The position numbers and the translations under genes were made by a program. A stretch of DNA of 64,000 bases, taken from positions 19,915,241 through 19,979,240 of the forward strand of contig NC_049990.1 in NCBI RefSeq assembly GCF_000003815.2. Direction: 5' to 3'. Shown piece after piece: positions 1 through 64,000 of this stretch (position 1 is the first letter of the stretch; every line of letters starts with the position of its first letter). This DNA comes from Branchiostoma floridae (taxonomy: Eukaryota > Chordata > Leptocardii > Amphioxiformes > Branchiostomatidae). The notes beneath the pieces are model-generated. The model saw nothing but the letters and a program-made list of their open reading frames with translations. It was not told the DNA's origin and did no database searches.

Positions 1-610
1 CAAACACGACTGATACTGCCAGAAAGAGGAAAACCTGAAAACTAATCCAGCCAATTATAAAAAAAATTCTTTTACTACAGTTTTTTTTTAATCATCCACG
101 GCGCGCGGCAGTACAACTTGGCTTCACACAGAGCTCCAGAGGTCAATCTAGATCACGGGCCTCTTTACATTCAGGCGTAGGGATAACGCGGAAGCAACGC
201 GCGGACGAAAACACAATTTGCACCAAAAAACACCTTTTCCTACGCTTTTCAGCCATGTAACCGTTTAATGTCATTTCGCAGGACATGAGAAATGTCAACT
301 CAAACATGGGCCCTCGAAAGCCTTTCGTCAATTTTTGGTCGTGGACTACCACGCCGGTCGCGGAAGAACTGGGGTGTGCACCGTTATAAATACTGTGTAC
401 AGAGTGGCAGATTTATCAAATAATGTTTAGACCTTAGAACCAATCATTTTGTCAACAGTACGTCAAACTCACATATCAATTTACTCATGTGTATCTGCTA
501 GTTCATTTATATCCACAATTTTTTTTCTATGTATGTTAAGTTGTGGTAGGCCTTGCAGAATTCGCTGTACTTTTGTCGTGTCAATATAAAAGATTGTATT
601 GTAACTTTCA
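1..610. other. Spacer with paralogous intron remnant
   Basis: No gene is visible in the first 480 bases. From about 480 to 610 the sequence is homologous to the last intron of the + strand membrane-protein gene in blocks B and C (17390-17492 and 42190-42287): the same pyrimidine-rich run ends in an AG acceptor. This is the left end of paralogous block A as far as it can be seen. Confidence 0.5.
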
Positions 611-694
611 GGTGGTGATGACGACGTGGAGTCATACTTCCCTGGACACGGGTGCAGGAACTGTATCTAGTCTGGGAACGAGAACTGGGTCTAA
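611..694 (+). pseudogene. 3' scrap of the + strand membrane-protein gene (block A)
   Basis: This stretch matches only the last codons of the final exon in blocks B and C (GGDDD.ESY.PGHG motif). Compared with them, everything between the acceptor AG and the Gly-Gly-Asp-Asp-Asp codons is missing: the intron end runs straight into GGTGGTGATGAC. An in-frame TAG follows the PGHG segment. The remnant cannot code for the family protein. The deletion end points share a CAG trinucleotide, which fits a slippage or recombination event, although that is inference. Confidence 0.6.
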
Positions 695-2126
695 GATGTT
701 CTAAAATTTTTGACATGCCAAATAAGCAAATCCAGATACTAAATTATTTTCAGTCTAGTCAGTGTTCTACACAACTATTCAAGAAAACAGAAACAAGACC
801 ATATATCTTCTACCATTTATTATAACATGGAATAAAAGCATCGCTTGGTCATAATACAAATAATTTATTGATTCTGATAATGAACTCTTTTAATACACTT
901 CAAAATTAAATCATATGTACACTATATACATAAGACATTCCTGTTGCTCAATCGTAATGAGATATCATTTGCCTCATAAACATAACCAACATATGATAGT
1001 GCAATGTGTCTGTCAGCCTATGCACTTTATAACATTTCAAAATGAAAATACAGACGTCACCATGCCATATTCTTTTGTTGCAACTTCAATATCATATACT
1101 TCAAAATTTATATGATGACGCTATTGCAAATTCTTGCTAATTTCAGGGAACATGGAAGGGAAATACAAATAGTGCAATGCAATGCATCATGTGTCTGCTC
1201 TAATCGAAAAGTTAACTCTATATTCTGATTTATTGGGTTCAATGTCCTTTTCTGAGACAGTGGATGACAACGGGTCTCGATGTTATAACGCTAGGAGAGC
1301 TTATTATAAAGATTTTAAGAGCTCCTCTTTTTGTAATCTTATAAGAAAAGGAATTGTAATAAAATGTGCTTTATCTTCCACCATGTTTGACGTGCAGTAT
1401 TTTCTTGCGCACGCAAGTAACTTCTTGATAAGATAATAATACAAAGGTAATTCTTACTACTAGTATACGGAGTCTGTTTAGTAATATAGATTATATAGAA
1501 TACAGAAACAGACATAAAACGACTTTTACAAAACCATGCATGCATTTTGCAAAATAAGTGTGAACTCGGCCCAAGCTTCTCAGTGATCGAAAAGAGGCCA
1601 ACGAGACAGCCCGCTGCTAGACTAGGACATGAAGCGATTAGATACGATGATGACAGAAACAGACAAAGGAAATTGACAAGAGGACAACTACATAATGTCC
1701 GGCGTTTGGAATTCATTGTCGACACGTCACAAAGTTTCATTGTTGCAAGAACGCTTAATTTGGTGTTCAGTAGATAGGATGTCATCAGACATGTTTATCA
1801 TTCACAATCAGTAAAAAATAATTTGAGAACAACTTGTGTCACCCTTGACAAGGCATGCATATTTCAAACTGAAATCAGTACAATGCTGTTTATAATTATA
1901 CAACCTATGGGACTGATGTGATGTTGTGATTCATAAATCCCGGAACAAGTTTGTTTCTAATTAAACAACAAATTGTCGTACTTTGTGATAATCTTCTTCA
2001 TCTTTGTCAATATAGCAAAATGTATGTCGACTTTCCTGTCATCACCAACATTTCTCCAGCAAAATCCAAGTTTTGCAGTAAGAAGATAATGTACATGTAC
2101 ATGTGCATGTGCCCGGTGTTCATTCG
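695..2126. other. Paralogous spacer between convergent genes (block A)
   Basis: No convincing gene. The stretch is homologous to 17880-19490 (block B) and 42660-43709 (block C), sharing long matches such as the segments around 1300-1440 and 1600-1800. It separates the 3' end of the + strand gene from the 3' end of the - strand TPR gene. Short open frames here are not conserved between the three copies. Confidence 0.55.
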
Positions 2127-5100
2127 TCACAGACACTCCCGCTGCATGTGTTGCGACTGTTCGTGATAACTGGCGGCCTTTTTGTGATCGCCAAGGAGAC
2201 TCCAGGCGTTACCCAAGTTGTTTAGTGCAATGGCGATATAAGGATGTACAGTGTTCTTACCATAGATAGTCCGCATCATCTGTAGTGACTTTTCGTTATA
2301 GCTGACGGCCTTTTTGTGATCACCGAGGTCACTCCAGGCGTTACCCAAGTTGTTTAGCGACGAGGCGATATCAGGATGTGCAGTGTTATCACCATAGATA
2401 GATCGCATCATCTGTAGTGACTGTTTGTAAAAGCTAACAGCCTTTTTGTGATCACCAAGATCACTCAAGGCGTTACCCAAGTTGCATAGTGACTTGGCGA
2501 TATCAGGATGCGCAGTGGTCTCACCATAGATAGTCCGCTCCATCTGTAGTGACTGTTCGTGATACCTGACGGACTTTTTGTGATCACCAAGGTCACTCCA
2601 GGCGTTACCCAAGTTGCATAGTGACGTGGCGGTATCAGGATGTGCAGTGTTCTCACCATAGATAATCCGCTTCATCTGTAGTGTCTGTTCGTGATACCTG
2701 ACGGCCTTTTTGTAATCACCAAGGTTCCTCCAGGCGTTGCCCAAGTTGTTTAGTGACGAGGCGATATCAGGATGTGCAGTGTTTTCACCATAGATAGTCC
2801 GCATCATCTGTAGTGACTGTTCGTGATAGCTGATGGCCTTTCTGTGATTACCGAGGTCACTCCAGGCGACACCGAAGTTGTTTAGTGACAAGGCGATATC
2901 AGGATGTGCAGTGTTTTCACCATAGATTGTCCGCATCATCTGTAGTGACTGTTCGTGATAACTGACGGCCTTTTTGTAATCACCAAGGTCCATCCAGGCG
3001 TTACCCAAGTTGCTTAGTGACGAGGCGATATTAGGATGTGCAGTGTTCTCACCATAAATAATCCGCTTCATCTGTAGTGTCTGTTCGTGATGCCTGACGG
3101 CCTTTTTGTAATCACCAAGGTGCATCCAGGCGTTGCCCAAGTTGTTTAGTGACGAGGCGATATCAGGATGTGCAGTGTTCTTACCATAGATAGTCCGCAT
3201 CATCTGTAGTGACTGTTCGTGATAGCTGATGGCCTTTCTGTGATTACCGAGGTCACTCCAGGCGAGACCGAAGTTGTTTAGTGACGAGGCGATATCAGGA
3301 TGTGCAGTGTTCTCACCAAAGATTGTCCGCCTCATCTGTAGTGACTGTTCGTGATAACTGACGGCCTTTTTGTAATCACCAAGGTCCATCCAGGCGTTAC
3401 CCAAGTTGCTTAGTGACGAGGCGATATCAGGATGTGCAGTGTTCTCACCATAGATAATCCTCCACATCTGTAGTGACTTTTCGTGATAACTGACGGCCTT
3501 CTTGTGATCACCAAGGAACATCCAGGCGTTACCCAAGTTGCCTAGTGACGAGGCGATATCAGGATGAGCAGTGTTCTCACCATAGATAATCCGCCGCATC
3601 TGTAGTGACTTTTCGTGATAACTGACGGCCTTCTTGTGATCACCAAGGAACATCCAGGCGTTACCCAAGTTGTTTAGTGACGAGGCGATATCAGGATGAG
3701 CAGTCTTCTCGCCATAGATAGTCCGCCTCATCTGTAGTGACTGTTCGTAATAGCTGATGGCCTTTTTCTGATCACCAAGGTCACCCCAGGCGTTACCCAA
3801 GTTGCCTAGTGACGAGGCGATACCAGGATGTGGAGTGTTCTCACCATAGATAGTCCCCTTCATCTGTAGTGACTGTTCACAATAGCTGACGGCCTTTTTG
3901 TAATCACCAAGTTCCATCCAGGCGTTACCCAAGTTGTGTAGTGACGAGGCGATATCAATGTGTGCAGTGTTCTCACCATAGATAATCCGCTCCATCTGTA
4001 GTGACTGTTCGTGATAGCTGACGGCCTTTTTGTGATCACCAAGGAACATCCAGGCGTTACCCAAGTTGTTTAGTGACGAGGCGATATCAGGATGTGCAGT
4101 GTTTTCACCATAGATAATCCGCTTCATCTGTAGTGACTGTTCGTGATAGCTGACGGCCTTTTTGCAATTACCAAGGTCCTTCCAGGCGATACCCAAGTTG
4201 CCTAGTGACGAGGCGATGTCAGGATGTGCAGTGTTTTCACCATAGATAATCCGCTCCATCTGTAGTGACTGTTCGTGATAGCTGACGGCCTTTTTGTAAT
4301 CACCAAGGTCCCTCCAGGTGCTACCCAAGTTGTTTAGTGACGAGGCGATGTCACGATGTGCAGTAGTCTCACCATGAACAGTCCGCTTCATCTGTAGTGA
4401 CTGTTCATGATAGCTGACGGCCTTTTTGCAATCACCAAGGTTCCTCCAGGCGACACCCAAGTTGTTTAGTGACGAGGCGATATCAGGATGTGCAGTGTTC
4501 TTACCATAAATAATCCGCTTCATCTGTAGCGACTGTTCGTGATAGCTGACGGCCTTTTTGTAATTACCAAGCTTCATCAGGGCAACACCCAAGTCATTAA
4601 GTGACATGGCGATATCAGGATGTGCAGTGTTCTCACCAAAGATAGTCCGCATTATCTGTAGTGACCGTTCGTGATAGCTGACGGCCTTTTTGTGATCCCC
4701 GATGTTCTGACATGCTTCACCTAACTTGTGAAGTGTTTGGACAATTTCAGAATGCATGGAAGCTTCACCAAATTGGGTTTGATAGTTCTGCAAAAGCTCT
4801 TCCAAACATACCTTCGAGTTAGGGTAATCACACAGACTATCGTATACCTGCGATTTTAGTTGCAAAGAATTGTCAAATAGTTTTAATAGATCTCCTTGCG
4901 ACTCGATAATCTTTGAGACAAAGCGCTTCAAAGGTATTGCTGTGTAATAATATCTCATAACTTGTTTCGAATTTGAGATATAAAACACTTTTCTTAATTT
5001 TTCCCCGAGAACTGTTTCTGTCGGCATTGAAGATAATGCTGACATATTTTCCACTTGGCCCTGATTGTTCATGTATGTCCGCAGCCTCAGTTCTGCTGAG

Positions 5101-6319
5101 ATACTGACCATCACCATCAAGTGATGCGCGTTCTCTTCGTTAATTACGCCATTCTTGTGCATCTTTGCAATGGTTTCCCAGATTGTCGTCGGCTGTATTT
5201 CGTGATGCTGTGCCCAACATAAAACAGCAATGCTTGAAAATCGATAGATTTCTTTCTTAACATTTAGCAGATTGTCACTCAGGACTTGTCTTTCAAACGT
5301 TGGGGAATTCTCTGTCATTATGGCATTTGCGAGTAAGGAGGGGATTTTTCTACTGTCTTCACGCAGTATCTTAGTCCACAATGCCATATATCCATCGATC
5401 AACTCTTGCTCTCCTGCGATTAAAGATACATTCCCCAATACACTTGCAAGATGGTAGCCTTTTTTCAAAAAGGACGTTACATTGACTTCCAGAAGTTTTA
5501 CCATGTTGCTGGGTGTGCAGATAAGTTCGCACGTTTTACCCCTACCTAACGGAGTCTTGCATGCATGTGGCATGGCTCCATCGAACGAAAACCCGCGCGG
5601 TGTTACAGAGTCATAGTACCAGTTGTCCAGTGGATCGTCTGAGTGGAAATCATTAAGAGACTTAATTCCCATGGAAGGAAGAATAGTTTCTCCCAGATTG
5701 ATTACTTTGAGATGCAGGTAGTGAGTGAGGCTGCGGAAGTAGGTGACATTATTTTCTGTTTCCTTCTCTATCAAAATGGCAAATTCCAGATCAGAGTACG
5801 GTGTTACTAGACCTGTGGCTTGCGAACCCAAGCCTATCATGGCGTACTTACAGGGAGGTTGGCCCATTACCTCCATGCATTCATCTATAAGGCCAACAAT
5901 AAACGTTCTTCGCTTATGCAGTATTGTCTGAAATAATGCCTTGATTGCTTCTACTCTCATTTTCTCAACTTCTGTGATATTTGGGTCGTCATCATCAAGG
6001 CTGTAAGGATCGGCCTGTTGTTCAATCTCTTTGATCTCTTTTTCTACTTGACGCCTATCTTCCTTCAACATCGTTTTGTGTTTATCTATGTCATCTATGA
6101 CTACCGTTTGTGTGATACCCAGGACGTGCTTAACGAAAGATTGAGTTATCAACTGGACTGTTTGTTTTATGTCGCCTTGGTCTTCTGTTTTGGCTCTTAC
6201 CAGTGCTGCGTTACAGAGCGCTGCTGCCTTGGTGAGGTCATCACCATCTTTTGACAGCATTCCTCTCTTCAGGTAGACATCACTTAATTTTAGAAGTGGC
6301 TCCACCTCTCTGCTTGACT
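2127..6319 (-). CDS. NTase-TPR protein, main exon (copy A)
   Basis: Long 3' exon of a large TPR protein. The 3' splice site is placed at 6319/6320 (CAG before AGTCAAGC) because it joins the upstream exon donor at 6468 in phase and restores the same junction in all three paralogues. The N-terminal quarter has a nucleotidyltransferase-like segment: GLGSQATG followed by [10 protein letters not shown] gives the GS...D-x-E pattern of GlnD/DUF294-type NTases (DxE rather than DxD), about 170-190 residues into the open frame. About 200 residues of helical linker follow, then about 20 TPR units of 44 residues of the KLC/NPHP3 type, with conserved [23 protein letters not shown] and [11 protein letters not shown] blocks. 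It ends MQRECL. Joined to 6468-7446 it gives about 1723 residues, uninterrupted. Function unknown; a sensor or scaffold role is inference. No transmembrane segment seen. Confidence 0.85.
2160..4720 (-). repeat. 132-bp TPR-coding tandem array, about 20 units
   Basis: The DNA repeats every 132 bp (44 codons); for example the motif TTACCCAAGTTG recurs at 2209, 2341 and 2475. Units are much more alike inside this array than expected of old TPR domains. Units 11-13 and 14-16, counted from the N-terminus, form a 396-bp higher-order duplication: both triplets contain the otherwise rare sequence [14 protein letters not shown] followed by [15 protein letters not shown]. Confidence 0.85.
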
Positions 6320-6467
6320 CTGTGTGAGACAAAAGCATCATATAATCAATATTTATAAGTCACTTGGTAACCACACTGAAATTCTCTTCATGTACATAAT
6401 TGTGTCTGCATTAACAGAGTGCATAGTGATCATTCATGCACATTTTAGTAGTTAAGTAGTTAGTCAC

Positions 6468-7446
6468 CTTTCCCATGAACAGACTTGAGTGCAGCTGCAA
6501 AGCTCTGTTCTGCCGTGTCCAGGTCCCCTGTCTGCAGGGCTCTGCAGCCCTCCTGCAGCTGTTCTGCCGTGTCCAGGTCTTCTGTCTGCATGGTCCTGCC
6601 GCTCGCCTGCAGCTGTTTTGCCGTGTCCAGGTCTTCTGTCTGCAGGGTCCTGCCGCCCGCCTGCAGCTGTTTTGCCGTGTTCAGGTCTTCTGTCTGCAGG
6701 GTCCTGCAGCCCTCCTGCAGCTGTTCTGCCGTGTCCAGGTCTCCTGTCTGCAGCCTTCCTGCAGCTTTTCTGCCGTGTCCAGGTCCTCTGTCTGCAAGAC
6801 CATTCAAACCTCCATCAGTTGCTTTGTTGTGTTCAATATCCTTGTCTTTAGGGCGCTGAAGCCTTCCTGCAGCTTTTCTGCTATGTCCAGGTCCGCTCTC
6901 TGCACAGCCCCGCAGGCCTTTTGCGGCGGTTCTGATGCGTCCATGTCCCCTGTCTGCAGAGCCCTTCAGTTCTAGTGCAGCTCTTCTTCCGTGTCCACGC
7001 CCCCTGCCTGAATGGCCCCGCAGCCTTCCTGGAGCCTTTCCATCGTGTCGAGATCTCCTGAGTGTAGGGCCCTGCAGTTTTCTTAAAGCCGTTCTGCCAT
7101 GTCTATGTCCCCTGTCTGCTGAGCCATGCAGCCTTCCTGTATATGTTCTGCTGTGTCTAGGTCTCCTGACTGCAGGACCCTGCAGCCCTCCTGCAGCTGT
7201 CCTGACGTGCCCAGATCCCCTGTCTGCAGGGCCCTCCAGCCTTCCTGCAGCTATTCTGTCATGTCTAGTTCCCCTGTCTGCAGGGCGCTGCAGCATTCCT
7301 GCCCCCTTTTTGTCGTGTTTACATCCCTTGTATTTTGGGTTCTGCAGCCCTCCTGTAGCTGTTTTGCTATGCCCACGTCTCCTGTGTTCAGGGCCCTGCA
7401 GCCGTCCTGTGTGTGCTCTTTGCATCTGCTGTTGGAAGGATGACAT
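6468..7446 (-). CDS. NTase-TPR protein, N-terminal repeat exon (copy A)
   Basis: Exon upstream of the main TPR exon. It ends ...[11 protein letters not shown] with donor G|GTGACT at 6468, phase 1, and splices to GAG TCA AGC of the main exon. Just before the donor it encodes a TPR-like motif ([24 protein letters not shown]). Upstream this is expanded into 18-residue half-TPR repeats. The ATG at 7446 opens a frame that reads the distal units as Arg/Gly-rich repeats ([17 protein letters not shown] type). Near 6760 a unit shortened by 10 nt switches the reading into the TPR frame. The TPR frame itself has stops in the distal units. The start could also lie in an upstream exon; this is the less certain part of the gene model. 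Confidence 0.6.
6472..7435 (-). repeat. 54-bp minisatellite (half-TPR units), copy A
   Basis: About 17 units of 54 bp rich in CTGCAG and GGCCCTGCAG, each coding in one frame for [18 protein letters not shown]. The consensus unit has no stop codon in any of six frames, so long shadow frames occur on both strands. Units nearest the donor are the most regular; distal units are diverged and contain indels. Confidence 0.8.
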
Positions 7447-7646
7447 GATGTACTGTTGAAAAAATTCCAGTTTATTTTGCGCTTATTAGGAATATGATAT
7501 TTTGCACACAAAAATGCAAATCTTTTGTCATTTTTAATAGCACGTGCTACATTTACGTGATGTAAATCGTTTTTACCGTGCATATTGTTGTCTTAAACGT
7601 CTTTTTTTATTAAGTAAGTAGCAAAAGGTAAATAAATCTCACAAAC

Positions 7647-7902
7647 CTGTCAGTGTCTTCTTGTCATCAATATCTCTAAGGCCAGCTTTCAGTGGGTGTT
7701 CTGTAAAGAAATGCCACTTTTGTTGTTTCTGTAAGTATATGGTTCGGACGATAATACAAGAATTGCTATGAATTTTTGACCCCCGAAGACTGAACCTATA
7801 TTTTACAGAACAACAGCACCTGCCAATTGTATGCAAAGTGAACCTTATACTGTGACACGCATCTCCAATCAACGCCTCAACTTCGGTTTCTCCTGAGTAT
7901 CG
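7647..7902 (-). CDS. Putative 5' exon of TPR gene (copy A)
   Basis: A segment bounded by an acceptor (TAG before CGATACTCAGG) and a donor (CTGACAG|GTTTGTGAG) is open in one frame, beginning RYSGETEVEALIGDACHS and ending DIDDKKTLT. Homologous segments occur at the same place in block C (48356-48623) and, more diverged, in block B (24028-24287). The Cys-rich centre (GRCCCSVKYRF) is not a motif I recognise. How it joins the repeat exon is unclear: splicing to the nearest acceptor near 7456 gives a stop within about 22 codons. Confidence 0.35.
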
Positions 7903-8157
7903 CTACATGGAACAGAAATAATCAATAACACATGTAAGACATATGATCTTAGATGAAAGTGCCTATATACATGTAGTATCTTAAACGGCATCGATAAGGT
8001 GCTAACGGCTCCATCCCTAGTGCGTCGCCAAAAAGCGTATTGAAAAGACTTGGATAACGAGGCTAATGCACTTTGCTATGAACATCAATGCGCCCGGATA
8101 CGTAGGGATTGAAGAAACACGTACATTGTATAGTGTATTATGCTCTGTGTTTGTTTT

Positions 8158-9130
8158 AAACCAAGTCAACCCTGAGTCATAGACACAAGCTCACAAACAA
8201 GTCCTCAAACCCAACGTCACGTCGTGAAAAGTGACCGACCTGTAATGGAATTCCCCTGTCCGGCAGACGTGGCAGTTTTAGACTTGTGGCTAGACCATGC
8301 AGGTTAGCATAAATAATTAAAAAAAGAAAAGAAGAAGAATTTGCTAGGCAAAAATATAACATTGTGGCCAATTGTCGTTTTAGTCTGTCTCTATAACGGA
8401 AATAGTAGGACTAAAATAGACATATCTGCTGTAGCTACGACCAAAGGTTTCAACCCTTCTTGCTTCAATTGCTACCCCCCCTCCCCCACCACACACACAC
8501 ACTTACCGTGTTTACAAACGAACACCTGTTCATCTGTCTTCAAACAAAATCTCTACAACCGTCGCCTTTATATCTAACAGTGGCCTTCCACCGTAAATAG
8601 ATAATGAAATTAATGTGATATATTTTTACAATGACGACAGTATCTTTAGGTTAGAACAGTTGAAATATTACGTTCTTGTTGCATACATGAAATATCATTA
8701 AGGTACAACGTCACTCATACTAACGTGTTCAGTCTTGTTAGGTCTGTGTTTCCCCAGTAATGTTAACAATTAAAAATTGAAGCCTGCTTATTGCAAAATC
8801 CGTCTATAGTCTTCAGATTAGGGGGTTAAACTGACCATCGAGCCCGAAAACACCGTCATGGGAAAAAGCGGAAATCCCCCCTTTTGGCCTCACCTGTTTA
8901 TCCCGCGAGTCATTAACAGGTGAACTTTGGTACCAATGCTAATAGACTTAGCTAAATGGATCTACGTGAAGTGTGCAAAAAAAGACTAATACAAACATAC
9001 CGAGCAAAGCGTGTGAGTGTTTTAAAAGCCATAGAACCTGGCATCAATTTGCAATGTTCAAAATATCTACATCGTTATGCTGAAAAAAACATGTAGATAA
9101 ACATTTTGAAGGTCAAAGGTCTTTTTGTTG
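8158..9130. repeat. Cassette unit 1 (block A)
   Basis: First of a family of roughly 0.7-1.2 kb units found upstream of every TPR gene copy. Shared landmarks in order: the module around ACCGACCTGTCATGGAATTC (here 8230), CCAATTGTCGT, a C-rich/CA microsatellite, CGAACACCTGTTCAT, an AACAGTTCAAATATT segment, and a TTCAGTCTTGTTAGGTCTGTG segment. Read on the - strand, several landmarks have splice-like borders. No long open frame. Confidence 0.65.
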
Positions 9131-9394
9131 TACCACAGCCAGTTGTTTACACCTATGTAACGGGATCAACAACAACAACAACAAAAACACCTTTCCACAC
9201 TTACGTTGGTGAATACAAGACTCTGTGTGGACCTGTGACCAATGACGACTAAATTTTACTCTACAAAACAACAGAACCTGCCAAAAGTATCAGAGCGATC
9301 CAAGCAACGCCTCAAGTACGGTTTATCTGGAGTTTTGCTACATGAAACATACATAATCAATTACATGTATTATACTTAACGTTGTAGAATGAAT

Positions 9395-10160
9395 ACGGCC
9401 ATACTATATGACAAACAAAATTTCAAACCCAACGTCACGTGGTGAAAAGTTACCGACCTGTCATGGAATTATCCTGTCCGGAGATGAGGTGGCAGTTTCA
9501 GACTTGTTGCTGGACTATATATGCACATAAAGAAAAAAGGGGAAAATACGCGTAAAAATGCTAGGTAAGAATATACAATTATGACCAATTGTCGCCTAAG
9601 CCTGTCATAACGGAGACAGTAGTTCGAAAATACCTACCAGTTGTATTTGCGACAAAGAGCCCCCCCCCCCCCCCAACATACAACCAACCATGTTTACGAA
9701 CGAATCCTTGTTTATTAGTCTTCAAACAAAAATTTTACAAAAACTATATAACATTGGCCTTTACATTTAGAAGTAACCTACTGTCGTGAATAGAAATTGT
9801 ATTTCTTTTGTACAGTGATAACAGTATCTGTTAGGTTAGAAGCAACAGTTCAAATATTCTTGTTGCATACATTAACTTAATGATGGAAGGATTCTTGCGG
9901 TACAACGTCACTCATACTCACTGTTCAGTCTTGTTTGGGCTGTGTTGTTCCGCGTACAGCATACAATTCAGAATCGAGGCCTGAGTATTGTGAAATGCTT
10001 CAATTTAAAATTTTCGAAGACTGACCGTTCAACTCGAAAACATGGAAAGTCCCCACTTGTGGCCGTACCTGTTTGTACTACGTGTCATTAAGCAGTGGAC
10101 TTTGATATCAATGCAAAGGTAAAGATAGATCAACTATCACGCTGTGGAGTGAGCTAAAGG
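9395..10160. repeat. Cassette unit 2 (block A)
   Basis: Same landmark order as the preceding unit, with a poly-C run at 9660-9674 in the microsatellite position. Just before it, 9230-9380 holds a degenerate relative of the GETEVEALIGDACHS exon-like segment of 7647-7902, so the cassettes and the 5' exon seem to have been copied together. Confidence 0.6.
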
Positions 10161-10289
10161 GATGTTAAAAAAGAACAAGCACAAATATGCTGACCAAAAT
10201 GTGGTAATGCTTTTAAAAAAAGCCAGAGCGTCCGATATCAATTTGCAATGTACAATATATCTCTATCTGCATTGTTGTGACGGTAAAAC

Positions 10290-11290
10290 GGCCGTGCTAT
10301 TAGATGACAAACAAGTCCTAGAACCCAACGTCACGTGGTGGAAAAGTTACCGACCTGTCATGGAATTCCCCTGTCCGGAGATGACGTGGCAGTTTCAGAC
10401 TTGTGACTAGACTATTCAGATAAAGAATAAAAATGACAAATACGTTTTAAAAATGGTAGATAAGAATATACAATTGTGACCAATTGTCGTTTCAGTCTGC
10501 CATAAAGCAGACAGTATGTCGAAAATATACCTACCAGTAGTTCCTGCGACAATGAGACGTCCAGCCGCCACCCCCACCCCCAAGCACACACACGCACACA
10601 CACCTACCATGTTTACAAACGAATACTTGTTTCTTAGTCTTCAAACAAAAGCTCTACAAAAAATCTACAAAAACTCTACATACTCGGCCTTTACATGTAC
10701 ATCTAACAGTAACCTACTGTCGTGAATAGAAATTGTGATATTATTTTTTTACAGTGACAACAGTATCTGTTAGGCTGGAAACAACAGTTCAAATATTCTA
10801 GTTGCATACATTAACTTTAATGGTTATGAGATCCTTAAAATACCAATTCACTCCTGCTCACCTCTTCAGTCGAGTTAGGTCTGTGTTTTCCCCAGTACTG
10901 CTCACAATCGAGTCCTGATTATTGTGAAATGCGTCCTTAATTTTCGAACTGGCGAGTTAAACTGACCGTTGAGCCCGAAAACATCATGGGAAGTCCCACT
11001 TCTGGCCGTACCTGTTTGTACCACGAGTCATTAACATGTGGACTTGGTATGGTATCAATGCAAAGGTGAAGAAATAGACTATCACACTGTGAAGTCTGCG
11101 AAAGAGATCTCTGTGAATGGTAAAAAAAAGGACAAGCACAAATATACTGAACTAGTGTTGTAAAGGCCATAGCACCTGCCAAAAGTATTGCAATGCCCGA
11201 TATATTTACATGGTTGTGCTGGGAAAACCCAGTAGATAAACAGCACGTACGTAGGTCAAGGTTTTCATGTAGAACCTCAGGCAGTTAACG
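10290..11290. repeat. Cassette unit 3 (block A)
   Basis: Third cassette. On the - strand the segment ending near 10860 reads VSSTGENTDLTRLK followed by a GTGAGC donor, and the 10340-10410 module is bounded by TAG and GTAACT. A short open frame at 10937-11182 on the - strand is probably incidental. Confidence 0.6.
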
Positions 11291-11299
11291 TTGGTTACA

Positions 11300-11815
11300 A
11301 CTAACGGTGACCCGGCATTTGTCGTATCTTAGAAAATAACAAGCTTTACGCAGCCACCTGAACATTAAGAAGGTCTGTGGAAGATGAAAGTAAAACTGGA
11401 TGTTCGATTTTTGGCCCTTCGACTGTACAATATCATTATATTAATAGTGCCTTTTAATCTTTCGCTTTGTCACCGCCCACATGATAGCGTTCATGACGTT
11501 TCACAGCCATACCATATGGACCGCCGACTACCGGGGTTTTGTCAAAATTGACCTTGCTTCAAACAATCTTCCATGACGTAATACTCAAGTGTCCTGAATT
11601 TACGTATTCGGTTGAAACAAAAGAGCGCCAGACAGGCAGACGAAAAAAAAAATTATTATTACTGAAATCATGCATCCATGACGAATCTCCACAGTTGTCC
11701 TGAAGAATTCTGCAACTTAATTGTCAAGTAATGCTGCGCTAGATGCGTGTTCATACAAGGCTTCGATGGTCTGGATTTGCCCCTCTTCAACACAGAACGT
11801 TCTCAATTTACCTAC
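11300..11815. other. Spacer, partly shared with 29740-29960
   Basis: No gene seen. About 11330-11590 resembles 29740-29960: both carry a CTTAGAAAA run followed by a GGA(A/T)GTTCGAT segment and a CATATGATAG...GTTTCACAGCCATACCATA segment. This marks the outer edge of the duplicated block. Confidence 0.45.
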
Positions 11816-12111
11816 CGTACTATGATGGCGTTCCAGAACGCCGGACGTCCGTAAACTAACAACAAGAACATCACAATAGGCTGGTTTGTTGTTGTCAGTG
11901 ACAATCCGTCGGCGAGAGAAGCAAGACTATTTTTCTTTTTCTGCGAAGTGACAGACCAGAATCAATGTCCCTTGTGAAAACTTAAGGGATATTTTGGTTG
12001 AGAATTGTCCGCGAAGACTCATTAGTATTTCGCTTGATATAGAGCGGCGCTAGGCGTCGCCTTGCGGGTCTGTCCGAGAACTGCAGTATGCACATACACT
12101 AGACAAGCCGC
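11816..12111 (+). promoter_or_regulatory. Putative promoter and 5' UTR exon of membrane-protein gene (block B)
   Basis: This stretch is strongly conserved in block C at 40131-40532. It ends with the shared segment GAGCGGCGCTAGGCGTCGCC and then AGCCGCAG|GTAAGA, a strong 5' splice site at 12111. No coding frame is conserved, so I read it as core promoter plus a non-coding first exon of the + strand gene whose coding exons begin at 14792. No TATA box was identified. Confidence 0.45.
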
Positions 12112-14791
12112 AGGTAAGAAACGATAAATGTCGTGTGTGTTTCCAAATTAAGTTCTTCCGACCCTTTAGCTTTTTACAGTATACTTCATGATCACACAGT
12201 ATATGATTCCTTATGGGATTACTAACGTTGCCGCTGTCAGTGTTAGTAAATGGTTCAACTTTTTGGCGACGCCTGATGGGCGAGCCTAATAGTATAGTGT
12301 GTGACCGTTTGCAAAGAATTCCAAAAACTGTACAGGAATGTCAGGATTTTTTTTCCGCGCATCATGCCGCGCATCATGCCGGACTGAACCATTACCTCCA
12401 CGGGTATGCTTTCCAGTCGCAGGGCACATATACGTGTGCACAGCAGTGTATTCTCGTGAGGCGATTTTCGATTGATCGCCGTGCAAAATTGAGAAAAGCC
12501 TAGGACTTCAGACGTACCAGAATTGTAGTATGTAGTATGGTGGTCATGGAAATGTAAACATTTGAAACAGGGGATAAAGGATTGTTGAAATATGGTCCTC
12601 GGAAAATGACCCGTGAGTCGTGGAAATCACTTCCGGGTTCGTTCGTTTGGAGTTTAGTGGCCTTCTTCACCCTTGATATCTTTGTTTCAAAAATGCAAAC
12701 TAATTTGTGAAACAAGCATTGTTTGAGCTTAAATGATGTATAACATGTGGGGTTGTGAGATATCGATGTGATAGTTAACTTCGCCATTAAAGAACGTTAT
12801 ATTTTGGGTAGCGTTTGTATGTGTGTGTGTTTGTAGAAGACCACCATAACTCGAGAACGCCTGGATGGATTGTATGGATATTCGGTATGTTGGTAGGTCT
12901 TGTTGAGACCTCGAAATGATTAGATTTTGGGTCCCCTAGCGGCCTGTTACGGTACTGCAGTGGAACTTCTTGGTTTGATATCTCGAGTTCTGGACATGCT
13001 GCGGCTACGAATTTTTAGTCGTAGACAGCTCTTGATACCGTGAGTAAATGGTATAGGTTTGGGCCCCCTAGCGGCTTGTTTTGGAACTGCAGGACAGGTT
13101 TAATGTCAGACTTTGAAAGGGAATAACTCAAGAAGGGGTTGACGGATTGTTATGATTTTTAGTATGTGGATAGGTTACGTGATGCTTCATATAATTCCAT
13201 ATCAATTATGCAGATTGGAAGCTAATTTGCATAACTAAATGGAAAATCGTCTAAACATGCTCAGTTCAATTATAGGACCATTGCAACATGTGACCTTTGT
13301 AACTTAAAAAGAGAATATTGATAGATATATATTATGCAAAATAAAGACCTAATTTGCCTAATTAATGAGAAATGCTTTCATGTCATTGTGGTAAATGGCG
13401 GGAATTTCATACTTGTAGCATTTGGACGTTATGTACAGGTGAACATCGTTGAACATTAATTATGCAAATGAGGTTCTTATTTGCATAAATTATCAGAAAA
13501 AGTGACCAAATCCTCCTTTCTTAACATATATTGCGCACGTCTGTTTGGTAAAGGAGATGATCAAGTTATATAATTTATGGAAATGAGATCCTTATTTGCA
13601 TAATTAATGACGAAGGTATGGGGTCGTGGAACTCTAGTTCAACATGTGTGACTTGCTCTAAGTGGTGCACCGCATCCGTACGTGCGCGTATGACTCTACA
13701 TCAGTTATCAATTCATAGCCGCGTAATAGGGCACTCAGTCAAACATATAGCATATGTAATTTAAAAATAGAGAAATATAGGTAGACATAAAATGATACAA
13801 ATTGTTATCTAATTTGTATAATCATTGAAAAATTGTTATAATATCAAAGTGATTGATGATGATAATTTCATTCTTGCAACATTTGGCAACTACGATATTT
13901 GAACGTTATTAGACATACATCAAGTAAATTAGGGTCTCATTTACATGAATTATTAGAAAATACTACAATAGCTTTCTTTGCTAAGACTTTGATATTTCTA
14001 GCATATTGTTATTTAGCTAGAGAAGATGATCAACTGATATGATTTATCTAAATGAGGGTCTGATTTGTAAAATTGATGAGAAGCATTTACATTATAAGTT
14101 CATCCTTCACTCACAAGAGAACCCCTTTTGACAGTAATGCTCTGTAAACATTAATCGCCAGGCGAATGGAATACGACTATTAAAACCCATAAATAACAAC
14201 AATCCTTAATATTTATAAACAATAAAACCGTCGCCATGGCAATAATTTTAATTGCCACACTTTTTAATCGTACTTCTCAGGCCTAAAAAAATTGTGTCTC
14301 TCCAATTACGATGCTAACATATGGTAGGTATGTAAAGATTCTTTCTCTCTGTCATTGTTTGGGTAAGCTTTTAGCCGAGGTGATTCAACAGATTCAAATT
14401 GACAACATGCTACGTGTATTCTAAATATCATATTTTAATCATAATGGTGTACTAGTACATTGTACAACGACAAGTATATCAATAGACCAAAAGGTGTGGA
14501 GATATTAAAGATATTCTATCAAATCTTTCTTTGTTAGCTGTGCATATTTCCGACATACACGTGTAGCAGTAACAAATGTATAACACACAAATTGTATAGC
14601 CTAGAATATCACACAGTCTCAATCGTTCCGATCAATTTTGCTTCTGTCTCTTCTGTCATTGATTTCTTGTTCATAACAAGCTGGAAAAAAAACATTACAT
14701 AGGTCACCAAGCCTGTGGAACCAATGCCTCTTGACGTTTACTCTTTGTTTTCATTTCTTCTCGAAAAATTCTGTATAATTTTGTCGCTCAG
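12112..14791 (+). other. First intron of membrane-protein gene (block B)
   Basis: Large intron holding an interspersed repeat at 12787-13640 and further AT-rich related sequence to about 14130, with recurring TTTGCATAATTAATGA-like segments. No gene is supported here; the open frames around 12213-12503 lie across the junction with the 5' exon region and are not conserved in block C. Confidence 0.45.
12787..13640 (+). mobile_element. Interspersed repeat, Helitron-like end (copy 1)
   Basis: One of at least four related copies (also 25645-26331, 30207-30850, 35862-36952). Shared segments include a GT microsatellite, AAGACCACC.TAACTCGAGAA, CCTAGCGGC.TGTTACGGTACTGCAG, and AATAACTCAAGAAGGGGTT, with AT-rich TTTGCATAATTA blocks, closing with GGTCGTGGAACTCTAGTT. 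In better copies the outer end is CCTTCGCCAAGAAGG, a short hairpin, which is reminiscent of a Helitron/Helentron 3' hairpin. No transposase seen. Confidence 0.5.
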
Positions 14792-14952
14792 GTATGGTAC
14801 TCGTCCACACTCCACCACCGCGCCCTAGCGGTTCCCAGCAAAACTGCCTCCGTCCGGACATGCCGTACAAGACCGGCCATGCGGACTGGAGCGGTCTGGA
14901 CCTGGGGCTCTTCATCGGGGCGGGCGTCCTTGTCACTGCCGGGCTGTATGAG
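14792..14952 (+). pseudogene. Membrane-protein gene, exon 2 (block B)
   Basis: First coding exon, bounded by CAG and GTGAGA. The ATG at 14794 is the first start after the non-coding 5' exon and gives 53 residues: a Pro-rich, Cys-containing head (QQNCLRPDMPYKTGHADWS) and a hydrophobic stretch GLDLGLFIGAGVLVTAGLYE that could be a signal anchor or transmembrane segment. The exon is conserved at 41051-41214, where an extra G breaks it. I do not recognise the family. The exon itself is intact; the gene is called a pseudogene because later exons are broken. Confidence 0.5.
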
Positions 14953-15582
14953 GTGAGATTTTTTTTACACTTTTCATCGCACTAAACTAGATATTGCTGT
15001 CATTGTTGTCAACTAAAGAAGACAGGCTATTCTAGAACGGCGTCCGATCCGGTGCGACGCTATCTTGAAACCTTTCTGGCCTGCATAAGCCTTGATGATT
15101 TTGATTAATATATGAATGATATCCTCTGGGAACTGCAAAACTGGTGCATACGTTTGATAGAAAAAAAGATCCCATCATTATGAAAACTTAGTGGTCAGGA
15201 AAGTTGACAAATGACGAAAAAACACAGATTATTGTTTCCAAAACAAAGGATTCATCGATCGTTTTGCCATTTTGCATCGTCTTCTTGAACTTTACAATCG
15301 ACTTTGACATTCTATGAAATAAATATCAGAATTCCGATTTTTTTTTGCATTAGACGGTAAATATTTGCTCGTTTTGCAGCTGCTTTGTGTGATTTACAGA
15401 ATGTTCTATTTATTTCAAAGCGTATAGAAATTGATACGCTCGTGGGTATCCGGATGTCATCTTGCTGAAATAAAAACTAAAATTTTGTTTAAAAGTTAAG
15501 GTTATCATCTATAGTTCTAGGAGAAGCTACATTGCCCGTCTTCATTTCACTATCCAACATGTTTATTTGTTATATTTATCAG

Positions 15583-16065
15583 CACAAACGGTCCGAGCCC
15601 ACGCACACACCGCCCGAGGTACCACCTAACCAAGGTGTTCAGTACGTCCCGTCAGTCAACAGTCAGTACACGGGCCTGAACCTGGTACCGCTGGCGCCGC
15701 AGACCCCGGCCGGGGCGCTGTGCAGGAGCGCCGCCTTTTTCTCGGTGAGAACGACAGGGCCGGCAGGAAAGTAACCGGGAGCGAGGCTAGTATAGGTGAC
15801 AAGAAAGACGAGCAAGTCTTCGCCCAGTTTGGTAGGCCTGCTGAAACAAACGAGGAGACTACCTCCACCGAGGAGGCCAACAAGTGCCCACGGGATGTTT
15901 CGGACGAGACGCCGACGGCTGTCGGTCCCGTGAAGATGCGCGACAAGGCGCTGTCCATTGCGGAAGACGTCCGTTCATCTTCCACCGAGATGGAGAAGAC
16001 GTCTGGAGACGCAGTAGATGGAGGAGACAACGAGGAGGTGTTAGAAGATGCTGTGAACAAGAGAG
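15583..16065 (+). pseudogene. Membrane-protein gene, exon 3 with frameshift (block B)
   Basis: After an acceptor at 15581-15582 the frame continues in phase from exon 2 as HKRSEPTHTPPEVPPNQG..., a Pro/Asn-rich juxtamembrane segment, to 15744. There it reaches a possible donor (TCG|GTGAGA); reading on meets a stop at 15772. From about 15720 a different frame stays open to a donor at 16065 (AGAG|GTGAGC) and encodes an acidic, Glu/Asp/Ser/Thr-rich tail (for example SSSTEMEKTSGDAVDGGDNEE). A single missing base near the CTTTTTCTCGG run would unite the two frames. Either a real frameshift, an assembly error, or alternative splicing. Not present in block C. Confidence 0.45.
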
Positions 16066-16610
16066 GTGAGCGCGATCATGTGTTGGTGAGGCCAAGACGA
16101 ATTCTTACTATTCGAATAAGTACGCCCTTATTTATCTATTTGTCTGGGTCTAACTATGGAGCCTGGTGGCCTGGAAACCACGTGCTGGAAACAGCTTAGC
16201 ATCCAGGCTAGCTTCGTTTGGGGACTTACATATCAGCTCAGTCTTAGTTGGTATGCGATGCACGGCGGCGGTTGGTAGTATCACAAGGAGTGTAAAACCA
16301 AGAATTATTGTTGTGTATAACAACGACTTTCAATCTGAACAACTTTAAGGGAAGAACAAACTTTTGACTACACAAATCTGAGTGTAAAATGCTAAATCAT
16401 GCAGCCTCGTGGTTAAATGTTTTTATGATAATTTTTGAGCTTGAATTAAGTTGTAAACATTGTCTGTCTACCTGTCTGTCTGTTTTTCTGTACCGAACCT
16501 TGTACTATAGTCCTGGCTGTTTTCTGTACTGGCTGACATGCATGTCGGTATATATTTTTCTTGGTTTCTGTTTTTGTCATGGCACACCACTGTCCTTGCC
16601 ACACACATAG
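16066..16610 (+). other. Intron of membrane-protein gene (block B)
   Basis: No independent gene. It ends with the acceptor CACACATAG at 16610. Short open frames are not conserved in block C, which lacks this intron. Confidence 0.4.
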
Positions 16611-17038
16611 GAAACAGACCACAACAAAACAGACCTGTCGTCTGGGAATGACGTCACCGTGTATAATGATGACCAAGGGCCTGTCAAGGATCTGATGACG
16701 TCCAACTCTGACATCAGCGACCAAAAGTCACCTTCCGCGTGTCCTCTTGGAGGGGGCCAAGTCTCCGAGGGGAACGCCGAGAAGGACCACGACTTCTGTG
16801 GGATGACGTCACCAATGACGTCATGAACACCTGTGACCTGCTAGATCCCGCTGACGGAGAAAAGGCGGGAAATGACGTCATCTGCAGGTGGGGAGAGACA
16901 AGTCCTCGGCGCACTGACTTCACAGAGGCAGAAGTCATCACAGTCGCGGCATGTCCCGGCACGAGCTTAGCGCTGCTACACGAGAGGTGATCGGATCCAC
17001 GCCACACGTCACAGACAAGACGGACACTGAGATCAGCT
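16611..17038 (+). pseudogene. Membrane-protein gene, acidic-tail exon (block B)
   Basis: Homologous to 41329-41818. The first part reads DLSSGNDVTVYNDDQGP...SDISDQKSPSACPLGGGQ, an acidic Ser-rich sequence; it then meets an in-frame TGA at about 16823. A second frame is open further on (DPADGEKAGNDVICRWGETSPRRTDFTEAEVITV). The same frame conflict exists in the block C copy, so it predates the block duplication or the exon is spliced internally. The exon contains several perfect TGACGTCA palindromes. Confidence 0.45.
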
Positions 17039-17492
17039 CGGTACAGTTCCTGTCCGAGCGAGATTTTGTGTGTGTTTATGTTTATGTTTATTAGTATGTA
17101 AAGTAGTAAAGCATCTTTGTTTGACTATGATTCTAACTTCAATGATTATCTGACCATAAATTTCGAGTTTTGAGCTTCTTTCTTTCCACTTGTCATAACG
17201 AATTAATACATTCAATCGTTTTGGTATACTTAACTACATTCTAGGATAACCCTTATAATTATTGTGTAAATATTGGCAAATACAATGTATATCAATGATG
17301 TTTAGAACTTAGAATTTGAACCAACTCTGTAAATAGTACGTCAAACTCAACAGTTGCTTTACTCACGTTTATCTATATATCTGCTAGTACGTGATAAGTT
17401 AATTCATCCACTTGTTTGTTTCTTTGTGGTAGGCCTTACAGAATTCGCCATACTTTTGTCGTGTCAGTAAAGATTGTAGTCTAATTTTCCAG

Positions 17493-17830
17493 TGACTACG
17501 AGAGCGGCCACCTGTCCCAGCACGTACCCGTGAGTCCCCGGCGGCAGAGGAAGCTGAGATGTGCCGTGCTCTACGCTGTTCTGCCACCGAGACGGCGTTA
17601 TGACCAATCAAAAGGTTCTTTTCTCCTGGTTCGGACAGGAGGATGACGACGACCTTGATGACGTCACTGAGGTGAAGGTCTACTGCGCGGTTCTTGAAGG
17701 TGTGTGGAGAGAAGAGTGCGGGTTGGTGGAGAATCATGTGACCAGTATGACAGGTGGTGATGACGACATGGAGTCATACTACCCTGGACACGGGCGCAGG
17801 AAGGACATCCAGTTTGGGAACGAGAACTGA
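17493..17830 (+). pseudogene. Membrane-protein gene, last exon (block B)
   Basis: After the acceptor at 17491-17492 the frame reads DYESGHLSQHVPVSPRRQRKL then runs out, because about 20 nt present in block C (42376-42395) are missing near 17577. The remaining exon stays open in another frame: FSWFGQEDDDDLDDVTEVKV... to a TGA at 17830, with the GGDDDMESYYPGHG end shared with blocks A and C. The Asp-rich tail and HLSQHVPVSPR segment look like a cytoplasmic domain; function unknown. Confidence 0.5.
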
Positions 17831-19490
17831 GTCTAAGACGTTTTTAAATATATAATGGTTTATTTCTTCTCACTCTACACGGTACAGATAGCAGGGTCAT
17901 TATCAAGACCCTGAATTGCACTGCCGCATTACATTTGTTAAAACCAGAAGACAATTATCAAGAACGGACAGTGTCAAGTTTGTGTGATGAACTAGTCATC
18001 CTGCCACTGATATCCACACATGAGAGTGGTAGTAGGTGTCTGTAGATGTATGTACAGCCCCGACATGAGCAAATTCAGCATTATTATCCTCCCCAGTCTA
18101 GTTAGTTTACTACATGACAACTCAAGGAAACAGAAACAAGACTATGTATCTTCTCATCATTTAATATAACATGAAATCACAGCATCGTTTGGTCATAATA
18201 CAAAGGGGTTATTGAATCTGATAATGAACTCTTTTAATTCTCCTCAAAATTAAATCATATTTATACTACATACATAAAACATTCCTGTTGCTTAATAGTA
18301 ATGATATATCATTTTCCAGCCTTATAAACATAACCATCATGATAGTGCAATGTGTCTGTCAACCTATGCACTTAATATCATTTCAAAACGAAAATACAGA
18401 CCTCATCATGTCATATTCTTTTGTAGCAGCTTCAATATCATATACTCTCAAATTTATATGATGACGTTATAGTCAATTCTTACCCAATGTAAACACTTGC
18501 AAACAATCAGTACAATGCTATATATCATGTGTCTGCTATAGTCGAAAATATAACTCTATATTCTGACTTATTGGGTTCAATGTCTTTTTCTGAGACAGTG
18601 GATAAAAACGGGTTTAACCTGTACTATTATATATGGGGGGTTCGTGATATTAGGAGGAGAGCTTACTATAAAGGTTCTAAGAGCTCCTCTTTTCGTAATC
18701 TAACAAGGAACGGTATCGTAATAAAATGTGCTTTATATTCCACCATGTTTGACGTGCATTATTTTTCTTGCCCACACAAGTAACTTCTTGATAAGATAAT
18801 CATACAAAGGTAATTTTTACTACTAGTATACGGCGTCTGTTTAGTAACATAAATTATGTAAAATACAGAAACAGACATAAAAAGACTTTTACCAAACCAT
18901 ACAACACCTTTTACAAAATAAGTGTAATCTCAGCCCAAGCTGCTCAGTGATCTAAGAGAGGCCAACGAGGCAGCCCGCTGCTAGACTAGGACATGGAGCG
19001 ATAAGATATGATGATGATGACAGGAACAGACAATTGAAGTTGACTAGAGGACAACTACATAATGTCGGCGTTTGGAATTCATTGGCACAAAGCTTCATTG
19101 TTGCAAAAAAGTTAAATTAGGTGTTCAGTAGATAGGATGTCATCAGACATGTTTTATCATTCACAATCAGTAAAAAATGATATGAGAACAACTTGTGCCA
19201 CCCCTGACAAGGCATGCATACTTCAAGCTGAAATTGGAATAATGCTATTCATAATTATATAACCTAGGAAAATGATGTGATTATGTGATTTATAAATCCC
19301 GGAACAAGTTTGTTTCTAATTAAACAACAAGGTTGTTGTACTTTTTGATAATCTTTCATTTCATTCCATCTTCTTCATCTTTGTCAATATAGCAAAATAG
19401 ATGCAGGATTTCCTGTCATCACCAACATTTCTCCAAGCGATTTCCAAGATTTGCAGTAAGCAGATAATGTACATGTGCCAGGTGTTCTCG
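17831..19490. other. Paralogous spacer between convergent genes (block B)
   Basis: Homologous to 695-2126 and 42660-43709. No conserved open frame. It includes the likely 3' UTRs of both converging genes; I could not place poly(A) signals with confidence. Confidence 0.5.
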
Positions 19491-19539
19491 TCACAGACAC
19501 TCCCGCTGCATGTGCTCCGACTGTTCGTGATAGGTGGCT

Positions 19540-21140
19540 GCCTTTTGGTGACCACCAAGGTGCCACCAGGCAATACCCAAGTTGGTTAGTGACATGGCGA
19601 TATCAGGATGTGCAGTGTTCTCACCATAGATAGTCCGCATCATCTGCAGTGCCAGTTCGTAATAGCTGGCGGCCATTTTGTAATCACCAAGGTCGCTAAA
19701 GGCGGCGCCCAAGTTGTTTAGTGACGAGGCGATTTTAGGATGTGCAGTGTTCTCACCATATATACTCCGCCTCATCCGTAGTGACTGTTCGTGATAACTG
19801 ACGGCCTTTTTGTAATCACCAAGGTTCCCCAAGGCGGTGCCCAAGTTGTTTAGTGACGAGGCGATATCAGGATGTGCAGTGTTCTCACCATAGATAGTCC
19901 GCCTCATCTGTAGAGACTGTTCATGATAGCTGACGGCCTTTTTGTGATCACCAAGGTCGCTCCAGGCGTTACCCAAGTTTTTTAGTGACGAGGCAATATC
20001 AGGATGTGCAGTGTTCTCACCATGAATAACCCGCCTCATCTGTAGTGACTGTTCGTGATAGCTGACGGCCTTTTTGTAATCACCAAGGTTACGCCAGGCG
20101 ATACCCAAGCTGTCTAGTGACGAGGCGATATCAGGATGTGCAGTGTTCTCACCATATATAGTCCGGTCCATCTGTAGTGACTGTTCGTGATAGCTGACGG
20201 CCTTTTTATGTTCACCAAGGTCATCCCAGGCGTTACCCAAGTTGTTTAGTGACGAGGCAATATCAGGGTGTGCATTGTCCTCACCATAGATAGTCCGATT
20301 CATCTGTAGTGTCTGTTCTTGATAGCTGACGGCCTTTTTGTGATCACCAAGGCACATCCAGGCGCTACCCAAGTTGTTTAGTGACGAGGCGATATCAGGA
20401 TGTGCCTTGTCCTCACCATAGATGATCCACCTCATCTGAAGTGACTGTTCGTGATAGCTGACGGCCTTTTTATGTTCACCAAGGTCAGTCCAGGCGTTAC
20501 CCAAGTTGTTTAGTGACGTGGCGATATCAGGATGTGCAGTGTTCTCACCATGAGTAATCCGCATCATCTGTAGTGACTGTTCGTGATAGCTGACGGCCTT
20601 TTTGTGATCACCAAGGTCCCCCCAGGCGTTACCCAAGTTGTTTAGTGACGAGGCGATATCAGGATGTGCAGTGTCCTCACCATAGATAGTCCGCTTCATT
20701 TGTAGTGACTGTTCGTGATAGCTGACGGCCTTTTTGTGATCACCAAGGTCCCCCCAGGCGTTACCCAAGTTGTTTAGTGACGAGGCGATATCAGGATGTG
20801 CAGTGTTCTCACCATGAGTAATCCGCATCATCCGTAGTGACTGTTCGTGATAGCTGACGGCCTTTTTGTGATCACCAAGGTCCCCCCAGGCGTTACCCAA
20901 GTTGTTTAGTGACATGGCGATATAAGGGTGTGCAGTGTTCTCACCATGAATAATCCGTTCCATCTGTAAAGATTGTTCGTGATAGCTGACGGCCTTTTTG
21001 TGATCACCAAGGTTCCTCCAGGCGATACCCAAGTTGTTTAGTGACGAGGCGATATCAGGATGTGCACTGTTGTCACCATAGATAGTCCGCTCCATCTGTA
21101 GTGATTGTTCGTAATAGCTGGCGGCTTTTTTATGATTCCC
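19540..21140 (-). repeat. 132-bp TPR-coding tandem array, 13 units (copy B)
   Basis: Same 44-codon unit as the array at 2160-4720, with fewer repeats. Neighbouring units are near-identical in places, for example [18 protein letters not shown] followed by [11 protein letters not shown] in units 3 and 5, which suggests ongoing unequal exchange or conversion within the array. Confidence 0.8.
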
Positions 21141-21653
21141 CATGTTCTGACATGCTATACCTAACTTGTGAATTGTTTGGACAATGTCAGAATGTATGGA
21201 AGCTTCACCAAATCGGGTTTGATAGTTCTGCAGAAGCTCTTCAAAACACACCTTCGAGTTAGGGTAATCACACAGACTATCATATACTTGTGATCTTAGT
21301 TGCAAAGAATTGTCAAATAACTTTAAAGAATCTCCTGGCGACTCGATAATCTTAGCGACAAAGCGCTTCAAAGGTATTGCTGTGTAATAGTATCTCATAA
21401 GCTGTTTTGCATTTGAGATGTAAAACACTTTCCTTAATTTTTCCCCTAGATCTGTTTCTGTCGGCATTGACGATAATGCTGACATATTTTCCACTTGGCC
21501 GTGATTGTTCATGTATGTCCGCAGCCTCAGTTCTGCTGAGATGCTGACCATCACCGTCAGGTGATGCGCGTTCTCTTCGTCAATGACACCATTCTTGTGC
21601 ATCTTTGTAATCGTTTCCCAGATTGTTGTCGGTTGTATTTCGTGAAGCAGGGC

Positions 21654-21656
21654 TCA
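21654..21656 (-). other. Premature UGA codon in copy B
   Basis: TGG to TGA change relative to both paralogues, in the context TGT-TGA-GCC. Frames before and after are the same. No downstream CTAG context typical of programmed stop readthrough is present. Confidence 0.8.
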
Positions 21657-22759
21657 ACATGAAACAACAATGCTTGAAAATCGATAGATTTCTTTCTTAA
21701 CATTGAGCAGACTGTCACTCAGGACTTGTCTTTCAAACGTTTGAGAATTCTCTGTCATTAAGGCATTTGCGAGTAAGGGGGGGATTTTTCTACTGTCTTC
21801 ACGCAGTAGCTTAGTCCATAATGCCATATATCCATCGATCAACTCTTGCTCTCCTGCCATTAAAGAAACATTCCCCAATACACTTGCAAGATGGTAGCCT
21901 TTTTTCAAAAAGGACGTTACATTGACTTCCAGAAGTTTCACCATGTTGCTGGGTGTGCAGATAAGTTCACATGTTTTACCCCTGCCTAACGGAGTCTTGC
22001 ATGCATGTGGCATGGCTCCATCGAACGAAAACCCGCGCGGTGTTACAGAGTCATAGTACCAGTTGTCCATTTGATCGTCTGAATAGAAATCATTAAGAGA
22101 CTTAATCCCCATGGCAGGAAGAATAGTTTCTCCCAGATTGATTACTTTGAGATGCAGGTAGTGGGTTAGGTTGTGGAAGTAGGTGACATTATTTTCTGTT
22201 TCCTTATCTATCAAAATTGCAAACTCCAGGTCAGAGTACGGTGTTACTAGACCTGTGGCTTGCGATCCCAAGCCTATCATGGCGTACTTACAGGGAGGGG
22301 AACCCATTACCTCCATGCATTCATCTATAAGGCCAGTTATAAACATTCTTCGCTGATGCAGTATTGTCTGAAACAATGCCTTGATTGCTTCCACTCTCCT
22401 CTTCTCCACTTCTGTGATATTTGGGTCGTCATCATCAAGGCTGTAAGGATCGGCCTGTTGTTCAATCTCTTCGACTTCTTTTTCTACTTGGTGTCGGTCT
22501 TTATTTAACTTGGTTTTGTGTTTGTCTACGTCATCGATGTCTACCGTTTGTGTGATATCCAGGACGTGCTTAACGAATGATTTGGTTATCAACTGTATTG
22601 TTTGTTTTATGTCACCTTTTTGTTCTCTTTTGGACCTTACCAGTGCTGCGTTACAGAGCGCTGCTGCCTTAGTGAAGTCATCACCGTCTTGTGACTGCGT
22701 TCCTCTCTTCAGGTAGACATCACTTAATTTTAGTAGTGGCTCCACCTCTTTGCTGGTCT

Positions 22760-23284
22760 CTGTATTAAATACAAGTATTATATTAGTGAAAAATAGTACT
22801 TCTCGGCAACCTTACAGAAACCCTTTGTACATCATAGTGACGTCATTGTTATGATACATGGTGATCAGACGAATTGAGGCAAATTCACTTATGCATGCAC
22901 TATTGACATGCAAAACGTGAGCCAAAGTCAATTTGTGACTCCTGCCAACCTTGTGTGATCAGTTTACATACATTTACTATGAATTGATAACCAAGAAGCA
23001 ATTTGCATACAGAAATATGTTTGCATGGTCAACATTGTATTCTACCCGATATCGCGATGACGGTTACCATTTCCTATACGGCTTCTAATTATTGCCTTGT
23101 TAGCACCTTGCTGCCTCCGTTTACCACATATATGGGGCACGATATTCAGGTTATTCTAAGCGGCAACGGTGGTAAAAATGACATACCTGCTACGTACGTG
23201 TCCCCTTGAATAAAAAATGTTGACCGCATGACATGATTTTGGCTCCATTGATGCCCTATTCCAAACCGTGTAGTATTTAGTTAC
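22760..23284 (-). other. Intron between repeat exon and main exon (copy B)
   Basis: Intron flanked by donor G|GTAACT at 23285/23284 and acceptor at 22760. The equivalent introns are about 150 bp in copy A (6320-6467) and 300 bp in copy C (46847-47147), so this one is enlarged. No gene is seen in it. Confidence 0.55.
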
Positions 23285-23543
23285 CTTTCCCATGAACAGA
23301 CTTGAGCGCAGCTGCAAAGTTCTGTTCTGCAGTGTCCAGGTCCCCTGTCTGCAGGGCCCTGCAGCCCTCCTGCAGCTGTTCTGCAGTGTCCATGTCTCCT
23401 GTCTGCAGGGCCCTGCAGCCCTCCTGAAGCTGTTCTGCCGTGTCCATGTCTCCTGTCTGCAGAGCCCTGCAGCCCTCTTGTAGGTTGTTGGTGCAGGTGC
23501 TGGTGAAATGACATACAATTTTAATTCTCATGTATTCTAGCAT
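23285..23543 (-). CDS. NTase-TPR protein, N-terminal repeat exon (copy B)
   Basis: Short version of the repeat exon: only three 54-bp units ([16 protein letters not shown] twice, [16 protein letters not shown] once) before the conserved [12 protein letters not shown] and the donor at 23285. Here the TPR frame is open back to an ATG at 23543 ([13 protein letters not shown]...), whereas the ATG homologous to the one used in copy C lies in the Arg/Gly frame, which stops before the donor region. Splicing joins it to the main exon in phase, but that exon has the UGA stop. Confidence 0.5.
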
Positions 23544-24027
23544 AAATGTTTGGTCACATTTGGAAGAAAAGGGGCCCTGCCGGGAAGTTCACGGACTTTT
23601 TTTCACTTTCGGGCGTGATCCCTTCATGGCCCTCCGAGTTACCCTGCAACTCCTGGGACATTTTATTTTAGTACGGCTGGTCCCGGGATCATTTTAACTC
23701 GTAGTTACAATCAACCTGGGACCCGGTAACAAGTAGACGCCGTGACCTACCCGTGGGGCACACCAGGGGTATCCACGATATTTGGCAATTCACCGGCATT
23801 CCCTATGGGATCTGGTCCAATTCTGACCGCGCCTTTATTGGCGTTTATTACGAAAAAGCTTGTGCTGATCCAAGTTATTTAAGAACAAAATGCAAATATA
23901 TTTTGTTATGTTTAGTAATGTTATGTTTACGTCATTTAATGGTTCACTACAATGTATATTGTTGACTGAAAAAGCCCTTTTTCTCTTCAGTAAACAAGAA
24001 CAATAATCAAAATTGCCACCAACTTTT
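23544..24027. other. Spacer in copy B 5' region
   Basis: No supported gene. The + strand frame at 23753-23965 is not conserved in blocks A or C. The sequence around 23570-23760 is GC-richer than its surroundings and has no counterpart I can see in the other blocks, so it may be an old insertion. Confidence 0.35.
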
Positions 24028-24287
24028 CAGTGTCCTCTTCTTTGTCTCCGATGTTAATGAGTCCAGCTTTGCTCTTTTTGGTGGACGACAGGAAAATCCT
24101 GTTCCTTTTCCTCTCTGGAGGTATATGGTTCAAGACGAGATTTAGATTTTGTATTTTTTTTAACCATTGAAGACTGATTCGGTACTGTACAAGAACACCT
24201 GTCAGTTGTATGCACAGTGAGTTTTGTACATGTGCTGCGGCATTCACCTCTAATCATCGTTTCAACAATAGTTTCTCTGTAATATCT
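24028..24287 (-). pseudogene. Degenerate 5' exon-like segment (copy B)
   Basis: Homologous to the exon-like segments at 7647-7902 and 48356-48623: acceptor CTAG before AGATATTACAG, then ETIVETMI...C.STCTKLTVHTTDRCSC. The equivalent donor (CTGACAG|GTTTGT in A) is changed to GAAAAGTTGG here, so the splice site seems lost. The Penelope-like element is inserted about 25 bp upstream of its acceptor. Confidence 0.35.
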
Positions 24288-24312
24288 CTAGATAAAACAT
24301 AGATAATCAGTA

Positions 24313-24710
24313 GTAAACAGTTTAAACTTTGTTCCAACACAAGGGAAGACACTCACCATAAATTTTCGGCCGGATACTCCGACCTTCATCAGATGACTGA
24401 TTCGCTGCTCTATTCCGGAAGTCGTCGGATGACGTCTGGTAGCAGCGAATCATAAAAGGCGGGAAGGCGAAACCTGCCACCATCACGGTTCAATGAGGGT
24501 TGATGTGCCCTAATGTAGATAGCTTCCTTGACGCCCCTCACAAACCAATCCTGTTCAGAGTCCAAGATACGAACTTGGTCCAAAGACACAGAGTGGCCCG
24601 GAGATTCAACGTGTATATGTTGAGACACTTCCGAAGATGTTGAACTGCGACGTTTATGTTCCAAGAAACGGGTTCTTAATGATCGTGCCGTTTCCCCGAT
24701 GTACGACTCA
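24313..24710 (-). repeat. Inverted left arm of Penelope-like element
   Basis: Reverse-complement copy of 25192-25588. It encodes on the - strand the same GIY-YIG end (YIGETARSLRTRFLEHKRR...LPDVIRRLPE), with one visible amino-acid difference (GETARS versus GETTRS). It lacks the sequence upstream of the SYIGET motif. Confidence 0.85.
24355..24397 (-). ncRNA. Hammerhead-like ribozyme motif (left arm)
   Basis: Same motif as 25505-25547, on the - strand. CTGATGA core at 24386-24392, then a six-pair stem II and GAAA. It is identical to the right-arm copy. Type I hammerheads with very short stem III are known from Penelope-like elements; activity here is inferred only. Confidence 0.5.
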
Positions 24711-25492
24711 TGTTGGACATAACAATTTATAGAAAACCCACACATACGGACCAGTATTTAAATTTCCATTCTAGTCACCCATTAGAACACAAATTGGGTG
24801 TCATCAGTACCTTGTTCCATAGGGCTGATTCTATCATCACCAACCCTGAAGATAGAAAAAGAGAGAAAGAACACATAACTCAAGCTTTACGTAAGTGTGG
24901 TTACCCCCAGTGGGCAGTGTCCAGAGCGACAGCACCCAAAACTACCAGGACTGGCAATCACAATCGCCCCACTTCCGTGAACAAGGGGCTAGCAGTGTTG
25001 CCATATATTCAAAATTTGTCTGAGGCCTTACGTAGAACCTTCAACTCACACGGTATTAAGTCTTGCTTTAGGCCGACTAGGACACTTAGGCAGCTTTTGG
25101 TGGCGCCTAAGGATAAGACGCCCAAAGAACACAAGTGCGGCGTGGTCTACCACATTCGTTGTACGGGACAGAAACTCAGAGGTCCGTGCACTGAGTCGTA
25201 CATCGGGGAAACGACACGATCATTAAGAACCCGTTTCTTGGAACATAAACGTCGCAGTTCAACATCTTCGGAAGTGTCTCAACATATACACGTTGAATCT
25301 CCGGGCCACTCTGTGTCTTTGGACCAAGTTCGTATCTTGGACTCTGAACAGGATTGGTTTGTGAGGGGCGTCAAGGAAGCTATCTACATTAGGGCACATC
25401 AACCCTCATTGAACCGTGATGGTGGCAGGTTTCGCCTTCCCGCCTTTTATGATTCGCTGCTACCAGACGTCATCCGACGACTTCCGGAATAG
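24711..25492 (+). pseudogene. Penelope-like RT end plus GIY-YIG endonuclease
   Basis: Open frame of about 260 residues. Residues 1-40 match the end of the Penelope RT thumb region (YRKPTHTDQYLNF, HPLEHKLGVISTLFHRA). A linker with basic residues follows (APKDKTPKEHKCGVVYHIRC, containing a C...C pair), then the GIY-YIG nuclease beginning SYIGETTRSLRTRFLEHKRR with the catalytic Arg (R of RTRF) and a downstream Glu-containing helix, ending DVIRRLPE. The ATG used by a simple frame scan is not the original start: the element is 5' truncated and the first codons sit at the inversion junction. Relic of a retrotransposon, not a host gene. Confidence 0.85.
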
Positions 25493-25504
25493 AGCAGCGA
25501 ATCA

Positions 25505-25547
25505 GTCATCTGATGAAGGTCGGAGTATCCGGCCGAAAATTTATGGT
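25505..25547 (+). ncRNA. Hammerhead-like ribozyme motif (right arm)
   Basis: Core CTGATGA at 25510-25516; stem II GGTCGG/CCGGCC (25518-25523 with 25529-25534, one G-U) with loop AGTAT; GAAA at 25535-25538; then ATTT and ATGGT. Stem I pairs GTCAT (25505-25509) with ATGGT (25543-25547), placing predicted cleavage between 25542 and 25543. Stem III would be only the palindrome AATT, which suits a dimeric minimal hammerhead as described for Penelope-like elements. Pairing is visible; self-cleavage is not shown. Confidence 0.55.
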
Positions 25548-25644
25548 GAGTGTCTTCCCTTGTGTTGGAACAAAGTTTAAACTGTTCACTATGGAATTTA
25601 CCAACACAGATGAGCTTTCATTTGGATATAAATAATCAGATAGC

Positions 25645-26331
25645 TAGAGTTCCGCGAACTTATACTTTAGTCAAACAATATCAACCTTCTCGAGATAAGT
25701 ATCATAATTATTTCCAATGAATAACGCAAAAAGGGTCCTCCTTTGCATAAATTGTTTCAGTTGATCATCTTCTCTACCACTTAGAAACAAAAGTTGTTGA
25801 AAGTATGAAAGTCTTACCATAGTAAATTAGCAAATGATTTTAGTATTTCCTCATAAATTATGTGAATGTGACACTGATTTGCAGGATCCCTGTTTTATAA
25901 TATTCATCTTTAGTTAGTTTCATAATACTTCAAGTATGAAATTACCATCATTTAACACTTTTTGAATAATTAGTATTTAATTTGGTTAATAATCGCTTAG
26001 GCTATCCAATTACCAAAAATGAGGATGGCCAGTCATGTTGACATGTTCATGAGGTATTTTTGTCCAAAGTTTGCAACAAAATCACCTCCTGCAGTTGAGA
26101 AAGCCTCTGGCGAACCAAACCTTACATCACTTACTCTATGCCCATAGAATGTCCAGATCACGACATATGACAACTGAAAGAGCCCTAATCGTTTCGAGGT
26201 CTCATCAAGACCTACTCTTCTGCTTAATATCAATATCAATACATATGACAAATATAAAATAAACTTCATCCAGGCTTTCTCGAGTTATGCAAACGCTACC
26301 GAAAACATAACCTTCTAGGCGAAGGCAATTA
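25645..26331 (-). mobile_element. Interspersed repeat, Helitron-like end (copy 2)
   Basis: Reverse-orientation copy of the family at 12787-13640. It starts at the CTAGAGTTCC end and finishes with AACCTTCTAGGCGAAGG, the hairpin-forming terminus. Middle portions carry GAGGTCTCATCAAGACCTAC and the AT-rich blocks. No coding capacity. Confidence 0.5.
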
Positions 26332-26559
26332 TTACATGTCGTATTCTTAATGTGCAAAAGCCACATGTGAATATAAATGAGTAAGCCTACAGTTGCTCAA
26401 ACTATATCGATTGTGCTAACGGCTCCGCGTTAGGACACAACAGGCAGTCTAGATCTAGAAACCAGTTTAGTTTTTTCCACTATTCTGGGTGTTCTGTTCC
26501 ACTTATAATTAGTGTTTCATGCAAGTCCATTCTATGTACTCTGGGGGTAAGGACGCCTG

Positions 26560-26760
26560 AGTACATGGGGGATTAAAGAACCACGTATCTTTATCATCAT
26601 CATCATCATTAGTCATCCTCTGAGGTACAGCAAGTAAAGTTTGACTTCCAGTACAGTCTGTCACACATCGCTGCGAGAAGTTCCGGGCCATTCAGACTAG
26701 TTGCTGACTCAATAAGTTTCTTCAAAGTTAGCCTTAGGCGACCAACACGTTTCGTAGAGA
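26560..26760 (-). mobile_element. LINE 3'-end fragment with GAT tail
   Basis: On the - strand the sequence reads KRVGRLRLTLKKLIESATSL followed by a CDRLYW-type segment and EDD, then a (GAT)n run (26592-26609). A related but diverged fragment is at 52290-52480 (VGRLRTTLKKLIEDETGLER...CDERQ). The pattern, a basic GR-rich C-terminus with a D-R-x-x-W motif and a trinucleotide tail, resembles the 3' end of non-LTR retrotransposon ORF2. Family not determined. Confidence 0.35.
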
Positions 26761-26899
26761 AAACAGATGTCCAGAACAAGAGTTTTCGGCTGGCTCTCTG
26801 CTACTGGCCACATGGCCGGCAAGGAGTAGTCGGCGTTGTAAAAGCACTTGTATTGTGACATTTGGTAACCACGGTATACTACATGCATATCATGTGAAT

Positions 26900-27130
26900 C
26901 ATGTGGTGTGTTTGTTTTAAACCAATTCAGAATCACCTTTAGTCATACAGTTTCCTCACTTACTCACAAACAGGCCCACAAACCCAACTTATACACGTGA
27001 AAACATACCGACCTGTCTTGGAATTTCTCTGTCCCATGATGTGGCCGATTCCGACTCGTGACTAGGCTGCACAGGTCAACCTGACAGATAAAACAAAACA
27101 AGAAACAAAAACTTGCTTTGCAAGAATACA
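26900..27130. repeat. Partial cassette unit 4 (block B)
   Basis: Contains only the ACCGACCTGTC...TGGAATTTC module (near 27010) and its flank. On the - strand the segment is bounded by GTGCAG and CG|GTATGT. Confidence 0.5.
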
Positions 27131-28014
27131 AAAGTGCACCCAATCATCATCTCAGTCTACGCGTGCGCAATTGCATCATCCCTTCGGAAGGGTATAACGC
27201 AGAAAAGGGTTGAAGATTCGTCGTGATTTTGGTGATAACATCAGATATGCCTTCCATAATTGAGGGGGGGGGGGGCTATTTATGCAAACCAGATGCTAGT
27301 TTACATAATTAAGGAGGACAGCCCGGCAAAAATCCCCGGAATTCTAAAGTAAGTCGTCCGTGCGTGCGCAGTTACATAATCCCTTTGGAGGGGAAGAACT
27401 CGGGAAGGGGAAGAACGATTGTCGTGATTTTTGATATGTAGATAACTTCGGAGATGCCTTCCGTAAATAAACGCTATTGATGTCAACCAAGGGATAATTT
27501 ACACAGCTAATGATGTGAGGATAATTTCACAAATCCACAGCATTTTATAATAGGACCACCCCTGGGCCATCGTTAAAAAGCGCATTTAAAACACTTGCGT
27601 AAGATACAACACGTACTTTGCTGATACCCCTGTCACATTATATACGATCTTTGGGCGTACTTCGCGATCGCTGGAAGGTCGGCCGATTCTAAGATCGACA
27701 GAGGGTCGCGCGTAATTTTCACCTAAAAGTGGTCCCTGTCACAATCGAGCAAAGATCGGGCGATCGCCTTTGATAGAATTACTCATTAGGTCAAAGGCCA
27801 TTTGCCAACAAACGGAAGTCGGACGAAACTCAACCGACCAACGTGCGTGCGTCGTCCTATTTGCGATTAATGATCAATAAGTCGGTCTCCACTCGCCCGA
27901 CATCTCAAAGCTCTGCGACAAAGATCACCGGCGACTAGTCGCGGAACAAGTTGCGGTTTACAGCGAGAATTGGGCATCCTAAAAATCGCCGTCGATCACT
28001 AAAAACTGCGCGCT
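27131..28014. other. Spacer with fragments of dispersed repeats
   Basis: Holds a poly-G tract (27264-27274), fragments related to the 12787-13640 repeat (GGGAAGAACTCGGGAAGGGG and the TAGATAACTTCGGAGATGCC segment), and 27600-28000, a stretch rich in CGATC-type tetramers (GATCG recurs many times) for which I see no gene. Confidence 0.4.
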
Positions 28015-28620
28015 GATCGAGAAAACCCAACGTCACGTGATGAAAACATACCGATCTGTCATGGAATTCCCCTGTTTCAGACCTTTGGCTAAACTATGCA
28101 GGTCAACCTAAACGATGATAAAACAAAAGAAAACAAAGACTTGCTAAGTAAGAATATACAATTGTGGCCCGTTTTCGTCTCAGTCTGCCCCCATAATTAA
28201 TGGAACCATTGGGTCGCAAATGTACACTCAGCTTTTCCTGTGGCCAAGTGTTTTGAATCTCCTTGCTTCAATTGATACCACCCCCCTCCCGAAAAATACC
28301 TAACACCCACCCACCCACCTACCTACCATGTTCACAAAGGAACACCTGTTCTTCAGTTTTTTAAACAAATACTCTGCTTTTGCATATAACCGTGAGCTAC
28401 GTATTGTCGTGAATAGAAACTGTGATCTTTTCACAATGACAACAGTGTATGGAAACAACAGTTCAAATATTACGTTCTTGTTGAGTACATTGAAGACCGT
28501 TACAGTACCGTAGTGAACGTCACTCATACTAACCTGTTCAGTCTTGTTAGGTCTGTGTTGTCCCCAGTACTGTTTACAGTAAAGAGTTGAGGCCTGCTTA
28601 TTGTGAAATCCGTCTAAGGA
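28015..28620. repeat. Cassette unit 5 (block B)
   Basis: Full landmark set. On the - strand it contains a segment reading TVNSTGDNTDLTRLN that ends at a donor GAACAG|GTTAGT near 28533, as in units at 10860, 29285 and 50725. Confidence 0.6.
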
Positions 28621-28659
28621 CGCCCGAATACATTGGCATCAAAGAGCCACGTATAATCT

Positions 28660-29021
28660 ATCGTGTAATATACCGTATGTTTGTTTTAAACCAAGTCAAA
28701 TCACCCTGAGTCATACACAAAAGCTCACAAACAAAATTTCCCCAATCGGAAATCCCGCGGTGAAAACATACCGACCTGTCATGGAATTCCCCTGACCGGA
28801 CTCGGATGACGTGGCAGTTTCAGAATTGTGGCTAGACTATACAGGTTAAAATGAATAATTATGAAACAAAAGAAAAGAAAAAAAAACCTAGGAAAGAATA
28901 TAGAATTGTGGCCAATTGTCGCCTCAGTCTGTCCCCATAACGGAGACAGTAGGTAGAAAATGTAATAGCTGTACCTGCGACCAAGGGTATGAAACCTCCT
29001 TGCTTCAATTGATACTCCCCA

Positions 29022-29058
<37 letters not shown>

Positions 29059-29740
29059 CCATGTTTACAAATAACTGGCATCAGTCTTTAAACAAAAGCT
29101 CTACGAACTTCGCCTTTATGTCTAACTGTAATTTACTGTCCTTACTAGATAACGTGATTTTTTGTTCTAGATTGACAACAGTATCTGTCAGGAACAGTAT
29201 CTGTTAGAAACAACAGTGCAAATATTGCGTTCATGTTGAATAGATTAAAGATCGTTAAAGTACAACGTCACTCCCACATACCTGTTTAGTCTCGTTAGGT
29301 CTGTGTTGTCTCCAGTATTGTTACCAATTGAGGCCTGCTTATTGTAAAATCCGTCCCAAGTCTTCGAATTGGTGGGTTAAACCGAACATTGAGCCCAAAA
29401 ACGCTGTCAGGAAAAAATGCGGAAGTCCCCAGGTGCGGCCGCACCTGTTTGTACTGCGAGGGTTTAACAGGGGAACTTTGGTATCAATACAAAGGCGACG
29501 AAATGGACTATCACACTGTCTAACGGGTCTACGTGCATTGTAAAAAAAGGACAAGCACAAATCTACTGAACAAAAATCCCTATTGTTTTAAAGCCATTGA
29601 ACCCAGTGTCATTTTGTAAACATGAAATGCCTTGGTGGCTGTGCTGGAAAACCCCTGTAGATAAACATTACGTAGGTCAAAGGTCTTTTAGTTGTACCGC
29701 AGCAGGCAGTTGTTTACACTTATGTAGCGGAATTAAACGG
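28660..29740. repeat. Cassette unit 6 (block B)
   Basis: Full landmark set with a (CA)n microsatellite at 29022-29055. The - strand segment ending near 29283 reads ASIGNNTGDNTDLTRLN with donor AACAG|GTATGT. Confidence 0.6.
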
Positions 29741-30059
29741 TGACCCGGTGCGCGGTATCTTAGAAAACAACACACTTTGCTGTTGAAGAAAGAAGTAGAA
29801 CTGGAAGTTCGATGCTTGTTCCTTCGACTGCACACTTCATTTCGAATACTGGTCATCCGATTCGTCATTGCCCATATGATAGTGTTTACTGCGTTTCACA
29901 GCCATACCATACGGACCTTTGACTACCGCGGTTTTGTAAAGCTTGACCTTGTTCTTTTCTAACTAACTTCCATGACGAAAGACCCAATCCTCAGAGTAAG
30001 TTCGTCTGTGAGGCTCTGGAGGTCGCATTTTTGCCGGCCAAAAGGTTTATTGTTTATAT

Positions 30060-30120
30060 TCCATCCATCTATCCATCCATCCATCCATCCATCCATCCAT
30101 CCATCCATCCATCCATCCAC
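30060..30120. repeat. (ATCC)n microsatellite
   Basis: About 13 near-perfect copies of a four-base unit. Confidence 0.95.
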
Positions 30121-30206
30121 TTCATCGCATTTCATTTCGGAGTTCACTGAGACGGGTCGTCATTGTTTTCCATAGTTTTGTTCTCCACAAATTCGATTTG
30201 AATTTA

Positions 30207-30850
30207 TTACCTTCGCCAAGAAGGTTATGTTTTCGGTAGCGTGTGTGTGGGGCGTGGGGGGGGGGGGGGGGCATGTGTGTAGAAGACCACCGTAACTCGA
30301 GAATGCCTGAGTGGCTTGTATTCATATTTAGTATGTGGGTAGGTCTCGATGGGACCTGGAAACGGTTAGATATTGGGCCGCCTAGCGGCTTGTTACGGTA
30401 CTGCAGCGGAACTTCCGGGTTTGATATCTCGAGTTGTGAACACGCTGTGGTCATGATATTTGAGTGGTAGACAGCTCTTAATGTCGAGAGTAAATGGTGT
30501 ATGTTTGGGTCCCCTAGCGGCTTGTTTTGGAATTGCAGGGCAGGTTTAGTGTCAGACTTTAAAAGGGAATAACTCAAGAAGGGGTTAACGGATTGTTATT
30601 ATTTTTGGTATGTAGATAGCTTTAGTGATGCTTCATATAATGACATATTAATTGTGCAAATTGGTATCTAATTGGCATAATTAATTAGGAAATTGTGTAA
30701 ACACGCTCAGTTCCATTATAGGACAATTGCAACATGTGAAATTTGTAGCCGAGAAGAAGAATATTGATTGATATATATTATGCAAAATGACCTAATTTGC
30801 ATAATTAATGAAAAAATGCTATAATTTCATTGTGGTAAATGACGGGAACT
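30207..30850 (+). mobile_element. Interspersed repeat, Helitron-like end (copy 3)
   Basis: Starts with the best copy of the terminus, TTACCTTCGCCAAGAAGG, whose CCTTC/GAAGG arms can pair, then TTATGTTTTCGGTAGCG, a GT/G-rich tract, and the same internal landmarks as 12787-13640. Truncated at its other end. Confidence 0.55.
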
Positions 30851-31876
30851 TCTGACTTATTTTGCAATAAATTCTGTCTAGCTGCTGACCAATTTTGTTA
30901 TGAAAGGTCTAGACATTTAATTTTCCTATACGAAGCACTCGTGGCACTTCTTGTTTTTGTCGACGTTTCTAACAGCATGCTGATCCACCCGCTCCACCAT
31001 ACAACGAAGAATCTCTTGGTATTTAGAAACATTACCACTGAATTGCCTACTGAGTTTTTCGAATCGAAAATTGCTCACCAGGAAATGAACAATCAATCAA
31101 ATTAAGTAGCATATATCATATCAGAAGAATATGTAGTATTTAACAACTTTTTAGCAGAATATGTCGGCATATTTAGAGGAAACTTTGTTCGTGAACACAT
31201 AAATGCTGAACATGTAATTCTTTACAAATTACATTATAACTGAAAACAGGGCAAACTTTAAACTCAAACTTTATGTTATTGTTAAAGGCTCTCAAAGTAA
31301 GAAAGCTTCCGGTATTTCAAAGAAACTATAACTTTCTATATCAACTATCCTTGATAGATTCAGTAAAATACACTGGCCCCAAAAACAGAAGAGAACATAG
31401 CAAAATACGCAAACAAACAAGGATAGCCTACTTGCTCAATCCCAACTGCTATGTACATCTGCTTGGAGATTTCAAAAATGTGTATTCTATGATAGTTTAT
31501 TGTTGGCTAGATATTTAGTTCTACATTTGATGACACATGGTTATATATCTAGAGAATGGTCGAGCTAGGCGTTCTCTAAGCAGACGGAAAAATTCCGACC
31601 ACTGCTCGTTCACACTATGGTGTCAGGAAGGAGGAAGTCAGGCCCGGAGATCTCGTTCCCAGCATGGCGACAGACTTCTTGAAAGTACTCTCGTTCCCAG
31701 TGCCCCACCCAGCGCGGTGAAACGTCCGGTTCCCACTTCTCACCGGGCCTCCTGCCTCTGGGATATAAACAAGAGTTCAGAGATGACAAACCTCCGTTAG
31801 GAAGGTTGTATGGATCACATTCAGGGATCTAAAATGCTAAAGTACGGAACAGTGTCAAACAAAACGTGCTACATGT
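30851..31876. other. Spacer without recognised gene
   Basis: Contains open frames of 80-90 codons on the + strand (30839-31105, 31273-31518, 31537-31800), but none shows a familiar motif, splice support or repetition elsewhere in the window. I do not call a gene. Confidence 0.35.
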
Positions 31877-32080
31877 AACGCTAGTTCACCTTTATCCGCG
31901 GGGTAACCTATATCCATTGTTTTCAAAAGCAGGTTACTTAGGGCTATCATTCTGATGAAATGTGAGTTCAAGCTTCTATATTTTGACAATATTACAATAG
32001 ACTTGATATCCCTAAATGCGCTGATTTGAAAAAAAAACAACGGATATAGGTTACTCCACGGATAAAGGTGAACTAGCGTT
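31877..32080. mobile_element. Short TIR element (MITE)
   Basis: 204 bp with imperfect inverted repeats of about 39 bp: AACGCTAGTTCACCTTTATC at the left and its complement GATAAAGGTGAACTAGCGTT at the right end, both followed inward by a GGTAACCTATATCC-like match. No coding capacity. Target duplication not clear. Confidence 0.7.
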
Positions 32081-32515
32081 ATGCCAAGCAGATCGATCTG
32101 GAACAAAGACGGTATCCCACTGCTAAACAGTATCCAGCTGGCCCCCAAGATCTGCATGCAGTCGGTTAGAACAAAGGCTGTTAACATTCAATTATTACCT
32201 AGTCAACATGTGCATTCTGAGTAGATTTTAACTTCCATCCTTCCTCTTTGCGGCTAAACTCCCACAGGGATTTGCGCGGGTCACTGACTTTGTACCCCAA
32301 CATATAAATTACTCTGAAAAGAAATTAGCACCACGAGTATTTGTATTGTTGTTGATATATCCACGAGGAGAGCAACATCAATATTTTTGAATAACATTAT
32401 TATCCTCCCTGATTGAGTACATGTAGCCACGGGCTAGTCGGACACTATTTAGCCATTGGATAAGCCAAAACAGGTATGTTTTGGGATTAGAAGCCCATGA
32501 AACGATAGTATGGCC

Positions 32516-33303
32516 TTACTTTGCAGATATAATGGTTCCTGCTTGGCTGTCTTCAACCAAAGCTCTCTTGATCTTATCCATGTCTTCTCCGGAGTCCTGT
32601 GGACTCCACTTCAAGCCGAGCTTCTTCATGAGTAGACGGAACGTCTTCTCTTTGTTGTTGACGAGAGCTGAGTAGTGGATGACAGCGTGGAAGAAATACC
32701 CAGGTTGTTTCCTCTGAAGATCGGCGGCGCACTGCATCACACCGACCCACGTCGTGCACAGGTCAAAGAAGCCCGAGCCACGATGGCGGACCGGCGAGAA
32801 CTTCTGGTCATCTCCGAAACATTGCAAGTGGTTAACTGATGGAACCAAAAGCTTCCCCAAACCAAGGCGTACCGTAACCCAATAAGCCACGTAAAGTAAA
32901 TATCTTTCATTGAGGAAGGCTCGACTTATCGATTCTGTAACTTCCAGTCCATTTCTGTACATGAAAACATTCTTGGCAGACGGGAAGGCGCGAGCCATCA
33001 GGTCAGCCATGAGGATGACGTCAGGCCTGAACTTGTAGAAAATTATGTCACGATGACGTGGATCTGACGTCACGAGGTTGTAGTTCAGCAAGGTGAGTAC
33101 GTTCCTCAGAAGACCAATGGTAGACTCTTCATTTGACAGAGACGTATGACAGCTGTGATGGGGTGGAGTCTGCCCATGTTGAAAGGACCGCTTGAGCCGG
33201 AGGAGAGCCATGTTGATGACAGAGAACACCTCAGGCTCGTTTACAGCCTGTGCAACCGATGTAGCCTCTACAAGTCGCGTTACCAGAGTCGAACCACATC
33301 GCG
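32516..33303 (-). CDS. Sulfotransferase-like protein, exon 4 (catalytic)
   Basis: Last and largest exon of a four-exon gene (37682 to 32516) for a predicted 416-residue type II membrane sulfotransferase. The acceptor at 33304-33306 (CAG) joins exon 3 in phase to restore FIFMTARCGSTLVTRLVEA, a match to the PAPS-binding 5'-phosphosulfate loop of sulfotransferases (R-x-G-[ST]-T-L; here R156 to T160). FMYRNGLEVTESISRAF further on fits the 3'-phosphate-binding element (R271 and S279). The usual donor would be PAPS and the site the Golgi lumen; the acceptor is unknown. It could alternatively be an inactive sulfotransferase-fold protein, since the loop has Cys where Ser is common. Stop at 32516-32518. 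Confidence 0.75.
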
Positions 33304-34104
33304 CTGTATTGTGTAGAACAGAAACAACACATAAAACCTGTTTCTTCGTTTTCATTATCGTATTTTGCTACTTTGCATTCAGGAAGACGCTAGTTTGTAA
33401 AGCCTTGAAAACTTTTTGGCTAAAATGTATCATGTTAAATTGTTTGCATTAAAAAACATGCACTGTTAGATTTAAGCTAAAATACCCATGTTAGGCATGT
33501 TGGCCGTTGTCGGAGGGGTAGAGCTCTTCAAAATTAGGTAGAAATCAATGCACGCTTTTATAAAATCCTTAAAATCTCATTTTTTTATTACTTTTGGGCG
33601 GAAAAGGGACAATGGGGCAGTGTAGTCAACTCGATAACTTAACAGTGCCACATGCAGAGAAAAACAGGCTGGATAAGGTTAGGTAGTGCCATATAACAGT
33701 CAGGGCAGGGGGTTATCCAAAGTGTCTAGAGCACAGAGTAGCACGGTCTTGGTCCGTCAGATAGAAGGAACGGATACCGAACGGTTGGGGAGGGGGTAAG
33801 ATGTAACGATGTTTAAAAATTAAATTCCTGTATTTCAGTCACTGTTATTAGCTTAGAGCATTGGACGGTTGCAATAAGAATGTAAACATATAGATTTTGT
33901 TCAGTTTATTAAAATACTTGTACAGAGTATATTGACATAATAACAAGTACATTTGAAGGTCTGATTTATTAGCTGGACTGTATTTGTTGTCTCACTTCGA
34001 TTCAAATCAAAAAGAAATAAATGAGATAAGATAAAAGAAGAGAATCTTGACCCTATTTTTCCAAGACCTTAACCAAAAAAAAGAACTTTTTTGCCAAGCT
34101 TTAC
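33304..34104 (-). other. Intron 3 of sulfotransferase gene
   Basis: No gene inside. The reading frame upstream of the acceptor stays open for 17 codons by chance (from an ATG at 33355), but the splice junction at 33303 is better supported by phase and by the restored P-loop. Confidence 0.55.
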
Positions 34105-34222
34105 CTGTCATGAAGATGAAGACTTCCTGCACATGCGCAACTTGGTCAGCAACAGCGCTCGCCACGTCCTGGAGCCGCTCCAAGGGAACACAGAGAACCT
34201 CGGCTGCGTTTCGTCTCTGAGC
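34105..34222 (-). CDS. Sulfotransferase-like protein, exon 3
   Basis: 118-nt exon between acceptor CTTAAG and donor ACAG|GTAAAG. It encodes AQRRNAAEVLCVPLERLQDV and ends AHVQEVFIFMT, the beta strand leading into the PAPS loop completed by exon 4. It ends in phase 1, as exon 4 requires. Confidence 0.75.
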
Positions 34223-34293
34223 CTTAAGAAGTTTTTAAAAGTTCATAAGGTTTAAAAAGCACTGTAGAGCAATTATCATTCTTGAATACACAC

Positions 34294-34295
<2 letters not shown>

Positions 34296-34336
<41 letters not shown>

Positions 34337-34378
34337 TAGATAGATAGATAGATATAGATATATGTATATATATATATA
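34296..34378. repeat. GA/GATA/TA microsatellite
   Basis: Compound run of (GA)n, (GATA)n and (TA)n. Confidence 0.95.
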
Positions 34379-35861
34379 AACCGCATGAGGTACACTTCTT
34401 TACGACTGGGTTTGTATCCACTATGTCTTCGGCACGGTATTAGAAGGCGAAGCCAAATCCTCTCTTTCCACCGCATTGAATTCCCCAACCGAACCCATTT
34501 TTTACAGCCGGGTGGAAGGGAATAGGCGTTAAAAGTGCAAAACATCGGCAGGATGTCAGTCGTTTTGAACTGAGGATCTATGGCGGTTCTGGGCCAGCCG
34601 CCATATAGCTTCTCGGACCGGAGTTTCTTTTACGATTTCGGAGCTAGGCGGACAACCTCAGGCGGAAGGGCAGGGCCATAGTTCCGCTAAGAAACGTAGG
34701 ACGCGAAAATCAATCAATACGATAGAAAGCCGTTTCCAGCTTCTTTGCGACAAACATATTGATATCGTCTGTTGCCTGTTCATTTCATGTAGAATACGTT
34801 GTGATTTTTTTTACTTTTGGACCCGAAAAGTATAATTTTTTAACACTTTTTGATCGAAACTACTTTGAAAAAAAACGAATTTTCCAAGGATAACGGCCAT
34901 TGCGGCAGGAAAGCTACATTCTTCATGTTTTTGAAAAAGGAAAATAAAAAGAAAGTCATTTGATAACTTTTTTGCAATCTCCGATGACGTAAATTGAAAA
35001 AGGAAAATACAAAGAAAGTCATGTGAAAATCTCCGACGTAAGACGTAAATTCATTGAAAGCGGATGAAAAACGCTGATATTTGGGTCATCAGGCGACAAA
35101 ACTGCATCACTGTTGCCGCGGAATAATATACAGGCTTCGCTGGCCGTCCAACTGCACCACGCACAAAAACAATTCAACCCACGGGCTTTTCAGCAAATTC
35201 GAAAAATCTATGCTCAGCTATAATGATCACCTAGCAACAGGGAGCCAAAGTTAGGGAGACAACTGCACACTTCCGGCCTATTACTCCAACTTTACGCCAA
35301 CGCCGGTCAGATTTAAACACCGACCCGGAACCTTGAATCTAACCGTTCGCCAACACGACAAGGTCGCACAGTATTTATGGGCGACCCCCGTAGACATAAA
35401 TAGGTCGGGCACAAAATAGGGCGTCGCAGTTCTTGAAAAGGCATAGAAATTTTTCTGTGCACGTCAGCGAGTCGGAAACTGTGGTAGATAGTAGAGGAAT
35501 ATGTAAGTTTTAAGGCTGTATGAGTTGGGTTACGATGCTTTTTTGGCTGGGTAGAATTTCGCGCACGAATCCGGTTCCCGCTACTTCCGTGTGTCGGCTG
35601 CAGTATGGTGACCTCCGCTGGGGGTCATTTCAAAGTGTTCTTTCTGGGAAAACGAGCCGACAAACTTATGCTCATTTTCACATATGTTGTAGATTCTACC
35701 CTGAACTCCAACATATTGAATTCTTGTTAATTACTTTTGCACCCTGATATATCTTTTGAGTCGTCGAACCACCTCACTTTGGGGTCCTTAACTATAGAAA
35801 TCCCCATAGGCGAAAAACTGTGTTCTGCTACCACAACACATTCTCAAAAGTATCTGTCAAC

Positions 35862-36952
35862 TAGAGTTCCACGACCTCATATCTTCGCCAAATGGTTTGA
35901 ATCTTTTCGATTGAAGTAGTTATATTTGCCCAGTTAATTATTCAAATAAGACCCTGATTTACATACGTTGTCTCGGTTAATCATCCTCTCTATCCAAGAA
36001 AAACAAGTCCGATCCGCGAAGTATTAAAGTCTAATTGTAGCAGAGAAGGCCATTTGAGTGTTTCCTGATTAATTATGTAAACATGGAACTAATTTGAATG
36101 ATTTATGTCTAGTAATGTTCACCCTCACTAAGCTTCATAATGTTGTAAGTATGAAATTCCCATCATTAACCACTATGGATGTATTATATTTTCTCTTTAA
36201 CTATGCAAATTTGGCCGTCATCTTCATAATTAGTATCTATTACCTATTCTCTCTTTCTCAGTTACATTATATATGTAATTATGTGACAAGTTTGAAAGTC
36301 CTATCATGGAATCCAGTGGATTTATATACTTTCCTCATTAATATGAAGATTAGCTATTGAATTGCAAAATTAGTATAATATTATGTAAATCATCACTTAG
36401 GCTACTTACATACCAAAAATCATGACGATCCTTCAACACGCTCATGAGTTATTCTCGTCCAAAGTTTAAAAGGAAATTGGTGCCTGCAGTTCTAAAAATG
36501 CCACTAGGGGGTCCAAACTCACAGCACTTACTCTCGCCCCAAGGGCTATCTACCACTCAAAAATCAATACCACAGCATGTCCAGAACACAAGACATCAAA
36601 AATGAAAGTTTTGCTGCAGTACCTTAGGAAGCCGCTAGGGTGCCCATTATCGTATTTGACCTTCGTGTTCCTTACCCATACCCACCTACTAAATATAATC
36701 AGGATCCATTCAAGGCTTCTCGAGTTAATGCTTTCCGCAATCAAATGGACACACACACTCGGCCCGCTACCGTCCTGACGAAAAAGGCTACGCCAACCAT
36801 TTACGAACTCGACCTTCCTTTCCGCAACCGCTACTCAAATACCAAATATCATGAAAATCCATACACAGCTTCTCGAGTTATATGCTGTTGACCTACATAT
36901 AAAGACACAACATCATGTCATTGAAAATATAACCTTCTTGGCGTAGGTAATA
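35862..36952 (-). mobile_element. Interspersed repeat, Helitron-like end (copy 4)
   Basis: Longest copy of the family. From CTAGAGTTCCACGACCTC to the hairpin terminus AACCTTCTTGGCGTAGG near 36945, with internal GTACCTTAGGAAGCCGCTAGG and CGAGTTA segments matching the complements of 12787-13640. It ends about 20 bp before sulfotransferase exon 2. Confidence 0.5.
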
Positions 36953-36972
36953 AACAAGGAAACATGACAAAC

Positions 36973-37218
36973 CTCACGAAAGAAAGGATGTGCCTTCATA
37001 GCCACACCGTCCACGGGTCGGATCAGCACCACCACTTCTTGTTCCCAGTCTATACTGTAAACAGAAAATTCCTTCCCACGACGAACAAACAGTTGTACCA
37101 CGTCATGGACCACTGTAGCTTCCCCCACCGGTATGAAGTCGTTAAGGGAGTTTAGGGGCATGTGGAGCTTCTTTTTTTTCGGTATCACCTTTCGAATGTA
37201 AGCCAAAGGTTGCTTTGT
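36973..37218 (-). CDS. Sulfotransferase-like protein, exon 2
   Basis: 246-nt exon (82 codons) between acceptor CGTAG and donor CGTGAG|GTTTGT. It encodes the stem/start of the lumenal domain: TKQPLAYIRKVIPKKKKLHM, then NSLNDFIPVGEATVVHD and VVVLIRPVDGVAMKAHPFFRE. Both ends are in phase 0, consistent with exons 1 and 3. No known domain recognised in this part. Confidence 0.7.
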
Positions 37219-37457
37219 CTACGAGAAGGAAACGACAAAAGATGTTATATATGTACTGCGTATAACGTTAACCTACATTTCATGTAGCATTATCTTAAAT
37301 TTCACTCACTGATATACAGAATAAGTCCATGTTTTGCATACATTGAAAACCATTTCGTTGTTTTTAACAAAAGCACCTACATATCGCAATGCATGTAAAT
37401 ACATTCACGACTTCTTCACACAACCAAACACATTTGTTACATCTTTTCTCCTCTCCC

Positions 37458-37523
<66 letters not shown>

Positions 37524-37583
37524 GGTTTTCTTATTATGTGATGTGCGCAGATGGTTATTGGCCTAAAAAGAAGACCAACAAAC
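37219..37583 (-). other. Intron 1 of sulfotransferase gene
   Basis: Short intron containing a (CT)n tract on the + strand at 37450-37524. Confidence 0.6.
37450..37524. repeat. (CT)n microsatellite
   Basis: About 37 dinucleotide units with two interruptions. Confidence 0.95.
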
Positions 37584-37682
37584 CTTGGGCCACGAGGACG
37601 ACTGTGTAGTCAGTTGAGAGAGTAGGAAGTAGACTACGATAACGACTGCACTTAGAGCTGTAACGGCTGTGAATACATCCAT
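37584..37682 (-). CDS. Sulfotransferase-like protein, exon 1 (signal anchor)
   Basis: Start ATG at 37682 chosen because it places a hydrophobic segment (VTALSAVVIVVYFLLSQL) at residues 7-24, as in type II Golgi sulfotransferases, and gives 33 codons ending at donor AAG|GTTTGT in phase 0. The open frame extends upstream to another ATG, which would put a charged Cys-rich stretch before the anchor; less likely. Confidence 0.65.
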
Positions 37683-37907
37683 GGTCGCACACAGTCCTTT
37701 TCTCCGAAACACCTGATCTTCTACGCAGTGCTGATTACAAATAACAGCAACAATCATTTGGGGAAAATTTCATCATGTAGGTTAAACATGTAGACTTCCA
37801 TATTTATTGCTGCTGCAAAATATCTTGTACATTTATAACAACAATTATTCTTGTATATATGACCACATTATCCGTTTGGGACCGCATTTTTGGCAGCAAC
37901 TTGGCAC

Positions 37908-38201
37908 ATCTTAGTTGCAGCTAACCTGAAATCCAGTCTACCGTTGATTGGCCAGGCTACCTTCGAGACAGGAGAGTCTTTCCGCAGCCGAGATAATCTT
38001 TAACACCTGGTAGGAGTTTCGCACTGTGGGAGATATATTTGCCATCCACAGGGCAAAGTCCTGCCGCGTGAAAATGCTACCGGGTGTGAACGATTACCCC
38101 GGCGGCTGATGAGAGCTGCACTGGCCCCTTACAAAGCCTACACTAACTACGGTAGGCCGTGCCACAAGGAGACTGGATTCCAGGTTAAGCTACAGCTTGG
38201 A
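37908..38201. mobile_element. TIR element (MITE-like)
   Basis: Inverted repeats GCAGCTAACCTGAAATCCAG at the left and CTGGATTCCAGGTTAAGCTA at the right. The interior has GC-rich shared words but no coding frame. Confidence 0.55.
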
Positions 38202-40130
38202 TTATTCCCGTTACCTGTCCTAAGGGAGGTGACAGTCGACGGTTACCGAAACGTTGGATGTCTAATGTAAGTAGATCATGGTTGTGAAGATAGTGCCTTT
38301 TTTATCTCGATGAAACATTCTCCCTTCAAGTTATCGAGTATTTAGTCTTTGACGTACAGAACAATGACTGTCTGCCTTGAAACAAGGCTAGAATACGATA
38401 CGGCAGTTTGTTTATAATCAAGCCCTCGTAGAAATGTTACACTGTTTAATAACAGTTTATCAAGTATCGAGATGTACATACACGTGTTTTTCTCTCTCAG
38501 ACAACGCACTGAGAGAGCTCTGGCTACATTTCGTTGTGGGCTAAAATTACAACCTAATCCATGAAAATCTATAGAAGATGGAGTCTTAACCTAAAGAGTG
38601 TAGCTGCCCTGTCTTCTCTCCCTGAAAAGAAAGGTCAAATGAGATCGACCGTTTGTTTTGCGTGTCCAGAGTTATCTTTGCCGTTTGAATAGGATATCAG
38701 GAGTTGCCCACTTATACAAATATGTAGAGAATACCACACGGTAGATTCCGTATCGCGGCAGTAGTATGTTCAGACAACTAGACGACATACATGTTATCAT
38801 ACTACAGCCAAAGCACCACAGCTTGTGGTAATTCAATTGAGGCCGACCAAAAAAACATCATTATCTGACCCAATGACTTCTACAGTCCCGAAAGGGAGGT
38901 GCTCTTCTACTATTCACCACAGTTAACACATCGCAGACGTGCACAAGCAAAAGAATCTCTACGACTGGCGCTAGGAGCACTATGTTGTCATCACCTGTGT
39001 CTAGGGCGGAGCCCATCCCTATCCTTTTTACCTCCACAACCAAAGTCAAGTAGCCATCTTTGTACCTGAGTGTAGTGACAAAACCAATGTAAAGTCAAAT
39101 TCCAAGGGAACAACGTTCGTCTAGCCAGAATACCAGCAATCTAAATTGTAACATCCGGCTATTATATAGTCCGCTAGCCTAGTAACTCGGCTATTTGCCA
39201 CACGGTAAGTAGGTCAGCAAACATGTGATGATTTTCCATTGTTTCTGTGCTTCTATCAAACTACTTTTTCCAAAGAGCCAACATATCAAACACCGAAATT
39301 GGTCAATCCGGTACATGGTCAAATGTCGTTTACAGCCGTTTTTAAACATTCTATGTAGGTTGCAACACAAAATAATGCTCAAATGGTAATTTAGGTTACA
39401 TGTTAAGCGTAAATGGTGGTAAGGTAACTAGGTCATGGGAAAAAATGTCGAGTTTCTTGTTACCGTACCAATGTTTGCTAAAACAGTGCAGAGCTATGTG
39501 AACAACAATTAAGTCATTTCCATCGTAGGCCTTAGTAGCGAGTAGTTCCTTACTTCTGAAGGGTTCTGTCGACCGTATGGAACTGTGCAAACAGTAAACA
39601 AGTCAATTTGCTATCCTTTGTGTCTCTGTAGCCATAACCCGTTCTATGGTCCCCTGATGCAGCTGATATCTGGTTTTATCAATGGAAAAAAGTTGAGCAC
39701 ACATCGTTTTGGGACTTATAGTTCACAGACCCTGAGATGATTTGTTCTACTTTCTTCTTTACCGCCTAAATATCAATTTGAACTGAGTATCCGTGAATCC
39801 CAGGTGCAGTAGTGGTTAGATATATTCTAATACATATTCTCCCATAAGTGGACAAGCATATTCTAATACATAGAAATCCGTAAAAATCGATAGAAAATAG
39901 AGTCTTTACCTGAAGAGTATAGCTGTCCTGTTGTCTTTCCCTGGACACAAAGGTCAAAAGAGGCCGTTTGTTTGGCGCGTAAGGTGTTACTAGCTGTTTG
40001 GACAAGATATCGGGATCCGCCCACTTATGCAAAGTGGAAGTTGCATCATATAGGGCCTTGCATCGTGTTTTGGCGCATTGAAACGCGTGCTTTTTGGGTG
40101 CATATGACAATAATGAATTACAACAGGGAC
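38202..40130. other. Spacer with a duplicated segment
   Basis: No gene supported. The segment 38566-38735 recurs, diverged, at 39885-40035 (ATAGA.GATGGAGTCTT, AAAGGTCAAA, CCGTTTGTTT, GGATAT..GGA segments in the same order). The short open frames here are unconvincing. Confidence 0.45.
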
Positions 40131-40532
40131 CGTATTGTGGCGTTCCAGAACACCGGAAGTCCGTAAACCGATCGTAATTACCATCACAATCGGTTGTTCC
40201 AGGTAACAGGTAGTTTGTTGTTGTTGTTTACCAGTGGCAAACTGTCGGCGAGAGAAGCAAATCGCGTTTTCTTTCTCTGCGAAGTCACAAACCAGAATCA
40301 GTGTCCCTTGTGAAAAGCGATATTTTGATTGAGAATTATCCGCGAAAGCTTTTAGTTTCCCTGAGAAACATTAGTATTTCGCTTTATCGATCAAGACGAG
40401 AGAGTCTTGTACTAAACCTTTGTGTATCGAAGTACCGTGTGAGGAAATATGCAGACCGCTAGAGCGGCGCTAGGCGTCGCCTTGCGGGTCTGTTCCAGAA
40501 CTGCAGTACCTACATACACTAGACCAGCCGCA
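40131..40532 (+). promoter_or_regulatory. Putative promoter and 5' UTR exon (block C)
   Basis: Conserved copy of 11816-12111: GCGTTCCAGAAC, TCGGCGAGAGAAGCAA, CTCTGCGAAGT, GTGTCCCTTGTGAAAA and the AGAGCGGCGCTAGGCGTCGC segment, ending AGCCGCAG|GTAAGG at 40532. Strong conservation without a reading frame supports a promoter plus non-coding exon. Confidence 0.45.
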
Positions 40533-41050
40533 GGTAAGGAATGATAAATGTCGTCTGTGTTTACAACTTTAGCTCTATCAATAGTTGTGTAGCTTCGTTC
40601 AAGCATAGTTCATAATCACACAGAATAGGATTCCACTGTGAATTATTAACGTGGCCGCTGTCAGTGTTAGTGAATGGTTCAAATTTATACTCAACTTCTT
40701 AGGCTGAAGAAAAATGTTGTGACACTAATTTCGGTGCTAACATACAGTTGATGGATAAGGATTCGACCGAGGTGATTTAACAGATTTAGGTTAACAACGT
40801 AAGGCTGGTGCGCGTATTTAAACATCATATTGTAATCATACAGATGTACTAGTGCCTTGTACACTGTCAAGTATACATGTATTGATAAACTGAACGAAAA
40901 TGTGAATTGTACTACACTATTTACTACACACAAAAGCCACTACTGCAGGTTAACAGCCTTTCCTTAGTTTTGAAGCGTTTGATATGAGAATTGAGGTTTA
41001 GTCTTTGTTTTTATTTCTTCTCGACGAGTCCTTTATTATTTTGCGGCCCA

Positions 41051-41214
41051 GGTATGGTGCTTCTGCACACTTCACCACCGCATCCTAGCGGTTCCCAGCA
41101 GAACTGCCTCCGTCCGGACATGCCGTACAAGACCGACCATGCGGACTGGAGCGGTCTGGACCTGGGGCTCTTCATCGGGGCGGGGCGTTCTTGTCACTGC
41201 CGGGCTGTATGAGG
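41051..41214 (+). pseudogene. Membrane-protein gene, exon 2 with frameshift (block C)
   Basis: Homologue of 14792-14952, begins MVLLHTSPPHPSGSQQNC and continues through GLDLGLFIGAG. There GGGGCGGGGCGTTC has one G more than block B (GGGGCGGGCGTCC), so the hydrophobic segment is lost and the frame leaves the family sequence before the donor (GAG|GTGAGA). Confidence 0.6.
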
Positions 41215-41328
41215 TGAGATTCTTTTTCATACTTTATACCTCTTTGAATTTAAAAAAAAAAACTGCTTTTTTTTCTGGGTCTGGCTTGCAAGGCGGTTTA
41301 TCTACAGCTTATTTTGTTTGTCCGATAC

Positions 41329-41818
41329 AGCGTCACCAATGCAGTCCTCGCCCCTCACAAAGGAGAGGGCAGACCACGACAAAGCAGCCGTGTCGTCTGA
41401 AAATGACGCCATCATGTGTGATGATGACCAGGGGCCGGCAAACGAGCTGATGACGTCCAACTCCTACATCAGCGACCAGAAGAAGTCACCTTCCGCGTGT
41501 CCTCTTGGAGGGGGCCAAGTCTCCGAAGGGAACGCCGGGAAGGACGACGCTTCTGTGGGGATGACGTCACCTATGACATCACTATTGACGTCATCAACAC
41601 CTGCGATCTGTCAGATCCCGCTGACGGAGAAAACGCGGGAAATGACGTCATCGACAGGTTTGGAGAGACAAGTCCTCGGCGCGCTGACTTCACAGAGGCA
41701 GAAGTCATCACAGTCATGGCATGTCCCGTTCGGCACGAGCTTAGCGCTGCTACACGAGAGGTGATCGGATCCACGCCACACGTCACAGACAAGACGGACA
41801 CTGAGATCAGCTCGGAAC
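41329..41818 (+). pseudogene. Membrane-protein gene, acidic-tail exon (block C)
   Basis: Homologue of 16611-17038, directly after exon 2 with the Pro/Asn-rich exon absent. The first frame reads through a DDDQGPANELMTSNSY segment and stays open to 41764. A second frame from about 41560 looks equally protein-like (DPADGENAGNDVIDRFGETS, RADFTEAEVITV). The ATGACGTCA repeats lie here. The two good frames in one exon suggest an ancient frameshift or an unrecognised intron. Confidence 0.4.
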
Positions 41819-42287
41819 AGTTCCTGTCCGAGCGAGATTTGTGTGTTTATGTTTATGTTTATTAGTATGTAAAGTAGTAAAGCATCTTTGTTTGGTTATG
41901 ATTCTAATTTCAATGATTATCTGACCTGCCACCATAAATTTCGAGTTTTGAGCATCTTTCTTTCCACTTGTTATAACGAATTAATAAATAATAAAAAATA
42001 ATATGCATTCAATCGTTTTGGTAAACTTAACTACATTCTAGGATAACCCTTATAATTATTGTGTAAATACTGGCAAATATATCAATGATGTTTAGAACTT
42101 AGAATTTGAACCAACTCTGTAAATAGTACGTCAAACTCAACAGTTAATTTACTCACGTTTATCTATATATCTGCTTGTACGTGGTAAGTTAATTCCTTTA
42201 TATCCACTTGTTTGTTTCTTTGTGGTAGGCCTTACAGAATTCGCTATACTTTTGTCGTGTCAGTAAAAATTGTATTCTAACTTTCCA

Positions 42288-42658
42288 GTGACTACGAGAG
42301 CGGCCACCTGTCCCAGCACGTACCCGTGAGTCCCCGGTTGCAGAGGAAGCTGAGATGTGCAGTGCTCTACGCTGATTGGCAGGAAGACAGTTAGTTCTGC
42401 CACCGAGATGACGTCACGACCAATCAGAAGGTTCGTTTCTCCTGGTTCGGGCAGGAAGATGACGACGACCTTGATGACGTCACTGAGGTGAAGGTCTACT
42501 GCGCGGTTCTTGAAGGTGTGTGGAGAGAAGAGTGCGGGTTGGTGGAGAATCACGTGACCAGTGATGGCACGACAGGTGGTGATGACGACATGAAGTCATA
42601 CTACCCTGGACACGGGCGCATGAACGACATCCAGTCTGGGTACGAGAACTGGGTCTAA
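42288..42658 (+). pseudogene. Membrane-protein gene, last exon with TAG (block C)
   Basis: After the acceptor the frame reads DYESGHLSQHVPVSPRLQRK, then CAVLYADWQEDS and a TAG at about 42392. Without that stop the same frame would run on through FCHRDDVTTNQKVRFSWFGQ, the Asp-rich segment and the PGHG end to the TAA at 42656-42658. So this copy has a nonsense mutation where block B has a 20-nt deletion. Confidence 0.6.
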
Positions 42659-43709
42659 GACGCTTTTAAATCCCCGACATGCCAAATAAGCAAAGTTAGC
42701 ATAGTTATTCTCCCTAGTCTAGTTAGTTTACTACACGACAACTCAAGGAAACAGAAACAAGACTACTAGTATGTATCTTGTCATCATTTAATATAACATG
42801 AAATCACAGCATCGTTTGGTCATAATACAAAGGGGTTATTGATTCTTATAATGAACTCTTTTAATACTCCTCAAAATTCAATCATAGGTATATATGTTTT
42901 TGATGTTAGTAGGACAGCTTACTGTAAAGATCCTAAGAGCTCCTCTTTTCGTAATCTTAAAAGGAAAGGAATCGTATGAAATATGCTTTATCTTCCACCA
43001 TGTTTTCTTGCGCACACAAGTAACGTCTTGATACGATAATCATACAAATGTAATCTTTGCTACTATATTATACGGTGTCTGTTTAGTAACATAGATTATG
43101 TAAGATACAGAAACAGCCATACAACGACTTTTACAAAACCATACAACACCTTTTACCAAATAATTGTGAACTCCGCCAAAGCTGCTCAGTGATATATAGT
43201 AAGAAAGGCTGGCCAACGAGTCAGCCCGCTGCTAGACTAGGACATGGAGCGATAAGATATGATGATGATGACAGAAACAGACAAAGGTAATTGGCAAGAG
43301 GACAACTACATAATGTCCGGCGTTCGGAATTCATTGTCACACAGTTTCATTGTTGCAAAAAAGTTAAATTCGGTGTTCAGTAGATAGAATGACATCAGAC
43401 ATGTTTATCATTCACAATCAGTAAAAAATGATTTAAGAACAACCTGTGCCACCCTTGACAAGGAACACAAACCTCAAACTAAAATCAGTATAATGCTATT
43501 CATAAGTATACAACCTTTGGGACTGATGTGATGATGTGATTCATAAATCCCGGAACGAGTTTATTTCTAATTCAACAACAAAGTTGTCGTACTTTTTGAT
43601 AATCTTCTTCATCTTTGTCAATATAGCAAAATAGATGACAAAATTCCCGTCACAAGCGATTTCTAAGTTTTGCAATAAGAAAAAAATGTACGAGTGCCAG
43701 ATGTTCTCG
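42659..43709. other. Paralogous spacer between convergent genes (block C)
   Basis: Shorter homologue of 695-2126 and 17831-19490, lacking roughly 500 bp of them (the segment around 18230-18620). No conserved reading frame. Confidence 0.5.
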
Positions 43710-46700
43710 TCACAAACACTCCCGCTGCATGTGTTGCGACTGCTCGTGATAGCTGGCGGCCTTTTGGTGATCACCGAGGAGCCTCCAGGCCTTAGCCAAG
43801 TTGTTAAGTGCAATGGCGATAAGAGGATTTGGGGTGTTCTCACCATAGATAGTCCGCATCATCTGTAGTGACTGTTCCCAATAGCTGACGGCCTTTTTGT
43901 GATAACTAAGGTTCCCCCAGGCGCTACCCAAGTTGTTTAGTGACGAGGCGATATCAGGATGTTCAGTGTTCTCACCATAGATAGTCCGCTCCATCTGTAG
44001 TGACTGTTCGAGATAGCTGACGGCTTTTTTGTGATCACCAAGGTTAAGCCAGGCGACACCCAAGTTGTTTAGTGACGAGGCGATATCAGGATGTGCAGTG
44101 TTCTCAGCATAGATAATCAACTTCATCTGTAATGACTGTTCGTGATAGCTGACGGCCTTTTTTATATCACCAAGGTCTATCCAGGCGACAGCCAAGTTGT
44201 TTAGTGACAAGGCGATATCAGGATGTGCAGTGTTCTCACCATGAATAATCCTCTCCATCTGTAGTGACTGTTTGTAATAGCTGACGGCCTTTTTGTATTC
44301 ACCAAGGTCCATCCAGACGTTGCCCAAGTTGCCTAGTGACTTAGCGATATCAGGATGTGCAGTATTCTCACCATAGATAGTCCGGCTCATCTGTAGTGAC
44401 TGTTCGTGATAACTGACGGCCTTCTTGTAATCACCAAGGTCCCTCCAGGCGTTACCCAAGTTGTTTAGTGACGAGGCAATATGAGTATGTGCAGTATTCT
44501 CACCATAGATAGTCTGCATCATCTGTAGTGACTGTTCGTGATAGCTGACGGCTTTTTTGTGATCACCAAGGGACATCAAGGCGTTACCCAAGTTGTTTAG
44601 TGACGAGGCGATATCAGGATGTGCAGTGTTCTCACCATAGATAGTCCGCTCCATCTGTAGTGACTGTTTGTGATAGCTGACGGCCTTTTTGTGATCACCA
44701 AGGTCCTTCCAGGCGCTCCCCAAGTTGTTTAGTGACTTGGCGATATCAGGATGTGCAGTGTTCTCACCATAGATTGTCTGCCTCATCTGTAGTGACTGTT
44801 CGTGATAGCTGACGGACTTTTTGTAATCACCAAGGTTCATCCAGGCGTTACCCAAGTTGTTTAGTGACGAGGCGATATCAGGATGTGCAGTGTTCTCACC
44901 GTAGATAGTCCGCATCATCGGTAGTGACTGTTCGTGATAGTTGACGGCCTTTTTGTAATCCCCAAGGCACATCCAGGCGAGCCCCAAGCTGTTTAGTGAC
45001 GAGGCGATATCATGATGTGCAGTGTTCTCACCATAGATAGTCCGTCTCATCGGTAGTGACTGTTCGTGATAGCTGACGGCCTTTTTGTGATCACCCAGGT
45101 CCATCCAGGCGTTACCCAAGTTGTTTAGTGACAAGGCGATATCAGGATGTGCACTATTGTCACCATAGATAGTCCGCCTCATCTGTAGTGATTGTTCGTA
45201 ATAGCTGACGGCTTTTTTGTCATCCCCCATGTTCTGACATGCTTCACCTAACTTGCGAAGTGTTTGGACAATGTCAGAATGCATGGAAGCTTCACCAAAT
45301 CGGGTTTGATAGTACTGCAGAAATTCTTCCAAACATGCCTTTGAGTTATTGTAATCACACAGACTATCGTATACCTGTGCTTTTAGTTGCAAAGAATTAT
45401 CAAATAGCTTTAAATCATCTCTTGGCGACTTGATAATATTTGAGACAAAGCGCTTTAAAGGTGTTGCTGTGTAATAGTATCTCATGAGCTGTTTTGCATT
45501 CGAGATGTAAAACACTTTCCTTAATGTTTCCCCTAGATCTGTTTTTGTCGGCATGGACGATAATGCTGACATATTTTCCACTTGGCCGTGATTGTTCATG
45601 TATGTCCGCAGCCTCAGTTCTGCTGAGATACTGACCATCACCAACAAGTGATGCGCGTTGTCTTTGTCAATGACACAATTACTGTGCATATTTGCAATGG
45701 TTTCCCAGATTGTCGTCGGTTGTATTTCATAAAGCAGTGCCCAACATGATAGAGCAATGCTCGAAAATCGATAGATTTCTTTCTTAACATTAAGCAGACT
45801 GGCACTCAGGACAGTTGTTTCAAACGTTGTTGAATTCTCTGTTATTATGGCATTTGCGAGTAAGGAGGGGATTTTTCTTCTGTCTTCACGCAGTAGCTTT
45901 GTCCATAATGACATATATCCATCAATCAACTCTTGCTCTCCTGTGATTAAAGAGACATTCCCCAAGACACTTGCAAAATGGTAACCTTTCTTCAAATGGA
46001 ACGTTACATTCTCTTCCATTAGCTTTACCATATTGCTGGGTGTACGGATAAGTTCGCACGTTTTACCCCTACCTAACGGAGTCTTGCATGCATGTGGCAT
46101 GGCTCCATCGAACGAAAACCCGCGCGGTGTTACAGAGTCATAGTACCAGTTGTCTAGTGGATCGTCTGAGTGGAAATCATTAAGAGACTTAATTCCCATG
46201 GCAGGAAGAATAGTTTCTCCCAGATTGATTACTTTGAGATGTAGGAAGTGAGTGAGGTTGCGGAAGTAAGTAACATTATTTTCTGTATCCTTCTGTATCA
46301 AAATGGCGAATTCCAGATCAGAGTACGGTGTTACTAGACCTGTGGCTTGTGAACCCAAGCCCATCATGGCGTACTTACAGGGAGGGGGACCCATTACCTC
46401 AATGCATTCATCTATAAGGCCAGTTATAAACGTTCTTCGCTGATGCAGTATTGTCTGAAACAATGCCTTGATTACTTCCACTCTCCTCTTCTCAACTTCT
46501 GTGATATTTGGGTCGTCATCATCAAGGCTGTAAGGATCGGCCTGTTGTTCAATCTCTTCGATCTCTTTTGCTACGTCATGTCTGTCATCCTTCAACATCG
46601 TTTTGTGTTTGTCTACATCATCCATACATACCGCTTGTGTGATACCCAGGACGCGCTTAACGAATGATTGGGTTATGGACTGGATTGTTTGTTTTATGTC

Positions 46701-46846
46701 ATCTTGGTCTTCTGTTTTGGATCTTACCAGTGCTGCGTTACAGAGCGCTGCTGCCTTGGTGAAATCATCACCGTCTTTTGACTGCATTCCTCTCTTCAGG
46801 TAGACATCACTTAACTTAAGAAGTGGCTCCACCTCTTTGCTTGACT
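43710..46846 (-). CDS. NTase-TPR protein, main exon (copy C)
   Basis: Third paralogue, uninterrupted. Acceptor CAG before AGTCAAGC at 46846/46847. NTase-like motif GLGSQATG...[14 protein letters not shown], then the helical linker with [18 protein letters not shown] (Trp retained, unlike copy B), and 12 TPR units ending MQRECL. Joined with the exon at 47148-48138 it predicts about 1375 residues. The linker and NTase are well conserved between copies while TPR number varies (20, 13, 12), as in repeat-domain receptors, though the role is unknown. Confidence 0.85.
43740..45220 (-). repeat. 132-bp TPR-coding tandem array, 12 units (copy C)
   Basis: Same period as the other two arrays. The first unit ([11 protein letters not shown]) and the last two are shared in order with copy B, while internal units differ, which points to gain and loss inside the array after block duplication. 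Confidence 0.8.
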
Positions 46847-47147
46847 CTGTGTGGAAAACAAACATCGCATCACTGATTATCGATAATACTGCTTCTTTGT
46901 ACTCGCACAGAAATTGTCTTCTTGTACATCATTGTGGTGTTATCGGTAGAATGCATAATGATCAGACGAGTTGCCGCAAATTCAATTTTGTGGTTAATGC
47001 ATTGCGGATAATGGAAACCAGGCTTTTCCATCAGTTACGGTGGTAGAGATGATATCTCTCCCCATTGGTACTTTTAAAATAACTGCATTACACAATTTGG
47101 CTACAACGATGACATATTGTCAACCGTGGTATTAAGTACTTAGTCAC

Positions 47148-48158
47148 CTTTCCCATGAACAGACTTTAGCGCAGCTGCAAAGTTCTGTTCTGCCGTGTCC
47201 AGGTCCCCTGTCTGCAGGGCCCTGCAGCCCTCCTGCAGCTGCTCTGCTGTGTTTAGATCCCCTATCTGTAGCTCTCCTGGCACTGTTCTGCCGTGTCCAG
47301 GTTGCCTGTAAGCAGGGCCCTGCAGCCCTCCTGCAGCATTTCCCTCTTGTCCATGTCCTCTGTCTGCAAGACCATTCAAACCTGCTTTGTGGTGTCCAAT
47401 TTTCTTCTCTTTAGGGCGCTGAAGCCTTCTGCCATGTCCAGCTCCGCTCTGTGCACAGCCCCGCAGGCCTTTTGCGGCAATTCTGCTGCCTCCATGCCCC
47501 CTGTCTGCAGAGCCCTGCAGCCCTAGTGTAGCTCTTCTTCCGTGTCCACACCCCCTGTCTGCAGGGACCCGCAGCCTTCCTGTAGCCTTTCTATCGTGTC
47601 CAGATCTCCTGAATGTAGGGTCCTGCAGTTTTCTTACAGCTGTTCTGCCTTGTCTAGGTCCCCTGACTGCTGAGCCATGCAGCCTTCTTGCAGCTGTTCT
47701 GCCTTGTCTATGTCTCCTGTCTGAATTACCCTGCAGACTTCTTGCAGCTGTTCTGCTGTGTCCAGGTCTCCTGTCTGCATGGCCCTGTAGCCTTCCTGCA
47801 GCTGTTCTGACATGTCTAGGTCCCGTGTCTGCAGGGCTCTGTAGCCTTCCTGTAGCTATTCTGTCATGTCTAGGTCCCCTGTCTGCAGGGCCCTGTAGGC
47901 TTTCTATAGCTGATGTGCTGTATCCAGGTCTCCTGACTGCAGAGCCCCGCAGCCCTCCTGCAGCTGTTCTTTTGTGTCTAGGTCCCCTGTCTGCAGGGCC
48001 CTGCAGCCTTCCTTCACCCTTTTTGTTGTATTTACGTCCCTTGTATTTGGGGTTTTGCAGCCGTCCTGCAGCTGTTTTGCCATGTCCAAGTCTCCTGTGT
48101 TCAGGGCCCTGCAGCCCTTCTGTAAGTGTTCTTTGCATCTGCTGTTGGAGGATGACAT
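47148..48158 (-). CDS. NTase-TPR protein, N-terminal repeat exon (copy C)
   Basis: Repeat exon ending [12 protein letters not shown] with donor G|GTGACT at 47148. Two starts compete. The ATG at 48158 is in the TPR frame (MSSSNSRCKEHLQKGCRALN) but that frame stops at 47904. An ATG at 48138 (MQRTLTEGLQ) opens the Arg/Gly frame, stays open for about 275 codons ([17 protein letters not shown]-type repeats) and returns to the TPR frame near 47270 through a 10-nt-short unit (GELQIGDLNTAEQ). Only the second start gives an uninterrupted protein into the main exon. The same design is seen in copy A. Confidence 0.55.
47150..48130 (-). repeat. 54-bp minisatellite (half-TPR units), copy C
   Basis: About 17 diverged units. 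Some in-frame TPR-frame stops are at positions shared with copy A (for example the TAA before GAAAACTGC), so much of the array predates the duplication. Confidence 0.8.
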
Positions 48159-48355
48159 GATGTACAGTTGAAAAACTCCAGCTTATTTGTGTTTATTAGG
48201 AATATGATATTTTTTTATAAATTGTGTATCAAATTCTTTTGCCATTATCAATAGCGCATGATACATTTACATTTAAATAGCTTTTACATTGCATATTGTT
48301 GCCTTAAATGTCTTCTTTTATTAAATAAGTAGCAAAAAGTAAAGATCTCACAAAC

Positions 48356-48623
48356 CTGTCACAGTTTTCTTCTTAGTCATTAATATTTCTGAGGCAAGCC
48401 TTCAGCGGATGTTCTGAGGCCAGTTTTCAGAGGAGGAAATCCAACTTTTGTTGTTTCTGTAAGTATATGGTTTAAGTTGATAATACAAGAATTACTATGA
48501 ATCTTTGACCCCCGAAGACTGAACCGATATTCTACAGAACAACAGCACCTTCCAATTGTATGCAAAGTGACCCCTCTACTGTGACACGCATCTCCAATCA
48601 ACGCCACAACTTCTGTTTCTCCG
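48356..48623 (-). CDS. Putative 5' exon of TPR gene (copy C)
   Basis: Homologue of 7647-7902: acceptor ATGTAG, then GETEVVALIGDACHSRGVTL and the GRCCCSVEYRFSLRG centre; donor TGTGACAG|GTTTGTGAG. The frame reaches a TAA before the donor, so it is either non-coding or damaged in this copy. Same uncertainty as in copy A. Confidence 0.3.
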
Positions 48624-48839
48624 CTACATGAAACAGAAATAAATGCAATTACATGTATTATACCTAACGTTTGAGTACAATATTCGCACATATGAACTTA
48701 GATGAATGTGTCTATATAGTATCGATAATGTGCTAACGGATCCATCCCTAGGGCGTCGCCAAAAAGCGTATTCAAAACACGTGTGTAAAGAGGCTAATGC
48801 TACATGCACTTTCAAATGAACATCAATGTGCCCGAACAC

Positions 48840-49186
48840 GTACTTTGTATCGTGTATTATGTTCTGTGTTTGTTTTAAACTAAGTAAACCCTGAGTCATA
48901 CACACAATGTCACACGTAACTCCTCAAACTTAACGTCATGTGATGAAAAAATACCGACCTGTCATGGAATTCCCCTGTCCGTAGATGACGTGGCAGTTTC
49001 AGACTTCGGCTAGGTTAACCCAAGGACGTTATATTGGTTAACCTGAATACTAAAACAAAAGAAAACAAAAACTTTCGAAAATTGCAACCAGTTGTCGTCC
49101 AGTCTGTCATCATACAGAGACAGCCTGAAGGTCGAAACTATACCTATCAGTTATACCTGCGACCAACAGTTCGGAACCACCCCTTT
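48840..49186. repeat. Cassette unit 7, left part (block C)
   Basis: Cassette landmarks up to the CCTGCGACCAA segment, then cut by the TIR transposon that follows. The rest of the same cassette continues from 50462. Confidence 0.6.
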
Positions 49187-50461
49187 GGGTTGGCGGAAAC
49201 GGCTGCCCGGTTGGTCGGTGGAAACCCCTAGGCCTGCCCGGTCCGGTCCGGAGGTTGGTTTAGGGGGTTTAGAGCATTGCATGCAGCAGAGTAAGGTATC
49301 TAGTGCAGCTGCGTCTCCTTGCAGCAGAAAGCGTTGTAATCTCAATATTAAACATACACTCATCGTAGAATAAACGTATACAAAATCGTGTCGAAATTTT
49401 GGACGGGGTTTTGGTTGGAAAACGGCTGGTAGTATTCTGTATCTAAATTACGACGAGGGTAATCGTGTACATGCTGTAAATCCGATCGTGATTACGGGGC
49501 GCTATCACATGGAGAGCGGTCGGTAATATTAATAATATTCATCTTTTGAATACCGTGTAGACGGAATATTAATGAGACCAGCCTGAAACTGCAATTCTTT
49601 GATTGATCACGATACTATTTTCTCACATGACGGAAATGAAGAAACCCGTAGATACAGGTAATAAAGATTTAAGAAATGTGTTCGTGGCCAAAGCACTAAA
49701 AAGTCAGCAGAATCGCCTCCAGTCTCAGGGCGGCTAGAGCCCAAATAACACCGCGATAAACAACGTGGCCATGATTGGCTCGAGAATTTTTTTTAATTAG
49801 CAATTAATCTTATTAACACGAATGACTCATACTCTGATCAATGCCCACATCTTATTTGTTTAAAGCTATTCCGACGAGCAAGTAATAATAAAGTTTACTA
49901 CTCTCCCCTATTAGAAGCGCCTCACACATATCCACGTGTCTACACACGCTGCGTATTTTGGGGGTCAACGACCTAATGTGCGCCAAATGAAATGCCAAAA
50001 ACCTCCGATGAATTTTAATTATTTAATTGTAATTACACAACCCAATCAATCCAACATACAGTTTTCTTGTTTCAGAGTATATAGATACAAAACTAGTGTT
50101 GGGGACAACATTTTCGAAATTAACAAAATCAAGGCGCTAATCAGTTCTTACGGTGAGGACACGCGGCTCGTTATCGACCTTATAAGCGTTAATGAGCTGG
50201 CATCACCGAAATCTGGTGTTTACCGTAAACGTGTATAAGATCGAAATTACGCCGTTATTACGGTAATTACTGTAATGTTTACGATATTAGTGCTACTGTT
50301 GAACGTAGGGTCAGCCTACACGAGAAATGCACCTGAATTACTGTTGCGACAGCAAGCCATGTTGTTTACATTTGGTACACTCATAACCCCCCAAACCAAC
50401 CTCCGGACCGGACCGGGCAGCGGTTTCCGCCGACCGACCGGGCAGCCGTTTCCGTCAACCC
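49187..50461. mobile_element. TIR DNA transposon inserted in cassette 7
   Basis: About 1.27 kb with imperfect terminal inverted repeats of some 85 bp that contain sub-repeats: left GGCGGAAACGGCTGCCCGG... to GGTCCGGAGGTTGGTTTAGG, right end the complement (CCAAACCAACCTCCGGACC...). Flanks show CCCTT on both sides, a likely short target duplication. Uninterrupted paralogues (for example near 28993 and 51190, ACCTCCTTG.TTCAATTG) show the empty site. An internal frame of 100 codons at 49936-50238 has no recognisable transposase motif. Non-autonomous; superfamily undetermined. Confidence 0.65.
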
Positions 50462-50849
50462 CCTTCTTTTAGTTGATGACCCCCCCCCCCCCCTCACACA
50501 CACACACCTACACCTACTATATCAACAAGCGAACACCTGTTCATTAGTCTTCAAACAAAAACTCTACAAACTTCGCCTTTATATCTAACAGTAACCTAAC
50601 ATCATGAGTCGATACTGTGATATATGGTTTTCTAATGACGACATTAGGTTGGAAACAACAGTTCAAATATTGCGTTATTGTTGCATACATGAGATATCGT
50701 TAAGGTACTACGTCCCTCACACTCACCTGTTCAATCTTGTTAGGTCTGCATTGTCCCCAGTACTGTTTACAGTAAAGAGTTGAGGCCTCCTTATTGTGAA
50801 ATACGTCTAAGGACGCCCGAAAACCTGGGGATTAAAAGAACCAAGAATA
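50462..50849. repeat. Cassette unit 7, right part (block C)
   Basis: Continuation of the interrupted cassette: poly-C/CA tract (50480-50506), CGAACACCTGTTCATTAGTC, AACAGTTCAAATATTGCG, and a - strand segment NSTGDNADLTRLN ending at a donor GTGAGT near 50727. Confidence 0.6.
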
Positions 50850-51880
50850 TTGCATCTTGTAATGAATATATCGTGTGTTGTTTTGAACCAATTCAAATCA
50901 CCCTGAGTCATACACACAGGGTCACAAACAAGTCGTCAAACAAAACAAACCCAACGTCACGTGATGAAAAGTTAGACCTGTCATGGAATTCCCCTGTCCG
51001 GAGATGACGTGGCAGTTTCAGACTTGTGGCTAGACTACGTAGGTTATTAACCTAGAGGTTGATAAAACAAAATAAAAAACTTGCTAGCTAAGAATATACA
51101 ATTGTGGCCAGTTGTTGTCTCAGTCTGTCATTATAACGGAGTCAGAGGGTCGAAACTTCAGTTGTACCTGCGACCAAGGGTTTAGAACCTCCTTGATTCA
51201 ATTGCTATACCCCCCCCCCCCAACACACACACGCCTATACCAGTCCACATTTACAAACGAACACCTGTTCATAAATCTTCAAACAGAAGCTCTTCAACCT
51301 TCGCCTTTACATTTAATAGTAACATAATGTCGTGAATAGATAACTGATATAATTTTTTTTTGGTTTACATTGACAACTGTTACAGTACGTATCTGTTACG
51401 TTAAAAACAACAGTTCAAATGCTACGTTCTTGTTGAATAAATCAAAGATCGTCAAGGTACAACGTCACTCTTACATACCTGTTCAGTCTTGTAAGGTCTG
51501 TGCTATCACCAACAATTGTCTCTAATCTTCGAATCGGGGGTTAAACTGACCGTTAAGCCCGAAAACACTGTCAAGAGAAAAGGCGTAAGTCCCCGCTTCT
51601 GGCCGTACCTGCTTGTACCACCCTCGTTTGACAGGGGAGCTTTGGTTTCAATGCAAAGGGTAAGAAAGGACAAGCACAAATATACTCAACAAAACCCCTA
51701 TTGTTGTATTAAAGCTATAGAACCCGGTGTCACTTTGCAAACACGAAATGTCTAGGTGACTGTGCTGGAAAACCCCCGTAGATAACGTTACGTAGGTCAA
51801 AGGTCTTTTAGTAACGTACCGCAAACAGTTCAACAACCATGGTATCAAACAAGCTCTCATAATGATTATGAAGTGGGATC
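50850..51880. repeat. Cassette unit 8 (block C)
   Basis: Complete cassette with poly-C/CA tract at 51211-51230. The - strand segment ending near 51481 reads TIVGDSTDLTRLN with donor GTATGT. Confidence 0.6.
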
Positions 51881-52289
51881 AAACGGTGATCTGGCTTGCC
51901 CTCTACGCATGAGGAAGTAGAACTAAATGTTAGATGCTTGGCTTGATTGTTTTCGTAATACTGCTTCGTCACTGGCCATATTATAGCGTATTATGGCCGT
52001 ATTACAGATGCACCCCCCACTAGTGGAAATGGTGGTGTGATGGTAGCCGACTATTGGATTAAAACTAAGTCTTTTGCATGCAGTCTTTTACATTAGACCT
52101 ACTGTCGGGATAATGTAATAGACTGGTCATGGGAAAATGTATAAATCAATTAAAACAAAGCCAGTTAACACTTTGCACTAAGTACAGTCCAACCTGTCCT
52201 GAGCAACCACTCAAGGGACCGAGCAAAAATGGTTGCTGAGGACAGGTGGTTGCTTTAGAGAAGTTGGTTGATGGTCGAATGATCGATGA
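51881..52289. other. Block C edge and short repeat
   Basis: The first part resembles the outer edges of blocks A and B (GAGGAAGTAGAACT...GTTAGATGCTTG). At 52186-52260 CAACCTGTCCTGAGCAACCA and GGTTGCTGAGGACAGGTGGT form an inverted pair, the sort of terminus seen in small MITEs. No gene. Confidence 0.4.
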
Positions 52290-52480
52290 TCAATTTATGA
52301 ATGATAATCTTCATCATCATCATCATCATCATTCATCCTCGTGTGAGGTGAAGCAGACGAAGTTAGTCCTCCAGAACTGCTTGTCTTTCATCGCAGAGAG
52401 TAGCCCTTGCCCTTTCCAGCCCTGTTTCGTCCTCAATGAGTTTCTTAAGAGTTGTTCTTAGGCGGCCGACCCTTGGCTTA
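52290..52480 (-). mobile_element. LINE 3'-end fragment with GAT tail
   Basis: On the - strand: VGRLRTTLKKLIEDETGLER then ARATLCDERQ, followed by a (GAT)n run (52311-52334). Diverged relative of 26560-26760. The open frame on the + strand here is its shadow. Confidence 0.4.
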
Positions 52481-54522
52481 TGTAAATACATGCGATACTA
52501 ACATTAACAATCACAAAATAATTTTTTTAATGAAAATTAAATATTCATTGAACCTTGGAAGATTAGCCCCTAAGGGCTAAAAGGTTTCTTAATAAAAAAA
52601 GAATCATTATGAAAGAAGAACTCTTACGCTGATTAGCCAGGCAATGTTTAATCAATGTTCATCATATGCATCTTTACTGTACAATATTGAGCATGCCGGG
52701 GCTAAAGCTTACATTAATGTACAGTCAAAATACTGCCCAGCACTTTGCAGAGAACAAATAATAATTCTTTTGTTGTCATTTCTCTATGTACAAATTCAGT
52801 AGTAGTCATAGCTTGGAAATATCAGCTTACTATATATACATTTTCAGAGCATCACAAAGATTGTTGATCCAATGTAGAAATGCACATTGCAATGTCTGAA
52901 TAGACTTTCTAACCAAAAGTCTTTGAGTTAGTTCAACATCTATATGTCAAGCTTAAATAAAGAAACCCTGAATAGAGTAATATTTATATCTACTGTTGTA
53001 TACAGAGGTTTTTTTTTTCAAAATGAAAGTGCCACCAACTCTAGACTCGCAATATTATGAATCAGCGCTGTTGCTACGTAAATGGCTGCCATTGCAAAAT
53101 TATTTTAACCTTTAAGTTATTCTATGTCCACTAAATTAAAGACATGTGATTCTAAATTTTCAACTTGATTGTTCTGCTTGCTGCACTTGAATTTGGATTG
53201 TCCTCACTCTTTTCTTATTGGGTGGGTGTCAAACTTTTGATTCTCCGAATGGAGCAAATTGATGTAAAATTGACATAATAATTATACATTGTATATTGTT
53301 TTATCAATTCAGTGGCAACACTGCAAATGAAGACAAAGTAAGTTTTGGGGAGGCCATCTTGTTTTCACAAATGAGGTCACATAATTTATCCCTGTGTAGC
53401 ACAGCAGTGTAGCCGCAAGGATAAATTGACAAAAATTTTGTGAAATTTTCTACAGCCCTATTTTGCTCAGTCCCAAGATGACCGCTTTACAGTTAAGGTT
53501 AAGATCTAGAGTCTTCATATCACAGAAAACAATTTCCACAGAAATGGACAATAATTTGAATCCCAGGCAGCAGTTGAGAAGTTTGCAATCAACAAAACCA
53601 AACCTTTGAAGCATTTTGACTGAAACAAGGACCTTGTACCCAACTGTACAATTGAACAGGATTTAAAAAAAAAAAAAACCTGTTTGCTTTCTCCCCTCCC
53701 GCTTCCAGAATTTTCTCTCACTATACAGTGTATTGACCACTATTCATTGACAAACTTTGCTTTTAACTCTGAATAATGATATGTACTTTCAAATTGTTAG
53801 ATGACAATTTGTGAACAGAGACACCAATTCACATAGTTCTGGCTAACTTCTAGCTCACGTTTCTAAACCGGGGCCTGGCCAGGCTGTTGGTTGGAACGAA
53901 AAATAAAACCATATGCCAAGGAAAACTATACACAAATTACATGACTAATTTCTTTTGTGTTTCGTTGAACTTAAAATCATTAATATTTAACCCTTTTTAT
54001 TCTCACAAACTGCCTAGTCAGGCATCGGTTTGGAAATATGTATCAAGTAAAGACGGCTATCATTATGAAGAGCAGCACTAACAAGAGAGTTGCACACGTA
54101 GCACCTTTCTTTTATTTCATTACCAGGCTGAAAAATAATCACATATGCAAGACCTGATTAGAGTTTGTACATACTTGTCATTAAATCTCTCTTCTTATAT
54201 CAACTGAAATTACACAAGGGACACAACATTCTAAATTAAGACAACAAAGAAGAATCATAAGTTAGGACAAAAGACTGAAGAAATAATTATAGTGGGCTCT
54301 TTCAAAAGTACACAGACATTCCTAACAATGGTTGGATTTACAAGAAGTTAATTGTTCAAGCAAATGAAAGATCAGATACCGGCGGTGTGATATTTAGACA
54401 GAAGATGCTATTTCTCTCTTTAGTTTGCCAATTTTGAGATAGAATATAACTATTGAAGCCATGTCTAAACATAAGTGGCGGTGGATAAAATGAATAAAGG
54501 ATGATACTTTGTCATGTTCATA
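52481..54522. other. AT-rich intergenic or 3' UTR stretch
   Basis: No gene seen on either strand. It lies downstream of DNAJC3 (- strand), so its right part may be 3' UTR; an AATAAA signal on the - strand can be read at about 54108-54113, but I cannot tell whether it is used. Confidence 0.35.
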
Positions 54523-54863
54523 CAGGGCTCGAAATACTGGTGTGCATTCACCTAAAATTGGATCTGTGCACCTAATTTTTGACTATGGGTGCACTGGTGC
54601 ACTTAGCTATGTGTCAGTTTACGTGCTGTAACAGTTGTGCACTATAAAACATACCATTTTTTTCACATTGAACTGTAAAAAAATGCCAAAGCCTGTTTCT
54701 TGAATCAATTATTTAAAGCTAGCCATAGAATTTCAGATTTCAGCTCTGGAACTGACAAAACTTATAATTAGATTGTGCACCGCAATTTTTTTCGCTGCAT
54801 CTGAATGTCTAAGTTATGTGCAACAGTGCACCAGTGCACCTAATCCACAAATTTCGAGCCCTG
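54523..54863. mobile_element. hAT-like MITE
   Basis: 341 bp bounded by CAGGGCTCGAAAT and its complement ATTTCGAGCCCTG; CAGGG ends fit the hAT superfamily. The interior contains GGTGCACTGGTGCAC-like repeats and no coding frame. It sits just beyond the distal DNAJC3 stop codon, within the probable 3' UTR. Confidence 0.65.
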
Positions 54864-54912
54864 ACATTGATATTACGAGGATGACGTTGTACAAATTTTG
54901 CAGGTAGCTTGT

Positions 54913-55055
54913 TCAGTTGAAGTGGAACTTGAAGTTGAAGCCCTGTCCTCCGAAGGGGTTAAAGTTGAAGCCATGGTTTCCCCAGGGGTTGTGCCCGCCC
55001 CCCTGCTGTTCAGGGTCCAGGGGGTCCTCCCCATTGTCAAACTTCTCTCGCTTCT
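54913..55055 (-). CDS. DNAJC3: DNAJC3, distal alternative terminal exon
   Basis: Terminal exon of the ER-lumenal co-chaperone DNAJC3/p58IPK. Acceptor CACAG before AGAAGCG; phase matches the J-domain exon. It encodes EKREKFDNGEDPLDPEQQGG and the Gly/Phe/Asn tail closing GFNFKFHFN, as in vertebrate DNAJC3 (FDDGEDPLD...FRFKFHFN). 47 codons to the TGA at 54913. A second, homologous terminal exon lies upstream in the transcript at 56898-57052, so this one would be used when that exon is skipped. No KDEL is expected or present. Confidence 0.85.
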
Positions 55056-55073
55056 CTGTGGGAAAACAAGTTC

Positions 55074-55176
55074 CTACACATTTAGTACAATTATCCACGT
55101 TGGGTCCTTTTCTTGTTTAAAACCATGTGCATATAAAATTGTCAGTGAAAGAAGAAGATTGAAAACTGCTATTTGA
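55074..55176. repeat. Direct repeat in DNAJC3 intron (first copy)
   Basis: About 100 bp that recurs at 55390-55492 (TACACATTTAGTACAATTAT, GGGTCCTTTTCTT, GTCAGTGAAAGAAGAAGAT). It lies directly upstream of the distal terminal exon in the transcript. Confidence 0.75.
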
Positions 55177-55389
55177 AATTTTATCCGAATGATTCTTCCA
55201 ATTAGTTGTGTTTGTATGGCAAATATCAGAAAAACTTAAAAAGTAAATACCCCGATCTGTAACACAGGCTATAAAGTACAAAATGTACATGAAAAAGGTC
55301 AGTACGGCAACCACTGTGACACTTTAACAGCTAGCAATGGCAGGTAATACATGTAGTAATATGTTTCACATTGGTCATTTTTCAGAACA

Positions 55390-55492
55390 ATTTGATACAC
55401 ATTTAGTACAATTATCCCGGTCGGGTCCTTTTCTTATCTAAAACCATGTACATATGAGTTGTCAGTGAAAGAAGAAGATAGCAAATAGCTAT
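55390..55492. repeat. Direct repeat in DNAJC3 intron (second copy)
   Basis: Second copy of the 55074-55176 segment, about 316 bp away in the same orientation, with scattered substitutions. Confidence 0.75.
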
Positions 55493-55830
55493 TTGTCGAT
55501 AAATGAATATTGACAATGTGTTATTTTGTGCGGCAACATAGTACATGTACAAGGGGCAATCAAAAACTTCGTATAGTACGAAAGTTAATTAAGTGGGTAC
55601 CTCACTGGGCTGTGATAGTTGGTGACTATTTGAAAAAAAAAAAAACACTTTTCAAATGGTTGCCAAATTCACTTATCAGCTTGCAGCATTAGATGGTAAA
55701 GTTTTGTCATAACATTTTTCAAAAATGCATCAGACAAAGTGGCACAAACAGTTCAAATCTCATTTGGATGAATCTTACATGTAATCATTGTATGTTGGTT
55801 TTAGTTCAGTGGAAACACTGCGATTTCCAA

Positions 55831-56468
55831 TTAAGGTATTTCGGTTGGCTAAATTGGCATTTTGACTTTCCATAGTTCTCTCATTAATGAATTACAAAAG
55901 AATTAAGCCGTAACGAATATTGATAGATGGGCATGACAAAATTCTAAATCTGATTTTTTGGGGGCCAAATTGATGACGTCATCAGGTTTTATTACCCCTA
56001 ATATTATTTTTTCTATGACAAAATACAGCACCTTGAAACTATGTTTTTCATGTGCATAATGATGAAGGCTACAAACTCAATGTTGCGCAAACTGATATCT
56101 ACTAGCGATCTGTAGTTATTAAGAATTGATTTTTTTTAATTAGATGAAAACAAACATTTTCTAATTACTACCGATCATTAGTAGATATCAATTTGCGCAA
56201 CCGTGAGTTTGTAGCTTCCATCATTATGTAACGAAAAACGAAGTTTCATTACAGTGGTATGTACCAAAGTGCTGTACTTTGTCATAGAAAAAAATAACAT
56301 TAGAGGCAATAAAAATGATGACGTCATCAATTTGGCCCCCCAAAATCAGATTTAGAATTCTTTCATGGCCATCTATCAACATTCGTTACGGCTCCATTCT
56401 TTCTTAATTCATTGATAAGAAAACAGTGGAAGGTGAAAATGCCAATTTAGCCAACCGAAATACCTTAA
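55831..56468. mobile_element. 638-bp foldback element with TTAA ends
   Basis: Near-palindromic along its whole length: starts TTAAGGTATTTCGGTTGGCT and ends with its complement AGCCAACCGAAATACCTTAA. Internal matched words include TTTGGGGGGCCAAATTGATG and TTGATAGATGG. TTAA at both ends suits a piggyBac- or Sola-type target duplication. No coding frame. It lies in the intron between the two alternative DNAJC3 terminal exons. Confidence 0.75.
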
Positions 56469-56490
56469 GTTGTCTAATATACAATTTGTA

Positions 56491-56689
56491 TACTGTAAAT
56501 GGAGAAATGTTCGCGGTGGATTAATGTTCGCGGTTTTTCGCGGCGGCCGCTTCACCACGAATTTAAAACCACCGCGAACATTATTTTTCCATAACAGTAA
56601 GAGGCTACAGTGCATGATGCTACCGCGAAAAGTTCATTTTCCCGCTACCGCAAAATTAAATCCCCGCGAACTTACATGCATTTACAGTA
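56491..56689. mobile_element. 199-bp MITE with TA flanks
   Basis: Begins TACTGTAAATG and ends CATTTACAGTA, with a second inner inverted pair around TTCGCGGT and CCGCGAAC. Flanking TA dinucleotides suggest a Tc1/mariner-type target. It ends about 210 bp from the proximal DNAJC3 terminal exon. Confidence 0.7.
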
Positions 56690-56897
56690 TAACTGAGGAT
56701 ATGACAGTCCCGGTGCGGCCATTTTGCTGGTCAAGGTCACATATTTTAGCCTAGAGCTACATTGTACGGCAGTTTGACAACTAGGGAAAATTAGTGAAAA
56801 ATTTCCGAAGTTACCGCAATATTTTGTCACCAAAAGGCACGGCCCAGTGAAATAATTGTGCTTAAAGGTAGAGATTGAGGTATTGGTTAATCCACCT

Positions 56898-57052
56898 CTA
56901 GTTGAAGTGGAACTTGAATCCATTGAATCCGTTTCCTCCCCCCGGCCCAAACGGGTTGAAGTGGAACCCCTGATGACCCCAGGGGTTCTGCCTGCGTTGC
57001 TGCTCCTCTGGGTCCAGGGGGTCCTCACCATTGTCAAACTTTTGCCGTTTTT
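56898..57052 (-). CDS. DNAJC3: DNAJC3, proximal alternative terminal exon
   Basis: Homologous to 54913-55055 but distinct: acceptor CCCCAG before AAAAACGG, then EKRQKFDNGEDPLDPEEQQR and a Gly/Asn-rich tail ending NGFKFHFN, 51 codons with a TAG at 56898. Phase is the same as the distal exon. Both encode a complete family C-terminus, so the gene has two mutually alternative 3' ends. Differences are concentrated in the G/F-rich tail, which follows the J domain and could influence client or HSPA5 interaction; that effect is inference. Confidence 0.8.
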
Positions 57053-57646
57053 CTGGGGGGTGGGGGTGAGGGGGTGGTGATAGGGTTTAGAAGACAGTGC
57101 ATTTGGGATAAGAGTTGAAAGAAGTAGTGCATGTAGTCAAGTCTTACTCTGGCTTAAACTTTAAAGTTTTAGAAATGAAATTTGCCTCCTGTGTTAATAG
57201 CTGTCATAAACTATTTTTTTCAATGTTAGCACCAAATTGACTCCAAACATCCACCTCTATATCCAAAATTACTAATAAGTCAATCTGTTTCATTCTCGTC
57301 AATATTACTATTGGGCCAGGCGTATGTATTTTTCTAATATAGCTAAGTTAAAAACACAACAACAAAATCTTTATATGTTACGCACAGATTTTTGTTCCTA
57401 TTTTCAAAAAGAGCGGAGGTCTGTAAAATGTTTTACCTCTGAAAATGTATGCAGTTTTCTATATAACAATACAAAGCTTAATAAATCAAATCTCCCAAGA
57501 AAGCAACAAAGTTAGACTTGACCACATTGTTAAGAGATAGGTAAGAAATAAACTGTTTTAACACAAAAAAGTTGAAACTAAAAGTAAACCCTATACATAT
57601 ATTTTCCTTTTTAATCACAACCTATTAAAATTTAAATTGAACTTAC

Positions 57647-57795
57647 CAGGATCTGCTAATACTTCTCTTGCAGCTGCTATCTCTATAAACTTTTTCTCTG
57701 CTATCTTTTTCTCCTCTTCTGATCTAAAGTTATCCGGATGCCACTCAGCTGCCAGCTTCCTGTAGGCCTTTTCTATTTCTCTCTTTCTTGCATTT
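57647..57795 (-). CDS. DNAJC3: DNAJC3, J-domain exon
   Basis: 149-nt exon between CACAG and CCTG|GTAAGT. It encodes most of the J domain: NARKREIEKAYRKLAAEWHP with the HPD motif that stimulates HSP70/BiP ATPase, then DNFRSEEEKKIAEKKFIEIA and AAREVLADP. It starts in phase 2 from the preceding exon (ILGVKR) and ends in phase 1, which fits either terminal exon. Confidence 0.9.
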
Positions 57796-58603
57796 CTGTG
57801 GAAAAAAAGGGGATTTCTTAAATCTTACCAAGGATAGAAATTGTCATAATTATGGAGTTCACGATATACACAGTGTTCCTGACAGATACCAAAATTTAAC
57901 CCTTAAACTGCCAGAGTTTCAGCACTATAAAATGCTATAAGTGCCAGGGTTGGCTGCTGACCTCCAAAAAGAACCCCCCGAACAAGGCCGAAGTCCCTAA
58001 CTTCCCGGGTTCGTGCGCTACGCACGCGCAAAGTTGCTACTTCAGGGGAATACGCTATCACGGATATGTCCAGGTGCGGCATACAGGACATGTATATGTG
58101 TGCGGGATATATCACTCAAAATCTAAAATGCATGCAGCCATTCGGTGTCATTGGTCAAATTGATAATTGCCATGCTATCATTGGTTGAACTGCTAATTGT
58201 GATGGACAGCCAGGATTGTTCTATATTTCCCCATAACTAAAACTATTATTGATCAAGAATCCTGTCTATAGTAAGGATAATAATCTTTATTACAAGAATA
58301 AATTATTCATACCCGAGGGCTAATTGCAGACAAAGTAAAGTAGTGCTATACATAATTGTATTCTTTACAGAGAAGAAAAATGAGAACTATAGATAAATCA
58401 AAAGAGAAATAATGTCTAATCTAAATCTATTTCTACTTAAGCTATTTGATAGGTTTGATTTCTTTTCCGTGTGCAGTGGGAGATGAATTGTCCAACATTT
58501 TCATATATATAAAGTGATCATATGTTTTATCAGTCCCAAGTGGTTTTCTTGAGCAATTTTGACTGGAACTGTTTAGCCACATTATTTGTTTCTTCAAACT
58601 CAC
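57796..58603 (-). other. DNAJC3 intron
   Basis: No gene inside. The open frame at 57903-58115 lies in what looks like an old interspersed repeat; no motif. Confidence 0.5.
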
Positions 58604-58736
58604 CTTTTGACCCCCAGTATTTTGTAATAATCCCTCTTTTGTGATTGTTTGAGGAGCCTCTTGGCCTTTTCCAAGCCTTCTGTGACATGTCTGAGGTTGT
58701 TGTCGATGTCGTGTGCTTTCTGGTAATCTTCAACAG
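58604..58736 (-). CDS. DNAJC3: DNAJC3, last-TPR to J-domain exon
   Basis: 133-nt exon. It encodes AVEDYQKAHDIDNN, the end of the last TPR, then VTEGLEKAKRLLKQSQKRDY and YKILGVK, the linker and first J-domain helix. The sequence REGLEKAQRLLKQSQKRDYY is diagnostic for DNAJC3 among J proteins. Acceptor CCCAG, donor AAAG|GTGAGT; phases join neighbours exactly. Confidence 0.9.
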
Positions 58737-59767
58737 CTGGGAAAAAACAAAGATAGCAAAAACTGAGGATGCATTCTCAACAGCGCCATCTAGTGACAAG
58801 AAATGGCATTACAGCCCTGTGACAGGTAGAAGACAGAGTATTGAAATGTTTGTAGGTAAATATGAATAGTCTATTAGAATTTAACTAGACAAATATCCAA
58901 CAATTAACAACGTAATTACCTTTAAAATATCATGCATATTGATATTAAATTTTACAGTTGTGCACACCAAAAACTATATTTGGTACAACATTTCTTGGAA
59001 CATTAAATACAGATAAAGAACATACAGTCATTCTTAGTGAAAAAGGACTACTACTAACTATGACATATTTTGGAACAAATATAAAATCTTTTTAAAACAA
59101 TGCAGTCAAGCAGATCATCCAGTCAATTTCACTTTCAATAAACATTAGACGAACATATTAGCCATATAAACATGAACATTTTGTTTGATTGTTGATTTAA
59201 CAACCATATATCCCAAAAAGAAAAGGTTAGGAAGTAGTATACATAATAATTGTCATTGTCATTGTCAATAAATTACACTGTTATAAAAAGAACTGTGTTA
59301 CTCAGTTTATCATTCAAGAGTGCCAAATTGAGAAACAGTATTATATAGAATACAACACAGTGTATTCTGCATCACCAGAGGTACATGTAGTGACCATTGG
59401 GAGGCCTGGGATCGAGGGTGATGTGGAATACACCATGTCATATCTTAATATTTATGTAATGATCATTAACCTCCCCTCCCAGAAAAACACAAAATTTCAA
59501 TTGGAAATATACCTGAAGTTGAAAATTTGGTGTCCTCAAATAAAAATCATATCTGCATCAATTTTAGTTAAATGTCTGAATAGGGTATCTGAATTTTTGA
59601 CAGCAGCGCATATGAAGCATTGTTCCAAATGATTCAATGGAAGCCAGTGCAATACAACTGCAAAACCCATGCGACACCCAAAATTTCGAACTGTCAAGAT
59701 TAAGAACACCTGCATAGGATATATGATGGACCAGGTAAGATATAATCTACTGGTAGCTCTAGTGTAC
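58737..59767 (-). other. DNAJC3 intron
   Basis: About 1 kb, AT-rich, no gene seen. Confidence 0.5.
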
Positions 59768-59888
59768 CTCTTTCAAACTCCTCTGCCAATATGTACGTCT
59801 CTGCTCGGTCCACCAGTGCTTCAATGTTGTTCTCATCCATTTCCAACACTTCTGCACAGTTCTTAATGGCATGTGGGACATCTTTCAA
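59768..59888 (-). CDS. DNAJC3: DNAJC3, TPR exon
   Basis: 121-nt exon beginning in phase 0: LKDVPHAIKNCAEVLEMDEN then NIEALVDRAETYILAEEFER. It corresponds to the vertebrate EAIRVCSEVLQMEPDNVNALKDRAEAYL region. Its phase-0 start accepts either of the two duplicated exons upstream (60764-60869 or 61484-61589). Donor AGAG|GTACAC is weaker than usual. Confidence 0.88.
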
Positions 59889-60763
59889 CTGCATAGACAA
59901 TGTAAAGGGCACTTGAATGGGCCTTCCTCACATAGAATAATTATCAACTATCATGCATTTCAACAAAAATATAGAGCTAAACATTGGTAATGAAAATATC
60001 TAGATCTTGTGTACAGTACAGTGAATGGCATATTGTACAAAATTAGCTGACAACTCAGTCCGCTTCCAAGTAATCAAGCTCCAATGTAGATATAAAATCA
60101 AAATTTAGTATGCAAGATCATGCTTATATATGTTAGTGTCTTGCAAAATATTACAGGTACACATATTAGAATTTAGTTACAAGTGGAAGCTAATTAAAAC
60201 GTGATCTATATAGGGAAAAGACTACACAACAAGTTTATACTACTGGTAGCTTATAAGCCAATGCAAAGAGAAGAAAGGTCAAAGAAAACAAATTGTGCAT
60301 ACACCGTTGATGTACATGTACATGTATGCTTAGCCTAGTCTCCAGTAAAATTTTCCAGTTGCCTAATTCTATTACTATATCACTGCCACATGTATATTTT
60401 ATTCTCTCAGTTAGACAAAATTATTGAAACAGAACTGCAAGTAAGACACATTGTAGATCACAGTTTCATGAGTTGTTATGATACTTGGAAAGGTAGAACG
60501 AATAAGAAATGTTAATCATGAGACAAACATGCAACATGCCAATCATCACAAGACTAAGTTTTGATTGGTTAAGACAGCAGGCACAGTTAGAATCGATTGG
60601 TCAGATCATCATGCATTATGCTGCTGTAATTGTACTCCATTCAAAAATGATTCAATCAGGATGCAAAGATTTCATTGGTTAAGACAGACAACACAGTTGT
60701 AAGTTGTTGATTGGTCAGATCATCATGCATCATCATGCTGTTGAGTGTTACCACCTAGCTTAC
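59889..60763 (-). other. DNAJC3 intron with short tandem duplication
   Basis: At 60555-60745 a segment of about 110 bp is tandemly repeated (ATTGGTTAAGACAG, GATTGGTCAGATCATCATGC). No gene. Confidence 0.5.
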
Positions 60764-60869
60764 CTCTCTGTAGCTTTTGCATATTTTGGACTTGGACCAT
60801 AGCACATACGCCCATATTTCAGGCTCCAACCTAAGCGCAGCCTCTAGTTTTACTATTGCTTCTTCATAC
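60764..60869 (-). CDS. DNAJC3: DNAJC3, duplicated TPR exon (3' copy)
   Basis: 106-nt exon: acceptor GTAG, then completes an Arg codon and reads YEEAIVKLEAALRLEPEIWA and YVLWSKSKICKSYRE, donor GAG|GTAAGC. It matches the vertebrate YTDAxSKYESVMKTEPSIAEYTVRSKERICHCF region. Its twin at 61484-61589 has identical length and phase, with 22 of 35 residues identical. Because 106 is not a multiple of three, an mRNA with both or neither exon would be out of frame, so the pair should be spliced mutually exclusively. Confidence 0.85.
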
Positions 60870-61483
60870 CTACAAAGGGGGAAGGAAGAAAGCAAGCCAT
60901 GCATGTTAATGAGTGACTTAATACAAGCCTTGTGCATTCTACAGGTACTTTGTCACTACATGTAACTATGTACAAGTGTCTCTCACAGTCTTCATTGAAC
61001 AACAAAGCATATTGTTTTGTTTTTTCAGTGATAGTTTGTCTTTATTAAGTCTTTAATGACAGTCAAACCATGTACAAGTGACCACCTCTCCATAAAGACC
61101 ACCTGGCCAATGTGCCCATTTCTTGATGGTCTCTAAGGTAACTTTTCCCATCAGTAAATTAGTGTGACCGAAGGCACCAATGCTGCATGAATATAGCATG
61201 AAAACTTTAAAGTTTTTAAAAAGCATCAGTGCAGCACGAATCAGCCCTTTTGCAAGGGATTGACACAAACATTAGAATCCTTTCTATAATGACCACCTGT
61301 CCATATAGACCAGATTCTATCGGTTCCCTGAGTGGTCTTTATGAGCATTTTTCACTGTACTGTATTCTTAAATCATACAAAGACAAATCAAATCTAGAGA
61401 AAATGCGTTGTTGCCTTTTTTAAACTGTGAGAGATACACTTGTACTTTGTGTTTTTTGTATACATTTCTTTTTTTCTTCTCAC
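60870..61483 (-). other. Intron between duplicated DNAJC3 exons
   Basis: 614 bp separating the two candidate mutually exclusive exons. About 61055-61360 resembles a dispersed repeat with GACCACCTCTCCATAAAGACC near one end and TGACCACCTGTCCATATAGA near the other. Splicing regulatory pairings cannot be judged by eye. Confidence 0.45.
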
Positions 61484-61589
61484 CTTAGCATAACATCTAC
61501 AAATCTTGGACCTGGCTTTTAAGACAAAGGCCCATATCTGAGACTCGGCTTCTAAAGCGGCCTCAAGTTTGACTATCGCTTCTTGATAT
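61484..61589 (-). CDS. DNAJC3: DNAJC3, duplicated TPR exon (5' copy)
   Basis: 106-nt twin of 60764-60869: acceptor ACAG, completes Arg, then YQEAIVKLEAALEAESQIWA and FVLKARSKICRCYAK, donor AAG|GTGAGA. Its C-terminal RSKICRCYAK is closer to the vertebrate RSKERICHCFSK than the 3' copy is. Differences cluster in the helix-turn (EAESQ versus RLEPE) and in the second helix (KARSKICRC versus WSKSKICKS), which line the concave TPR face, so client binding might differ. Confidence 0.85.
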
Positions 61590-62086
61590 CTGTAAGATAA
61601 AGGTTTTTGTTACGCACACTCTTTGTATTAAATCTTATACCGATTCTACCATGATGTCTGCTTTGGAAAAGTTTTAAAAAATGCTAACATTGTAAATTAC
61701 AAATCCATAATATATTTTGTAACGTCTTGAAATTATGCTCACATTCACAATGATATTCAACACTGAATTTTATACCTAAAAATCAATCTCTTATAGAGAA
61801 TTGTAGTGTTTGGGAAAATCGATAATCTTTTGAGGGGGGGGGCACAATAACTACCTAGTTTATAATCAACGTTGACATTTTATCAAAAAGAGTCAAAAGT
61901 AATCATATCTGGTAATACACATTTTGTATAACAACACAACTTCTTTACTAATATGCAAACAATATCTTAAATCAATACTTGAAGCAAATTAAAAGATAAT
62001 ACAGAATGCTAAAGGTAAGTATATGAACTAAATACAACAATGATACATTCATAATATTTTTTTGTTCGGAATTTCTGTTTCCTTAC
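61590..62086 (-). other. DNAJC3 intron
   Basis: About 500 bp, AT-rich, with a poly-G run near 61835. No gene. Confidence 0.5.
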
Positions 62087-62206
62087 CTCCCCTCGTTGAT
62101 GAAGTTCTGTGCAGAGTTGTACAGCTTGTTCAGCTTCTTGGCATGTTTGTAGTGGGGGAAGCAGCTCTTGTGGTCTGGGTCAAGTTTAAGGCACTCTCGG
62201 ACCTCT
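62087..62206 (-). CDS. DNAJC3: DNAJC3, TPR exon
   Basis: 120-nt exon reading EVRECLKLDPDHKSCFPHYK then HAKKLNKLYNSAQNFINEG and two bases of an Arg codon. Almost the same as the vertebrate VRECLKLDQDHKRCFAHYKQVKKLNKL, which makes the orthology firm. It ends in phase 2 so that either duplicated exon completes Arg (AG|G or AG|A). A SINE is inserted 28 nt upstream of its acceptor. Confidence 0.92.
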
Positions 62207-62234
62207 CTGTGACAATGACAATGTGTCAATGACA

Positions 62235-62519
62235 TAAGTTAAAGTTAAACCCTTCCCGCACCTGATGGCACATAGGGCGGCGCCCATCTCTGTTTCCTTA
62301 GCCCTGGGCCACACAACGCAATCACAACAGCAGGGGGCTAGTCCACTGGTAGTGGTGTGTGTTCAACTTCCATACTGTTTCCCGAATGCTGAGTGCTAAG
62401 CAGAGAAAGAAGAATGTACCATTTTTAAAGTCTTTGGTACGACTTAGCCTGGGATCGAACTCACGACCTACCGAATGCAAGGCAAACACTCTATCCACTA
62501 GGCCATTGCGCCGGTTACA
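62235..62519 (-). mobile_element. tRNA-derived SINE
   Basis: On the - strand the head is tRNA-like with a box A (TGGCCTAGTGGATAGAGTG) and box B (GGTCGTGAGTTCGATCCC), followed by a tRNA-unrelated body and a TTTAACTTTAAC tail. It is flanked by a perfect 11-bp target duplication, TGTCAATGACA, at 62224-62234 and 62520-62530. It is not a functional tRNA gene: there is no matching acceptor stem or 3' terminator, and the body continues for more than 200 bp. Confidence 0.85.
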
Positions 62520-62530
62520 TGTCAATGACA

Positions 62531-63197
62531 GATGAAGGCAATACACTGTACAGTATGAAACTGCAGTACACACTTATGCCACATCTTCAGCAAGGACACG
62601 GGAAGAACCACTCCCAATCCAAGTCTGTCAAGAATGAATGAAGAAGGAAACTTCCCATGAAGATGTGGCAGTGTATGGTTTACTTGAGGTTGTCCATAAT
62701 TATATTGCCCAAAGACAAGCCATATTATGGATCTGTAGAATATGCTATTATTGTTTCAGTTTCATAAAAAATTTCACACCCAGAAGTGATATAAGGCATT
62801 ATTGTGAAACTGTTTACTGGTGTAGCATAACAACATTTCTGCAGATATTAACGTTAGATATCATTTCTACAGATATTTCAAGTATCAGTACTAACAATGA
62901 TATATAATACTTTGTTTGCTTGTTTGTATTGCATTGTTTATGACTTAATGACAAACATTTCTAGATATCGCTAATGTCTTTCCTCTGTGACTCCCCACCC
63001 CCACAAAATTGGCTTATTCTGTTATTTTGTACTTACTTATCATAAATCAGTAAGGGTAATGATCCAAAACTTTGGGTTCAGGGAATGTTGTTCGATGACA
63101 GTTTGTGAGCAAAAGCCCCTATGATGCAAACAGCTTTTGGGGTCTACTGGGTAAGTTCATGTTTTGAAAAAGAGACTTTGTGTGCAGTGCCACTTAC
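62531..63197 (-). other. DNAJC3 intron (upstream part)
   Basis: Remainder of the intron between 62207 and 63197. The + strand frame at 62638-62907 shows no motif and I do not call it. Confidence 0.5.
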
Positions 63198-63379
63198 GTC
63201 AGTGAATCCTCCAGCTCCCCTACATCATAGTACATCTTGCTGACTCTGAAGTAGGCCTCCGTGTTGTCTGGCCTCATCTTGGTGGTGGGTTTGATGTCAT
63301 TGATGGCCTTGAAGTGTTCTCCGATCTCCATGTAGCACTGTGCACGCTTTTCTCTCAACGACGGATCCCAGACGCATTT
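63198..63379 (-). CDS. DNAJC3: DNAJC3, TPR exon (most 5' in window)
   Basis: 182-nt exon in phase 0: KCVWDPSLREKRAQCYMEIG, then EHFKAINDIKPTTKM and PDNTEAYFRVSKMYYDVGEL, ending EDSLT with two bases over (AC|GTAAGT). It matches the vertebrate VCVWDAELRELRAECFIKEG and NDNTEAFYKISTLYY regions. Signal peptide and first TPRs must lie beyond the right edge, so the gene is partial here. Confidence 0.92.
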
Positions 63380-63600
63380 CTGGGGGAAATACAGGAATGT
63401 TCAAATCAATCCTTATTAGCCTGATTAAATCTCGCTTATAGCAGCCCGCCCAACATCTGCCGGCCCCCTAAGGGAGGGGCCAGTTACAGCCCTGGACAGC
63501 ACAGTTTGTGTTACACAGACTAAATCCTTAATAAATGTTTTGCTTCCAAAGTTCTCACCAGGACTTTTCACAGCATAGGAGGCATCTTAGTGTGGCAAGT

Positions 63601-63877
63601 TTTAAAGGCATACTACGGAATATTTCAACAAAACAAAAAGTAGAAACAGGAGGATCTAACCAAGGAGGTTGAAAACCTCCTTGGTCTAACTAGGGAGGTT
63701 AATGGGTTACAGCGTGCCTAGAGCAGAATGTTTTGTAGGCTAATCCTTTACGTTGCAAACGTGAAATAATAACACAAAAGTGTCAAAAAGTGACAAAAAG
63801 TGGTAGTAAATCTGATATTTCTTAATTCTAGAATATTTCAAATTTGAGCGCAAAAAACTTCGTAGTATGCCTTTAAA
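63601..63877. mobile_element. 277-bp MITE
   Basis: Bounded by TTTAAAGGCATACTACG and its exact complement CGTAGTATGCCTTTAAA. It contains an internal short hairpin around CCAAGGAGGTTGAAAACCTC. No coding frame. It lies in a DNAJC3 intron. Confidence 0.75.
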
Positions 63878-64000
63878 GGTTTAAGTATATAGTTAATTTG
63901 TAAGGAGGCTTAGATATGGGGGTATCCTCCCCTAAAAATGTCAAAATTGATAACCCTCATACACACTATTTCCTGCATTTTGGGGGCCAAATTCTATGAA

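Follow-up and report, generated by a model that had tools for sequence, protein, structure and literature searches.

A tandem pair of candidate mutually exclusive exons in the DNAJC3 gene of the lancelet Branchiostoma floridae

Does the lancelet gene for p58IPK, a central co-chaperone of the ER stress response that is generally regarded as a single protein, hold two interchangeable versions of one of its exons? The question is raised by two similar exons, A and B, that lie in tandem in a 64,000-nucleotide stretch of the Branchiostoma floridae genome (the window; C12 19915241-19979240; Table 1). We conclude that A and B probably descend from a tandem duplication and function as mutually exclusive exons, a reading built on the DNA sequence, and we infer that the two isoforms are expressed, exclusive and functional.

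Table 1. Exons and candidate regulatory elements of the lancelet DNAJC3 gene, in gene order (positions within the window)
Feature	Position	Strand	Remarks
Common exon, further upstream (KCVWDPSL...)	63198..63379	-	Matched to human DNAJC3
Common upstream exon (EVRECLKLD...INEG), phase 2 end	62087..62206	-	Matched to human DNAJC3
Exon A of tandem pair	61484..61589	-	106 nt, YQEAIVKLEAALEAESQIWAFVLKARSKICRCYAK; AG/GT borders; phase 2 to 0; Cys equivalent to human Cys313 present
Candidate 14-bp perfect stem, 5' arm	61351..61364	-	A-B intron; would loop out exon B
TGCATG site	60898..60903	-	Between exon B's candidate branch point and polypyrimidine tract
Exon B of tandem pair	60764..60869	-	106 nt, YEEAIVKLEAALRLEPEIWAYVLWSKSKICKSYRE; AG/GT borders; phase 2 to 0; same Cys as A present
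Three TGCATG sites	60724-60729, 60610-60615, 60528-60533	-	35-231 nt downstream of exon B; two inside tandem repeat
Candidate 14-bp perfect stem, 3' arm	60012..60025	-	Intron after B
Common downstream exon (LKDVPHAIKNC...)	59768..59888	-	Cys equivalent to human Cys329; own donor GTACAC weak
Common exon, TPR domain end and J domain start (KRDYYKILGVK)	58604..58736	-	Matched to human DNAJC3
Common J-domain exon with HPD motif, phase 1 end	57647..57795	-	PF00226 on spliced product
Alternative last exon C1 (EKRQKFDNGEDPLDPEEQQ...FKFHFN, TAG)	56898..57052	-	Genome copy check
Alternative last exon C2 (EKREKFDNGEDPLDPEQQ...FKFHFN, TGA)	54913..55055	-	Genome copy check

The gene is DNAJC3, as the preliminary description had it. 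The best PDB match is human 2y4t (E 1.5e-77; 220 residues, with exon A), and the spliced product contains Pfam DnaJ (PF00226, E 1.1e-21) plus TPRs, with a TPR_2 score of 68.0 bits for the product with B and C2 versus 62.4 bits for that with A and C1. As in DNAJC3/p58IPK, the TPR array precedes a J domain containing HPD and a tail ending in FKFHFN, an ending that we take to be a mark of DNAJC3. Residues identical to human number, exon by exon in gene order, 30/60 (first residue not covered), 27/39, 11/36 (A), 13/36 (B), 16/40, and 28/43. N-terminal stretches lie upstream of the window, at window-equivalent positions 66956-66873, 66244-66104, and 65546-65433 (human matches at E 8e-9, 6e-20, and 2e-6, respectively); one further stretch, between the 65546-65433 group and 63379, was not located in the search with human letters.

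A search of the genome (513,431,437 bases in 431 contigs) with the isoform carrying B and C2 returned 27 matches at E <= 0.001. Nine correspond to the nine exons that the gene has within the window. The remaining 18 reach no more than 54% identity to the query and include longer open frames on contigs C2 and C4 (30-38% identical), which are presumably DNAJC7-like. We thus found one DNAJC3 locus among the best-scoring candidates; the search scores best candidates only, so its copy counts are at least those found. The J exon, searched against viral contigs, gave 41 loci encoding J-domain relatives.

The window holds other features. On the minus strand, three long open stretches rich in TPRs (2127-6359, 19491-22811, and 43710-46928) appear related by eye; 19491-22811 consists of two adjoining stop-to-stop frames, and 43710-46928 carries Pfam TPRs, a nephrocystin-3 TPR, and a putative nucleotidyltransferase (DUF294). 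Two of these stretches are closely preceded on that strand by open frames of degenerate repeats, at 6460-7482 and at 47140-48192, the latter with no Pfam match. In the intron before 62206, at about 62250-62510 on the minus strand, there is by eye a SINE-like stretch with a tRNA-like head; ARAGORN found no tRNA gene in 54000-64000. At 24410-25492, two open frames, one on each strand, encode an identical peptide (SYIGET..SLRTRFLEHKRRSSTSSEVSQHIHVESPGH) and look like mobile-element ends in inverted orientation.

The preliminary description of A and B as two tandem exons of equal length, splice phase, and position in the protein was borne out to the base, as were the neighboring junctions that it gave (62087 upstream and 59888 downstream). 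The two exons encode the same residue at 22 of 35 full codons and match at 68 of 106 bases, and each retrieves the other from the window by tblastn (E 5e-12 for A as the query, E 4e-12 for B). No third copy was found in the same 64-kb search, where the next best matches have E values of 0.77 and 1.6. Adjacent homologous exons of one gene with the same phase and compatible length are one mark of a mutually exclusive exon cluster, and the anatomy of A and B supports their assignment to such a cluster, of the tandem exon duplication type.

The reading frame points the same way. Each pre-mRNA would have the donor at 62087 joined to A or B, and that exon then joined to 59888; only one exon at a time keeps the frame, just as the preliminary description had argued. 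With C1 as the last exon, joint inclusion of A and B ends in ...CYAKV and a stop (nt 411, 506 nt before the last junction), and skipping of both ends in ...NEGS and a stop (nt 303, 402 nt before the last junction). Both outcomes are unproductive, with the stop at or just after a junction, as in clusters of this kind. Because these stops are far upstream of later junctions, nonsense-mediated decay (NMD) of the wrong combinations is to be expected from established knowledge, and the frame would in this way enforce productive output. According to excerpts of PMC5740500, 377 (60%) of 629 human clusters of mutually exclusive exons contain exons whose length is not a multiple of three, and reads joining two such exons occur in 83 (22%) of these 377 clusters. 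Frame alone is thus no guarantee of exclusive splicing.

How old is the pair, and have both copies been kept as coding sequence? By Nei-Gojobori counts, A and B differ by 18.3 synonymous differences at 21.7 sites (pS 0.846, saturated) and by 18.7 nonsynonymous differences at 83.3 sites (pN 0.224, dN 0.27). The differences fall at the three codon positions as 12/7/18. When the 37 differences were placed randomly, 19% of 20,000 simulations were free of stops and none was limited to 13 residue changes or fewer, a measure of constraint taken between two copies only, to which a recently abandoned copy would look alike. We conclude from the saturation of synonymous sites at a dN of 0.27 that the duplication is old and that the protein sequence has been kept. 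The flanks (300 nt) cannot be aligned: the best local score is 18 upstream (shuffle mean, 19.2) and 20 downstream (19.7), values reached by 81 and 44 of 100 shuffles, respectively. Lancelet genomes are very polymorphic, and two haplotypes of one exon might have been assembled in tandem. We consider this artefact ruled out, as exons with 64% nucleotide identity cannot be alleles when their synonymous sites are saturated and their flanks defy alignment, and the flanking exons were found once.

Comparison with human helps to place the duplication in time. Identity to human over the full codons is 10/35 for A and 12/35 for B, and the BLOSUM62 sums are 68 and 64, values that do not distinguish an ancestral copy. 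At 14 of 35 sites (counted by hand from the residue table), A and B have a residue in common that differs from the human one. For this reason the tandem duplication that would have given rise to A and B is most simply placed after the divergence from vertebrates; gene conversion could produce a similar pattern.

The splice sites bear on whether both exons are used. Donor scores, calculated with a matrix taken from general knowledge, are good for both (6.72 for A and 6.31 for B). The acceptor tract of A is weak, with pyrimidines at 10 of 17 positions versus 16 of 17 for B, so A could be a minor isoform; the acceptor of the constitutive exon 62206-62087 also has 10/17, scored with the border two bases off. 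The weak tract of A is what might be expected if one of the exons were a decaying duplicate, never or hardly ever spliced in. We regard this as highly improbable, given that the divergence is old and of the coding type, that GT-AG is intact at both ends of both copies, and that neither contains a stop. A related alternative is that the protein is made with just one of the exons, A or B, while the other serves mainly as a poison exon, its joint inclusion lowering DNAJC3 output through NMD. The unequal acceptors and the immediate stop after double inclusion, far ahead of the last junction, agree with this idea, but a poison exon needs no coding constraint, and this pair has kept open frames and a structural cysteine over saturated synonymous change. 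We therefore judge a poison exon improbable and continue to read A and B as alternative coding exons.

If A and B are mutually exclusive, how might one or the other be chosen? The A-B intron is 614 nt long, which rules out steric exclusivity (a donor-to-branch point distance below about 50 nt), and GT-AG sites at both exons rule out a U2/U12 mix as the device. Both devices are optional in human clusters, where short donor-branch point spacing accounts for 9% and a U2/U12 mix for 0.79% (PMC5740500, in excerpt). Given the intron length and the ordinary splice sites, the choice must come from trans factors or RNA structure. There was no convincing selector/docking structure among three intron pairs, with one pair exceeding its shuffles: a stem of 14 nt around B is reached by 1 of 200 shuffles for its intron pair and by 3 of 200 over all three pairs. 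In the other two pairs the longest complementary stretch is ordinary (reached by 178 and 197 of 200 shuffles), and whole-intron duplex energies are uninformative, being reached by 10, 23, and 2 of 40 shuffles.

Binding motifs were scanned in 27 motif-intron combinations (nine motifs, chosen from general knowledge, in three introns), and two combinations stood out at 13 of 1,000 shuffles each: TGCATG, which we take to be an RBFOX-type site, after B, and the ESRP-type motif GGTGGT in the A-B intron, where the sites overlap repeated stretches by eye. The whole intron after B has four TGCATG sites versus a shuffle mean of 0.83, two of the four in copies of one tandem repeat. The single site in the intron just upstream of B is not significant (0.24 expected; reached by 219 of 1,000 shuffles). 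Over the entire window TGCATG is somewhat enriched (61 versus 45 expected; 1 of 100 shuffles), and five sites are reached by 12 of 1,249 overlapping minus-strand windows of equal length, a count that may include the region itself. As a mechanism, the stem around B and the TGCATG sites are weak leads.

What would the exchange of A for B change in the protein? Human numbering follows from the 2y4t alignment, in which query position 103 falls on position 275 of the 450-residue chain, and is obtained by adding 11 to the chain index; the construct comprises residues 35-461 behind a 23-residue tag (PMC3143134, in excerpt, as for the structural details below). The 35 codons of A and B correspond to human residues 284-318, with codon 30 exactly at Cys313, which is paired with Cys329 in the human structure (PMC3143134). 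The Cys313 equivalent occurs in both exons and the Cys329 equivalent in the next exon, so both isoforms keep the pair, and on this ground the swap is apparently harmless to the fold. The preliminary description placed the swap in a TPR segment of the client-binding half of the protein. The TPR segment stands; the client-binding half is not supported, since the exon lies in subdomain III (TPR7-9, helices 13-19) and the putative patch for unfolded proteins in subdomain I (residues 48-114; PMC3143134). From the order of the helices, the exon would comprise helix 2 of TPR7 and helix 1 of TPR8; P52rIPK has been proposed to bind TPR7 (PMC3143134).

Eleven of the 13 residue differences between A and B fall at 296-300, 307-309, and 314-318, and the remaining two are at 285 and 304. 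Five are strong changes of charge or bulk (E/R296, A/L297, K/W307, A/R317, and K/E318), and A carries a net charge of +2, B one of 0. The swap would alter a helix pair in TPR subdomain III of p58IPK with the fold apparently intact, and what it tunes would be a surface for binding or how rigid subdomain III is, not the capture of clients. The 13 residues form a natural set of substitutions that apparently spares the fold and so points at a role of that surface.

A second position of the same gene, absent from the preliminary description, is also duplicated: C1 and C2 both encode the end of the J domain and the C-terminal tail. They have the same phase and are identical at 36 of 46 aligned residues (four C1 residues in gaps left out), and the C2 peptide has two genome matches at E <= 0.001 among the best-scoring candidates, C2 itself and C1. 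Divergence is dS 1.19 and dN 0.115, with as few residue changes in 1 of 20,000 random placements; flank scores (300 nt) are reached by 55 of 100 shuffles upstream and 17 of 100 downstream. The human tail is predicted to be unstructured from about residue 455 (PMC3143134, in excerpt), and C1 and C2 replace the tail corresponding to this region. Each has its own stop. An AATAAA occurs 797 nt past the C2 stop (54116); between C1 and C2, AATAAA/ATTAAA occurs only at 55993 and 56140, both within a palindromic repeat. This MITE-like element (55831-56468) has 138-nt arms that are 86% complementary and a nested hairpin inside. Just upstream of C2, nearly reaching its acceptor, is a tandem duplication (55065-55175 and 55386-55495; 70 plus 37 nt, 87-89% alike).

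A single block duplication giving both pairs is ruled out by the order A B ... C1 C2, in which unduplicated exons separate the pairs, and by the different divergence. As A and B are saturated at synonymous sites with the higher dN and C1 and C2 are not, the pairs probably arose in separate events. All four combinations of A or B with C1 or C2 are open (4/4; 321 or 317 residues counted from the first exon in the window), and the last exons would independently swap the disordered tail, for a maximum of four products. That a single gene is duplicated at two positions, with every combination open, might suggest that the choices are coupled, for example A with C1 and B with C2, marking two processing programs. 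We think this unlikely, as no link is visible in the DNA and the pairs differ in divergence. More speculative than the exclusive pair itself, and only tentatively put forward, is a combinatorial switchboard, in which the TPR helix pair of A or B and the tail of C1 or C2 would give four p58IPK co-chaperones. Tissue or stress would select among them by way of RBFOX- or ESRP-type factors and the stem that would loop out exon B, and splicing would accomplish what separate co-chaperone genes might do in other animals.

We know of no duplicated exon in vertebrate DNAJC3. In its architecture of TPRs and a J domain, in the cysteines of both disulfide pairs, and in the HPD motif the lancelet gene resembles the vertebrate one (excerpts of PMC3143134; PDB 2y4t and 3ieg); it differs in that the last exon and the one encoding residues 284-318 are each present twice. 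In tilapia, DnaJC3a consists of 12 exons measuring 75-182 bp (PMC8533496, in excerpt), which fits a single vertebrate exon without proving it. Mutually exclusive splicing has been demonstrated in lancelets for Fgfr, whose exons IIIb, IIIc, and IIIx are likewise tandem duplicates within one gene and are used exclusively with tissue differences (excerpts of PMC5703972). That case differs from DNAJC3 in gene and in fold. IIIb and IIIc were dated before the split of the chordate subphyla (PMC5703972, in excerpt), whereas A and B of DNAJC3 share residues that human lacks; an amphioxus Fgfr isoform with IIIx plus another exon has been reported (PMC5703972), whereas joint use would be unreadable for A and B. 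The frame-restricted human clusters resemble the lancelet pair in length not divisible by three, in a frame broken by joint inclusion, and in an exon within a folded domain (PMC5740500, in excerpt). Competing structures that arise through exon duplication are the subject of PMC6071210, and a domain-figure legend in PMC4649386 names B. floridae. The main texts of PMC9741552, PMC5740500, PMC5703972, and PMC8379844 do not mention DNAJC3, and the A/B pair is not reported in titles or abstract openings among the matches listed in the literature. It may already sit unremarked in an existing lancelet gene model.

Two constrained, interchangeable TPR exons would imply that the lancelet has two selectable versions of p58IPK subdomain III, outside the putative client patch, and the C1/C2 position adds a possible switch of the tail.
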